DNA from: an uncultured Gammaproteobacteria bacterium
GTDB lineage: Bacteria > Pseudomonadota > Gammaproteobacteria > Nitrosococcales > Methylophagaceae
Assembly (NCBI GenBank): GCA_937900515.1
Contig: CALCCU010000049.1
Location: 1-52,918 of the forward strand
DNA length: 52,918 nucleotides
Direction: 5' to 3'
Shown: piece after piece, positions 1-52,918 of the stretch
Layout: every line of letters begins with the position of its first letter
Position numbering within the stretch: position 1 is the stretch's first letter
The notes under the pieces: generated by a model
Databases searched by the model: none
Told to the model about the DNA's origin: nothing
Seen by the model: the letters and a program-made list of their open reading frames with translations, nothing else
Position numbers and translations under genes: made by a program

Positions 1-55
1 AATCTTAACTCAAGGTGGTGGTGATAGCTTCAGCTTCAAACCTGACTTAGTAAGC
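1..55. repeat. 55-bp exact copy of porin segment 444-498
   Basis: Positions 1-55 are identical to 444-498 and diverge abruptly at 56 versus 499. The copy is joined out of frame to the upstream part of the same gene: its own reading phase starts at position 2, while the porin frame at 58 is phase 1. An exact match this short at the first base of a sequence looks like an assembly-graph overlap at a contig end rather than a biological duplication. Confidence 0.9.
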
Positions 56-57
56 AA

Positions 58-981
58 GCTGATTTCGCTGGCGGTAATGCATCAGTTAAAGATGCGTACA
101 TCAGCTACGGTACAAAACTTGGTGGTACAAAAGCTGGCATTAAATTAGGTCAGTCACATATCCCATTCGGTTTAAACACTAAAATCAGCTCTAAATATAT
201 GACTTTCATGGATCGTCCTATGTTTGCTGATAGCTCAGTTTCACCAGCACGTTCAAGTGGTGCAGTTGCATCTTTAGCAGCAAAAGATTACTCATGGTCT
301 CTAGCAGCTGGTCTACAAAGTGGTGGATTTAGCAGCTCTAACGGTGGTGACTTATACGAAGTTAACGGCAGTACATTTGCTGTACGTGGTTCGTTCTTAC
401 CTTACATGGAAGATAAAAATCACCTAGTTCAAATTGGTGCTGCAATCTTAACTCAAGGTGGTGGTGATAGCTTCAGCTTCAAACCTGACTTAGTAAGCCA
501 TGAAGATATTTATAAGCCAGTATCTTTAAGCAGCTCAGCAACTGAATTTGACGGTGCAAATGCATTTACAATTGATGCAATGGCTGTATACGGTTCATTC
601 CACGCAATGGCTGAATACTTAGACCACACTGTTAATCAAGAAACAGCTAGTGACATTGACACAACTGCATTTGCAGTTGAAGCGGGTTATTTCTTAACGG
701 GTGAATCTTTAAAATGGAAAAAAGGTTACACATCAGGAATCACACCTAAATCATCTACAGGTGCATGGCAAGTTGCGGCTCGTTTCGAAACACTTGAAAT
801 CGACCCTGGTTCAGCATCTGAAAGTGAATACGATAAGTTCACAGTTGGTGTGAACTATTACCCAACTTCAAACATTCGTTTAATGGTGAACTACGATACT
901 ATTACAGACCTTACTGTAAATGGTACAGGGTCAGACATCGAACCATCTGCACTTAAATTCCGTGCACAAGCATACTGGTAA
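58..981 (+). CDS. Phosphate-selective-type outer membrane porin, 5' truncated
   Basis: This is the C-terminal part (about 308 residues) of an outer membrane beta-barrel. Alternating polar/hydrophobic strands, many Gly, Ser, Thr and Asn, no cytoplasmic motif and a final aromatic residue (ending AQAYW) are typical of a porin that the BAM complex can recognise. The segment near the start (GQSHIPFG) resembles the OprO/OprP phosphate-selective porin family, but the substrate cannot be read from sequence. The frame is open from about position 46; upstream of 58 the frame is destroyed by a 55-bp copy of 444-498, so the real 5' end is missing. An internal Met at 199 could be mistaken for the start, but homologous-looking porin sequence precedes it. 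A strong terminator follows. Family assignment is from pattern recognition. Confidence 0.72.
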   Translation, partial: ADFAGGNASVKDAYISYGTKLGGTKAGIKLGQSHIPFGLNTKISSKYMTFMDRPMFADSSVSPARSSGAVASLAAKDYSWSLAAGLQSGGFSSSNGGDLYEVNGSTFAVRGSFLPYMEDKNHLVQIGAAILTQGGGDSFSFKPDLVSHEDIYKPVSLSSSATEFDGANAFTIDAMAVYGSFHAMAEYLDHTVNQETASDIDTTAFAVEAGYFLTGESLKWKKGYTSGITPKSSTGAWQVAARFETLEIDPGSASESEYDKFTVGVNYYPTSNIRLMVNYDTITDLTVNGTGSDIEPSALKFRAQAYW

Positions 982-1036
982 GCAATTGCCTAAGCTTAAG
1001 CTAGTCACACAATTACGATTCATTTCGTAACGCTTT

Positions 1037-1074
1037 AAAAGCCCTATCCAATTTATTGGTTAGGGCTTTTTTTT
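1037..1074 (+). terminator. Rho-independent terminator after the porin
   Basis: A 12-bp stem with one mismatch (agccctatccaa / ttggttagggct), a short ttta loop and a run of eight T follow the porin stop by about 55 nt. It separates the porin from the downstream EAL/GGDEF gene. Confidence 0.9.
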
Positions 1075-1111
1075 AGCGTTTCTAAAAGCTACGTAAAGGA
1101 CACGAATTAAC

Positions 1112-2929
1112 ATGCCTCACAATGAACTGATTAATGCTCAAATGCTAGAAAACATTCTAGATAATGGGTCGTTGACTCCTCTTTTCCAACCCATTGTTTC
1201 ATTGAAAGAAAATAAAATTTATGGTTATGAAGCTTTAATTCGTGGCCCATCCGATAGTCCATTACATTCCCCCATCAACCTCTTCGATGCGGCAAGTAGA
1301 AACGGTCGCTTAGCTGAGCTTGATTTATTATGTCGAGAAATAGCCATTACAAAATTTGGCCAGCTTAAACTTGACGAAAAATTATTTATTAACACTATTC
1401 CTGAAGTGTTATTACAGCAAGATTACCAGCATGGTCTAACGTTAGACTTTATTAAAAAAGTAGGCCTATCTGCCAAACAAGTTGTTATAGAACTGACCGA
1501 ACAATACCCGATTAATGATTACAAATTGATGCGTGATGCCACTGATCACTATCGTGAAATGGGGTTTTCAATTGCCATCGATGATTTAGGTGCGGGATAT
1601 TCAGGCCTACGGACGTGGTCAGAGATTCAGCCAGACTTTGTTAAACTTGATCGACACTTCATACAAGATATTCACTTAGATAAAAATAAACGCCAATTTG
1701 TTCAGTCGATGATTGATATTGCCAAGGGTGTAAATTGCCAGGTGATTGGCGAAGGTATTGAAGTTCGAGAAGAATACCTAACATCAAACGCCATTAATAT
1801 CGATTTTGCTCAAGGTTATTATTTTGGCCGCCCAGCTGCTGAAGTAAAACGTCACATCGAAACAGAATTATTTGCTAAAAGAAAGCCACCCACCAATTTA
1901 AATACTTACTATCCACGAGAAAACACCTTAGTTCGAAGCCTTTTAATAAACATACCTCCATTAGCATCTACAGACTCTGTAAATCATGCTGGAGAACGTT
2001 TTCAAAAATCGCCTGAACTTTCTGGCCTACCTATACTAAAAACAGATGGAACTGTTGCGGGGATGATTTGGCGCAATGAATTTATGACGCTATTTGCCAG
2101 TCGATACGGTCGAGAACTACATGGTAGAAAGCCTGTTAGCCTATTCATTGGCACAGAGCCGACTATTACTGACATTGATTTCCCTTTGAAAGAATTAAGT
2201 AAAAAAATAACCAGTCAAGATAGTTCTATCCAGTATGGACTATTCGTCATCACCGAGAATGGTAAATATCGAGGCTTGGGAAGCTTGATGGACCTTCTTA
2301 AACAAATAACAAATATGCAGATAACGACGGCTCGTCATGCTAATCCGTTAACTGGTTTGCCTGGTAATGTACCTATAAGTGAGCACACTACAATTGTGAT
2401 TGATGAGGCGCGTGATACTGTAATGTGCTATTTCGACTTAGACAATTTTAAGCCCTATAACGATATTTATGGCTACGGAAAAGGCGATCAGGTCATTCGT
2501 AAAACAGCAAGTCTTTTGATGGAATATACTGACTCTGAGTTAGATTTTGTTGGTCATGTTGGCGGTGATGACTTTGTAATATTATTTGAAAGTGAAAATT
2601 GGCAGCAACGATGTAGTGAGATCTTGTCTGCATTTACGGCGTTGTTATCTGAACTGTACAAACCAGAACATATAGATGAACAGGGAATGATGGCACAAGA
2701 CCGACAGGGTAATAACGTTTTCTACCCACTCTTAAGTTTGTCTATTGGAGCGGTGAGTGTTCTTGATTTTCCAACCATTACGACGGAAGCAGATTTATCA
2801 GAATATGCTACCAAAGCAAAATCAATGGCCAAAAAGAGTACCGGAAATAGTTTATATCAACTCAAATACAGTGATATGGAACAACCTTTAAACTTACTGC
2901 AAGCTGACATTAGAATTGTAAATTACTAA
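1112..2929 (+). CDS. EAL-CBS-GGDEF cyclic-di-GMP signalling protein
   Basis: This 605-residue cytoplasmic protein has no membrane segment. Residues about 12-255 form an EAL phosphodiesterase domain with the expected active-site motifs: YEALIRG, FINTIPE, ELTEQ, DDLGAGYSG, VKLD, GEGIE and a final QGYYFGRP. Residues about 270-400 resemble a CBS-pair module (GLPILKTDG, GLFVITENG), a likely nucleotide-sensing region. Residues about 410-590 form a GGDEF domain with the signature GGDDF. The residues just before GGDDF (SELDFVGHV) contain no RxxD inhibitory site. Retained EAL residues suggest c-di-GMP hydrolysis; the GGDEF half may be a cyclase or a GTP-binding regulator. A purine-rich ribosome binding site (aaagga) precedes ATG 1112. 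The gene stands alone between two oppositely organised units. Confidence 0.9.
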   Translation: MPHNELINAQMLENILDNGSLTPLFQPIVSLKENKIYGYEALIRGPSDSPLHSPINLFDAASRNGRLAELDLLCREIAITKFGQLKLDEKLFINTIPEVLLQQDYQHGLTLDFIKKVGLSAKQVVIELTEQYPINDYKLMRDATDHYREMGFSIAIDDLGAGYSGLRTWSEIQPDFVKLDRHFIQDIHLDKNKRQFVQSMIDIAKGVNCQVIGEGIEVREEYLTSNAINIDFAQGYYFGRPAAEVKRHIETELFAKRKPPTNLNTYYPRENTLVRSLLINIPPLASTDSVNHAGERFQKSPELSGLPILKTDGTVAGMIWRNEFMTLFASRYGRELHGRKPVSLFIGTEPTITDIDFPLKELSKKITSQDSSIQYGLFVITENGKYRGLGSLMDLLKQITNMQITTARHANPLTGLPGNVPISEHTTIVIDEARDTVMCYFDLDNFKPYNDIYGYGKGDQVIRKTASLLMEYTDSELDFVGHVGGDDFVILFESENWQQRCSEILSAFTALLSELYKPEHIDEQGMMAQDRQGNNVFYPLLSLSIGAVSVLDFPTITTEADLSEYATKAKSMAKKSTGNSLYQLKYSDMEQPLNLLQADIRIVNY

Positions 2930-2959
2930 TGCACCAAGGACGCTTACTTACGAAGCATC

Positions 2960-3385
2960 TTACTTGCTATCAAGTTGAGAAATTACAAACTCAACACGCT
3001 CTTTTACCTTTGCACGAGCCTCACGGAACTCTGCAACTATTTCCTCTTCCGAACCTTTTATCTTAGCTGGATCAGTTAGGGGAAGGTGTAACTTAATCGT
3101 ATGAGGACTAATAACTGGACATTGTTCTTCTGCGTTATCACATAAAGTAACAAGCAAATCTGTCCATTCCAGCATTTCGCCATTAACACGAATTGATTCC
3201 TGCTGAGAAATATCAATCCCTACTTCAGCCATTGCAGCAATAGCACGCTTATTTTTGCCGTGATTTTCAATACCCGCCGACTTAATGCTAATTAAATCAC
3301 CTGCCATTTCTCTGGCCCAACCTTCAGCCATTTGTGATCGGCACGCATTTCCCGTACACAAAAACATCACTCTCATTTTTTCCAT
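2960..3385 (-). CDS. arsC: Arsenate reductase, thioredoxin-coupled LMW-phosphatase type
   Basis: ArsC reduces arsenate to arsenite in the cytoplasm. The 141-residue protein has the low-molecular-weight phosphatase P-loop CTGNACRS near the N-terminus. Cys10, Cys15, Cys82 and Cys89 fall where the thioredoxin-dependent ArsC family (Bacillus/Staphylococcus type) has its nucleophile and the disulfide relay pair (LCDNAEEQCP). A second in-frame Met at residue 4 is an alternative start. The gene is read away from the arsR-acr3 operon and is separated from it by an SH3-domain gene, so it probably has its own promoter in 3386-3549. Function is secure from the Cys pattern; co-regulation with arsR is an inference. 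Confidence 0.93.
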   Translation of the reverse strand: MEKMRVMFLCTGNACRSQMAEGWAREMAGDLISIKSAGIENHGKNKRAIAAMAEVGIDISQQESIRVNGEMLEWTDLLVTLCDNAEEQCPVISPHTIKLHLPLTDPAKIKGSEEEIVAEFREARAKVKERVEFVISQLDSK

Positions 3386-3549
3386 TTATATATACCCTTT
3401 CATTATCTGCGGGAAAGATAACAGCTGTATATTACAAACTGATGAATCCGTTACATTTTCTGAATTTATTCTAAGTCACATTAATACATTTTCATGGTGT
3501 CATCTGATAAAATGGCCCATCAATTTTAAAATTATAGAAGCCCCTTATT

Positions 3550-4224
3550 GTGAAAAGATTTATTGCATCTCTATTTATCATTATCCCTCTACTAGCACCC
3601 ACACTAAGTTACGCAAAAACAATTCGCTATGTTTCCGATGATTTAGACATCACCATGCGTAATGGTCAGGGTGTTAAATATGCGATCAAAAAGATGTTAC
3701 CTTCAGGAACAAAATTAGAAGTTCTTGAGACCGATCCAGCAGGCTATTCAAAAGTACGCACTGATAAAGGTGTAAATGGTTGGGTGTTAACTCGATTATT
3801 AAGTAACCAGCCAAGTGCTCGTGACCGTCTTGCAGCGAGTGAAAAGAAAGTCGCCAACCTTGAGTTAGAACTTGCCAAATACAAAGATGAAATTAAATCT
3901 TTGTCATCACAAAACAGTTCATCTAGTGATGAAAACCTTACCTTAAAAGAGACATCTCAACGATTGAGTAAAGAATTAGATGACCTTCGCCGAACAGCAT
4001 CAAATGCCGTGGCCTTGAGCAATGAAAATCGTCAATTGAAAGAAAAACTCCAACAGTTAGATAACCAAATGCAGTCACTTATTATTGAAAATAGTGCATT
4101 AACTGAAAGTGATGCGAAACGTTGGTTCTTAATCGGTGCAGCTGTCTTATTCTTAGGTTTAATTTTAGGCTTAATTTTACCGCGCTTAAGAATACAAAAG
4201 AAAAATAGCTGGAATAGTTTCTAA
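3550..4224 (+). CDS. SH3-domain membrane protein with coiled coil (YgiM/TIGR04211-like)
   Basis: This 224-residue protein starts at a GTG codon (the sequence reads MKRFIASLF...). It has an N-terminal signal peptide ending near LSYA-KT, then a bacterial SH3 domain at about residues 24-90 with the usual RYVSDDLDITMRNG and GWVLTRLL segments. A long Glu/Lys/Leu-rich coiled coil follows at about residues 95-182. A single C-terminal membrane helix (about 192-212) ends in a basic tail (PRLRIQKK). This is the architecture of E. coli YgiM and the TIGR04211 family: periplasmic, anchored by its C-terminus in the inner membrane. The molecular role is unknown. It lies between arsC and arsR but has its own terminator, so I see no reason to link it with arsenic. 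Confidence 0.85.
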   Translation: MKRFIASLFIIIPLLAPTLSYAKTIRYVSDDLDITMRNGQGVKYAIKKMLPSGTKLEVLETDPAGYSKVRTDKGVNGWVLTRLLSNQPSARDRLAASEKKVANLELELAKYKDEIKSLSSQNSSSSDENLTLKETSQRLSKELDDLRRTASNAVALSNENRQLKEKLQQLDNQMQSLIIENSALTESDAKRWFLIGAAVLFLGLILGLILPRLRIQKKNSWNSF

Positions 4225-4249
4225 ACTCTACTCTTATAAGAAAAATTAA

Positions 4250-4283
4250 GGCCGTGTTAGTGAAAATTAACACGGCTTTTTTA
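4250..4283 (+). terminator. Rho-independent terminator after the SH3 gene
   Basis: A perfect 9-bp stem (gccgtgtta / taacacggc) with an 8-nt loop and six T follows the SH3 gene stop by about 25 nt. It isolates that gene from arsR. Confidence 0.93.
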
Positions 4284-4288
4284 TTTCT

Positions 4289-4323
4289 AAGATTTATAAA
4301 TCTTGTGAATTTTCAAATTCACA
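4289..4323. promoter_or_regulatory. Two operator-like palindromes upstream of arsR
   Basis: Two inverted repeats sit back to back. The first, aagatttataaatctt (4289-4304), is a perfect 16-bp palindrome. The second, at 4304-4323, has perfect 9-bp arms (tgtgaattt / aaattcaca) around two bases. They lie 40-75 nt before the arsR start and are followed by a very AT-rich stretch (4327-4355) that could hold the -10 region. The second is a plausible ArsR operator, since dimeric winged-helix repressors bind such dyads; the assignment is an inference. Confidence 0.6.
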
Positions 4324-4362
4324 CATATAATTTTTTATATATATAATTTTTGAGATATAACA

Positions 4363-4713
4363 ATGGATTTACAAGCAGATGATTTTTACTCTGTCTTATC
4401 TCACCCAATGCGGCTGCGCGCTTTAGTATTGCTACAACAAGAGGGTGAGTTATGTGTGTGTGAATTGACGCATGCTCTAGATTTAGCTCAGCCCGTTATC
4501 TCGCGTCACCTCGCGCAACTTAAAGAAGCCGGCTTACTACTATCTCGCCGTCAGGGGGTGTGGGTGTACTACCGAGTGAATGATGAATTACCCGAATGGA
4601 TCACACAGCTCATACAAATTACTACCGATGGTACTGCTAACACATCACCTTATAAAGATGATCGTAACGCTCTACAATCAATGTCGGATCGCCCCAATCA
4701 GCCTTGCTGCTAA
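4363..4713 (+). CDS. arsR: ArsR-family arsenite-responsive repressor
   Basis: This is a 116-residue ArsR/SmtB winged-helix repressor. It contains the alpha-3 sensor motif ELCVCEL with Cys31 and Cys33, the recognition helix QPVISRHLAQLKEAG and the beta-wing RRQGVWVYYRV. In E. coli ArsR a third Cys (C37) completes the arsenite site; here that position is not Cys, but the protein ends in a Cys pair (Cys115-Cys116) that might supply the extra thiol. The gene begins an apparent operon (arsR, GAPDH, arsJ, acr3) with a 15-nt gap to the next gene. It presumably represses the operon through the upstream palindromes until arsenite binds. Confidence 0.93.
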   Translation: MDLQADDFYSVLSHPMRLRALVLLQQEGELCVCELTHALDLAQPVISRHLAQLKEAGLLLSRRQGVWVYYRVNDELPEWITQLIQITTDGTANTSPYKDDRNALQSMSDRPNQPCC

Positions 4714-4728
4714 TTTAGGATTTAAAGA

Positions 4729-5742
4729 ATGAAAATACGTGTTGCCATTAATGGATTTGGACGAATGGGTAAGCTTGCACTACAAGCTGGCTGGGATCGA
4801 GACAACCTTGAGTTTGTTCACATCAATGAAATCAGTGGTGATGCAGAATGCCATGCCCACTTACTTCAGTTTGATTCTGTTCATGGTCGCTGGGGTGAAG
4901 ATAAAGTTATTTCATCAGATAAGGACAGTATTCAAATCGATGGAAAATCAATTTCATTTAGTCAGCATGCATTACCCTCAGATATCGACTGGACAGCATT
5001 AAATATTGATCTCGTCTTAGAATGCACAGGCAAATTTAAAACAGAGCAACAATTACAGCCATATTTTGATCGTGGCGTAAAAAAAGTTCTCGTGTCAGCG
5101 CCTTGTCCTGAGCCTGCCTTAAATCTTGTTTATGGCGTTAATCATCAGCAGTACCAAGCTGACAAACATAACATCATTACCGCTGCTTCATGCACCACCA
5201 ATTGTCTCGCCCCTGTCGTTAAAGTAATGCATGAATCTCTTGGTATAAAACATGGTTCAATGACCACCATTCATAATATAACCAATACCCAAACCATTGT
5301 TGATAAAGGCCATAAAGACTTACGCCGTGCTCGTGCTTCGGGTAACTCATTAATTCCCACAACAACTGGGTCAGCAAAAGCAATCACAACCATATTCCCT
5401 GAATTAACGGGCAAATTAAATGGATTAGCAGTACGTGTGCCCCTGCTTAATGGGTCGCTTACGGATTTTGTCTTTGAATCATTACGCCCTACTAACAGTG
5501 ATGAAGTAAATAAGCTATTGAGTAGTGCCTCACAGGCTCAGCTTGAGGGCGTGTTAGGTTTTGAAACAAGACCCCTCGTCTCGGCTGATTACACGAACGA
5601 TCCACGCTCAGCCATTATTGATGGCCCATCAACAATGGTCATTAATGAAACCCAAGTTAAAATCTTGGCTTGGTATGACAATGAGTGGGGTTATGTGAAT
5701 CGTATGGTTGATCTTGCTGATATGATTGCTCAATCACTCTAG
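4729..5742 (+). CDS. ArsJ-associated glyceraldehyde-3-phosphate dehydrogenase
   Basis: The 337-residue protein is a full-length GAPDH: N-terminal Rossmann fold with the NAD signature INGFGRMG, the catalytic Cys155 in [10 protein letters not shown], and the C-terminal [12 protein letters not shown] motif. It sits between arsR and arsJ. In such operons the enzyme is known to use arsenate in place of phosphate to make the unstable 1-arseno-3-phosphoglycerate, which ArsJ exports. It therefore differs in role from the glycolytic GAPDH, which should lie elsewhere. The following arsJ gene starts at or just before its stop codon, implying coupled expression. Confidence 0.92.
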
Positions 5743-5755
5743 AATAGATTCTGTT

Positions 5756-6967
5756 ATGCAACCACAAAATCATCCGTTAACAAACTATGCGGTCATTACT
5801 GGAGGTTACTGGGCGTTTACCTTAACTGATGGTGCTATTCGCATGCTAGTGGTGCTATTTTTCCACCAGCTTGGATATAGTGCATTAGCGATTGCTAGCT
5901 TATTTCTCTTCTATGAGTTTTTTGGCATGGTCACCAATTTGGTCGGTGGCTGGCTAGGCGCTAGATTGGGGTTAAATAACACCATGCATATTGGCATGAT
6001 CATGCAGCTTGTAGCATTGATGATGCTGACTGTGCCCGTTGAATATCTGAGTGTTGCCTATGTGATGGTGGCTCAGGCCTTATCTGGCATTGCTAAGGAC
6101 CTCAATAAAATGAGTGCCAAAGCCAGTGTTAAGTTATTTGTGCCATCAATTAAAGAGGCTGGTCAATCCAACCCATTATTCAAATGGGTCGCAGCTTTAA
6201 CGGGGTCTAAAAACACCCTCAAAGGCATCGGCTTTTTTCTAGGCGGTTTATTGCTGGCCTTATATGGCTTTCAAGGTGCACTGTATGTTCTAGCAGGTGG
6301 GCTATTTTCAGTCTTAATCCTGACATGGCTATTGTTACCTAGTGATCTAGGCACAACAAAAAACAAAGCGAAATTCAGTCAAATATTCTCTAACTCTCCT
6401 GCTATTAACTGGCTATCTGCCGCTCGTTTTTTCTTATTTGGCTCACGTGATGTGTGGTTTGTTGTCGCCCTTCCTGTTTACCTTACCACCAGCTTGGCAT
6501 GGAGTTATGAGCAAACAGGTGCCTTCTTTGCCTTATGGGTCATTGGCTATGGCATCGTTCAAGCATTCACTCCCAGCTTGATACGAGGTCACGCGCCTGA
6601 TGGTAAAACGGCACAATGGCTCGCCATCCTCTTAACAATTGTTCCCGCTGGTATTGCTTGGGCATTATATAGTCAACTTGATGCATCAACTGTCATCATC
6701 GTTGGCTTAACCCTCTTTGCCATTGCATTTGCGATTAACTCAGCCGTGCATTCGTATTTAGTTGTTGAGTGGGCTGATAAAGAGAAAGTAGCCATGAACG
6801 TCGGTTTTTATTATATGGCAAATGCTGGTGGCCGATTAACCGGCACGGTTCTATCTGGCTTAGTTTTCCAGTATTACGGCTTAATTGGCTGCTTAATTAC
6901 CTCTAGCCTATTAGTCGCTGCAGCAGCATTATTATCCAGTAAGCTACCCAATCACTCCGCGCTATAA
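5756..6967 (+). CDS. arsJ: Organoarsenical (1-arseno-3-phosphoglycerate) efflux permease, MFS
   Basis: This major-facilitator permease has about twelve hydrophobic segments across 403 residues. Its N-terminal region ([20 protein letters not shown]) matches what I know of ArsJ, which exports the arsenylated glycolytic intermediate made by the adjacent GAPDH. The frame opens at ATG 5726, overlapping the GAPDH gene by 17 nt, but ATG 5756 places the family's NYxxITGxYWAFTL segment nine residues from the N-terminus, so I chose 5756. Neither start has a clear ribosome binding site, so translation may depend on ribosomes finishing GAPDH. A 13-nt gap leads to acr3. Confidence 0.9.
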
Positions 6968-6980
6968 ACTAAGGATACTT

Positions 6981-8000
6981 ATGGGACTTTTTGAACGTTA
7001 TTTATCTGTATGGGTTGGTCTAAGTATTATTGCTGGGGTGTTATTAGGCGATCTCTTTCCTTCTTTTTTTAAGCTAGTTGCCCAATTAGAAATTGCCCAC
7101 GTCAATTTAGTCATCGCCCTATTTATATGGCTGATGATTTATCCAATGATGGTGCAGATAGATTTTCATGCTCTTAAAGATGTCGGTAAACAACCCAAAG
7201 GCTTGATTCTCACTCTAGTGATTAATTGGTTAATCAAACCTTTTAGCATGGCATTTTTAGGCTGGTTATTTTTCAAACTTATTTTTGTTGACTGGGTCGA
7301 TCCAGCTACTGCTAATGAATATATCGCTGGTATGATTTTACTTGGCGTAGCACCCTGTACAGCAATGGTATTTGTCTGGAGTCAGATGACTAAAGGCGAT
7401 CCAAACTACACATTGGTTCAAGTTTCCATTAATGATGTGATCATGATTTTTGCTTTTGCACCTATCGCAGCATTTTTATTAGGTGTGAGTGACATTCATG
7501 TTCCTTGGCAGACTCTTCTTATCTCGGTAGCACTATACGTAGTCTTACCCTTAGTAGCAGGCATTTTGACTCGTAATAAATTGGAACAACATACCGCTCA
7601 TAAAGGATTACACAACTTTTTAAAGATGGTTAAGCCATGGTCAGTCATGGGGTTATTAGCTACGGTTGTTTTGTTATTCGGCTTTCAAGCCCAAGTCATC
7701 CTGCAACAGCCCGAAACCATTGTGTTAATTGCAGTCCCATTGTTAATCCAAACTTATGGCATTTTTGCTATCGCCTACTTTGCAGCCAAACGACTCAAAC
7801 TCGCTCATAAAATTGCTGCTCCTGCTTGTATGATCGGAGCATCTAATTTTTTCGAATTGGCGGTTGCGGTAGCAATTTCCTTATTCGGACTCCATTCTGG
7901 CGCTGCTCTAGCGACCGTAGTGGGTGTGTTAGTAGAAGTGCCAGTCATGTTATCGCTAGTGTATTTCGCTAACCACACTCGCCATTGGTTTAAACACTAG
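6981..8000 (+). CDS. acr3: Arsenite efflux transporter, ACR3 family
   Basis: This is a 339-residue inner membrane protein with about ten transmembrane segments. It has the ACR3 signatures [13 protein letters not shown], which carries the conserved functional Cys (Cys126 here), and a late conserved Glu in [11 protein letters not shown]3 proteins expel arsenite using the proton-motive force. A ribosome binding site (aagga) precedes ATG 6981. It ends the arsR operon, and the stop is 18 nt from the convergent pirin gene with no clear terminator between them. It would handle the arsenite made by ArsC at 2960-3385, so the block covers both the reduction/efflux and the GAPDH/ArsJ routes. Confidence 0.95.
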
Positions 8001-8018
8001 TTTTTTATTCCCTGAACT

Positions 8019-8849
8019 CTAGCGTCCAAAGTCAGCAAAAGCTTGTTGTAACTCTTGCTTTGTATTCATAACAAAAGGTCCGCCGCGGACTACAGGTTCA
8101 TTAAGCGGAGTTGCTGCTACTAGTAAAAAACGTGAATCTTGCTGTGCTTTAACCTGAATAGTATCTCCCTCAGATAATACGCCAAGCTGACCTTCCCCTA
8201 AAGATTCTGAAAAACCTAACTCACCTTCAATAACATAAACAAAAGCATTATCTGCAAGTGCTAGTGTTTGCTCAAAAACTTGGCCAGCAGGCAAAGACAC
8301 ATCAATATAAAGCGGACTAACGAAGTCATTTATAACTGGACCTATTGATCCCTGATTTGTTTGGCCAGCAATAACACGTACTTGCCCACCATTATCAAGT
8401 TGTTCAACGGGTATTTGAGCCGCTGTAAATTCTTGATAAGCTGGTTCCGTCATTTTTGCACGCGCAGGTAAATTGACCCACAATTGGAAACCATACAACA
8501 GACCTCGTTGTTGCTCAGGCATTTCAGAGTGGACAATACCACTACCCGCGGTCATCCACTGAACACCACCCGGTTCAATTACACCTTCATTTCCAGCACT
8601 GTCTTTATGACGCATGCGGCCTTCTAATAAATAGGTAACTGTTTCAAAACCTCGATGAGGATGTGGCGGAAAGCCACCGATGTAATCCTTTGGCTTATCT
8701 GTTCCGAAAGCATCCAGTAGTAAAAAAGGATCAAGCATCATTAAACTGCTTGAACCAATCACTCGCGTTAGTTGAACGCCATCACCATCCGTTGTTTTAT
8801 TGCCTGTTACAACTTTCTGTAATTTCCTATATTGCTTTGCTATAGTCAT
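8019..8849 (-). CDS. Pirin family bicupin protein
   Basis: The 276-residue protein is a two-domain cupin of the pirin family. The N-terminal cupin (about residues 30-140) contains the metal-ligand motif HPHRGFETV and the later SGIVHSEMPE, giving the usual three His and one Glu. The C-terminal half (about 150-270) is the degenerate Pirin_C cupin. Some bacterial pirins such as E. coli YhhW act as quercetin 2,3-dioxygenases; others are regulatory, so the substrate is open. It is followed upstream on the same strand by a DoxX gene with a 25-nt gap (likely a two-gene operon transcribed from the 9268-9422 region), divergent from the LysR regulator. Confidence 0.9.
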   Translation of the reverse strand: MTIAKQYRKLQKVVTGNKTTDGDGVQLTRVIGSSSLMMLDPFLLLDAFGTDKPKDYIGGFPPHPHRGFETVTYLLEGRMRHKDSAGNEGVIEPGGVQWMTAGSGIVHSEMPEQQRGLLYGFQLWVNLPARAKMTEPAYQEFTAAQIPVEQLDNGGQVRVIAGQTNQGSIGPVINDFVSPLYIDVSLPAGQVFEQTLALADNAFVYVIEGELGFSESLGEGQLGVLSEGDTIQVKAQQDSRFLLVAATPLNEPVVRGGPFVMNTKQELQQAFADFGR

Positions 8850-8874
8850 ATTCCTTCCCCTTCACTATTAAAGA

Positions 8875-9267
8875 TTATTTTCTTCTAGCTAATACCGCAT
8901 CCACTGAGAATGTACCTGCCCCATTGGCAATTAATAATAAGAAACCGCCACTGATAGCAATATTCTTCATAAACAAAATAGTCTGCATTTGATCGGTAAA
9001 ATCAGCATGAAATATGCACGCTGAAAGAACACTAAAACCTGCTAATAACAATGCTGTAAAGCGAGTTTTAAAACCAACTATAATCGTAATCGCACCTATT
9101 ACTTCCAAAATAATGACCAAGGGAAGTAGACTGCCAGATACACCCATCGCCTCCATATAACCCTGTGTACTTACATAGCCTGATATTTTGCTAAGACCAG
9201 CCATTAGAAATAGGACACTGATAAGTAATCTGCCAATTAAAGCACTGTAATTTTCAACTGTTTTCAT
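8875..9267 (-). CDS. DoxX family inner membrane protein
   Basis: This small membrane protein has 130 residues and four hydrophobic segments. The DoxX pattern is visible: GRLLISVLFLMAGLSKI in helix 1, a periplasmic turn with YMEAMGV, then helices 2-4 and a short basic C-terminus. DoxX-family proteins are quinone- or redox-associated membrane proteins of mostly uncharacterised function. It is the first gene of the minus-strand pair DoxX-pirin, divergent from the LysR gene, and probably a target of that regulator. Confidence 0.85.
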   Translation of the reverse strand: MKTVENYSALIGRLLISVLFLMAGLSKISGYVSTQGYMEAMGVSGSLLPLVIILEVIGAITIIVGFKTRFTALLLAGFSVLSACIFHADFTDQMQTILFMKNIAISGGFLLLIANGAGTFSVDAVLARRK

Positions 9268-9308
9268 CGTTTTATTCCTGTTTAGTCAATGTTGGTGTCC
9301 ATTTTATA

Positions 9309-9366
9309 GTTCTTAAAATTCTAATAAACAGGTTAATATAGAACTTAATGTTCTATTTTTAAGAAC
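9309..9366. promoter_or_regulatory. Nested inverted repeats in the doxX/lysR divergent promoter
   Basis: A 10-bp arm gttcttaaaa at 9309-9318 is exactly mirrored by ttttaagaac at 9357-9366. Inside lies a second dyad, atagaac-ttaat-gttctat (9338-9356). The core half-site GTTCT/AGAAC therefore occurs four times in 58 bp between the divergent genes. This is a good candidate for the LysR-type regulator's recognition and activation sites. Confidence 0.65.
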
Positions 9367-9422
9367 AAACAGCATGCTATTATTCTCTTAGAAATAGCAA
9401 ATAACACTAAAAACGAGATGAT

Positions 9423-10316
9423 ATGAATCAATTAGAAGAGATGCATACCTTTGTACGTGTTGTTGAAGCGGGCAGTATTACCAAAGCAGCAGAGCAAATG
9501 GATACGGTTAAATCTGCCATCAGTCGACGTTTATCTGAATTAGAGAATCGACTAGGTGTTAGTTTAATTACTCGCACGACTCGAACTCAGACCTTAACCG
9601 ATGCAGGGCTTTCTTTTTATGATCACTGCGTAAAAATTATTGATGATGTCTCTCACGCCGAATCATCAATAACTAATAAGGAAAAAGCACTTGAAGGCCG
9701 AATAAGAATAGCCGTTCCGCTATCATTCGGCCTGTCAGTATTAAGTCCTTTATTACAACAATTTAACATCCTTCATCCCAACATCAAGTTTGATGTGGAC
9801 TTTAATGATCGACATGTTGAGCTCACTGAAGAAGGCTTTGATTTAGCGATTCGAATCGCTAAATTAAAAGATTCATCATTGATAGCACGGCGTCTGAGTC
9901 GTATTAAGATTCTACTCTGTGCCAGTCCAGACTACCTTGCCAAAAATGGAACACCAACAATACCTCAAGACCTAGGCAAAGGTCATGTCAAACTGAGTTA
10001 CCACAAGGAACCTGATAGCGTGCCATTCATAAGCCAATCAGGCAGGCCATTAAATATTAGTATCCCATCCGTTCTGACGGCCAATAATGGTGATTATTTA
10101 TGCCAAGCAGCCATTGCAGGACAAGGCATGGTGCTATCTCCTGACTTTATTTGTGCCGAGGCTATTGCATCGGGGAAATTACAAGTTGTTTTGCCAGAAC
10201 AGTTGGCTAATTCATTGCTTAATGTATACGCCGTCTACCCCCAAAGTAGACATCAACCCGAACGTATTAAGCAACTAATCACTTTTTTATCTCAACAACT
10301 CAAAGTACCAGCCTAA
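9423..10316 (+). CDS. LysR-family transcriptional regulator
   Basis: The 297-residue protein has the LysR winged helix at residues 1-60 (MHTFVRVVEAGSITKAAEQM, then VKSAISRRLSELENRLG). An effector-binding domain follows from about residue 90 (GRIRIAVPLSFGLSVLSPLL ... FDLAIRI). The form resembles the large AaeR/DsdC-like subgroup that controls divergent neighbours. Its targets are likely the doxX-pirin pair, divergently transcribed, and the dioxygenase gene that starts 3 nt after its stop. The inducer cannot be deduced. Confidence 0.92.
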   Translation: MNQLEEMHTFVRVVEAGSITKAAEQMDTVKSAISRRLSELENRLGVSLITRTTRTQTLTDAGLSFYDHCVKIIDDVSHAESSITNKEKALEGRIRIAVPLSFGLSVLSPLLQQFNILHPNIKFDVDFNDRHVELTEEGFDLAIRIAKLKDSSLIARRLSRIKILLCASPDYLAKNGTPTIPQDLGKGHVKLSYHKEPDSVPFISQSGRPLNISIPSVLTANNGDYLCQAAIAGQGMVLSPDFICAEAIASGKLQVVLPEQLANSLLNVYAVYPQSRHQPERIKQLITFLSQQLKVPA

Positions 10317-10319
10317 TCT

Positions 10320-11117
10320 GTGACTAATTCTAATCGCATCCTATTTTTATCTCATGGTGGCGGTCCCCTACCCTTGCTAGGCGATCCTGATCATCAGGAT
10401 ATGGTTCAGTGTTTGAAAAATATCACCACAAAAATAAAGAAACCTTCTGCCATTCTCATCATCAGTGCTCATTGGGAACAATCGACAGTCGCTATCACAT
10501 CAGGCGAAAACCCTAATCTTATTTATGATTATTCTGGCTTTCCAGAACAGTCCTATAATGTCGAATATCCATGTTCTGGTGCCCCATTATTGGCACATAA
10601 AGTTCACAATGCATTAAAGCTAGCAGGAATCAACTCAGAACTTGATGAGCAAAGAGGTTTTGATCATGGTGTGTTTGTACCGCTCAAAATTATGTATCCC
10701 GAAGCAGACATTCCCTGCGTCCAATTATCCTTAATCAACAGCCTTGATCCTACTGAACATATTAAGATAGGACAGGCCTTGAAAAACTTATCACACGAAA
10801 ACTTACTCTTGGTTGGTTCAGGCTTTACATTTCATAATATGAAGGCCTTCTTCAGCTCTAAAACTTCTGATCTCAAGGCGATGAACCACTCATTTGAGCA
10901 ATGGTTATTGCAAACCTGTACTGATACAAATATGAGTGAAACAGAAAGGAGTAACCGTCTTTTAAACTGGCAATCCGCTCCTTCTGCTCGCTATTGCCAC
11001 CCACGAGAAGAACATTTAATGCCTCTGCACATCTGCTACGGCGCTGCTGGCAGAGCCTGCTCAGAAAAATTCGAATTTAAAATTATGAATATAAAATCGA
11101 GTATGTACCTTTGGTGA
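10320..11117 (+). CDS. DODA-type extradiol ring-opening dioxygenase family protein
   Basis: The 265-residue protein belongs to the class III extradiol (LigB/DODA, YgiD-like) family. The SHGGGPLPLLGD segment near the N-terminus provides the first metal His, ISAHWE the second site and GFDHGVFVPLKIMYP the third; a late CHPREEH segment is also typical. Enzymes of this family open catechol-type rings such as DOPA using a non-haem metal. The gene starts with GTG at 10320, immediately after the lysR stop, so the two are co-transcribed. Together with pirin and DoxX it suggests an aromatic or quinone stress response; the physiological substrate is unknown. Confidence 0.88.
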   Translation: MTNSNRILFLSHGGGPLPLLGDPDHQDMVQCLKNITTKIKKPSAILIISAHWEQSTVAITSGENPNLIYDYSGFPEQSYNVEYPCSGAPLLAHKVHNALKLAGINSELDEQRGFDHGVFVPLKIMYPEADIPCVQLSLINSLDPTEHIKIGQALKNLSHENLLLVGSGFTFHNMKAFFSSKTSDLKAMNHSFEQWLLQTCTDTNMSETERSNRLLNWQSAPSARYCHPREEHLMPLHICYGAAGRACSEKFEFKIMNIKSSMYLW

Positions 11118-11151
11118 TTGGCTCACACGAAGCGTCTAATTCTAGGGTCGC

Positions 11152-11203
11152 TTGATAAATATCGAATTGATGTTAGTATAAATATGAGGTTCAACCGTGA
11201 ACC
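11152..11203 (+). promoter_or_regulatory. Candidate promoter and operator of the sucrose operon
   Basis: TTGATA (11152-11157) and TATAAA (11177-11182) are separated by 19 nt. They are followed at 11188-11203 by the dyad ggttca-accg-tgaacc, where transcription would begin. No other gene lies between the dioxygenase stop and the sps start. Spacing is one or two bases longer than ideal, so this is a candidate only. Confidence 0.4.
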
Positions 11204-11395
11204 AAATTAGAATTGTTCAATCCAAATCATACTGTTCTGCTTCTTAGCATTCGACAGCATGATTACTCCTTACGATTTAGCATGCCACTTTTTTACTTGC
11301 TAAATTTCACTAAAAATAGCCTCAATGTTGTGCTGTTTTATCTGCTCAGCATTCTGGAAAATAATTATAAAGGTTGTACAACACACATACCGATT

Positions 11396-13552
11396 ATGAG
11401 CTCACAAGAAAAAAAACTGTACATCGCACTTATCAGCATTCACGGTCTCATTAGAGGTAAAAACCTTGAGCTTGGGCGAGATGCCGATACAGGAGGACAA
11501 ACGCTTTACGTTCTTGAACTTGCTCATGCCTTAAGTCAGCACCCCGATATAGGTCAGGTCGACTTAATTACCCGCCGAGTCATTGATGAAAACATTTCAG
11601 ATGATTACCAAGTTCCTGAAGAACAACTCTCAGACAACTTACGCATTATTCGTATTGAATCAGGTCCTGAAGGTTATATAGCCAAAGAACAGTTATGGGA
11701 ACATTTAAATAGTTTTGCTGACAACGTAGTCGAATTTTTTAGTCAACAGCATGCATTCCCAGATCTAATTCATAGTCATTATGCCGATGCTGGGTTCGTT
11801 GGCTCACATTTAGCGAACCTATTAGCCATTCCTCTTGTTCATACAGGTCATTCACTCGGTCGTGTTAAACATAGTCGACTTTTAGCAAGTGGTCTATCTG
11901 CAAATGAAATTGAAGCAAATTACAATCTTTCTCGCCGAATTGAAGCAGAAGAGCTCACATTAGCCACTGCTGAGCGAGTCATCACGAGCACCCATCAAGA
12001 AATTGAAGAACAGTACGAACTCTACGATCATTATCAGCCTGATCAAATGCGAGTTATTCCACCAGGAACAGACTTAAACCGCTTTAAACCACCAATAGGT
12101 AATGAGGCAGACTCCGAAGAATATAAACTATTAACTGAACATCTCACACAACCCGACAAGCCTATTGTTTTGGCTTTATCAAGACCTGATAAACGTAAAA
12201 ATATAGGCGTCTTAATACAAGCTTTCGGACAATCACTAGAGCTACAAAAACGTGCTAATCTGGTGATTATTGCAGGTAACCGAGATGATATTGATGATCT
12301 TGAGTTAGGTGCTCAAGAAGTCTTTCATCATCTATTAGTTTCGATTGATCGTTTTAATCTTTATGGCAAAGTTGCAATGCCAAAACACCACCGTCGAGAA
12401 CAAGTTGCCATGATCTATCGTGTCGCGGCAAACAGTGGTGGCATCTTTGTTAATCCAGCACTGACAGAGCCATTTGGATTAACTCTAATTGAAGCAGCTG
12501 CCTCTGGCTTACCTATCATTGCTACGGAAGATGGTGGACCACAAGACATTATTGGCAACTGCCAAAATGGCTTTCTAGTCGACCCTTTAGATTCTGATGA
12601 AATCACTCAATTCCTACTCACCTTACTCACTGATAATTCAAAGTCTCAGCGTCTAATCTCAAACGGATTAGAAGGCGTTCGAAAACACTACGCGTGGAAA
12701 GCACATGCAAGTCGCTATGTAGAAATAATTCACCCTATTATTGCTCGTTCTGAACAACTCATCCGTAAACCTGTACAACCTCGATCAGGTTTATATTCTG
12801 ATCGCGCGATAATCAGTGATTTAGATCTAAACTTAATCGGTGATGAACAGTCTCTACAAGAACTCATCCGTCAAATACGTCAGCATCGAAAAACAACCAA
12901 ATTTGCTATTTGCACAGGGCGCCGTCTCGATACAGCATTACGGCTTATGAGAAAACATAAAATCCCCGAACCCGATGTATTAATTACCAGTGGCGGCACT
13001 GAGCTTTACTACATACCGGAGTTATCAGCTAATGTCGCATGGGCAAGACATATCGATTATCAGTGGTCGCCACATAAAATCACCTCGCTACTACAGGATC
13101 ATCCTGGCTTAAAGAAACAAGTAAAATCAGAACAAAGTCACTTCAAAATTAGTTATTTCATCGATCCGGAGATTGCTGATATTGAAGAAATTAAACGTTT
13201 ACTACATCAAGAGGAGCACACCGTTCACGTGCAAGTATCCTTTGGTCAATACCTTGATATTTTACCAATACGTGCCTCTAAAGGCATGGCGCTTCGTTAT
13301 GTAGCTGATCGCTGGCAAATCCCTCTGGAACGTATCTTTGTAGCAGGCGGTTCTGGGGCTGATGAAGATATGATGCGAGGCAATACTTTAGCTGCGGTTG
13401 TCTCGAATAGACATCATGAAGAACTTTCACAACTATCAGAAGTTGAACAAATTTATTTTTCTAGCGCCCCCTTTTCTGCAGGTATTTTAGAAGCTATTGA
13501 CTACTATGATTTTTTTAATACCTGTCGCCCACCTGAAGGAATGAACGAATAG
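11396..13552 (+). CDS. sps: Sucrose-phosphate synthase with C-terminal phosphatase-like domain
   Basis: Sps makes sucrose 6-phosphate from UDP- or ADP-glucose and fructose 6-phosphate. From ATG 11396 it has 718 residues, close to cyanobacterial and methylotroph Sps. Residues about 5-470 are a GT-B glycosyltransferase: the N-terminal ISIHGLIRG...DTGGQT segment binds the acceptor, and E358PFGLTLIE366 is the conserved EX7E motif. Residues about 475-715 are a HAD (sucrose-phosphatase-like) domain starting SDLDLN and ending with VAGGSGADEDMM, where catalytic positions have changed. The frame is open upstream to ATG 11213, but those 61 residues are hydrophobic, low in conservation signal and overlap the likely promoter region. 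Two nucleotides separate it from spp. Confidence 0.93.
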   Translation: MSSQEKKLYIALISIHGLIRGKNLELGRDADTGGQTLYVLELAHALSQHPDIGQVDLITRRVIDENISDDYQVPEEQLSDNLRIIRIESGPEGYIAKEQLWEHLNSFADNVVEFFSQQHAFPDLIHSHYADAGFVGSHLANLLAIPLVHTGHSLGRVKHSRLLASGLSANEIEANYNLSRRIEAEELTLATAERVITSTHQEIEEQYELYDHYQPDQMRVIPPGTDLNRFKPPIGNEADSEEYKLLTEHLTQPDKPIVLALSRPDKRKNIGVLIQAFGQSLELQKRANLVIIAGNRDDIDDLELGAQEVFHHLLVSIDRFNLYGKVAMPKHHRREQVAMIYRVAANSGGIFVNPALTEPFGLTLIEAAASGLPIIATEDGGPQDIIGNCQNGFLVDPLDSDEITQFLLTLLTDNSKSQRLISNGLEGVRKHYAWKAHASRYVEIIHPIIARSEQLIRKPVQPRSGLYSDRAIISDLDLNLIGDEQSLQELIRQIRQHRKTTKFAICTGRRLDTALRLMRKHKIPEPDVLITSGGTELYYIPELSANVAWARHIDYQWSPHKITSLLQDHPGLKKQVKSEQSHFKISYFIDPEIADIEEIKRLLHQEEHTVHVQVSFGQYLDILPIRASKGMALRYVADRWQIPLERIFVAGGSGADEDMMRGNTLAAVVSNRHHEELSQLSEVEQIYFSSAPFSAGILEAIDYYDFFNTCRPPEGMNE

Positions 13553-13554
13553 TT

Positions 13555-14415
13555 ATGCATACACGTCAATTATTACTATGTACCGATATGGATAGAACCA
13601 TTATCCCTAATGGTACCGAATCTGAGCACCCTGATGCTCGAAAGCGCTTTAAAGCGTTTTGCTTGCATCCTGAAGTGACATTAGCGTATGTGACTGGTCG
13701 GCATAAAAAATTAGTTCAACAAGCAATCAAGAACTATCACCTTCCTAGACCTGATTACGCCATTACCGATGTCGGCACTAAAATTTATAAAATTGAAGGT
13801 GAAGAATGGGAAGAGTTAACCGAGTGGAAGCAAGAAATTTCTCAAAGCTGGAATGGCTACGATCATCAACAAATCAAAAACCTATTAAATGATATCGAAG
13901 ACTTAATTTTGCAAGAACGAAATAAACAGAACACGCATAAATTAAGTTATTACCTCCCCCTATTTATTGATAGTGACACCGTTATCAAAAAAATGTCTCA
14001 TTTGCTTAAGCAACAGAATATTGATGCCAGCATACTGTGGAGTATTGATGAGCTTAAAAATATTGGCCTACTTGATGTCTTACCTGCCAATGCAACCAAA
14101 CTGCATGCGATAGAGTTTCTGCAACAGAAATTAGGGTTTCAGCATAAAGAAACTGTTTTTGCAGGTGATAGTGGCAATGACTTACCTGTTCTAATTAGTC
14201 CGGTTCAGTCGATATTAGTCGATAATGCAAGCGATGAAATCAAAACATCGGCGCAGCAATTAGCACAACAAAATGGTAATGAAGCGACACTTTATATTTC
14301 AAAACCTCTCATCTGCGGCATGAATGCAAATTACTCTGCGGGAGTCTTAGAAGGGATATTACATTTCACACCACAATTTCATTCTCTACTTGCCATTGAG
14401 AAAGCTTCAGCATGA
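13555..14415 (+). CDS. spp: Sucrose-6-phosphate phosphatase (HAD-IIB)
   Basis: Spp hydrolyses sucrose 6-phosphate to free sucrose. The 286-residue HAD protein has motif I CTDMDRT with nucleophile Asp11 and acid/base Asp13, motif II in YVTGR, a Lys in the cap/core linker and motif IV AGDSGNDLPVL. Unlike the HAD domain fused to Sps, every catalytic motif is intact. It follows sps by two bases and overlaps fruK by four (ATGA), so the three are translationally coupled. Confidence 0.93.
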   Translation: MHTRQLLLCTDMDRTIIPNGTESEHPDARKRFKAFCLHPEVTLAYVTGRHKKLVQQAIKNYHLPRPDYAITDVGTKIYKIEGEEWEELTEWKQEISQSWNGYDHQQIKNLLNDIEDLILQERNKQNTHKLSYYLPLFIDSDTVIKKMSHLLKQQNIDASILWSIDELKNIGLLDVLPANATKLHAIEFLQQKLGFQHKETVFAGDSGNDLPVLISPVQSILVDNASDEIKTSAQQLAQQNGNEATLYISKPLICGMNANYSAGVLEGILHFTPQFHSLLAIEKASA

Positions 14416-15272
14416 AACAACAGCAAGCAATTATCGTCTTTGGTGAAGTGTTATTTGACTGCTTTTCTACGGGGGATCAAATATTAGGCGGTGCACCTTT
14501 TAATGTTGCATGGCATCTGCAGGCATTTGGTGATAGCCCTAAATTTATCTCTCGTGTCGGCGACGATCATCAAGGGGAATTAATTACTAATGCCATGACA
14601 ACATGGGGTATGGACTGCCGCTATCTTCAAACTGACCACAAACACCCAACGGGGCGAGTCGATGTCACGGTGGCCAATAATGAACCGCATTACGATATTG
14701 TCAAAAACGCTGCCTACGACTTCATTGAACCGATACACGGCAGCGCCTTTCCTGAAAACGGTATTCTGTATCATGGCAGTCTCGCGTTACGAAATGAGCA
14801 GTCAAATTTAGCATTAGATGACTTATGCAGTCAGACTTCTTTACCCATTTTTATTGATGTTAATTTGCGTGATCCATGGTGGCAACGCCACAAAATTGAA
14901 GCTTGGTTGCACCGCGCACACTGGGCAAAATTGAACGAAGATGAATTAATTACTCTGGGCTTTGATAACAGTGATATCAAGCAAGCCATCATAGAGTTAC
15001 AAACACAGTTTAATTTAGAACAAGTAATCATTACCCGTGGCGAACTAGGTGCCCTCGTCTGTACAGGCACTCATGACTTTCATCATGTTATGCCTCCCAA
15101 AGTGGAGTTATTTATCGATACCGTCGGTGCTGGTGATGCCTTTACTGCACGTTATATTCATGGTTTATTACACAAAGAGCACATCCAAGAAACAATTGCT
15201 GCAGCCCAACTTTTTGCAATTAAGGTTATAGGTCTGCGTGGGGCAACATCATCTGATTCAACATTTTATTAA
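14412..15272 (+). CDS. Fructokinase, PfkB/ribokinase family
   Basis: FruK phosphorylates fructose with ATP. The 286-residue protein carries the PfkB N-terminal signature VFGEVLFD...GGAPFNVAWHL, the later GELGALV, and the C-terminal anion-hole/catalytic segment DTVGAGDAFTARY with Asp242 as catalytic base. In halotolerant methylotrophs the same gene sits between spp and amylosucrase and returns amylosucrase-released fructose to fructose 6-phosphate, the Sps acceptor. Its start overlaps the spp stop by 4 nt. Confidence 0.9.
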   Translation: MKQQQAIIVFGEVLFDCFSTGDQILGGAPFNVAWHLQAFGDSPKFISRVGDDHQGELITNAMTTWGMDCRYLQTDHKHPTGRVDVTVANNEPHYDIVKNAAYDFIEPIHGSAFPENGILYHGSLALRNEQSNLALDDLCSQTSLPIFIDVNLRDPWWQRHKIEAWLHRAHWAKLNEDELITLGFDNSDIKQAIIELQTQFNLEQVIITRGELGALVCTGTHDFHHVMPPKVELFIDTVGAGDAFTARYIHGLLHKEHIQETIAAAQLFAIKVIGLRGATSSDSTFY

Positions 15273-15338
15273 CGTTGAATTAGTGAATAGTCTTGACTAA
15301 CGATTACAGTCCAGACATTAAAAAATAATGAGGAAAAA

Positions 15339-17294
15339 ATGTACGAACAAGTCTCTCACACCCTATTAAACGAAATTCTTAATCAAATTAAGCCAGAGAT
15401 ATCTCGTCAAGATTTACGTCATTTTTACACTCGTCTAGGTGCTAATTTCTACGGTATTTATTCATTATTTGAGAAATTATACGGTCAACGCGATGACTTC
15501 GATGCACAAGCCCAAAAGCTTGTTGAAACCATGGCTCGGAAATACATCAAACGTTCCGACAAACTAAAACAGCTCGATATTGATCGTGAAAAAGACTACA
15601 ACTGGTTTCTAAGTCCGAAATGGGTAGGCATGGCACTATATAGTGATGGCTTTTCTGGTGACCTTAACGGACTCAAATCGCGCTTAAGTTATTTCCAAGA
15701 ATTAGGTGTTAACCTTCTCCACATAATGCCCATTCTACGTTGTCCTCAAGGCGCCAGTGACGGTGGCTATGCCGTAAGTGATTTCCGCCAAATTGATTCA
15801 CGCATTGGCACTCTTGAAGACCTTCATCATCTCTCAGAAGAAATGCAAGATCGTGAAATTTTACTTACTCTCGATATCGTTCTAAATCATACTTCTGATG
15901 AGCACGAATGGGCAAAAAAGGCACGGATGGGCGATCCCGTCTACCAAGACTATTACTACATCTTTAAAAACCGTAATGTGCCTGAGATGTTTGAAAGCAG
16001 TATGCCGGAAATATTCCCTGAAACAGCCCCAGGTAATTTCACATGGGACAATGAAATGGGACAGTGGGTGATGACTGTTTTTCATAATTATCAATGGGAT
16101 CTGAACTACACTAATCCGGCTGTATTCATCGAAATGCTCGATATTATTTTATTCTGGGCCAACCAAGGTGCAGATATTCTCCGTCTCGATGCGGTAGCTT
16201 TTCTATGGAAAAAAATTGGTAGTGTTTGCCAAAATGAACGCGAAGCACATTTAATACTTCAATTGCTTAAAGACTGCTGCCAAGTTACTTGTCCAGGAGT
16301 TCTATTTATTGCCGAAGCCATTGTGGCGCCTGTCGAAGTGATCAAATATTTCGGTGAAGATGCCATCATCGCAAAAGAATGTGAAATCGCCTACAACGCA
16401 ACCTTTATGGCCTTGATGTGGGATGCGGTTGCCACTAAAAATGCCAAATTACTTACTCAAGGCATCAAGAGCCTGCCAGTAAAACTCGACCGTGCCACAT
16501 GGCTCAATTATATTCGTTGCCATGATGATATCGGTTTAGGCTTTGATGATCTTGATATTGCCCTTGCAGGATACGACCCTGCCAATCATCGTAAATTTAT
16601 ACTCGATTATTTTACTGGCACATACCAAGAATCACATGCCCGAGGGATTCCCTTTGGTCAGAATGATAAAACAGGTGATGCCCGAATCTCAGGCTCCTTG
16701 GCATCACTGATTGGTTTGCAATATGCAGTCGAGCTGGGCGATGAAGAAGCGATTGATAATGCCATACAGTCGATACTGTTGCTGCACAGTCTTATTTGTT
16801 CATTTGGTGGTTTACCCTTACTTTATTATGGCGATGAGATCGGCACAATGAATGATACAAACTACCTTAACGAACCCGAAAAACAGAATGATAGCCGTTG
16901 GGCACATAGACCGACTATAGATTGGGAAAAGGCTGAACGGAGACATATTCCTGGGACTGTCGAATTTAAACTTTTCAGTGCCATCAAACGTATGATTGCT
17001 ATTCGAAAAGAAATTGATGTCTTTGCTGATTTCAACAACCGAGAGTTAATTGACTCAGACAATCCACACCTGTTCATTTTTGGTCGTTACAACATTGTGA
17101 AACCAACGGAACAAGTATTAGTCATAGCCAATTTTGATCTAAAACCACAAGCACTCGACATGCAGGACGTTCAAGAATGGGCTCGAGGCCATCGCGGTGA
17201 CCTAGTTGATCTCTACAGCGGACAACAGCCAGATATTTACGACAATACCCTTGTTATTCCACCACTAACCTTTTATTGGTTACAAGAAATATAA
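15339..17294 (+). CDS. ams: Amylosucrase (GH13)
   Basis: Amylosucrase transfers glucose from sucrose to an alpha-glucan and releases fructose. The 651-residue protein matches the family length. An N-terminal helical region (about 1-90) is followed by the (beta/alpha)8 barrel. It has LDIVLNHTSDEHEW, the nucleophile Asp284 in ILRLDAVAF, the acid/base Glu326 in FIAEAIV and the third acid Asp396 in RCHDDIG. A C-terminal beta domain follows. A good ribosome binding site (gagg) precedes ATG 15339, 66 nt after fruK. A terminator closes the operon. The enzyme would degrade the sucrose pool or store it as glycogen-like glucan when salt stress falls. Confidence 0.95.
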   Translation: MYEQVSHTLLNEILNQIKPEISRQDLRHFYTRLGANFYGIYSLFEKLYGQRDDFDAQAQKLVETMARKYIKRSDKLKQLDIDREKDYNWFLSPKWVGMALYSDGFSGDLNGLKSRLSYFQELGVNLLHIMPILRCPQGASDGGYAVSDFRQIDSRIGTLEDLHHLSEEMQDREILLTLDIVLNHTSDEHEWAKKARMGDPVYQDYYYIFKNRNVPEMFESSMPEIFPETAPGNFTWDNEMGQWVMTVFHNYQWDLNYTNPAVFIEMLDIILFWANQGADILRLDAVAFLWKKIGSVCQNEREAHLILQLLKDCCQVTCPGVLFIAEAIVAPVEVIKYFGEDAIIAKECEIAYNATFMALMWDAVATKNAKLLTQGIKSLPVKLDRATWLNYIRCHDDIGLGFDDLDIALAGYDPANHRKFILDYFTGTYQESHARGIPFGQNDKTGDARISGSLASLIGLQYAVELGDEEAIDNAIQSILLLHSLICSFGGLPLLYYGDEIGTMNDTNYLNEPEKQNDSRWAHRPTIDWEKAERRHIPGTVEFKLFSAIKRMIAIRKEIDVFADFNNRELIDSDNPHLFIFGRYNIVKPTEQVLVIANFDLKPQALDMQDVQEWARGHRGDLVDLYSGQQPDIYDNTLVIPPLTFYWLQEI

Positions 17295-17355
17295 TTTAAA
17301 GATTTTCAGAAGGGCTGACCACTTTAAAAACTCGGAACATCGAATTTTCAGAAAT

Positions 17356-17385
17356 AAAAAAGCCTCCTTTAAAAGGAGGCTTTTG
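17356..17385. terminator. Bidirectional terminator between ams and ilvD
   Basis: A perfect gcctcctttt / aaaaggaggc hairpin is flanked by an A run on the left and a T run on the right. It can therefore end transcription of the convergent ams and ilvD genes. Confidence 0.93.
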
Positions 17386-17431
17386 TGAGACTTCAATCAT
17401 TCCAAACTTCGAATAAAAATACAGTCTAGTT

Positions 17432-19270
17432 TTAATCCAGTTTAGATAAGTCTCTCACTGCACCTTTATCCGCTGATGTCGCCATCTTGCCGAATACTTT
17501 TAATGCCGCAGACACTTTACGAGGGCGTTCTTTTTCTGGTTTCCAGCCTAGTTTATCTTGCTCTACACGACGTGCAGCCAGTTCTTCGTCAGACAACAAT
17601 ACATTGATTGTTCGATTAGGAATATCGATACGAATGATATCTCCATTACGGACAAGACCAATTGCACCACCTGATGCGGCTTCTGGTGATGCATGCCCAA
17701 TAGATAGACCAGATGTACCTCCTGAGAAGCGACCATCGGTTAACAAAGCACACGCTTTGCCTAAACCTTTTGACTTAATATAAGACGTTGGATACAACAT
17801 CTCCTGCATACCAGGTCCACCAGCAGGCCCTTCATAACGAACGATAACAACATCACCTGCGACCACTTGGTCAGTCAATATATGTTGAACGGCTTCATCT
17901 TGAGACTCAGTTATGTGTGCCGGGCCTTCAAATACTAATATCGACTCATCAACACCCGCAGACTTAACCACACAACCATCTAAAGCAATATTACCTTTTA
18001 AGACAGCAAGGCCACCTTCTAATGAGAAGGCATGATCTACTGAACGGATACAACCGCTTTCACGATCATCATCCAATGTCTCCCAGCGTGTCGCTTGGCT
18101 GAATGCTGTTTGGGTAGGAATACCTGCTGGGCCTGCTCGATAAAACTCACGAACAGCTTCGCTTGGGTTACGCATAATATCCCATTCATCCAAAGCATCT
18201 TTCATCGTTGGCGCGTAAGCGGTTGGAGCATCAGTATGGAGCTTTCCTGCTCTGTCTAGCTCGCCTAAAATACTCATGATGCCACCCGCACGATGTACAT
18301 CCTCCATATGATAGTCAGGCGTATTAGGAGCCACTTTACATAGCTGTGGCACGATGCGAGACATGCGATCAATATCATCCATATCGAAATCAATCTCTGC
18401 TTCTTGGGCAATCGCTAATAAGTGCAAAATAGTATTGGTTGAACCACCCATTGCAATATCAAGTGCAATCGCATTTTCAAACGCTTTAAAACCAACCGAT
18501 CGAGGTAATACACGTTCGTCATCCTGTTCGTAATAACGTTTCGCCATATCAACGATAGTACGACCGGCAGTTAAGAATAATTGCTCACGATCTGCATGCG
18601 TTGCCAACATAGTGCCATTACCCGGTAACGATAAACCTAGCGCTTCTGTCAAACAGTTCATTGAGTTAGCAGTGAACATTCCTGAACATGAACCACAGGT
18701 TGGACAAGCTGAACGTTCAACTTGTGCCACATCTTCATCAGACGCATTGTCATCAACCGCCATAACCATGGCATCAACCAAATCAAGTTTGACATCTTTG
18801 CCAGCTAATCGTGTTTTACCCGCTTCCATCGGGCCACCAGAAACAAAGATCACAGGAATGTTTAAACGCATCGCGGCCATCAACATGCCTGGTGTAATTT
18901 TGTCACAGTTTGAAATACACACAATTGCATCAGCACAATGTGCGTTAACCATGTATTCAACTGAATCAGCAATAAGATCACGTGAAGGTAGCGAATAAAG
19001 CATGCCGTCATGGCCCATCGCGATACCATCATCAACGGCAATCGTATTAAACTCTTTTGCAACACCACCCGCTTTTTCAATTTCCCGCGCAACAAGTTGG
19101 CCCATATCTTTTAAATGAACATGACCTGGTACAAACTGTGTAAATGAATTAGCAACGGCAATAATCGGTTTGCTGAAGTCACCATCTTTCATACCTGTTG
19201 CACGCCATAAGGCACGTGCTCCCGCCATATTTCGGCCAGCAGTTGAGGTTTTTGAACGATATTCAGGCAT
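17432..19270 (-). CDS. ilvD: Dihydroxy-acid dehydratase
   Basis: IlvD catalyses the dehydration step of branched-chain amino acid and pantothenate synthesis using an iron-sulfur cluster. At 612 residues it has E. coli-type length. Cluster-binding Cys motifs are visible in [12 protein letters not shown] and [19 protein letters not shown], and late [20 protein letters not shown] is the family signature. It is transcribed alone from the region divergent to argA and ends at the shared terminator with ams. Confidence 0.98.
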
Positions 19271-19382
19271 AATGATTCTCCAAACAAATAATGTGTCTTG
19301 TTGCTACTTGATAACAACATTCTATTCTTTGAATTTTACACGATCTTTGCCAATAGGCTGCGACTACGATAAAAATAGCATT

Positions 19383-20696
19383 ATGAACGAGATAAATAAC
19401 CACGCAATAGATGTCGAAAACAGCACCACCACTAATTGGTTTAGGGCGGCTGCACCGTATATTCACGCCCACCGAAACTCAACCTTCGTTATCGCCATTG
19501 ATGGTGAAACAGTAGCCTCTGAGAGTTTTGATAGCTTAATTCACGACTTAGCACTATTAAGCAGCCTCGGCATCCGTCTCGTTTTAGCTTATGGCGCACG
19601 CCCCCAAATTGAGCAGCAATGTGCTTCACATCATATTCCGGTGAAATATCATCAGGACTTGCGTGTAACTGATGACGCTAGCCTAAAAATAGCGAAATCA
19701 GTAATCGGCAGACTTCGTCTTGAAATTGAAGCTAAATTTTCATTCAGTCTACCTCATACACCTATGGCAGATGCTCGCATTCGTTGTACCAGCGGAAACT
19801 TAGTAACCGCACAGCCTGTTGGCATTAAAGATGGCGTTGATCTTCAACACACAGGCAAAGTGCGTCGCATCGACAAGCAAGGTATCGAACAGCAATTACA
19901 ACAAGGCAATTTAGTTTTATTACCGCCTTTAGGTTTCTCACCGACGGGTGAAATATTTAATCTATCGGCAGAAGCTATTGCAACAAAAACAGCCATAGAA
20001 TTAAATGCGGATAAATTAATCATCATTGGTAAAGCCTCGCCCTATTTAGGTCGTGAGTTAACCACTAAACAAGCTACTGAAACGTTACAGCAAGTCCCTA
20101 AGCAAGAACAACACACTTTATCGGCTGCAATTGAGGCTTCTAGCCATGGTGTACAGCGAGTTCATTTACTAGATAGAGAAATCGATGGCGCATTATTACA
20201 AGAGCTGTTTAGTCGTGATGGTGCGGGAACATTAGTGAGTCCCGAACCTTTTGAAACAACACGAAAGGCAAACATTGATGATGTTGGCGGGATTTTAGAA
20301 TTGATTCGCCCACTTGAAGAAAACGGTACATTGGTAAAACGTTCTTTAGATCTATTAGAGATGGAGATCGAGCATTTTACTGTGCTTGAACGTGATGGCA
20401 GCATTGTCGGCTGTGCCGCTCTTTACCCTTACGTCCAAAGTAATGTTGCCGAGCTAGCCTGTCTTGCCATTTCGCTGAATTATCAAGACCTTGGTCGAGG
20501 AAAGCGATTATTGGCAGCAGTAGAACAACAAGCCAAATCAGCAGGATTAATGAGTCTTTATGTACTCACTACTCAAACCACACACTGGTTTATTGAGCAT
20601 GGTTTTGTTCCAGCTGAAATCAATGATCTCCCTGTAGAAAAACTACAGCTATACAACTATCAACGTAATTCGAAAGTATTGAAAAAAGCGCTTTAA
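19383..20696 (+). CDS. argA: N-acetylglutamate synthase
   Basis: ArgA acetylates glutamate, the first step of arginine synthesis. It has an N-terminal amino-acid-kinase-like domain (about residues 20-285), which in this family binds arginine for feedback control, and a C-terminal GNAT acetyltransferase domain (about 295-430) with the acetyl-CoA loop LGRGKRLL. The frame is open back to 19170, but that extension runs antisense through ilvD. ATG 19383 gives 437 residues, the normal ArgA size. The stop overlaps the convergent rppH stop by four bases, with no terminator. Confidence 0.95.
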
Positions 20697-21202
20697 CGTT
20701 TTACTTGGCTATCAACACGCTTTTTATATTCCGGGAATAAAATAGGTGCTAGTTCGTGTAAGGCTTTTTCATAAACTCGGCGTTTGAAAAACACGATTTC
20801 TTTCGCGGGCTCCCAGTAATCAACCCAGCGCCAATCATCAAATTCAGGCTTTTCATACTGATCTAATCGAACATGTTTTTCTTCGCCAATAAGGCGCAAT
20901 AAAAACCAGCGCTGCTTTTGCCCGATACATAGCGGCTTATTACCAAAACGTAAATAGCGTTTTGGTAAGCGGTATCGCAACCAGCCTCGTGTTCTACCAA
21001 GCACTTCAACATGCTCAGGGCCCAAACCTACTTCTTCCATCAACTCTCGGTACACGGCCTGTTCAGCTGTTTCATCTTGCTTTATTCCGCCTTGCGGAAA
21101 CTGCCAAGAATCATGCTGCGCACGCTGTGCCCACAAAACCTGATTATTATTATTGCAGAGGATAATCCCTACATTTGGTCTAAAACCATCTTTATCAATC
21201 AC
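20693..21202 (-). CDS. rppH: RNA pyrophosphohydrolase (Nudix)
   Basis: RppH removes pyrophosphate from mRNA 5' ends and triggers decay. The 169-residue protein has the start [14 protein letters not shown] and the Nudix box [23 protein letters not shown] region (Gx5Ex7REUxEExGU, about residues 38-60). The YRLPKRY and KQRWFLLRL segments are also typical of RppH. It is divergent from the HAD phosphatase gene and convergent with argA. Confidence 0.97.
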
Positions 21203-21357
21203 AACCCTTACTCAACGATTACAACCATCACTTAATTGATAATGGTGTAACGCGATAATTTCTCAATACTGACTAGGTTAGAGAAAGCACTCACGGTATG
21301 CAAACCATTTTGATTACAATAGTCACTATTCCCTTTGATATAGTTGAAATAAAAAAA

Positions 21358-22011
21358 ATGGCTTTAGCAATCTTTGATTTAGATAACACCTTACTTGGCG
21401 GTGACAGTGATTATTTATGGAGTGAATTTTTAGTTGAAAATAATTATGTTGATGGTGAGAATCATCAAAAAATGAATGAATTTTTTTATCAGCAATACCT
21501 GGCTGGTACGATGGATATATTTGAATTTTCAGCCTTTCAGCTCAAACCACTGGCAGACAATAACATCGAGGTACTTTATCGTTGGCGAGAAGCTTATTTA
21601 GAACAACAGATTGCCCCAATCATACTGCCTGCAGCAAAAGCGCTGATAGCCAAACATCAACAAGCCGGCGATACATTATTAATTCTCACGGCAACCAATG
21701 ATTTTATTACTGCACCGATTGCTGAGCAATTGGGCGTCCCTAACTTAATCGCTACTGAAGCTGAAATGATAAATGGACAGTACACAGGTAAAGTAGCGGG
21801 TACTCCATCTTATCAACAAGGAAAAGTAACTCGCTTAAACGACTGGTTATCACAACAAAAAATGTCGCTGAAAGGTAGCTATTTTTATAGTGATTCTCAT
21901 AATGATTTACCGCTACTTAAGCTGGTTGATCACCCGATAGCTGTCGATCCTGATGACACACTGCGTCAATTTGCACAGCAACAAGGCTGGAAAGTTATCA
22001 GCCTTCGATAA
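21358..22011 (+). CDS. HAD-IB family phosphatase (SerB-like)
   Basis: The protein is a HAD subfamily IB hydrolase with motif I FDLDNTLL, motif II LTATN, and motif IV YSDSHNDLPLL. The frame is open from 21298, but ATG 21358 puts the DxDxT motif at the extreme N-terminus as the family requires, giving 217 residues. Such proteins neighbouring rppH are common in gammaproteobacteria; proposed substrates include phosphoserine-like compounds and other small phosphomonoesters, and I cannot choose among them. It is followed by gatB after 48 nt. Confidence 0.88.
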   Translation: MALAIFDLDNTLLGGDSDYLWSEFLVENNYVDGENHQKMNEFFYQQYLAGTMDIFEFSAFQLKPLADNNIEVLYRWREAYLEQQIAPIILPAAKALIAKHQQAGDTLLILTATNDFITAPIAEQLGVPNLIATEAEMINGQYTGKVAGTPSYQQGKVTRLNDWLSQQKMSLKGSYFYSDSHNDLPLLKLVDHPIAVDPDDTLRQFAQQQGWKVISLR

Positions 22012-22059
22012 TAAATTGGTACAATTCAGCGTTTATATATTCAGATCGGGCTATAAATC

Positions 22060-23502
22060 ATGGAATGGGAAGTTGTTATTGGGTTAGAAATTCACGCCCA
22101 ACTTGCTACTAAAACTAAAATATTTTCTGGTGCACCTACAGCCTACGGTGCGGAACCTAATACTCAGGCGTGCGCCGTTGACTTAGGTCTGCCTGGCGTT
22201 TTGCCAGTACTTAATTTAGAAGCCGTTAAAATGGCTGTTAAATTTGGTCTAGCTGTCAATGCAGAATTATCAAACCCATCTATTTTTGCTCGTAAAAACT
22301 ATTTTTATCCCGATTTACCTAAAGGCTACCAGATCAGTCAGCTTGACCTACCTATCGTAGGCAAAGGTGAATTAGCAATTGAATTAGAAGATGGTTCAGA
22401 AAAAGTCATTGGGATTACTCGCGCCCATTTAGAAGAAGATGCAGGTAAATCAATGCATGGCGACTTCCATGGACAAACTGGTGTCGATTTAAACCGAGCA
22501 GGTACGCCATTATTAGAGATTGTTTCTGAACCCGATATGAGCAGCGCTAAAGAAGCAGTTGCCTATATGAAGAAAATTCATTCTCTAGTGCAATATTTAG
22601 AGATTTGTGACGGCAATATGCAAGAAGGTTCATTCCGTTGTGACTCTAATGTTTCTGTTCGTCCCAAAGGTCAAAAAGAATTAGGTACCCGAGCAGAATT
22701 AAAGAACATCAACTCATTCCGTAATGTAGAGCGCGCTATCAATATTGAAATCGAACGCCAAATCGAGTTAATTGAAGATGGCGGAACAGTTGTTCAAGAA
22801 ACACGCTTATACGATGCCGATAAGAATGAAACACGCTCAATGCGTAGTAAAGAAGAAGCGAATGATTACCGCTACTTCCCCGATCCAGATTTACTTCCAG
22901 TAGAACTTGAGCCGGAATTAATCGAAGAAATGCGAGCAAGTCTGCCAGAATTGCCAAACGCTAAACGTGATCGCTTTGTCGCAGATATGAATTTATCGCT
23001 TTATGATGCATCGGTATTAACCAGCAGTCGTGAACTCGCTGCGTATTTTGAAGCTGTTTTAGCCGCTTCAAACAATCAAGATGCAAAACTATGTGCCAAC
23101 TGGATCATCACCTCATTATTAGGTGCACTTAACAAAGCAGGATTAGAGATTAATCAATCTCCTATTAGTGCTGAGCAGTTAGGCGGGTTATTACTGCGTA
23201 TCACTGATAACACAATCTCAGGAAAAATTGCGAAGCAGATTTTCGATGCATTGTGGAATGGTGAAGCTGATACTGCTGACAAGGTTATCGAAGATAAAGG
23301 TCTTAAGCAGGTGACTGATTCAGGAGCCATTGAGGCGATCGTTGATGAAGTACTAGCGAATAATACCGATCAAGTTGAACAGTATCGTGCAGGTAAAGAA
23401 CAACTTATTGGTTTCTTTGTAGGCCAAGTGATGAAAGCCTCAAAAGGTAAAGCAAATCCAGCCCAAGTAAATGAAGTATTAAAAGCTAAACTAGCAGGCT
23501 AA
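22060..23502 (+). CDS. gatB: Aspartyl/glutamyl-tRNA amidotransferase subunit B
   Basis: GatB activates mischarged Glu-tRNA(Gln) or Asp-tRNA(Asn) for amidation by GatA/GatC. At 480 residues it is full length: [13 protein letters not shown] at the N-terminus, [29 protein letters not shown] and EIVSEPDM in the kinase-like core, and the C-terminal GatB/YqeY helical domain with [14 protein letters not shown]. In most relatives gatB follows gatC and gatA directly; here neither neighbour is present in the window, so the partner subunits must be encoded elsewhere. Confidence 0.98.
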
Positions 23503-23521
23503 ATATTCGTCGCCAACCATC

Positions 23522-23561
23522 AAAAAAAGGCTGTGTTTAGAAATAAACACAGCCTTTTTTA
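23522..23561. terminator. Bidirectional terminator between gatB and the DUF1097 gene
   Basis: The stem ggctgtgttt / aaacacagcc has a 6-nt loop, with A and T runs on either side. It serves the convergent gatB and DUF1097 genes. Confidence 0.93.
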
Positions 23562-23574
23562 TTAGCAAACTATG

Positions 23575-24093
23575 TTATTCATCGCCACCAGAAATCATTC
23601 CAGCAACTTTCGCTGATGCTAAACCAAAGAAAGCACCCACAACGATGGATAATGAAACGACGATCACTGGATTAGAAAAGTCCATTGCTAAAGTACTACC
23701 CGCAGCAGATAAATCTTCACCAGCATGAATAGCATAAGCTGCTGTCGCGGCATAACCATAAACTGCTGAAGGAATGACTGAGAAAGCAGGAATCGTCGCA
23801 CCCATTACAAGAACAAATACTGTCACACCAACCCAGACAGCTGCGTTAACAGGTAATGAGGCGCCACCTAAACCAACTTGTGTGATCAAAGCAAATGCAA
23901 CCCCAGCTAGAACTGAACCAAAAACACTGCATACAATTGTATTTTTTATTGCGGCTATATCGGCACCATTATGAAAAAACTGTGCCCAACCAATAAAAAT
24001 AGCCCAAATCGTTATCATTCCTGCCAGCGGGCTCAGTGCAAGCCAAGTTGCCAATGCACCTAGACCACCAATACTTAATGCTAATCCAAACAT
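23575..24093 (-). CDS. DUF1097 family inner membrane protein
   Basis: This 172-residue membrane protein has five or six hydrophobic, Gly/Ala-rich segments and an acidic C-terminus (GGDE). The spacing of WAIFIGWAQFFHNGAD, GATIPAFSVIPSAVYGYA and VVGAFFGLASAKV resembles the DUF1097 family (E. coli YcdZ-like). The function is unknown. It stands alone between the gatB terminator and a 390-bp gene-free region. Confidence 0.8.
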   Translation of the reverse strand: MFGLALSIGGLGALATWLALSPLAGMITIWAIFIGWAQFFHNGADIAAIKNTIVCSVFGSVLAGVAFALITQVGLGGASLPVNAAVWVGVTVFVLVMGATIPAFSVIPSAVYGYAATAAYAIHAGEDLSAAGSTLAMDFSNPVIVVSLSIVVGAFFGLASAKVAGMISGGDE

Positions 24094-24483
24094 AAATTTT
24101 CTAACGTCCTGCTATTTTTAGCTTAATTATTATTCTGACGTTAAAAATAACTGTGGAAATCAAATAAACTTTCCACTCTTGAAGAGACTAATTAATCTCT
24201 CCAGAAGCAATAGAACATACTTTAGTTTATATTTCAACAAACATAAAAAATCTTATATTTTAATAACTTACATCAACAACAATTTCTATTAAATACTAAA
24301 CACCTCCGCACTGCACCAATATTGGGCAACGGCTATAGCTACGTACTACTCACTTTAAGTGCTTCCACTTCCCTTAATCCAATAAATTGTTGTAACATCC
24401 ATGTAATATTTTTTTCGTGTTCCAAGACGCAAGGAAAAATTTCGCGGAAATGGATTTTAGTAAATGTATCAAGGCAATGAACT
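24094..24483. other. Gene-free divergent region, DUF1097 gene / FIST gene
   Basis: This 390-bp stretch holds no convincing open reading frame or RNA gene. It must contain promoters for both divergent genes. Small dyads are visible: an imperfect 18-bp palindrome agagactaattaatctct (24183-24200) and cactt-t-aagtg (24351-24361). I see no classical RNA hairpin followed by a T run, except AT-rich tracts near 24410. Confidence 0.5.
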
Positions 24484-25629
24484 ATGAAGTTTGAACAAGA
24501 ACACCTTCCAGCTAAACAGGCAATCAGTAAGCTAGCTGGGCCATCGCCATTACCTGAAGCGAATTGGGTGTTAGCGTTTGGTTCTGTTAAGCGCTTTCAA
24601 GAAAGAGGCTTTACAAAAGCACTTGAAAAACGCTATCCCAATGCTCAAATCATTGGTTGCACTACCTCAGGTGAAATTACTCATGAAGGCGTATATGACG
24701 AAAGTGTGCATATTACTGCAATGCAATGGGAACGCAGCACCCTTAATTTCATAGTAAAACCTATAAACAGTATGGCTCAGTCTCATGCTTTAGGCGCTCT
24801 GATTGCTTCAGAACTTCAACAGCCCGATCTTAAAGGTGTGTTTATTTTAAGTGATGGCCTCAATGTCAATGGTTCTGAGCTTGTAGAAGGTATTCAAGAA
24901 ATCTTACCTGAAATTCCTATTACTGGTGGTTTGGCCGGCGATAATGCTAATTTCTCTCAGACTTACTTGCTCAATAATGACAAAGTTCAAGATCGAGTAG
25001 TCATTGCAGTAGGTATTTGTGGCGATAATGCAGTGGTAACAAGTGGTGCGCTCGGTGGTTGGAAGCCATATGGTCCTCCAAGAAAAGTGACAAAGGCCGT
25101 CAAGAATGTTGTTTATGAATTAGATAATAAACCTGCGTTACCTCTTTACAAAATGTATATCGGCCATTATGCGAATACCTTGCCTGCATCAGGCTTAAAC
25201 TTCCCATTTGCAATTATGGCTGAAGATAAAAGTATTACTGTTATACGAACATTACTTGCAATAGAGGATAAGGAGAATAGTCTCACCTTCGCAGGTAATG
25301 TTACCCAAGGCTCAACAGTTCGATTCCTAAAATCAGATCATGACATGTTAGTAAATGGAGCCAGTGATGCGGCTCGTCAGATCTTAGATAAAGATATAAA
25401 CCTCAACGATCGTGCATTAGCCATTTGTGTCAGCTGTGTAGGCCGTAAGTTAGTGATGGAAGATCAAGTATCAGACGAAGTATTCGCTGTTCAGCGTTTA
25501 TTAGGCTTACAAACAGGAATAACGGGCTTTTATTCTAACGGCGAGATCTGCTCTGGTGAGGATGATGGCCACAGTTTATTGCATAATCAAACTATGACAA
25601 TTGCCTACCTCAGTGAGCATATGAACTAA
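24484..25629 (+). CDS. FIST-domain sensory protein
   Basis: The 381-residue soluble protein has a FIST_N domain (about residues 25-215; GCTTSGEIT, LSDGLNVNGSEL, ITGGLAGDN) and a FIST_C domain (about 220-365; ending GFYSNGEI near the C-terminus). FIST domains are proposed to bind small ligands, perhaps amino acids, in signalling systems, often as standalone proteins near histidine kinases or c-di-GMP enzymes. No partner kinase is adjacent here. Initiation is at ATG 24484. It ends at a strong terminator shared with gshA. Confidence 0.9.
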   Translation: MKFEQEHLPAKQAISKLAGPSPLPEANWVLAFGSVKRFQERGFTKALEKRYPNAQIIGCTTSGEITHEGVYDESVHITAMQWERSTLNFIVKPINSMAQSHALGALIASELQQPDLKGVFILSDGLNVNGSELVEGIQEILPEIPITGGLAGDNANFSQTYLLNNDKVQDRVVIAVGICGDNAVVTSGALGGWKPYGPPRKVTKAVKNVVYELDNKPALPLYKMYIGHYANTLPASGLNFPFAIMAEDKSITVIRTLLAIEDKENSLTFAGNVTQGSTVRFLKSDHDMLVNGASDAARQILDKDINLNDRALAICVSCVGRKLVMEDQVSDEVFAVQRLLGLQTGITGFYSNGEICSGEDDGHSLLHNQTMTIAYLSEHMN

Positions 25630-25660
25630 CTCCCCTTAGAAAACACTTCTAGAATTTTAA

Positions 25661-25694
25661 AAGGGCGAATAATTTAATTATTCGCCCTTTTTTG
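25661..25694. terminator. Bidirectional terminator between the FIST gene and gshA
   Basis: The stem agggcgaataa / ttattcgccct has a short AT loop and a six-T tail on the plus strand; A residues precede it for the minus strand. Confidence 0.92.
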
Positions 25695-25698
25695 TTGC

Positions 25699-26970
25699 TT
25701 AAGCTAACTCTCTAGCGGCAGCTAGCAATGCTAATCTAGCAATCACACCATAGGCATAAAAGCGATTAGGTTCAGCATCTGGCGTTCCTTCTTTATCTGG
25801 CGTATTACACGGCTGTGCAAATGCTAGTGGCTCAAAGTGCATTCCTGGTGCATTCAAGTTTTCATCAACCCCTCGGCCCGTATGAACGCGATAAAAGCCA
25901 CCCACAACGAAATGATCCATCATATAGATAACTGGCTCAGCCACAGCGCCATCCCCCAAAGTCTCAAAGGTATAAACTCCCTCTTGAATCAATACATTAT
26001 CAACAACCAGACCTTCTTTAGCCGAAGACATTTTTGTGCGCTGCTTGCGATTTAGACTGCTGATTTCCTCTGCACTTTTTACTGTCATGATTCCCATGCC
26101 ATAAGTACCAGAGTCAGCTTTAACAACCACGAAAGGTTCTTTATCAATGCCATATTCAGCGTATTTTGTTGCTATTGATGCCAACATATTTTCAACATTA
26201 ACGGCTAAACAACTACTTCCTTCACGGTCCATAAAGTTTACTTCACCACATTGCACTGACAAAGGTGAAATCAACCAAGGGTCGATATCAATTTGCTGAG
26301 CGAACTCCTGGGACACGGTATGGTAGTGAGTAAAATGATCAGATTTTTTTCTATCAGACCAACCGGCAGATAGCGGTGGTAATATTTGTTGTTCAAGCCC
26401 TTCAAGGATAGCAGGTCGACCGGCTGATAAATCGTTGTTCAACAGCACTAAGCAAGGAGAAAAGTCGCCGACTGAAACCCGATCGCCTTCTCGTGTTAAT
26501 GGCTCTAAAGTGCAGTGCTTTCCCGATGGCAGCTCAACTTCCATCGTCTCCGTTAAATCGTCCCTCATACTTCCGATCCTTGCTTCAAGCCCTGCTTGCT
26601 CAAAAATCTGGCGTAAGGTTTCTATGCTTTCCAAATAAAATAAATTACGCGTATGATTTTCGGCGATAATCAAAACACTGCGAGCTTTGGGACATGCTCG
26701 CTCAACGGCAGCCTGAGCAGCATGAATACAGAGCGGCATAAAGGCTTTATTGAGATTATTAAAACCAGCAGGGAATAAATTTGTATCCACGGGAGCCAAC
26801 TTAAATCCGGCATTACGTAAATCGACGGAGGTATAAAAAGGTGCTGGCGTTGAAAGCCACTGCTCTCTGAACCAAGCTTCAACCTTTGTCTGATTAGCAA
26901 GCAAATGTGCTTCAAGTTGCAAAAGAGGACCTTTCAAGGCCGTTGTTAAGTGAGGTACGCCTGTCATCAT
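25699..26970 (-). CDS. gshA: Glutamate-cysteine ligase, proteobacterial GshA type (PF08886-like)
   Basis: GshA joins glutamate and cysteine, the first step of glutathione synthesis. The 423-residue protein is not of the E. coli type but matches the Acidithiobacillus/Thiobacillus-like family: YTSVDLRNAGFKLAPVDTNLFPAGFNNL at about residues 47-74 and the ATP-grasp-like segment VVKADSGTYGMGIMTVK at about 283-299. No gshB is adjacent. Glutathione is relevant to formaldehyde tolerance in methylotrophs, which is an inference. It is transcribed alone, divergent from pilG across a 215-bp region. Confidence 0.92.
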   Translation of the reverse strand: MMTGVPHLTTALKGPLLQLEAHLLANQTKVEAWFREQWLSTPAPFYTSVDLRNAGFKLAPVDTNLFPAGFNNLNKAFMPLCIHAAQAAVERACPKARSVLIIAENHTRNLFYLESIETLRQIFEQAGLEARIGSMRDDLTETMEVELPSGKHCTLEPLTREGDRVSVGDFSPCLVLLNNDLSAGRPAILEGLEQQILPPLSAGWSDRKKSDHFTHYHTVSQEFAQQIDIDPWLISPLSVQCGEVNFMDREGSSCLAVNVENMLASIATKYAEYGIDKEPFVVVKADSGTYGMGIMTVKSAEEISSLNRKQRTKMSSAKEGLVVDNVLIQEGVYTFETLGDGAVAEPVIYMMDHFVVGGFYRVHTGRGVDENLNAPGMHFEPLAFAQPCNTPDKEGTPDAEPNRFYAYGVIARLALLAAARELA

Positions 26971-27185
26971 AAGTGTTCAACCTTTAGCGATACTGAATTA
27001 AAACAAAACATTATTCTAGAAATTTGAGTCTTGAATAAAAGTGATAGCCTATTTTCTTCTGTATGTTATTCAACAAGCAAGTACTAAGTTTTATATTTTG
27101 TGGCTAGCCTGAACTGAAAAAATGGGTTATCTTCTATTCTTGGGTAGATTAATGATGATTACTAATTTAGGGATAATGTTTAAGA

Positions 27186-27584
27186 GTGAGTGACGAAAAC
27201 ACTGAATTTTCTGGACTAAAAGTCCTAGTGATCGATGACAGTAAAACGATTCGACGCACGGCGGAAACCTTACTTAAGAAAGTAGGTTGCGAAGTTGTAA
27301 CTGCTGAAAATGGTTTTGAAGCGCTACCGATTATTACATCCAACCATCCAAACATCATCTTCATTGATATCATGATGCCCCGTTTAGATGGCTACCAAAC
27401 ATGCTCACTCATCAAAAATAATGCTACATTCAAAAATACACCGGTCATTATGCTTTCTAGTAAAGACGGTTTATTTGATCGCGCAAAAGGTCGTGTAGTC
27501 GGCGCAGAGCAATATCTTACAAAACCATTTGCTCGCGATGATCTCCTCAATGCTATTAGAACCCACCTGCTAAACAAATCTTAA
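27186..27584 (+). CDS. pilG: Pil-Chp response regulator PilG
   Basis: This single-domain receiver has 132 residues: VLVIDDSKTIRRT with the acidic pair, the phosphoacceptor Asp in FIDIMMPRLDGYQ, the conserved Ser and the Lys in YLTKPFARDDLL. Short length and position as first gene of pilGHIJ-chpA identify PilG, which drives pilus extension in Pseudomonas. It uses a GTG start at 27186. It begins the operon; pilH follows after 13 nt. Confidence 0.93.
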   Translation: MSDENTEFSGLKVLVIDDSKTIRRTAETLLKKVGCEVVTAENGFEALPIITSNHPNIIFIDIMMPRLDGYQTCSLIKNNATFKNTPVIMLSSKDGLFDRAKGRVVGAEQYLTKPFARDDLLNAIRTHLLNKS

Positions 27585-27597
27585 GGTTATACAGAAC

Positions 27598-27963
27598 ATG
27601 GCTCTTATTCTTATCGCAGATGATTCCCCAACAGAAATCTATGTCCTGAAAAAAATTTTAGAGAAGCATCAGCACACTACAATTACTGCTGAAGATGGTG
27701 AACAGGCTGTTGAACTTGCCAAAAGTGAAAAGCCTGACCTAGTCCTCATGGATGTAGTGATGCCTAAGCTCAATGGTTTTCAAGCAACACGCCGACTAAG
27801 TAAAGATGGTGAAACAAAAGATATCCCCGTTGTTATCGTTTCATCAAAAAATCAAGAAACAGATAAACTTTGGGGAATGAGACAAGGTGCAAAAGGTTAC
27901 CTAGGTAAACCAGTAACTGAAGAGCTCCTTATGAATGAGATTAACAATCTGTTAGCAGGTTAA
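27598..27963 (+). CDS. pilH: Pil-Chp response regulator PilH
   Basis: This single receiver domain has 121 residues: LIADDSPTEIYVLKKIL, phosphoacceptor Asp in LVLMDVVMPKLNGF and KGYLGKPV. The LMDVVMP and MRQGAKGYLGKP segments match PilH, the second response regulator of the type IV pilus chemosensory pathway, which acts as phosphate sink or promotes retraction. It lies 3 nt before pilI. Confidence 0.93.
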   Translation: MALILIADDSPTEIYVLKKILEKHQHTTITAEDGEQAVELAKSEKPDLVLMDVVMPKLNGFQATRRLSKDGETKDIPVVIVSSKNQETDKLWGMRQGAKGYLGKPVTEELLMNEINNLLAG

Positions 27964-27966
27964 GTT

Positions 27967-28512
27967 ATGACTACGAGTAACACTCCAAAAGCAATTCTTG
28001 ATCTTCTTAGAGATGTCCAAAGCCGCAGTCAACACAGTGCAGCAAAATTATCTCAAGATGATCTTCATGGTTCATGGACTGCAATCGGCTTTCGTATAGC
28101 CGAACAACACTTACTCATCCCCCTCAGTGAAACACGCGAAGTATTTACCGTTCCAACTCAAATTACTGCCGTTCCCAAATCAAAACCTTGGGTGTATGGG
28201 ATTGCTAATCTGCGTGGTGAACTATTGCCATTATTTGACCTTAAATATTTTTTATATGGCGAAGCGACTAAAGTTAATAAACGTAGTCGTATTGTTGTAA
28301 ATAATCACCCAAACCTTTATTCAGGACTGTTACTTGACGAAGTGTTTGGTTTAAAACATTTTCAACATGAACCTGAAGCAAGTGGCAAAACACAGGATAG
28401 TGTCATTGCAGACTATATCTCTGGCCATATCGCACAAAAAGAGATGCAGTGGGATGTGTTTAGTTTCAACAAACTTGCAGCTGATCAGCGTTTTTTAAAT
28501 GCTGCCGCGTAA
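27967..28512 (+). CDS. pilI: CheW-like coupling protein PilI
   Basis: The 181-residue protein contains a CheW domain (about residues 33-175) with the typical GIANLRGELLPLFDLKYFL strand-turn segment and LLLDEVFGL. PilI links the receptor PilJ to the kinase ChpA. It is read from ATG 27967 and is followed by pilJ after 24 nt. Confidence 0.93.
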   Translation: MTTSNTPKAILDLLRDVQSRSQHSAAKLSQDDLHGSWTAIGFRIAEQHLLIPLSETREVFTVPTQITAVPKSKPWVYGIANLRGELLPLFDLKYFLYGEATKVNKRSRIVVNNHPNLYSGLLLDEVFGLKHFQHEPEASGKTQDSVIADYISGHIAQKEMQWDVFSFNKLAADQRFLNAAA

Positions 28513-28536
28513 TATTTTGATTTTAGGAAAATCACT

Positions 28537-29802
28537 ATGAACTCAACAAGCAAACTTTTTTTCTCAACAATAACGTCAAAAAGTAATCTACCAATACTGA
28601 TTTTTAGTATTGTTTTCATTTTGCTTACACTTGCAGGAATCGGTTTGTTAGCCACAGAGCAATATTCTCTTATTTTTCCTGATCCACTCATCTTCTCTGG
28701 CGTGGTATTACTGAGCTTGATCATCTCATTTTTTTTAATCGCTAGATTAAGTTATCAGCCACTAAAAGAAATTCGAGACTCTCTAGTAGAAATGGAAGTT
28801 CAAAACCGTCACAACCAAGATGCGATTTTACAACTCCTTGATGAAATGGGTGATTTAGCGGATGGTGACCTTACTGTGACCGCAACGGTTACAGAAGATA
28901 TCACGGGGGCGATTGCAGACTCAGTTAACTATACTATCGATGCCCTTCGTGACTTAGTAGAAAACATCAACTCTACTACCGTTCACGTAGCATCCGCGGC
29001 ACAAGAAACTCAGGCTACCGCTTTACACTTAACTGATGCCAGTGCTCATCAAACACAACAGATAACGGATGTAAGTACAGCCATCAGTGAAATGGCGGGC
29101 TCTATCGAGCAAGTATCTCAAAATGCTAGTCAATCATCAGACGTTGCCCAACAATCAGTACAACTCGCTGCTCAAGGTAGTGAGGCAGTAAAAAATGCGA
29201 TTACTGGTATGGATACGATTCGTGAACATATTCAAGAAACCTCTAAACGTATCAAACGTCTGGGTGAAAGCTCACAAGAAATCGGAGATATCGTAGAACT
29301 CATCAACGATATCGCGGAACAAACCAATATCCTTTCACTTAATGCCGCTATCCAAGCAACTATGGCCGGTGAAGCTGGACGAGGGTTTGCGGTAGTTGCC
29401 GATGAGGTTCAACGGCTTGCGGAGCGTTCAAGTAACGCGACTAAACAAATCGATGCTCTGGTAAGAACTATCCAAAGTGATACTAATGAAGCGATTAACT
29501 CCATGGAGAAAAGTACTTCAGGGGTAGTATCTGGAGCAAAACTATCACAAGATGCAGGTACTTCATTAGAGCAAATTGAAGCCGTATCCCATCAATTAGC
29601 CGAACTTATCAATAATATCTCAGCAGCTGCCAAGCAACAGGCTCAAGCAGCGGTAAGTACTTCAGATAGTATGAATGTAATCCAAGAGATTGCGATTCAA
29701 ACCTCGACAGGTACTAATGAAAGTGCAGCCTCAATCGGGCGACTGCTTGATCTTACTGATGAACTTCGTAAGTCAGTATCTGGCTTCACCTTACCATCTT
29801 AA
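28537..29802 (+). CDS. pilJ: Methyl-accepting chemotaxis protein PilJ, minimal sensor form
   Basis: The 421-residue receptor has two membrane helices (about residues 20-44 and 55-74) joined by only about ten residues, then a HAMP-like helix and a full cytoplasmic signalling domain. The hairpin tip [35 protein letters not shown] (about 265-299) is unmistakable and PilJ-like. Pseudomonas PilJ is about 680 residues and has a large periplasmic PilJ-repeat domain, which is absent here. The receptor may therefore sense through the membrane, the HAMP region or partner proteins. Context (pilGHI before, chpA after) supports the name. Confidence 0.88.
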
Positions 29803-29864
29803 AGAACTAACATTTCAAAATGGTTTTTTTCATTTTCGATAGCATTACTGTTCTGGAGTAACAG

Positions 29865-32800
29865 ATGGCAGAGATAATTAGCGGTAACTATGACGCGTTA
29901 GCTTGGGTTCAGGAAGAGTTGCAAGCTTCGCTTGATAATGCGTTGCAATCCCTTCACCGCTACATAGATGATAATGATGATAGCTCTTCACTAGAGTCTT
30001 GCATCAGTCAACTCCATCAAACGAATGGCACCGTTGACATGCTCAATCTAAATGGTGCTAAGCTGCTATCAAGTGAAATTATGGCATCTGCAAACCAACT
30101 GCCTCATGCAGATCCAGCCATGAAAACAGCTATTCAAGATAGCCTTATCAAAAGCCTATTAATCTTACCAAACTACCTAAAAGTAATATCGACAGAGTTA
30201 AGTGATGACCCTCTTCGCCTACTCACTACTATTAATGATTTGCGTGAAGCACATGGTGAACAACCGCTAAATGAAAGCGACTTATTCACACCTAATTTAG
30301 CTGTTCAACTACCCGATTCAGTAGCGCCTAAGCCGATTGCTGACTCAATGAAGCAATCAGCGGTCGGGGCAAAGCTCAGCCATATCTATCAAATTTCATT
30401 ATTACGTTGGTTTAAAGATAACGATACTGAAAGTCTCCAAAGAATGGAGAAGATTTTTAACTTTCTTAGACGTAATAGCCTACAAGAAAAAAGTATTATC
30501 TTATGGTGGGCTGCAGCAGGAATTATCGAAGCACTTCAAGACAGTGGCTTGATTGTTGATAAACAGATCAAATCTAAAGTGGGTAAACTCAATAAATCCA
30601 TCGAGCTGTTCAGCCAGCATGGTGAACAAGAGCTACTGGCTTTATTTCCTAATCAACTATTAAGCGAGTTATTGTTACAGGTTGCCCACAGCTCTAGCTC
30701 AGGCAAGCATGTCACTCTTCTAAAAAACACGTTCGACCTGAACTTTTTTAACCCTAGCCAACACCAAAAAATCTATAATTTAAGTGGTGATGCGCTCGAT
30801 AATGTTCATCTAGAGCTGCTAGAAAGTCTACAAGCGATTAAAGAACAAGTTGACCAGTTCGATCGTCACTCAGAGCAGTCATTATCAGTCTTTGAACAAT
30901 TGCCTGAACAATTAATAAATATCGCTGATACCCTACAATTACTAGGTGAAAACTCTTCTGGCACATTACTTCTTCAACAACAGTCAGAATCATTAAGTAC
31001 GCTTCTTACAAATGAACAAATACCTGATGAAGAACAGCTATCCTCATTAGCAGATGTTTTATTGCAAATTGAGAGACAATTAAAAAATATTCATGTCGAT
31101 AATGAGCAATCAGGTGATAGTTTAGAGTTACAAAAACATGTGCTTGGCGAATGTCTCTATGAATTAAATCTCATAAAAGATACCTTAGCTATTTTGTCTG
31201 AACAGCCAGAAAAGATTGAGCAGCATCTTGAAGATATTTCACGTCAGTTGAAGCTGGTGTCTGGCAGCGTATCAATGGTCAACTTAAACGAAATAGCAAG
31301 CCTTCTTCAAAATACCGATCAACAGATTGTAGATTTGAAAAAAAATACCGCTTCTATTTCTCAGCAAGAATTAACTTGGCTAGCTGAAATTATTGCCTCA
31401 TGTGAACTTTATATGGAAGGTATTCAACAAGGCGCTTCTCAGCAATCACAGCTTCTGATTAATGCCCAAAGTATCCTGATCAACTTCGAACAGTCTGAAT
31501 CTGATGATAAACTGATTCTCGATCTTGAAACGCCCACTAGCGATAAGGTCGAATCAGATACTCACAATCCATCACTAGCAATTAGCTCAGAAGATACAAG
31601 CTCATCAATTAATACTGAAACTGAGCTAGTTGAAACCAGTGTTGCTCGTTACATCCGACAAAATAACCAATTAAATCTAACTGTTGAAGTTGAACCATCG
31701 AACAGTGTAGAGACTTCAACGAGTGTAGAGCGCTATATACAACAGCATTTAAATACTGATGCCGCTCTAGCACAGATACAACCAGAAGCTATGACGGGTG
31801 TCGAACGCTATATTCAAGCAATGGACACTTCAAATAATACTGAACTGGATCAACCTAAAAAGACAAGTGTTCAACGCTATATAGATCAGCTCGACCAAGT
31901 GAGCATTAAAGAAGAGCTTTCTTCTATCTCAGCAGTACTAAAAACTGAAGACACAACCTCATTAGATGATATCGACCCTGAAATTGCAGAAATTTTTATC
32001 GAAGAAGCAAATGAAGTACTTGCAGATTTCAAAATACTTATTCCTCAGTGGCTAGCTAATCATGATCTAGGTACGCTAGGAACAATTCGCCGCCATTTCC
32101 ACACATTAAAAGGTAGTGGCCGAATGGCTGGCACAAAAGTCATTGCTGATCTTGCCTGGGCAGTAGAAAACTTGCTAAACGAGATCCTCGAGGACAAACA
32201 ACCACTCATAGCTGCATTGGATAAAATCATTCTTGATGCTCAAGAACATATTCCTGAGTTATTAACTCGATTTACAAATAGAAACTTGGCTACAACAGAA
32301 CAAGTAGAACAAATCATTGGGTTAACTGATAGCTATCCTTCAGAGTCAGAGTCAGAGTCAGAGTCAGAGTCAGAGTCAGAGTCAGAGTCAGAGTCAGAAC
32401 TTAGTATTACTGATGAAGATGATGAATTACAGCAAATATTTAACGATGAAGCCATTCAACATATAGAAACGTTCAAACAAGCACTTCATCAACAACAAGC
32501 CCCATTCTCACTAAATAAAGAGCTGCTGCGTGCCGCCCACTCTCTAAAAGGCTGCGCCAATATTGCACAGGTAATGCCCGTTGCAGTTGTGGCAACTCAA
32601 CTTGATAAATCGCTTCGCACGCTATATGAACATAACATAGCACTAGATGAACAACCACTAGCGACCTTAAATGATGTTATTACTGGTCTAGATCAATTCA
32701 TTGCTAAGCTACCTAGCTCAGAAAACGAGCAAGATGACATTCTTCCTTTGGCTGAACAGCTTATTCGATTAATGCCTAGTGACACGCATCTAAAATCAGC

Positions 32801-35543
32801 TGATGATAATGAAAAGTTAGTCGACCCTGAATTTCTTGTAGTTTATTTAGAAGAAACAGATGAATTGCTGAATTTATACAATAGTCAGCTAGCAATACAA
32901 CAGCAAGAGCCTGAAAACTTAGAGCATCAAGCTGCTTTACATCACACATTACAAACTCTGACTGATAACTCAAAGCATGCTCAATTACCAGTACTAGTTA
33001 CTCTATACCAATTACTAGATAAATTAACTCAACATTCTGAATCAAACCATAAAGATGTGGTGAGTTTAGTAGAGCAATGTTACGAACACATTAACGATCA
33101 AATTGAATTATTAATTCAGAATAAACCTGCCAGTGATATCAGTGAGTTTGAACAGTTGGTTCTCGATCGTCTTAACCCTGCAGTTATTGAATCTGCTCCA
33201 GAAAATGAATGGTTTACACCTCCGAATGACGAACCTGAACTCTTAGAAGCATTTACTGAAGAGTTTGTTGAGCTATTAGAGTCAAGTGAAGATGCCATTA
33301 AGCGTTGGAGCCAAAATCACGATGATCATGATGCCTCTCAACAGTTACAACGTGTCCTTCACACTATAAAGGGTGGCGCACGTTTAACCGATCTGGCCCC
33401 GATTGCTGAAATAAGTCACCAAATTGAAACAATGGTATCTTCTGTTGTCGAACATCAACACGAAGTAAGTGATGATTTCTTTTCACTATTACAGCAGGCA
33501 CAAGATCGCCTAGCCGAAATCCAAGAGCGCTTAGTAAACAATGAACCCTTACCTGTTTCTCGTGACATATTAATTGCAATAGCTAACTTTACAGGCCAAG
33601 CAGTATCAGTCACATCATCTAACCAGCCACAAGTTGAACAGTTAGTAGAGACCGCTGAGAAACAAACAAAAACCAACGTAGCTGCTGGTGGTGGTGAACA
33701 GATTCGTGTTCGTGCGGATTTACTTGATTTCTTAACCAACTTTACCGGTGAAGTTAATATCTCTCGCGACCGTGTGGGTCAGCAAAACTCTGCTATTCTT
33801 CTTCAACTAGCAGAAATGGAATCAACGGTAAGTCGTTTACAAGATCAGTTAAGAAACCTAGAAATAGAAACAGAGACACAAATTTTATTCCGTTATGAAG
33901 ATAAAATTCATGACAAGACCGCTGACTTCGATCCGCTCGAATTTGACCGTTTCTCTATGATCCAACAGCTATCTCGTAGTTTGACTGAAAGTGTGAGTGA
34001 TATGAATGAAATCACACAATCAATTGATAATATTGTGCGTGATTCAGACTCAATTCTCCTACAACAATCTCGACTTAGTGCCGATTTAGAACAAGGCTTA
34101 ATGAATACACGCCTATTACCATTCACAGGGCTTGTGCCTCGGTTTGAACGTATTATACGTCAAGTCAACTCTGAACTAGGTAAGCAAGCTCACTTAACGG
34201 TATTAGGTGCTGAGCGAGAGCTGGACAGAACAATACTTGATCGAATTGTAGCCCCACTTGAACACCTCATTAGAAATGCTATCGCTCATGGCGTTGAGTC
34301 GCCAGAGAAACGACGCGAACTCGGTAAAGATGAAACAGGTCAACTCACATTATCAATTACGCGAGAAGGCTCTGAAATTCTATTATCTCTAGCAGATGAT
34401 GGTCAGGGTATAGACGTCGAGAAAGTTAAACAAAAAGCGCTCAAACAAAACTTAATCAACCCAGATAAAATGCCATCTGATGAAGAATTGATCCAGCTAA
34501 TCCTAACATCGGGCTTTAGTACTTCGGATGATGTCTCTCAGATTTCAGGCCGTGGTGTTGGTATGGATGTGGTAAGCAATGAAATCCGTGCACTAAAAGG
34601 TCGACTTTCAATTCAGTCCATTGCCGGAAAGGGAACAACATTCAATGTTCGCTTACCATTAACGCTCTCAATCATGCAGTCTCTAATGGTGAGCTGTAAT
34701 GATAAGCCATATGCAATCCCTATGAGTGCTGTCCATGCAGGCACACGTGCTAGCGTCGCTGACATTAAAGCATTACTATCGACTGAGGGCGAAAGCCGTT
34801 TTGAATTCCACGGTGAATATTACCAATTCTTACCGCTCGCACAGTTACTTGATCAAACCATTACTCTACCTGATGACCCCAAAGTTCAGCTGCCGATACT
34901 ACTCTTTAGATATGGTGATATGCAGCTTGCACTATTAGTTGATGCTGTTAACGCTAATCGTGAAATCGTACTGAAATCAGTTGGTGAACAATTAAGCACT
35001 ATCAACTCGATTAATGGTGCAACTATTTTAGGTGATGGTCAGGTTGTATTTATTCTTGATATTCCATCATTGGTTGAAGCGGCAAATTTAAGTAATGCTG
35101 AAAGCTTAAAAGACTCATTATTAACACCAGCTGCAGATGTTCAACCTCATGACCGAACACCAATTGCAATGGTAGTTGATGACTCAATTACGATGCGTAA
35201 AGTATCAGGTAATCTTCTGAAACGTCATGGTTTCGATGTCATTACGGCTCGAGATGGTATTGATGCGATTGCCCAACTCAATGAGCAAACACCAGATATC
35301 ATTTTACTTGACGTTGAAATGCCTCGAATGGATGGCTTTGAGTTTGCGACCTTAGTCCGTAATATAGAGCAATATAAAGAGTTACCAATCATTATGATCA
35401 CTTCACGTACAGGTGACAAACATCGTACCAGAGCATTAAATATTGGAGTAAATTCCTATTTGGGTAAACCTTACCAAGAATTAGAGTTAGTAGAGACAAT
35501 GCAAAACTTACTTGGCACACGCTATCCAGACACAAGACGCTAA
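29865..35543 (+). CDS. chpA: Hybrid chemosensory histidine kinase ChpA
   Basis: This 1892-residue protein is a multi-HPt CheA. An N-terminal helical region with an HPt-like remnant (about 1-300) precedes a coiled region and an acidic linker (about 555-690) containing four SVxRYI repeats. Canonical HPt histidines are His746 (HTLKGS), His892 (HSLKGC) and His1166 (HTIKGG). A degenerate repeat keeps His1027 without the Lys-Gly. A (Ser-Glu)10 tract spans residues 826-845. The kinase core follows: dimerisation region, HLIRNAIAHGVESPEKRR at about 1467-1484, the GRGVGMDVV loop, then a CheW domain and a C-terminal receiver with Asp1816 in LLDVEMPRMDG. Pseudomonas ChpA is longer (about 2470 residues, eight phosphotransfer domains). 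It signals to PilG and PilH. Confidence 0.95.
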   Translation: MAEIISGNYDALAWVQEELQASLDNALQSLHRYIDDNDDSSSLESCISQLHQTNGTVDMLNLNGAKLLSSEIMASANQLPHADPAMKTAIQDSLIKSLLILPNYLKVISTELSDDPLRLLTTINDLREAHGEQPLNESDLFTPNLAVQLPDSVAPKPIADSMKQSAVGAKLSHIYQISLLRWFKDNDTESLQRMEKIFNFLRRNSLQEKSIILWWAAAGIIEALQDSGLIVDKQIKSKVGKLNKSIELFSQHGEQELLALFPNQLLSELLLQVAHSSSSGKHVTLLKNTFDLNFFNPSQHQKIYNLSGDALDNVHLELLESLQAIKEQVDQFDRHSEQSLSVFEQLPEQLINIADTLQLLGENSSGTLLLQQQSESLSTLLTNEQIPDEEQLSSLADVLLQIERQLKNIHVDNEQSGDSLELQKHVLGECLYELNLIKDTLAILSEQPEKIEQHLEDISRQLKLVSGSVSMVNLNEIASLLQNTDQQIVDLKKNTASISQQELTWLAEIIASCELYMEGIQQGASQQSQLLINAQSILINFEQSESDDKLILDLETPTSDKVESDTHNPSLAISSEDTSSSINTETELVETSVARYIRQNNQLNLTVEVEPSNSVETSTSVERYIQQHLNTDAALAQIQPEAMTGVERYIQAMDTSNNTELDQPKKTSVQRYIDQLDQVSIKEELSSISAVLKTEDTTSLDDIDPEIAEIFIEEANEVLADFKILIPQWLANHDLGTLGTIRRHFHTLKGSGRMAGTKVIADLAWAVENLLNEILEDKQPLIAALDKIILDAQEHIPELLTRFTNRNLATTEQVEQIIGLTDSYPSESESESESESESESESESELSITDEDDELQQIFNDEAIQHIETFKQALHQQQAPFSLNKELLRAAHSLKGCANIAQVMPVAVVATQLDKSLRTLYEHNIALDEQPLATLNDVITGLDQFIAKLPSSENEQDDILPLAEQLIRLMPSDTHLKSADDNEKLVDPEFLVVYLEETDELLNLYNSQLAIQQQEPENLEHQAALHHTLQTLTDNSKHAQLPVLVTLYQLLDKLTQHSESNHKDVVSLVEQCYEHINDQIELLIQNKPASDISEFEQLVLDRLNPAVIESAPENEWFTPPNDEPELLEAFTEEFVELLESSEDAIKRWSQNHDDHDASQQLQRVLHTIKGGARLTDLAPIAEISHQIETMVSSVVEHQHEVSDDFFSLLQQAQDRLAEIQERLVNNEPLPVSRDILIAIANFTGQAVSVTSSNQPQVEQLVETAEKQTKTNVAAGGGEQIRVRADLLDFLTNFTGEVNISRDRVGQQNSAILLQLAEMESTVSRLQDQLRNLEIETETQILFRYEDKIHDKTADFDPLEFDRFSMIQQLSRSLTESVSDMNEITQSIDNIVRDSDSILLQQSRLSADLEQGLMNTRLLPFTGLVPRFERIIRQVNSELGKQAHLTVLGAERELDRTILDRIVAPLEHLIRNAIAHGVESPEKRRELGKDETGQLTLSITREGSEILLSLADDGQGIDVEKVKQKALKQNLINPDKMPSDEELIQLILTSGFSTSDDVSQISGRGVGMDVVSNEIRALKGRLSIQSIAGKGTTFNVRLPLTLSIMQSLMVSCNDKPYAIPMSAVHAGTRASVADIKALLSTEGESRFEFHGEYYQFLPLAQLLDQTITLPDDPKVQLPILLFRYGDMQLALLVDAVNANREIVLKSVGEQLSTINSINGATILGDGQVVFILDIPSLVEAANLSNAESLKDSLLTPAADVQPHDRTPIAMVVDDSITMRKVSGNLLKRHGFDVITARDGIDAIAQLNEQTPDIILLDVEMPRMDGFEFATLVRNIEQYKELPIIMITSRTGDKHRTRALNIGVNSYLGKPYQELELVETMQNLLGTRYPDTRR
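32340..32399 (+). repeat. Hexanucleotide tandem repeat (tcagag)9 in chpA
   Basis: Nine perfect tcagag units followed by tcagaa encode ten Ser-Glu dipeptides (residues 826-845 of ChpA) between two HPt domains. The repeat unit is a multiple of three, so copy-number change alters linker length without a frameshift. Confidence 0.97.
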
Positions 35544-35555
35544 CAGGAAATAAAC

Positions 35556-36008
35556 ATGGCTGAGAACACAACTGACTTTATTCCTTGCATGCTTATTCCT
35601 TTACAGCAGCATTATTTATTATTGCCCAACTCAACTATTGCTGAAGTTATTCCTATGCCACAAGTCTCTGCTGTTGCAGAAAAACCGAGCTTCTGGGTAG
35701 GTGAATGTCATTGGCATACTCGGGAATTGCCCGTTATTAATGTAGAAGCGTTAATTGAAGATAAGCCAATTGACGTGACTGCAGCTAATAAGCTGTGTGT
35801 GTTACATGGCATCAATGAGTCATCTGATATTCCCGTTTACTCGCTACCTTGTTATGGTGTTCCACAATTAATTTATCTCAATGAGTCTACGCTACTTCTT
35901 GCAGAAGAATCTCAAGACTCAGATTTTGTACTCTATACATTACAAATTGGTAAAAAAACCGCTTACATCCCTAACTTAGATACTATTGAAACATCTCTAA
36001 GCCACTAA
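35556..36008 (+). CDS. CheW-domain protein of the Pil-Chp cluster (ChpC-like)
   Basis: The 150-residue protein resembles a CheW fold: CMLIPLQQHYLLLPNSTIAEVIP, then WHTRELPVINVEALI and a C-terminal YTLQIGKKTAYIP strand. Pseudomonas has a second CheW-like gene, chpC, at this end of the cluster, which supports the assignment; in that organism it links additional receptors to ChpA. It begins 12 nt after chpA and precedes slt by 13 nt. Confidence 0.8.
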   Translation: MAENTTDFIPCMLIPLQQHYLLLPNSTIAEVIPMPQVSAVAEKPSFWVGECHWHTRELPVINVEALIEDKPIDVTAANKLCVLHGINESSDIPVYSLPCYGVPQLIYLNESTLLLAEESQDSDFVLYTLQIGKKTAYIPNLDTIETSLSH

Positions 36009-36021
36009 AAAAGACTTATTC

Positions 36022-37950
36022 GTGACCTGTTATTACCCTATTGGGCCAATAAAAATATCCCTTATCACCATCTTATTGGCACTATTCTCTATTAGTGTAC
36101 TTGCTGATGTACCTGCTGATTATTCTCAACAGCGAAAAACGTTTCAGGTAGCCAAAAAAGCACTCGAAACAAATCAGATAAATATTTTCAGAGAGCTAAA
36201 TGATCAACTAAAAGATTACCCTCTCCAACCTTATTTAGACTACCTCTACTTACGCCATAGACTAAGTCATACTGATGAAAAAACTATTACTAGTTTTTTA
36301 GAAAAACAAAAAAACACCTTCTATGCCAAGCGTCTAAGAAGCAGCTGGTTAAATAGCTTAGCTAACAACAAAAAATGGTCTCTGTTCCTTGAACAATATC
36401 AAGCGCCACAATCTACTTCTAGACAGTGTCTTAGACTACAAGCTCTTATCAATACAGGTAATATTCAAGAAGCGTTTAATGAAATTCCTCGTTTGTGGCT
36501 TGTGCCTAAATCACAGCACAAAAACTGTGATCCAGCATTCAAGTACTGGCAAAGTAACAACCAATTAACAGATAATCTTCGCTGGCAACGTATCATGCTT
36601 GCAGTACATGCGAGCCAGTTTAGTCTAGCCAAATACCTAGCTAAGACACTGAAAAACCCTCAGCCAGCCAATCGTTTAATCGAAAAGTGGCAGCAGGCAA
36701 ATTCGAAACCTGTTGCATTGCTAAAATTGAAATTGGCAGACAACTGGAATAATAGAGATATTATTAAATATGCTATTAAGCGGCTTGCAAGAAAGTCGAC
36801 TGATCAGGCCTATGAAGCATGGCTCATAAAAAGTAAAACATATAACTTCACAGAGCAAGATAAACTAAACATACAGCGAGCCATCGCTAACCGTGCAGCG
36901 CTCAACCGAGAAGACCGTACCTTAGAATATTTTGCAGATATTCCTAATGAACCATGGCGTGTCCGAGCAGCCCTATGGCAACAAAATTGGCCTGCTGTAA
37001 ATAAAGCCATTTTAAGCCTCAATATTAATGAGCGACAACACCCTCGCTGGCAATATTGGTTAGCTCGTAGCCAAGAAAAACTGGGGCAACATACTGAGGC
37101 AACAAAGACCTATCAAGCTTTGAGCAATAAACGGGATTTTTATGGCTTTCTTGCTGCCGACCAGTTACAGCAACCTTATCAGATGAATCACAACCCTATT
37201 TACTATGAACCGACTGAACTAGGGCAACTTCTCGACCTCCCTTCAGTCGCTAGATTACAAGAGTTTTATGCACTTGATCTCAATCTCGCAGCACGCCGTC
37301 AAGCCTATCAACTTAAACAAACACTATCGCCACGACAGTTGCAGTTACTAGCCACGCAGATACATAAATGGCAGTGGCATAATCAAACCATCGCTTTATT
37401 AGGTAAGGCAAAGTATTGGGATGCACTCGACCTCCGCTTTCCAATTGTTTATGACACCCCCATCCTCCTTGCAGCAAAGAAAAATGGTATGGATCCTTCT
37501 TGGCTATTTGGCATTGCGAGGCAAGAAAGTGCATTTAATCCACATGCACGCTCACATGTTGGGGCGACTGGACTCATGCAGTTAATGCCTAAAACAGCTA
37601 AACAAATTGCACGCCAGATTAATAAACCACTAAAAAAAGTCTCTGAACTACTCATACCTGAACGAAATATTGAGCTAGGCAGTGCTTATTTACGTCGCAT
37701 GTATGATATCCAACAGCGCAACCCCGTGTTAGCAACAGCCTCTTATAATGCAGGGCCTCATCGCGTTTCCCGCTGGCTGCCAGAGCATAAATTGCCCGCA
37801 GATATTTGGATTGAGAATATTCCATTCACTGAAACTCGTCGCTACACACAAAGTGTTTTGAGTTATGCAGCGATTTTTGATTACCAGCGAAAGCAAATAA
37901 TAAAACCCTTATCAACACGTATGCCAGCAGTGCAAGCAAAAACACCGTAA
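36022..37950 (+). CDS. slt: Soluble lytic murein transglycosylase
   Basis: The 642-residue periplasmic enzyme cleaves peptidoglycan glycan strands. It starts with GTG at 36022 and has a signal sequence (hydrophobic stretch ISLITILLALFSISVLADV). An alpha-superhelical U/L domain of about 430 residues follows. The catalytic SLT domain (about 485-620) contains ARQESAFNPHARS with the catalytic Glu, GATGLMQLMPKTA and ASYNAGPHRV. Length and domain order match E. coli Slt70. The small gap to the CheW gene suggests read-through from the pil operon; cca follows after 9 nt. Confidence 0.95.
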   Translation: MTCYYPIGPIKISLITILLALFSISVLADVPADYSQQRKTFQVAKKALETNQINIFRELNDQLKDYPLQPYLDYLYLRHRLSHTDEKTITSFLEKQKNTFYAKRLRSSWLNSLANNKKWSLFLEQYQAPQSTSRQCLRLQALINTGNIQEAFNEIPRLWLVPKSQHKNCDPAFKYWQSNNQLTDNLRWQRIMLAVHASQFSLAKYLAKTLKNPQPANRLIEKWQQANSKPVALLKLKLADNWNNRDIIKYAIKRLARKSTDQAYEAWLIKSKTYNFTEQDKLNIQRAIANRAALNREDRTLEYFADIPNEPWRVRAALWQQNWPAVNKAILSLNINERQHPRWQYWLARSQEKLGQHTEATKTYQALSNKRDFYGFLAADQLQQPYQMNHNPIYYEPTELGQLLDLPSVARLQEFYALDLNLAARRQAYQLKQTLSPRQLQLLATQIHKWQWHNQTIALLGKAKYWDALDLRFPIVYDTPILLAAKKNGMDPSWLFGIARQESAFNPHARSHVGATGLMQLMPKTAKQIARQINKPLKKVSELLIPERNIELGSAYLRRMYDIQQRNPVLATASYNAGPHRVSRWLPEHKLPADIWIENIPFTETRRYTQSVLSYAAIFDYQRKQIIKPLSTRMPAVQAKTP

Positions 37951-37959
37951 AATAGAAGC

Positions 37960-39180
37960 ATGAAAACCTATCTTGTAGGCGGCTGCGTCCGTGATAAATT
38001 ACTTGGCCTTCCCATCAAAGATAGGGACTGGGTAGTAGTTGGTAGTACTCCTGAATTGATGTTAGCCGAGGGTTTTCAAGCTGTTGGAAAAGACTTTCCT
38101 GTTTTTCTTCACCCTAGAACTCATGAAGAATATGCACTTGCACGCACAGAACGAAAAACTGCTCCTGGTTATAAGGGCTTTGTCGTTCACGCTGCACAAG
38201 ACGTTACTCTAGAACAAGATCTCATTCGTCGAGACTTAACTATTAATGCTATCGCCCAAGATTCTAGTGGCAATTTAATCGACCCCTACAACGGCCAGCA
38301 GGATATTCGCGATAAGATCCTCCGACATATATCTCCCGCATTTAGCGAAGATCCTGTTCGTGTTTTACGCATTGCACGCTTTGCTGCGCGATTTGGTTTC
38401 ACCATTGCTGATGAAACGAAACAGCTTATCCAAGAAATGATCGCCAATAAAGAGCTCGAACATCTTGTTTCCGAGCGCGTATGGCAAGAATTAGAAAAAG
38501 CACTCGCTACCCCTCACCCTTCATTGTTCTTTATGGCTTTACGTGACGTGGGGGCATTGAACGTACTCTTCCCAGAAGTTGATAGGCTTTTTGGCGTACC
38601 ACAAGCGCCTAAGTGGCATCCTGAAATAGATACCGGGATTCACGCTATGCTAGTGCTCGATCAGGCAGCAAAGCTAACTGCTGATATTACTGTCCGTTTT
38701 GCAGCCTTGTGCCATGACCTAGGTAAGGGCACAACACCAGCCGATATTCTGCCGCAACATATTGGTCATGAATTGCGAAGCGTTCACTTAACTCAAGCAT
38801 TGTGTAAACGTTTACGTGTCCCTAAAGAAATCCACACCGTTGCGCTAAAGGTTGCCGAATATCACACCCATGTTCATTTACTGTTTGAAATGAGAGCTGA
38901 AACTATTCTTGAAGTGATAGAAGCTTTAGACGCATTTCGTAAACCAGAGCGTTTCGCACAGTACCTATTAGCTGGAGAAGCTGATTTTCGTGGTCGACCA
39001 GGTTATGAAAGCCTGCCAATGCCTGCTATTGAGGTGTTTAAACAATGTTTTCAGGCAGCACGAGAAGTGGTCGCAAAACCATTTGTGGAGCAAGGACTGA
39101 AAGGACCAGCGATAAACGATGCGATTCGCACGCAGAGGATTGTTGCTATTGAAGAAATCATGAAAACACACAAGCACTAA
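37960..39180 (+). CDS. cca: Multifunctional CCA-adding tRNA nucleotidyltransferase
   Basis: Cca adds or repairs the tRNA 3' CCA end. The 406-residue protein has the nucleotidyltransferase signature VGGCVRDKLLGLP with the Asp pair DRD, the RRDLTINAIA segment, the EDPVRVLRIARFAARF neck motif, and a C-terminal HD phosphohydrolase domain (LCHDLGKG at about 252-259, EYHTHVH). This is the gammaproteobacterial bifunctional type. It is followed by mch with a 53-nt gap that contains a TATAAT box at 39190. Confidence 0.96.
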   Translation: MKTYLVGGCVRDKLLGLPIKDRDWVVVGSTPELMLAEGFQAVGKDFPVFLHPRTHEEYALARTERKTAPGYKGFVVHAAQDVTLEQDLIRRDLTINAIAQDSSGNLIDPYNGQQDIRDKILRHISPAFSEDPVRVLRIARFAARFGFTIADETKQLIQEMIANKELEHLVSERVWQELEKALATPHPSLFFMALRDVGALNVLFPEVDRLFGVPQAPKWHPEIDTGIHAMLVLDQAAKLTADITVRFAALCHDLGKGTTPADILPQHIGHELRSVHLTQALCKRLRVPKEIHTVALKVAEYHTHVHLLFEMRAETILEVIEALDAFRKPERFAQYLLAGEADFRGRPGYESLPMPAIEVFKQCFQAAREVVAKPFVEQGLKGPAINDAIRTQRIVAIEEIMKTHKH

Positions 39181-39233
39181 TTCCTGACGTATAATCATTT
39201 TATTTTTTAATCTTTCCCGTACAGGATTTCCCC

Positions 39234-40205
39234 ATGAGCGATTCAATTTCCACTAACTGGGCAAGTGTCAATGCAGCTTGCCAACCTTTAGTTGATAATT
39301 TAGTAGCTAATGCCCAAGCATTACAGCTTGAAATTAGCACGTTAAGTAACGGTACTCGCATTATTGATGCCGGCATCAAATGTAATGGCGGTCTTGAAGC
39401 TGGGCGCTTAATTGGTGAAATTTGCATGGGTGGTTTAGGAACTGCAACCCTAGGCACAAATAGCGGTTTTGAAAACTGGCCTTGGTCTGTCAATGTTCAT
39501 GCTAAAACACCTGTATTAAGTTGCCTCGGTAGCCAGTATGCTGGATGGAGCTTATCTCATGAAAAATTCTTTGCATTAGGTTCAGGTCCTGGTCGTGCAC
39601 TAGCAGGTAAAGAAGAAGTATTGAAAGAGTTTGGCTATAAAGATGAAGCAACAACAACGACTATCGTATTAGAAGTTGACTCGTTCCCTCCGATTGAAGT
39701 GGCTGAAAAAGTAGCTAAAGACTGCGGCATCAAAGCTGAAGACTTAACGTTCATCTTAACACCAACATCAAGCCTTGCTGGCGTGATGCAAATCGCCATT
39801 CGTGTTCTTGAAGTAGCAATGCATAAAGCACACACGCTTCATTTCCCTATGGATAAAATTATTGATGGTTACGGTGTTACCCCTGTTGCTCCTCCGGGCG
39901 GAGACTTTATGACAGGTATGGGCCGTACCAATGATGCGATTTTGTTTGGTGGTCAAGTCCATTTATTTGTTAAATCAACCGATGAAGAAGCAAAAGACTT
40001 AGCTGAAAAATTACCAAGTAATACATCTTCTGATTATGGCCGCCCATTTGGCGAAGTATTTAAATCATATGATTTTGACTTCTTCAAAGTAGATCCAATG
40101 TTATTTAGCCCAGCCAAAGTAATCGTAACAAATGCAAACACTGGTAAGAGCTTTACTGCTGGTGAGCTTAATACCGAATTACTTACTACATCATTTGGCC
40201 TGTAA
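39234..40205 (+). CDS. mch: Methenyltetrahydromethanopterin cyclohydrolase
   Basis: Mch interconverts methenyl- and formyl-tetrahydromethanopterin in the cytoplasmic formaldehyde oxidation pathway. At 323 residues it matches the archaeal and bacterial family: [27 protein letters not shown] at about residues 43-69, [13 protein letters not shown], and [24 protein letters not shown]. This enzyme is diagnostic for H4MPT-dependent C1 metabolism. It precedes orf5 and orf7 in the order known from other methylotrophs. A hairpin lies in the gap to the next gene. Confidence 0.97.
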
Positions 40206-40216
40206 TCTATCATTAC

Positions 40217-40239
40217 GCGAGGTAGGTCTCCTGCCTCGC
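40217..40239 (+). other. Strong intercistronic hairpin after mch
   Basis: gcgaggtagg - tct - cctgcctcgc forms a ten-pair stem with one G-T wobble, 11 nt past the mch stop. No T run follows, so it is not a standard terminator. It is more likely a processing or mRNA-stabilising structure that sets a high mch level relative to the genes downstream. Confidence 0.7.
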
Positions 40240-40257
40240 CATCAACTTTAATTCTTA

Positions 40258-41184
40258 ATGCAATCCCACTCAAAAATAGTCATTTTTAACGACACGCATG
40301 GCTGGCATAGCGAACAACTAGTCAACGCATTAAAAGCCTATAAAATTAGCGCCGTCCTTTGTGACCTAGCTGATTGTACTATTGATCTTGATAAGCCTAC
40401 AGGGCTTTCTATCCCTGGTTTTGAAGAAAAATTGCCTGCCGCTGCATTAGTCCGAGGAATAGCGCCCGGCACATTAGAACAGATCACTTTAAGAATGGAT
40501 GTATTACATACTCTGGCAGAGTTATCTGTTCCAGTATTGAATCCTGCCAGTGCTATTGAGCACACTGTTGATAAAGCTCGTACTTCATTAAGACTCCACT
40601 TATCAGGCCTTAAAACACCTAAAACGTGGGCCAGTGAAAACCCGCAGCAGGCTAGAATCATTGCAGCTAAACAGTTTAAAAAATCACTTAGTGTTGTCAT
40701 CAAACCTCTATTCGGTTGCCAAGGTAAAGGCATCAAAAAAATCAATAACCTCGATGAGTTTGATGCTCTTACCGTTGTTGGTGATGCATTTTATATGCAA
40801 GAGTACATAGAACCTTTTGAAGAAAATAATTGGCAAGATTGGCGACTCATGGTGGTTGATAATGTCGTATGTGCTGCAATGTCTAGGCGTTCTTCACACT
40901 GGATAACTAATTTTGCACAAGGTGCTAGCTGTTTTGCGACAACGATCACTCCTGAAATGGAGCTACTTGCAATTAAGGCGACTCAGGCTGTTGAAGCAGA
41001 TTATGCTGGGGTAGATCTGATTCGCAATAAGGATGGGAGCTACACGGTATTAGAAGTTAACAGCGTACCGGCATGGAAGGGTTTATTTCAAGCAACGGGC
41101 ATCAATGCTGCAGACAATATTGCTAAAGCCTTAGCTAAGCGTATTGCATCAACTCAAGCTGAAACACGTGATCATGTTCAGTAG
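40258..41184 (+). CDS. ATP-grasp ligase of the H4MPT cluster (Orf5, RimK/MptN-like)
   Basis: This 308-residue protein is a RimK-type ATP-grasp ligase. ATP-binding segments include SVVIKPLFGCQGKGIKKI (about residues 143-160) and FYMQEYIEPF, and metal-binding acids lie in GVDLIRNKDGSYTVLEVNSVPAW. In methylotrophs the gene directly after mch is known as orf5, required for H4MPT-dependent growth; archaeal homologues such as MptN add glutamate to H4MPT-type cofactors. Glutamyl or hydroxyglutarate-like ligation to the pterin cofactor is the likely role, but the substrate is inferred from context. Its 3' end overlaps orf7 by about 11 nt. Confidence 0.82.
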   Translation: MQSHSKIVIFNDTHGWHSEQLVNALKAYKISAVLCDLADCTIDLDKPTGLSIPGFEEKLPAAALVRGIAPGTLEQITLRMDVLHTLAELSVPVLNPASAIEHTVDKARTSLRLHLSGLKTPKTWASENPQQARIIAAKQFKKSLSVVIKPLFGCQGKGIKKINNLDEFDALTVVGDAFYMQEYIEPFEENNWQDWRLMVVDNVVCAAMSRRSSHWITNFAQGASCFATTITPEMELLAIKATQAVEADYAGVDLIRNKDGSYTVLEVNSVPAWKGLFQATGINAADNIAKALAKRIASTQAETRDHVQ

Positions 41185-42082
41185 AGAAGAAATTCAACGC
41201 TGTATTATTTGGGCCTGTGAAAGTGAGGTTCTATCGCCAAAGCCTGGAAATGTAAATAGTGTGAGTGATGGCCACAATATGCAGGTTGAAGACTTTATTC
41301 AAAGTGCTCACGCTATTGCCCCAGCATTAACGGAGTCAAATAATTCCGTTGGTCAACGTATCTTATTAGCAGTTCAGGCCACCCGTGAAGTTGTGGACTG
41401 CAACACCAACCTTGGTATTGTCTTACTCTTTGCACCCTTATGTGTTGCTATCGAGCAATGTAAGCATAGAGATCAGCTTCGAGACAAACTGTCTGAAGTC
41501 TTAAAAGCACTGACCATTGACGATGCTAAGTATTGCTTTGAAGCCATCCGACTAGCCGAAGCAGGCGGGATGGGAAAGGTACAAGATCAAGATATTAATG
41601 ACACACCATCCGTCACACTCTTAAAAGCGATGGAACAAGCAAAAGATCGCGACTCTATAGCTGCTCAATACCTTAATAATTACCAGTCAATTTTCGAAAC
41701 TGGGCTTCTAAATTTGACATTTGAAATTAATTCTGGGGAAAGTGTTGAATGGGCTACTACTTTCGCGTATCTTTATCTCTTATCAGATAGCTATGACACT
41801 TTGATTTGTAGAAAACAAGATAAGCAGACAGCACGAATAGTAAGTCAACGGGCTAAGAAATTTATCGATAGATGCAGTAAAAACAACGTGTTAAAGAGCT
41901 TCTCAGCTGAGTTATCAGATTGGGATCAAGAATTAAAGAGGGATGCAATAAATCCAGGAACAACGGCTGACATGACCGCAGCTACGTTGTTAGTATATGC
42001 ATTAACCTCAAATGAATTTCAGCGCACTTTTATGTGTACTGAGCAGGACGTACGTTCCTTGAATACGTATAACCTCCCCTAA
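41174..42082 (+). CDS. CitG-like (triphosphoribosyl-dephospho-CoA synthase family) protein, Orf7
   Basis: This protein has about 302 residues and carries the CitG-family N-terminal motif SPKPGNVNSVSDGHNM with later LAEAGGMGKV and DPxNPGTTAD-like (NPGTTADMTAA) segments. CitG joins ATP and dephospho-CoA to form a triphosphoribosyl cofactor; the methylotroph homologue orf7 occurs with mch and orf5 and is associated with H4MPT synthesis, but its reaction is unknown to me. ATG 41144 is also in frame, but 41174 reduces the overlap with orf5 and removes an unlikely basic leader. A terminator-like hairpin sits on its stop codon, before fae. Confidence 0.82.
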   Translation: MFSREEIQRCIIWACESEVLSPKPGNVNSVSDGHNMQVEDFIQSAHAIAPALTESNNSVGQRILLAVQATREVVDCNTNLGIVLLFAPLCVAIEQCKHRDQLRDKLSEVLKALTIDDAKYCFEAIRLAEAGGMGKVQDQDINDTPSVTLLKAMEQAKDRDSIAAQYLNNYQSIFETGLLNLTFEINSGESVEWATTFAYLYLLSDSYDTLICRKQDKQTARIVSQRAKKFIDRCSKNNVLKSFSAELSDWDQELKRDAINPGTTADMTAATLLVYALTSNEFQRTFMCTEQDVRSLNTYNLP

Positions 42083-42100
42083 CAATGCTTGGGGGATTTT
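42075..42100 (+). terminator. Terminator-like hairpin between orf7 and fae
   Basis: tcccctaa / ttggggga forms an 8-pair stem with one wobble around a caatgc loop. The arm starts within the last codons of orf7 and the stem is followed by only four T. It may attenuate read-through so that fae is driven by its own promoter (possible TATAAA at 42114). Confidence 0.5.
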
Positions 42101-42142
42101 AGATGGGCCTTTTTATAAATTTTTGGAACAGGAATAAATAAC

Positions 42143-42661
42143 ATGCCAGTTATCGACCGCGTACTTGTAGGTGAATCTCTAGTCATTGAAGATGGTGACT
42201 TAGACAACGTATCTCACATTGACTTAATCATGGGCCCACGTGGCTCAGCAGCAGAAGATGCATTCTGCCGCACTTTGACTGACCAAAAACAAGGTGTTAA
42301 TGGTCTTTTAGCTGTAGTAGCTCCTAACCTTATGGTTAAGCCTGCAACAGTTATGTTTAACAAAGTTACAATCAAAAACATGAAGCAAGCAGTTCAAATG
42401 TTTGGCCCAGCTCAACGTGGTGTTGCTATGGCTGTAGCTGAATGTGTTGAAGATGGCACAATCCCAGCTGCTGAAGCTGATGATTGCTTCATCTGTGTTG
42501 GTGTATTCATTTCTCCAACTGCTGACAGCGACCAAAAGATCCAAGATTGGAACTACCGTGCTACTAAAGAATCAATCAAACGTGCTGTTGCTCGTGAGCC
42601 AAAAGCAGCTGACGTTGTAGCACAATACAAATCAAGCGAACATCCTTTCGCAGCAAGCTAA
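42143..42661 (+). CDS. fae: Formaldehyde-activating enzyme
   Basis: Fae catalyses condensation of formaldehyde with tetrahydromethanopterin to methylene-H4MPT and is typically among the most abundant proteins in methylotrophs. At 172 residues it is family length. The N-terminal [18 protein letters not shown] contains the catalytic His, and the body has [27 protein letters not shown] clear ribosome binding site (agga) lies before ATG 42143. It is a single gene unit bounded by hairpins at 42075 and 42690. Codons look strongly biased (gta, ggt, gct rich), consistent with high expression. Confidence 0.98.
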
Positions 42662-42689
42662 GTTTTAATTTAGTTTGAATGATTTTAAA

Positions 42690-42724
42690 AGCCGCTTTCT
42701 CTAAAAAGAGAAAGCGGCTTTTTT
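42690..42724. terminator. Strong terminator after fae
   Basis: agccgctttctct / agagaaagcggct forms a 13-bp perfect stem around aaaa, with a six-T tail and an A run on the other side. It ends fae and, in the other direction, the HisA-like gene. Confidence 0.95.
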
Positions 42725-42735
42725 ATGTCCGAACC

Positions 42736-43431
42736 TCAATAAAAAGAGCGAATCATCTCTTTAGTTAGTCTGCCATCATGTAATGCACTGGCAACTAATA
42801 CTCCTTCTATATTTTGATCTTTTAACTCGTTTAAATCATCAATATTTCTCACGCCACCAGCGGCATAAATATCACTTGTCACTGCGCAGGCCTTTATCTG
42901 AATAAGCAAATTTAAATCAGGTCCTTTTTCAGAACCAATACAATCTAAATTCATCACAATAATTCCTGCTGGCCAGTATTTTTGTTCATTTAATAAAACA
43001 TCATCACCTAAAAATTGACCTTGCTTAAAATCTAAGGAAAGAATGCTTTTCTTTTTAACATCTTTATCTTCTAGCCATACAGGGTCCACTAAGGTTTCAC
43101 TACCAATAATGGGCTTGATATTGCTATATTTAGCAATTCTATTCCAGTCATCTTTATTTTTAATGCCTGCATCTAATAAGAACTGGATCGTTGGAAATTT
43201 ACCTGAAATATCGGCATAAAGTAATGAATTGAACTCCCCATCCATAATAGCGTCCAAATCAGCAATATAGACAGTCTGAAAAGCCTGTAAGGCTAGTAGG
43301 GCCTCGATTACTTCGATAGGGTTATACTTATCGGTAATAATTGATTGTAATAATTGGTAGTTATGCCTATCTCCACGACGAGCCTGCACAACCTTTCCCC
43401 TCATTACATCTATGACAGGTATAATCTTCAC
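42736..43431 (-). CDS. HisA-like TIM-barrel enzyme of the C1 cofactor cluster
   Basis: The 231-residue protein resembles HisA (ProFAR isomerase): IPVIDVMRGKVVQA with the first catalytic Asp, a second acidic site in SLDFKQGQF, and the phosphate-binding end GGVRNIDDLNEL ... VLVASALHDGRL. It lies alone between fae and the mfnD operon, not with histidine genes, and HisA-like genes are recurrent in methylotroph H4MPT/methanofuran clusters. I infer a role on a phosphorylated cofactor intermediate; the reaction is unknown. It starts at GTG 43431 with a strong aaggag ribosome binding site. Only 32 bp separate it from the divergent mfnD. Confidence 0.8.
   Translation of the reverse strand: MKIIPVIDVMRGKVVQARRGDRHNYQLLQSIITDKYNPIEVIEALLALQAFQTVYIADLDAIMDGEFNSLLYADISGKFPTIQFLLDAGIKNKDDWNRIAKYSNIKPIIGSETLVDPVWLEDKDVKKKSILSLDFKQGQFLGDDVLLNEQKYWPAGIIVMNLDCIGSEKGPDLNLLIQIKACAVTSDIYAAGGVRNIDDLNELKDQNIEGVLVASALHDGRLTKEMIRSFY
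43420..43425 (+). promoter_or_regulatory. Candidate -10 box for the mfnD operon, inside the HisA-like gene
   Basis: A perfect TATAAT lies 39 nt before the mfnD ATG, within the first codons of the divergent gene. No good -35 is visible at 16-18 nt, so this is tentative. Confidence 0.35.
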
Positions 43432-43463
43432 CCTACTCCTTAGGCATCATTTGATAGCAATTA

Positions 43464-44465
43464 ATGAAACTATTTATCTACGAGCATATAACCAGTGGTG
43501 CGCTCAGCAACGAGACATTACCCGCTAGCCTTCAGCGCGAAGGTAATATGATGCTGCAGGCCCTTATCGAGGACTTTATACAGCTCGCTGATATTAAAAT
43601 CATCATTTTACGCGATCACCGACTTGAAGCGATTAATATCATCAATCAAGCCATTAACTGTATTATCGTAGATGATAAAGCGACATTTAAACAAGCCTAT
43701 AAAGATGCCATTCAAGAAGCTGATTGCATCCTGCCAATAGCACCAGAAACTGAAAACATTCTATTCAATATACAAACCTCTATTTTAGCCGAAGGTAAAC
43801 AGTTACTTAGCAGTCAGCCCTCCGCAACCGCTCTGTGTACGGATAAGTATCGCTGCTATCAGTCACTTGCCTCCAGCGCAATCCCAACACCAGAGACCAT
43901 TTTAGCGAGTGAGTGGTCACTATCTACTCTAGAATCTAAATCAGGTTACGTTACAAAACCACGTGATGGAGCAGGTAGCATCGATACACTGTTTTTTGAT
44001 GATAGCGCTGCATTAACAAACTTCTTGAATAGCTATGATAAAGACTTGAAGCAATTTATTGTTCAGCCTTATATTACAGGTATTCCAATCAGCCTTTGTG
44101 TTCTATGCAATGACACAACTATAGAAGTGCTCGCAACCAATAATCAACATATCGATTTGCAAGAAAATAGCTTCTCATTTCAAGGCTGCACGGTGAATAG
44201 TGCAGCCTTGAGCATGGAGCTCGCAACGAATATTAGCCAAGCTATTCATAACACTATTCATGGTTTATGGGGCTTTATAGGTATTGATGCCATTGTTAGT
44301 AACGGCCACATAGTAATAGTCGATATCAACCCTCGTCTAACTACTTCCTATATTGGACTGCATAAATCGTTACAAATAAATCCTGCTCAATTATTATTAT
44401 CGATGATGAAAACTAACTCCATCCCCCCTATTTCTCAACGCTTGCCTATCGAGGTTTTAGTATGA
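43464..44465 (+). CDS. ATP-grasp ligase, tyramine/tyrosine-glutamate ligase (MfnD-like, Orf17)
   Basis: The 333-residue protein has N-terminal IYEHITSGALS, then DKYRCYQSL, an ATP-grasp core (GYVTKPRDGAGSIDTLFF at about 156-173, FIVQPYITGIPIS) and the metal-binding end IGIDAIVSNGHIVIVDINPRLTTSYIGL. The EHITSGAL start and NPRLTTSYIGL end are typical of the archaeal MfnD family, which ligates tyramine to glutamate in methanofuran; the methylotroph homologue is orf17. Its stop overlaps the mfnF-like start by 4 nt, starting a five-gene coupled operon. Confidence 0.85.
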   Translation: MKLFIYEHITSGALSNETLPASLQREGNMMLQALIEDFIQLADIKIIILRDHRLEAINIINQAINCIIVDDKATFKQAYKDAIQEADCILPIAPETENILFNIQTSILAEGKQLLSSQPSATALCTDKYRCYQSLASSAIPTPETILASEWSLSTLESKSGYVTKPRDGAGSIDTLFFDDSAALTNFLNSYDKDLKQFIVQPYITGIPISLCVLCNDTTIEVLATNNQHIDLQENSFSFQGCTVNSAALSMELATNISQAIHNTIHGLWGFIGIDAIVSNGHIVIVDINPRLTTSYIGLHKSLQINPAQLLLSMMKTNSIPPISQRLPIEVLV

Positions 44466-45502
44466 CTACATCTTGCATCAGTGGTTGGGACATTGGTGGC
44501 GCTCACATCAAAGTTGCACGCTGTGACAGCAATGGTGAGCTACTCACTGTTACTCAAGTTGCATGTCCTTTATGGCTCGGTATCGATCAATTAGAACGAG
44601 CGATTGAAACACTGCTTTCAGACCTTAATAATCAAGGTGATCGCCATGCCATAACCATGACGGGGGAGTTAGTTGATATTTTTGCTAATCGCCAACAAGG
44701 CGTTTCTGATATTTTGTCATGTCTAAAAAAATATATTGCACCACAAAATACAGTTGTTTATGCCGCAGAGTTGGGGCTAATTACACCTGCTCACGCGACA
44801 CAATCTTGGCAGCAAGTAGCATCTCGTAACTGGCAGGCAAGTGCAAGCTTAGTGGCACAGCAGGAATCAGAGGGTTTATTCATCGATATAGGCAGTACTA
44901 CCTGCGATATTATCCCCTTTAGTAATGGCCTAGAAGTTCCCTCTGGTACAACTGATTTTCAGCGTCAGACTACCAGAGAGTTACTCTATACTGGTGCAAT
45001 TCGAACACCATTAATTGCAATTAGCCAAGCAGCTCCCCTAAACGGCACTATTACGAGTTTAGCTGCGGAACTCTTTGCCACATCAGCTGACGTTTGGTGT
45101 TTATTAGGCTTATTAGACCCCAAAACAATCCAAGATAGCAGTGCGGATGGGCAGTCGTGGAACAATACATTTTGTGCTACTCGTATTGCGAGGTTATTTG
45201 GTGCTGACTTCGAGCAAGCAAGCCTAAATGAATGGCAACAAGTCGCACAATGGTTTGCCGAACAGCAAATACACCAAATTACTCAGGCAATACTTCAGGT
45301 TATTTCATCTCAGCCTTCTCTTGCGCATGATGCACCATTAATCGGTGCCGGTGTTGGTCACTTTATCATTAAACGTTGTGCTCAAAGATTGAACCGACCT
45401 TACCGTGACTTTGCCAATACGATTTCAGTTTCCAATATAAATGCATCGGATAACGCTGCAGCTGTAGCAGTGGCCCTTCTAGCACATCGTAACTTAACGT
45501 AA
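44462..45502 (+). CDS. H4MPT-linked C1 pathway protein, hydantoinase/oxoprolinase-like (MfnF-like)
   Basis: This is a 346-residue actin-fold ATPase-like protein with GWDIGGAHIKVA (phosphate-1 loop), MTGELVDIFANRQQGV, and FIDIGSTTCDIIPF (phosphate-2 loop). This matches the 'probable H4MPT-linked C1 transfer pathway protein' family. The archaeal member MfnF condenses the furanmethanol diphosphate with gamma-glutamyl-tyramine in methanofuran synthesis. Operon position after MfnD-like and before MfnE-like genes fits that role. It is read from an overlapping ATGA. Confidence 0.87.
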   Translation: MTTSCISGWDIGGAHIKVARCDSNGELLTVTQVACPLWLGIDQLERAIETLLSDLNNQGDRHAITMTGELVDIFANRQQGVSDILSCLKKYIAPQNTVVYAAELGLITPAHATQSWQQVASRNWQASASLVAQQESEGLFIDIGSTTCDIIPFSNGLEVPSGTTDFQRQTTRELLYTGAIRTPLIAISQAAPLNGTITSLAAELFATSADVWCLLGLLDPKTIQDSSADGQSWNNTFCATRIARLFGADFEQASLNEWQQVAQWFAEQQIHQITQAILQVISSQPSLAHDAPLIGAGVGHFIIKRCAQRLNRPYRDFANTISVSNINASDNAAAVAVALLAHRNLT

Positions 45503-45511
45503 AATATATCC

Positions 45512-46903
45512 ATGAGTGAAATAAACCTACCGCCATTATGTTCCGAGCTACCTTATCGCAAAGATAGTTCGTCCTATTTTGATACTATTCGGGATAAAGA
45601 ATGGCCGATCTTTTTAGATAGTGCTAATAGCTCACATATTGATGCTCGTTACGATATTCAAACCGCAGACCCTTTTATCACCTTAACCACGGTTGGTGGC
45701 AATACCCTTATTACACAAGATGGACACTCTGAATTATCCAGTGAAGATCCTTTCTTACTGCTTCAATCTATCTTACAAACCCTGCCTGTCGAGCAGCCTT
45801 CAGATCTTCCTTTTTGTGGTGGAGCATTAGGCTATTTTGCTTACGACTTGGGGCGAAGAATTGAAATAGTGCCGAATTTAAGTGCCGATGATGAACATAT
45901 TCCAGATATGATTATCGGGATTTATGACTGGGCCGTTATCACTGATCATCAACAACAGCGCTGTTGGCTAGCTAGCCATGGATTGAATCAGAATACGAAA
46001 AATATCTGGCAAGATCTTATCTCTAAACTCAGCACAACTGCAACAAACCCAAAAACAGCTCACTTTCAAGTTACCAGTGAACTAAGAAGTAACCTTGATA
46101 GAGAAAGCTACCAAACTGCTTTTGATAAAATTAAACACTATATTCATGAAGGTGACTGTTATCAGGTTAATCTCGCTAAACGGTTTGAAGTGAATGCAGA
46201 GGGTGATCCTTGGGCCGCTTATTCATTATTAAGACAACATAATACAGCGCCATTTTCCTGCTACTTTTCTACTCCCCATGTCACTGTACTTAGCTCCTCA
46301 CCTGAACGATTACTCAGTGTTGATCAAAAACATGTTGAAACCAAACCAATAAAAGGTACTCGACCACGAGACTTAGCCAACCCTCAACATGACCAACAGC
46401 TTGCTGAAGAATTACAAGCAAGTATTAAAGATCGTGCAGAAAACCTTATGATTGTTGATCTTCTTCGAAATGATCTAGGAAAAACGTGTGAACCAGGCTC
46501 TATCAAAGTACCTAAGCCTTTTGCTCTCGAATCATTTACAAATGTACACCACCTAGTCAGTACAATCACTGGTACTTTATCTGCCCACCACACTGCAAGC
46601 TCGCTGCTGCGTGCGTGCTTTCCTGGCGGTTCCATCACGGGAGCACCTAAATTAAGATCAATGGAAATAATAGAAGAACTGGAGCCTAATCGCCGTGGTA
46701 TTTATTGTGGCAGTATTGCGTATATTGGTTTCGATGGGAAAATGGACAGCAATATTACGATACGCACACTGGTATACAGTGATAATCGACTTCGCTTCTG
46801 GGCTGGTGGAGGCATCGTGGCTGACTCTGATGTTGAGGCGGAATATCAAGAAATTCATGATAAGGCATCATCTATGCTCAAATTAATCGATCAGCTCAAA
46901 TAA
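45512..46903 (+). CDS. pabB: Aminodeoxychorismate synthase component I
   Basis: PabB aminates chorismate to 4-amino-4-deoxychorismate, the precursor of p-aminobenzoate. The 463-residue chorismate-binding enzyme has SCYFSTPHVTVLSSSPERLL, ETKPIKGTRPRD (PIKGT with the Lys that distinguishes PabB from TrpE), DRAENLMIVDLLRNDLG and FPGGSITGAPKLRSMEIIEELE. It lies 9 nt after the mfnF-like gene and its stop overlaps the mfnE-like start by one base (TAATG). Embedding inside a cofactor operon suggests p-aminobenzoate for H4MPT as well as folate. Confidence 0.94.
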   Translation: MSEINLPPLCSELPYRKDSSSYFDTIRDKEWPIFLDSANSSHIDARYDIQTADPFITLTTVGGNTLITQDGHSELSSEDPFLLLQSILQTLPVEQPSDLPFCGGALGYFAYDLGRRIEIVPNLSADDEHIPDMIIGIYDWAVITDHQQQRCWLASHGLNQNTKNIWQDLISKLSTTATNPKTAHFQVTSELRSNLDRESYQTAFDKIKHYIHEGDCYQVNLAKRFEVNAEGDPWAAYSLLRQHNTAPFSCYFSTPHVTVLSSSPERLLSVDQKHVETKPIKGTRPRDLANPQHDQQLAEELQASIKDRAENLMIVDLLRNDLGKTCEPGSIKVPKPFALESFTNVHHLVSTITGTLSAHHTASSLLRACFPGGSITGAPKLRSMEIIEELEPNRRGIYCGSIAYIGFDGKMDSNITIRTLVYSDNRLRFWAGGGIVADSDVEAEYQEIHDKASSMLKLIDQLK

Positions 46904-47496
46904 TGTCACCCATCGTCGTAAAACTGGGTGGAAGCCTCTATGACTCCCCCGAATTAACAACATGGTTAACAACATTAGCTGAGTATGCTCAAAAGCAAGC
47001 TGTCATCATCGTTCCTGGTGGAGGCCCTTTTGCTGATGGCATCCGTGCAGCACAAGCATTACATGGTTTCAGTGACAAAATAGCTCACCATATGGCATTA
47101 CTGGCAATGAAGCAGTTTGGTTTATTACTGATAGGCTTAGCGTCTAACTGCCAAGCATTTACCATTAGCCCCCCTACGCAAGCCGCTCTATCGGTTTGGC
47201 TACCAGATGACTCTCTACTGCTAGATTCAAGCATTGAACAAAGCTGGGACATTAGCTCAGATAGCCTTGCTTTATGGCTGACCCAACGTATTTCAGCACA
47301 GCAATTACTATTAATAAAGCGGAGTCAAACTAGCGAGCATTCTATAGGTCAACTTACGAAAAACGGTATTCTAGACCAAGGCTTTAGCAAGCTCTTTTCT
47401 AAAAACCCTGTCACTGCAAAAGTCATTCACTATAAAAACCATAGCCAGCTAGATAGCTATAGCTCAGATCTTCAGCAAAGCCTATCATTGCCATGA
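46903..47496 (+). CDS. Amino-acid-kinase family protein, MfnE-like
   Basis: The 197-residue protein has the amino acid kinase fold start VVKLGGSLYDS and the VIIVPGGGPFADGIRAAQ loop. Archaeal MfnE, of the same superfamily, phosphorylates aminomethyl-furanmethanol phosphate to the diphosphate, the substrate used by MfnF. Operon position strongly supports this role, although sequence alone would allow other small-molecule kinases. It overlaps pabB by one base and the decarboxylase by four. Confidence 0.82.
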   Translation: MSPIVVKLGGSLYDSPELTTWLTTLAEYAQKQAVIIVPGGGPFADGIRAAQALHGFSDKIAHHMALLAMKQFGLLLIGLASNCQAFTISPPTQAALSVWLPDDSLLLDSSIEQSWDISSDSLALWLTQRISAQQLLLIKRSQTSEHSIGQLTKNGILDQGFSKLFSKNPVTAKVIHYKNHSQLDSYSSDLQQSLSLP

Positions 47497-48653
47497 ATAA
47501 AGAATTATCTACTCAAATAAATAGTTTAATCGAATCAATACCTGATTTAGGTGATAAGCAACGCTCAGAAATCACAGCCTCTGTACAGGTGCTTTTATCT
47601 GAAGCTCTCCTACACAAAAAAGTGACTTGGGCTGCACATATGACTCCAGAAACGGGGAGTGCTGCTTTATTAGGTAATCTTATTGCTGCTCATCATAACG
47701 GTAACCTTCTTTCGGCTAATTTGTATCCCCAACTTGCTGAAATTGAAGCTCAATTAATAAGCTGGCTTTGTCAGCCATTTTATAAGCAACATGGTCATTT
47801 CACTCATGGTAGTAGCTATGGCAATTTAGAAGCACTCTGGCACGCTAGAGAACATAATAAATCGTCTTCAAATATCGTCTATGGTTCATCTGCTACACAT
47901 TATTCAGTTGCCAAGGCATGCCGTATCTTAGGACTAGAATTCCGAGCTATTACAACTGATTCTGTTGGTAAAATAGAGACCGATGCCCTGCAAACAGCTT
48001 GTAAACAAAACCCTCCTTTAGCAATCGTGGCTACGGTAGGTACTTCCTCATCTGGTGCCATCGACTCTTTAGAAAGATGCGCCAATATTGCTGATGATCT
48101 GAATTGCTGGTTACATATTGATGCCGCTTGGGGTGGAGCTCTGGCCTTCTTAGAAGGCCAAACAATGCTAACGGGTATCGAACGAGCTGATTCCCTATGT
48201 TTTGATCCTCATAAAGCTCTAGGTCTACCCAAGCCATGTAGCGTAATACTCTATCAACAGCCGCTAGAGAGCTTTACAGACATAGAAGCAGACTATCTAA
48301 GCCAAACACCAAAAAAGACGCTTGCAGGCTCTTATGGAGGCGAATTATTTCTGTCGCTCTGGTTTCGCTTATTGTGTAATAAAGATGGGATAATTTCAGA
48401 GGTTTATAGCCGCTTAGAACAAGCCCGGTTATTCGCAAATAAGCTAAAAGATAAAACAGACTGGACTATATGGCATTCACCGACAGGAATCGTTTGTTTT
48501 GCACCGAATAATGATAAGGAGCGATTAGCCTTAGAGAATATAACTACCTTTTCAAATGCAAAAATAAATAACCAGCCCGTTTTTCGGGCTGTATTTGCAA
48601 GCACAACTACAAAAGCTGACGCATTGTTTACTGAGCTTGAGCCTTATCTTTAA
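47493..48653 (+). CDS. PLP-dependent amino acid decarboxylase, MfnA-like
   Basis: This 386-residue group II decarboxylase has HFTHGSSYGNLEAL (PLP-phosphate contact region), LHIDAAWGGAL with the PLP-nitrogen Asp, and FDPHKALGLP with the Schiff-base Lys. In archaea MfnA decarboxylates tyrosine to tyramine for methanofuran, and this gene ends a mfnD-mfnF-pabB-mfnE operon, so tyrosine is the most likely substrate. Aspartate or glutamate cannot be excluded. Its 3' end overlaps the convergent damX-like gene by 26 bp. Confidence 0.82.
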   Translation: MNKELSTQINSLIESIPDLGDKQRSEITASVQVLLSEALLHKKVTWAAHMTPETGSAALLGNLIAAHHNGNLLSANLYPQLAEIEAQLISWLCQPFYKQHGHFTHGSSYGNLEALWHAREHNKSSSNIVYGSSATHYSVAKACRILGLEFRAITTDSVGKIETDALQTACKQNPPLAIVATVGTSSSGAIDSLERCANIADDLNCWLHIDAAWGGALAFLEGQTMLTGIERADSLCFDPHKALGLPKPCSVILYQQPLESFTDIEADYLSQTPKKTLAGSYGGELFLSLWFRLLCNKDGIISEVYSRLEQARLFANKLKDKTDWTIWHSPTGIVCFAPNNDKERLALENITTFSNAKINNQPVFRAVFASTTTKADALFTELEPYL

Positions 48654-50103
48654 TCTGCTTTTGAACACTATCAAAGCGTCTCAACCATGATGGCAATGTA
48701 TTAAGGGGGGCAGGCCACTGCTTGCTTGCTTTTAATGCTGTATTCTTATCAGAATAAACGCCATAAATGAGTGCATACCAAACTCGCCCATTTCTCATAC
48801 TCTCAAACTCAGCCACATCTCCTGTCAGAGCATATTTATCTATGAATTCCTGCACTTCATAATGTTCCCAAGATCCCATCAATTGAAATGTATAATCTGA
48901 CGATTTCTGCTGCTGGATCCAACTTTCTTGGTGAGTTTCTGAGTTTGCCGTCATTGAAGTTTCTGGCTGAGCTACATTCCCAGTAGAGCTAATTTCTTGT
49001 TTCGTCGCCACAACTTCCTCATGTGACTCAGAGGCCGATATGAGCTCAATATCATCCGGTATGGTTGCAACCAGAGAAGCCAGCTCATCTCGCCCTGCTT
49101 GTTCTAAACTTGTGACCTTATCATCTTCCACAATCACTGTTGTAAGCGCTTCATCAGCTTCCTTAAATGGTAATGCGTGTATTTGCTCACTCGTCGCTTC
49201 ACGGTCCTGTTCACTAAACAAGGCATTAATTTGCTGTTGGAATACTAGAAGCAGTATCAAAGAAATAACCAATAAGCCGAGTCCCGCCCATTTTAATAAG
49301 CTGAAATATTTTGCTAAATTAAAATTAATTACCTTATTCCCACTAGAAATGCCTAATAACTTTTGATGGGCTAACTGATTAACTTTAGCTGGGAGTCCAT
49401 TAGATTGACGATAGAAATATTTCAAATCCTTTTGATTAAAAGGTATTTCTCCCGCATAACCCGCAGCTACTAATCGGTGCATTAGGTAATGTGGCAATTC
49501 TTGTTCAGACAAGGTTGGCAAATCGACTCGTTGTGAGCGACCATCCAGTTGGTTCCACTCTGACAATACATTACTAGCAGTCAATACAGCTTGTAATAAG
49601 AAACTTTCTTCACCTTGCCATAATAACCACTTATTAATTACTGATAACGTACCTACATTAACAGAATCAAAATTATCAACTAAAAGTACTGGCCGAATAT
49701 TTAACTTTATTAATCGTTCCAAGCGAGTTTTCAGTAAACTTTCGAAATCCTTTGTTTGAGCTATCTCTACAGCATCAACACCAAAATCTCGTAAACATTG
49801 TTCCATCACTATTTCAGCAGTTAATTCAGGTGAAGCCTCTATATGACAAACTCTTAATTCATCTCCAGCACTCTGTTTTAACTCGGATAATAATGTACTT
49901 TTCCCTCCGCCTTGTGGAGCCACCAGGCAAGGAATTTTGTCACTAGCTCGTAGCAAATGCAGCACTAAATTGAGTCGTTGCTCAATTTGTTCGCCGCGGT
50001 AGAAGCTTCCAATATTGGTAATACCATTATTGAATGGTGCCGATCCCAAAGCTAAACGCGTGAGGTAGTTTGGTTCAACTGCAGAGTTGGCAATGCTGCT
50101 CAT
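48628..50103 (-). CDS. damX: AAA ATPase with C-terminal SPOR domain, DamX-like
   Basis: The 491-residue protein has an N-terminal AAA ATPase (P-loop APQGGGKST at 62-70, Walker B PVLLVDNFD at about 138-146), a membrane helix at about 272-292 and an acidic periplasmic linker. A C-terminal SPOR domain at about 410-480 (YTFQLMGSWEHYEVQEFI) should bind denuded peptidoglycan at the septum. This is the DamX architecture, and position after aroK-aroB is the same as in E. coli. The role is probably in cell division or cell envelope. Start ATG 50103 lies 11 nt from aroB. Confidence 0.87.
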   Translation of the reverse strand: MSSIANSAVEPNYLTRLALGSAPFNNGITNIGSFYRGEQIEQRLNLVLHLLRASDKIPCLVAPQGGGKSTLLSELKQSAGDELRVCHIEASPELTAEIVMEQCLRDFGVDAVEIAQTKDFESLLKTRLERLIKLNIRPVLLVDNFDSVNVGTLSVINKWLLWQGEESFLLQAVLTASNVLSEWNQLDGRSQRVDLPTLSEQELPHYLMHRLVAAGYAGEIPFNQKDLKYFYRQSNGLPAKVNQLAHQKLLGISSGNKVINFNLAKYFSLLKWAGLGLLVISLILLLVFQQQINALFSEQDREATSEQIHALPFKEADEALTTVIVEDDKVTSLEQAGRDELASLVATIPDDIELISASESHEEVVATKQEISSTGNVAQPETSMTANSETHQESWIQQQKSSDYTFQLMGSWEHYEVQEFIDKYALTGDVAEFESMRNGRVWYALIYGVYSDKNTALKASKQWPAPLNTLPSWLRRFDSVQKQIKDKAQAQ

Positions 50104-50114
50104 TCGTGATAAAT

Positions 50115-51197
50115 CTAACTCTGGAAATCAGCCAGAGTGTCAGCCAAACTAGCTTTCGAATAATCATCACTAATAACTGCTTGCCCAATGCCTTTCATTA
50201 AAACCAATCTAATCTGGCCATCTTGTACTTTCTTATCAACAGACATTAAAGACATGAATTGTTCAGCGGTCATTCCTTCGGGCACAGTCGTTGGGAGTTT
50301 TGCAGCAATAAGTAGTCGTTTGATACGTTCAACTTGATCTTCAGTCATCCAACCCATTCGGCATGATAAATCTGCAGCCATCAACATGCCAACCGCAACC
50401 CCTTCCCCATGTAAGAAATTACCATACCCCATGCCAGTTTCAATCGCGTGACCGAAAGTATGACCTAAATTCAATAATGCTCTCACACCTTGCTCAAGTT
50501 CATCTTGAGCAACAATATCGGCTTTATCTTGGCAAGAACGCTCGATTGCTTCCGCTAACACAACTTGATCGCGAGCTAACAATGCAGACATATTATTTTC
50601 TAGCCATGTAAAAAAGTCCGCATCATTGATTAAGCCATATTTAATCACCTCTGCTAAGCCAGATGCTAACTGACTGTCTTCTAAGGTATTCAAGGTCAAA
50701 GTATCAGCAATCACACATTGAGGCTGATAAAAAGCACCAATCATATTTTTACCCAAAGCATGATTTACCGCCGTTTTACCGCCAACCGACGAATCAACTT
50801 GAGAAAGTAGTGTTGTTGGGATCTGTATAAATGGTACACCTCGTTGATAAGAGGCTGCAGCAAACCCGGTCATATCTCCAATAACACCACCACCCAAGGC
50901 AATTAAAGTTACTTTCCGAGAAAACTTTGCTTCTAACAAAGCATCAAATATCTGATTCAATACTTCTAAGTTCTTGAACTGTTCCCCATCAGGCAAAATG
51001 ACTGATCTACAATTGTATACAGATAAAGATTCTAGAACTTTTTCAAGGTATAAAGGAGCAATGGTTGTATTTGTGACAACTAATACTTCTGTTCCTTTGA
51101 TATGTTTTTCAAGTAATTCTGCTTGAGCTAATAACCCATCACCGATATAAATAGGATAACTACGATCAGCTAAAGATACTTGTAATGTTTTCATCAT
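50115..51197 (-). CDS. aroB: 3-dehydroquinate synthase
   Basis: AroB catalyses the second step of the shikimate pathway. The 360-residue protein has [21 protein letters not shown] (NAD binding), [20 protein letters not shown] and the metal-site region [13 protein letters not shown] ... [10 protein letters not shown]. It follows aroK by 6 nt and precedes damX by 11, so the three are one operon. Confidence 0.97.
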
Positions 51198-51203
51198 TCT
51201 TTT

Positions 51204-51725
51204 TTATTTACCTACATTCTCTAAAAGACTTATAGCTTGTGTAACAGCATGAGAAATTGATTGCTCGCCTGTGCGTAACTCTATATCCGCAACACTTTCA
51301 TATAAGGGGCCTCGTTCAGCTAATAAGCTTACAATCTTCTGCTTTGGGTTTTCAGTCTGAAGTAATGGACGACTTTTATCTTTCGAAGTTCGGCGAGACA
51401 ACTGTTCGGCTGAAGCAGATAAATAGATGACATTACCTCTGGCTCGCAATAAACGGCGATTGTTTTCTGAAAGTACAGCCCCGCCGCCCGTCGCTAAGAC
51501 AATATCTTTAAGCTGTGACAATTCATCGATAACTTTATGTTCACGAGCACGAAAGCCTTCTTCACCTTCCATTTCAAATATCCATGAAATAGAAACACCT
51601 GTGCGCTTCTCAATTTCCTTATCGCTATCAAAAAAACTACGTCCCAGAGCTTTTGCCAACTGCCTTCCAACCGTCGATTTTCCAGCTCCCATAGGACCAA
51701 CTAAAAATATATTTCCACTTACCAC
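51204..51725 (-). CDS. aroK: Shikimate kinase
   Basis: AroK phosphorylates shikimate with ATP. The 173-residue protein has the P-loop GPMGAGKSTVG at 10-20, the shikimate-binding FFDSDKEIEKRTG and GGGAVLSENNR, and the lid RTSKDKSRPLL. The start is GTG 51725. A terminator lies between it and pilQ upstream, so it needs its own promoter within 51726-51809. Confidence 0.95.
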   Translation of the reverse strand: MVSGNIFLVGPMGAGKSTVGRQLAKALGRSFFDSDKEIEKRTGVSISWIFEMEGEEGFRAREHKVIDELSQLKDIVLATGGGAVLSENNRRLLRARGNVIYLSASAEQLSRRTSKDKSRPLLQTENPKQKIVSLLAERGPLYESVADIELRTGEQSISHAVTQAISLLENVGK

Positions 51726-51754
51726 AAAGGGTTAATCCTTTCATTTGATACGAC

Positions 51755-51785
51755 AAAAAAGCCGGTCCAAAATGAGCCGGCTTTT
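51755..51785 (-). terminator. Terminator after pilQ
   Basis: On the minus strand the aaaagccgg / ccggctttt dyad with an 11-nt loop ends in a six-T run (complement of 51755-51760). It lies between the pilQ stop and the aroK start. Confidence 0.75.
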
Positions 51786-51809
51786 GTTCGTAAAATTATA
51801 CTATACCAA

Positions 51810-52918
51810 CTAGAACTTAAGACTATCTTTAATAATTTTAGGTGTAACAAACACTAACAACTCGCGCTTGGTATTTTCGTTGGTATTTGTTTTAAATAAG
51901 AATCCTACATAAGGCAAATCACCAAAGAATGGCACCCGTCTAGATGATTTAGTTTTTCTTTGCTCATAGATACCGCCAAGAACAACCGTTTCACCATTAT
52001 CAACTAATACTTGAGTTTTCACACTTCGAGTATCAATACTAGGTACTCCTAAGAAAACAGCACCGACCTCATCCTTATTCACTTCTAAGTCCATCACAAC
52101 ACGATCATCTGGCGTTATTTGAGGTGTGACGTCTAATTTTAACACCGCCTCTTTAAATGAAACCGATGTCGCACCACTTGAGCTTGCTTCTTGATAAGGA
52201 ATTTCAGTACCTTGTTGAATCGTTGCGGTTTTCTGATTCGATGTGATTACACGAGGGCTTGAAACAATTTCACCTTGTCCCTCTTCCTGCATTGCAGATA
52301 ATTCAAGTTCAAGTATTGCACCTAATGGTAGTTTCGCCAATGCTAAGGCAAAAGTACCGGCAGCATTAGCGACTGGTAAATTCACATTCAAGCGATCTGC
52401 TTGCTCTAAAGTATCACCATTTAATAACTGGGTCGTACCATTAAGACTACCAGAAGTAGCAACATTAGTAACATCAGGGTTATTACCTACCACAGATCCT
52501 GAGGTTCCGAACCTAACACCCAACTCTTTAGTAAAATCATTATTGGCAATAACGATTCGAGATTCAATTAATACTTGGCGAATAGGAATATCTAATTTAT
52601 CAACTAACTTCCGAATTTGAACTAACTGATCGGCTGTATCTCGTAACAATAGTGAATTCGTTCTTTCATCGACCGTTACACTTCCTCTGCCTGATAAAAA
52701 TCCCGTTACTCCAGTACCAGTACTTTCTTCTTTACCGCTTTCTAATAAAGAAGCTAAATCCGTTGCTTTCGCAAAATTCACTTCAATAATTTCAGAGTAA
52801 AGCGGCTCTAATTCAACCAATTGTTTTTTCGCTGCTAATTCCTGCTTTTCTCTGGCTGCAATCTCTGTCGCTGGGGCTATCAGCATCACGTTACCATTCT
52901 GACGCATAGCTAACCCTT
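51810..52918 (-). CDS. pilQ: Type IV pilus secretin PilQ, N-terminal part outside the window
   Basis: The C-terminal 369 residues of a secretin are visible. A short N1-type domain segment (VEVNFAKATDLASLLES, DERTNSLLLRDTADQLVQI) precedes the secretin core with LELSAMQEEGQGEIVSSPRVITSN, VVLGGIYEQRKTKSSRRVPFFGDLPYVGFLFKTN and a final REL-LVFVTPKII. The frame stays open to the window's right edge, so ATG 52907 is internal. PilQ is the outer membrane channel of type IV pili; location beside aroK matches the E. coli hofQ-aroK and Pseudomonas pilQ-aroK order. This ties to the Pil-Chp system at 27186-36008. Confidence 0.94.
   Translation of the reverse strand, partial: GLAMRQNGNVMLIAPATEIAAREKQELAAKKQLVELEPLYSEIIEVNFAKATDLASLLESGKEESTGTGVTGFLSGRGSVTVDERTNSLLLRDTADQLVQIRKLVDKLDIPIRQVLIESRIVIANNDFTKELGVRFGTSGSVVGNNPDVTNVATSGSLNGTTQLLNGDTLEQADRLNVNLPVANAAGTFALALAKLPLGAILELELSAMQEEGQGEIVSSPRVITSNQKTATIQQGTEIPYQEASSSGATSVSFKEAVLKLDVTPQITPDDRVVMDLEVNKDEVGAVFLGVPSIDTRSVKTQVLVDNGETVVLGGIYEQRKTKSSRRVPFFGDLPYVGFLFKTNTNENTKRELLVFVTPKIIKDSLKF

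Follow-up and report, generated by a model that had tools for sequence, protein, structure and literature searches.

A repeated T[SG]VxxYI motif common to ChpA and a RuMP-operon protein in the Methylophagaceae, a candidate docking motif of one-carbon assimilation

The Pil-Chp hybrid histidine kinase ChpA of an uncultured gammaproteobacterium of the family Methylophagaceae carries four copies of a short motif, T[SG]VxRYI, in an acidic low-complexity linker, and among its relatives arrays of this motif are found in essentially one other protein, a small product of the operon for RuMP formaldehyde assimilation. The array is conserved in the ChpAs of the family, the gene for its second carrier is linked to those of RuMP enzymes and, across a wider sample of genomes, arrays co-occur with hxlA. 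A little better than an even chance is given to the reading, drawn from sequence, that T[SG]VxxY[IL]xxQ is a multivalent docking motif of RuMP C1-assimilation scaffolds, to which ChpA would be coupled through the same putative partner. The window referred to below is the whole stretch of DNA analysed, the 52,918 nucleotides of contig CALCCU010000049.1 (assembly GCA_937900515.1).

The motif array of ChpA and its conservation

As read from the ORFs and their sequences, the Pil-Chp gene order pilG-pilH-pilI-pilJ-chpA-chpC is present at 27186-36008 of the window, and the chpA product combines several Hpt domains, a HATPase, a CheW and a C-terminal receiver domain in one chain (Pfam), as is characteristic of a Pil-Chp ChpA. 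A cluster of C1 (H4MPT) genes lies 3' of it. The features concerned are as follows.

27186..29802, + strand: pilG, pilH, pilI and pilJ-like genes, directly 5' of chpA (from sequence reading, two receiver-only, one CheW-like and one MCP-like ORF)
29865..35543, + strand: chpA, Pil-Chp hybrid histidine kinase, 1892 aa (ORF; Pfam Hpt x4, HATPase_c, CheW, Response_reg)
31635..31664, + strand: motif copy 1, TSVARYIRQN, ChpA residues 591-600
31719..31748, + strand: motif copy 2, TSVERYIQQH, ChpA residues 619-628
31794..31823, + strand: motif copy 3, TGVERYIQAM, ChpA residues 644-653
31863..31892, + strand: motif copy 4, TSVQRYIDQL, ChpA residues 667-676
35556..36008, + strand: chpC-like gene, the second CheW-like gene (from position and sequence, with orthologues in relatives)
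39234..40205, + strand: mch, methenyl-tetrahydromethanopterin cyclohydrolase, the gene with which the C1 (H4MPT) cluster 3' of chpA opens (NCBIfam TIGR03120, E=1e-125)
42143..42661, + strand: fae, formaldehyde-activating enzyme (NCBIfam TIGR03126, E=3e-64)
44462..45502, + strand: probable H4MPT-linked C1 transfer pathway protein (NCBIfam TIGR03123, E=7.5e-98)

Four related cores had been pointed out in the linker by the original prediction, and all four were recovered, SVARYI at residue 592, SVERYI at 620, GVERYI at 645 and SVQRYI at 668, with spacings of 28, 25 and 23 residues; every copy is preceded by a threonine, which extends the unit in the window to T[SG]VxRYI. The description of the linker as acidic and of low complexity was equally borne out, since ChpA residues 561-705 are rich in serine and threonine (35 of 145 residues) and contain 26 Asp and Glu against 10 Lys and Arg; the four motif tyrosines are the sole aromatic residues of this segment. 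Shuffling the linker 20,000 times produced a mean of 0.0016 and a maximum of one chance copy, compared with the four observed. The synonymous codons differ among the copies (ACC AGT GTT GCT CGT TAC ATC in copy 1, ACG AGT GTA GAG CGC TAT ATA in copy 2, ACG GGT GTC GAA CGC TAT ATT in copy 3 and ACA AGT GTT CAA CGC TAT ATA in copy 4), and their likeness is therefore held at the protein level and does not stem from a recent duplication of DNA. No further motif was found among the other ORFs of at least 60 aa in the window. An AlphaFold model of ChpA residues 561-954 drew helices at the four motifs, without confidence, its pLDDT of 42 being too low to be informative.

Conservation was assessed in ChpA genes from relatives, comprising 39 full-length sequences of the window's family (f1, on gene content probably the Methylophagaceae) and 12 from other families. 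At least two motif copies are present in 35 of the 39 and a single copy in one, giving one to seven copies per family ChpA, while the array is missing from three full-length family sequences (L094, L115 and L116) and from all 12 ChpAs of the other families. The proposal of a repeated short motif retained between changing spacers is thus upheld, and close relatives do carry the array. Its exact core required revision. One relative, L039, is 71% identical to the window ChpA overall and 37% identical in the linker, yet has kept all four copies as TSVERYI, TSVESYI, TGVEVYI and TGVELYI; Tyr-Ile is preserved in each, but the arginine, originally included in the SVxRYI motif, is replaced by Ser, Val and Leu in three of them. 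This reduces the core to T[SG]VxxYI, with arginine preferred but not invariant at its position (73% across the family). A relaxed search of the ChpA linkers, requiring four of the five core positions, found the valine in 159 of 160 and the tyrosine in 156 of 160 sites, with Phe only rarely in place of these residues, and returned only four imperfect matches in a control region of ChpA.

The array is located N-terminally to the first Hpt domain in the window, in most of its genus and in most genomes, between the first and second Hpt domains in most of genus g3, and at both linker positions in five ChpAs (L078, L081, L083, L114 and L117). Judged from these sequences, its presence in differing linkers points to selection acting on the motif irrespective of where it stands, in line with what a short binding motif should show. 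Position-wise gain and loss are usual for short linear motifs under selection. Repeats of other kinds are also found in ChpA: the next linker of the window protein contains a (Ser-Glu)x10 dipeptide tract (window 32340-32399, residues 826-845), in place of which L039 has a Glu/Thr/Ile-rich tract, and the motif-less L094 has a long LEVDEP repeat.

From 35556 to 45502 the window contains, in order, chpC, slt, cca, mch, a gene for a RimK/MptN-like ligase, a CitG-like gene, fae and the H4MPT C1-transfer gene. Of 16 family genomes, 14 have the arrangement pilGHIJ-chpA-chpC-slt-cca followed by mch-...-fae, which is absent from all four outgroups. As slt and cca intervene, and as two motif-less ChpAs keep the same order, this synteny is taken as supporting evidence only, and it may be merely inherited.

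Array proteins of RuMP operons and their distribution

The search for motif clusters in the genomes of relatives that had been suggested with the original prediction was performed with a two-copy DNA pattern, and arrays were found to recur, across 59 relative genomes, in essentially two family proteins, ChpA and the small RuMP-operon protein. Besides these there were a few chance matches and one methanotroph-type contig in G028, and the reversed pattern, used as a control, gave six matches in total. That contig (L228, G028:C210) bears a RuMP operon fragment; it is assigned to a genome from the same genus as the window and is probably a binning contaminant. Single motifs were not enriched genome-wide (163 matches against 179 for the reversed control), and for this reason only arrays are informative. 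A single TGVEKYI is found in the low-complexity C-terminal tail of a 535-aa RNase E-like ORF (L163, in G004), a match that may be fortuitous or may mark this protein as a third client of the putative motif partner.

The RuMP-operon protein is composed of approximately 60-230 residues; at its N-terminus a MSEKGFFASICGFFKGLFSS-like segment precedes two to eight copies of T[SG]VE[RKQ]YIRNQ, which recur with a period of about 17 residues. The N-terminal segment is amphipathic, its hydrophobic moment being moderately high (shuffle fraction 0.01-0.13), and its contact with the membrane is plausible. Gene order in the operons read is hps, array protein, tal (transaldolase), second hps, phi and a leuC-like gene; at the transaldolase locus of genus g3, a four-copy array lies 3' of hps in 19 of 19 further genomes. 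In the genome of the window, the protein is encoded on contig C269 (L219). Linkage to genes of candidate client enzymes is thus a property of the RuMP arrays, the ChpA gene itself being linked to mch and fae instead, and at least two of the three genomes with a motif-less ChpA retain both the RuMP array and the mch/fae synteny. No fusion of the motif to an enzyme was found.

In methanotroph-like genomes the motif takes the form TGVAKYL. One type of carrier (a) comprises a signal peptide, periplasmic YPAADFxPxVxYxD repeats, a single TM helix and three to five motif copies, and adjoins a soluble array protein (b) with up to about 17 copies, in layouts of the form tkt-[SP-TM-array]-[soluble array]-tal or [TM-array]-hps-phi. 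A further type (c), in L319 and L322, has a C-terminal QCQA..KGTQCRN domain and, in L322, directly follows an mch...fae...C1-transfer (H4MPT) cluster. A few arrays are located outside C1 operons (L316, L319 and L320), and the motif is absent from the CheA homologues of methanotroph-like genomes. The periplasmic repeats, of which one or two precede the TM helix (L209/L218, L244-L267), might bridge the membrane by binding a C1 enzyme situated in the periplasm or in the membrane. The QCQAxTxKGTQCRN domain of the third carrier (L319; L322 7270-7528) is small, conserved and unlike the other carriers. Tandem copies of the RuMP operon, three in G309 (L218) and two in G197 (L217), were also observed, with the array genes duplicated along with them, and the TM-array gene of G197 seems to be frame-shifted between copies. 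Its RuMP layout and its match to published descriptions (PMC517821, PMC8527097) would place G309 in the order Methylococcales.

Arrays and hxlA (TIGR03128) were detected in the same six of 369 Gammaproteobacteria genomes, which span three families (Fisher 3e-13, with a second co-occurrence value of 2e-6, both of which ignore phylogeny). Within the methanotroph-like order, hxlA is present in all 23 genomes with real arrays, and arrays are lacking from all 17 genomes without hxlA; of the 24 pattern matches in this order, L254 was left out because it lies outside any protein, and the matches in G443, identical to those in G429, may reflect contamination. By this pattern, a real array is missing in 11 of the 34 hxlA-positive genomes of the same order. 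The two f187 genomes read fully (G447 and G431) have an isolated hxlA beside dapB, which is not a RuMP operon, and no betaproteobacterial RuMP users were identified in the sample. The distribution suggests that arrays track hxlA and not pili. A polar or pilus protein, named originally as a possible binding partner, consequently finds no support: the only other recurrent carrier of the array belongs to a formaldehyde-assimilation operon, and the ChpA/CheA-like kinases of other families are devoid of the array.

A candidate docking motif and its alternatives

For these arrays we infer docking on a protein, with a C1 enzyme as the partner, shared with ChpA, and the orientation towards the membrane. 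The motif threonine is a possible N-cap, and V+2, Y+5, I/L+6 and Q/L+9 would be exposed on one face of a short predicted helix. In the RuMP-operon proteins the motif would fill the disordered part, with the membrane-facing segment at the opposite end, an arrangement which suggests that the inner membrane is where RuMP enzymes are retained. The array proteins would then act as scaffolds keeping these enzymes (most likely HPS, PHI, transaldolase or transketolase) close to the entry point of formaldehyde from periplasmic methanol oxidation. In the window's family, ChpA would have gained the same array in its flexible linkers and would dock on the same partner, coupling the Pil-Chp complex to the C1-assimilation assembly either by co-localization or through an input on C1 metabolism. 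Against this reading stand the three motif-less ChpAs of the family, the few arrays outside C1 operons, the hxlA-positive genomes that lack an array and the disagreements in copy number and motif tail described below.

Alternatively, the motif may be recognized by a general hub, such as a polar landmark, a pilus or cytoskeletal protein or a chaperone, of which ChpA and the RuMP scaffold would be separate clients; the link to RuMP would then tell where the enzymes are located, not what ChpA reads. The Pseudomonas ChpA does operate in a polar system, with FimV and FimL as hubs for PilG (PMC12632253), and both the sharing of the motif by two unrelated proteins and the few methanotroph-like arrays outside C1 operons are compatible with such a hub. 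On the other hand, the arrays follow hxlA, while a hub would be expected in many pil-chp non-methylotrophs, whose ChpAs lack the motif, as do the methanotroph-like CheA homologues. A general hub is considered unlikely.

Convergence, by which low-complexity linkers would have come to contain similar short amphipathic helices with no shared partner, appears more doubtful still. It would account for the tail of the motif, as columns +7 to +10 of the ChpA sites deviate from the RuMP array of the family and the whole-motif log-odds is slightly negative, for the lack of correlation between the copy numbers of the ChpA and RuMP arrays (rho 0.24, p 0.18), and for the unrelated repeats that ChpA linkers also contain, including the Ser-Glu tract and LEVDEP described above. 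However, the five-position core (T, [SG], V, Y and [IL]) is common to 156 distinct sites in the ChpAs and 110 in the RuMP-operon proteins of the family, V and Y being near-invariant in both proteins, and there are essentially two recurrent array proteins per genome. Moreover, positions +3 and +6 of the ChpA motif have the family's own form (E/D/Q in 83% and Ile in 79%), as in its RuMP arrays, and not the methanotroph form (18% and 12%, respectively).

A homotypic motif, the helices of which would self-associate into clusters of ChpA, of the RuMP scaffold or of both, could draw on the multivalency of the two proteins and on the regular amphipathic positions of the motif, but is thought improbable: methanotroph-like arrays occur where CheA homologues have no motif, so that mixed contact is not the general function, and the charged +3/+4 pair varies by clade with no reciprocal partner within the motif. 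Direct membrane binding, with each motif acting as a short amphipathic helix, has in its favour the membrane-facing segment at the other end of the array proteins, but is very improbable, since V and Y are kept more strictly than generic membrane helices require and the ChpA linker is acidic overall.

The docking reading may also be extended, tentatively, to a membrane-tethered RuMP metabolon that would be held together by T[SG]VxxY[IL] arrays in gammaproteobacterial methylotrophs and methanotrophs alike and into which the ChpA of one family would plug, surface motility or second-messenger output thereby reading formaldehyde assimilation directly; this version is possible, with the chances somewhat against it.

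Relation to known systems and significance

Disordered linkers with spaced short helical motifs, tied by genetics or by function to a carbon-fixing enzyme, are known from EPYC1 of the pyrenoid and CsoS2 of the alpha-carboxysome. The array proteins would resemble these in mechanism, with a single short motif repeated along a low-complexity chain and a genetic tie to enzymes, but differ in the motif itself, in their association with RuMP and not Rubisco and in their amphipathic or TM anchor. Homology to the EPYC1 and CsoS2 families was not detected, as the array proteins gave no Pfam or NCBIfam match above the curated cut-off, and where tested against these two collections they have no curated-family description. 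Weak Pfam matches (ATP_synth_reg at 18 bits, Csm6_HEPN, Choline_sulf_C and others) all fell under the cut-off, and the TM array protein had no PDB-sequence match.

The chemosensory cluster shares with that of Pseudomonas aeruginosa the pilGHIJ-chpA-chpC neighbourhood and the kinds of domain found in ChpA, the localization of which is given as unknown in a review (PMC12632253); unlike the P. aeruginosa system, that of the window's family has the T[SG]VxxYI linker array and a conserved linkage to mch and fae. Similarly, the RuMP operons contain the same enzymes as those of Methylococcus, and the tandem-duplicated locus of G197 and its relatives fits the published accounts, in which a search found the enzymes listed but no mention of an array protein between them (PMC517821, PMC8527097). 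A search of the open-access literature found no description of the motif or of a RuMP scaffold or metabolon, and returned one unrelated match to the motif letters.

The capture of formaldehyde, before it can cause damage, by the cells that produce it and the organization of RuMP enzymes at the membrane are long-standing questions. In the 1970s the 3-hexulose phosphate synthase of Methylococcus capsulatus was reportedly described as a membrane-bound enzyme. A small conserved RuMP-operon protein, built of repeats of a putative docking motif and a membrane-facing segment, provides a named gene with which the question of membrane organization can be approached, and is a possible part for synthetic methylotrophy. 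If the proposed docking is correct, the presence of this motif in a sensor kinase would amount to a new wiring of a chemosensory system to central metabolism. The sharing of the array hints that bacteria living on methanol or methane tie their surface behaviour physically to one-carbon metabolism.
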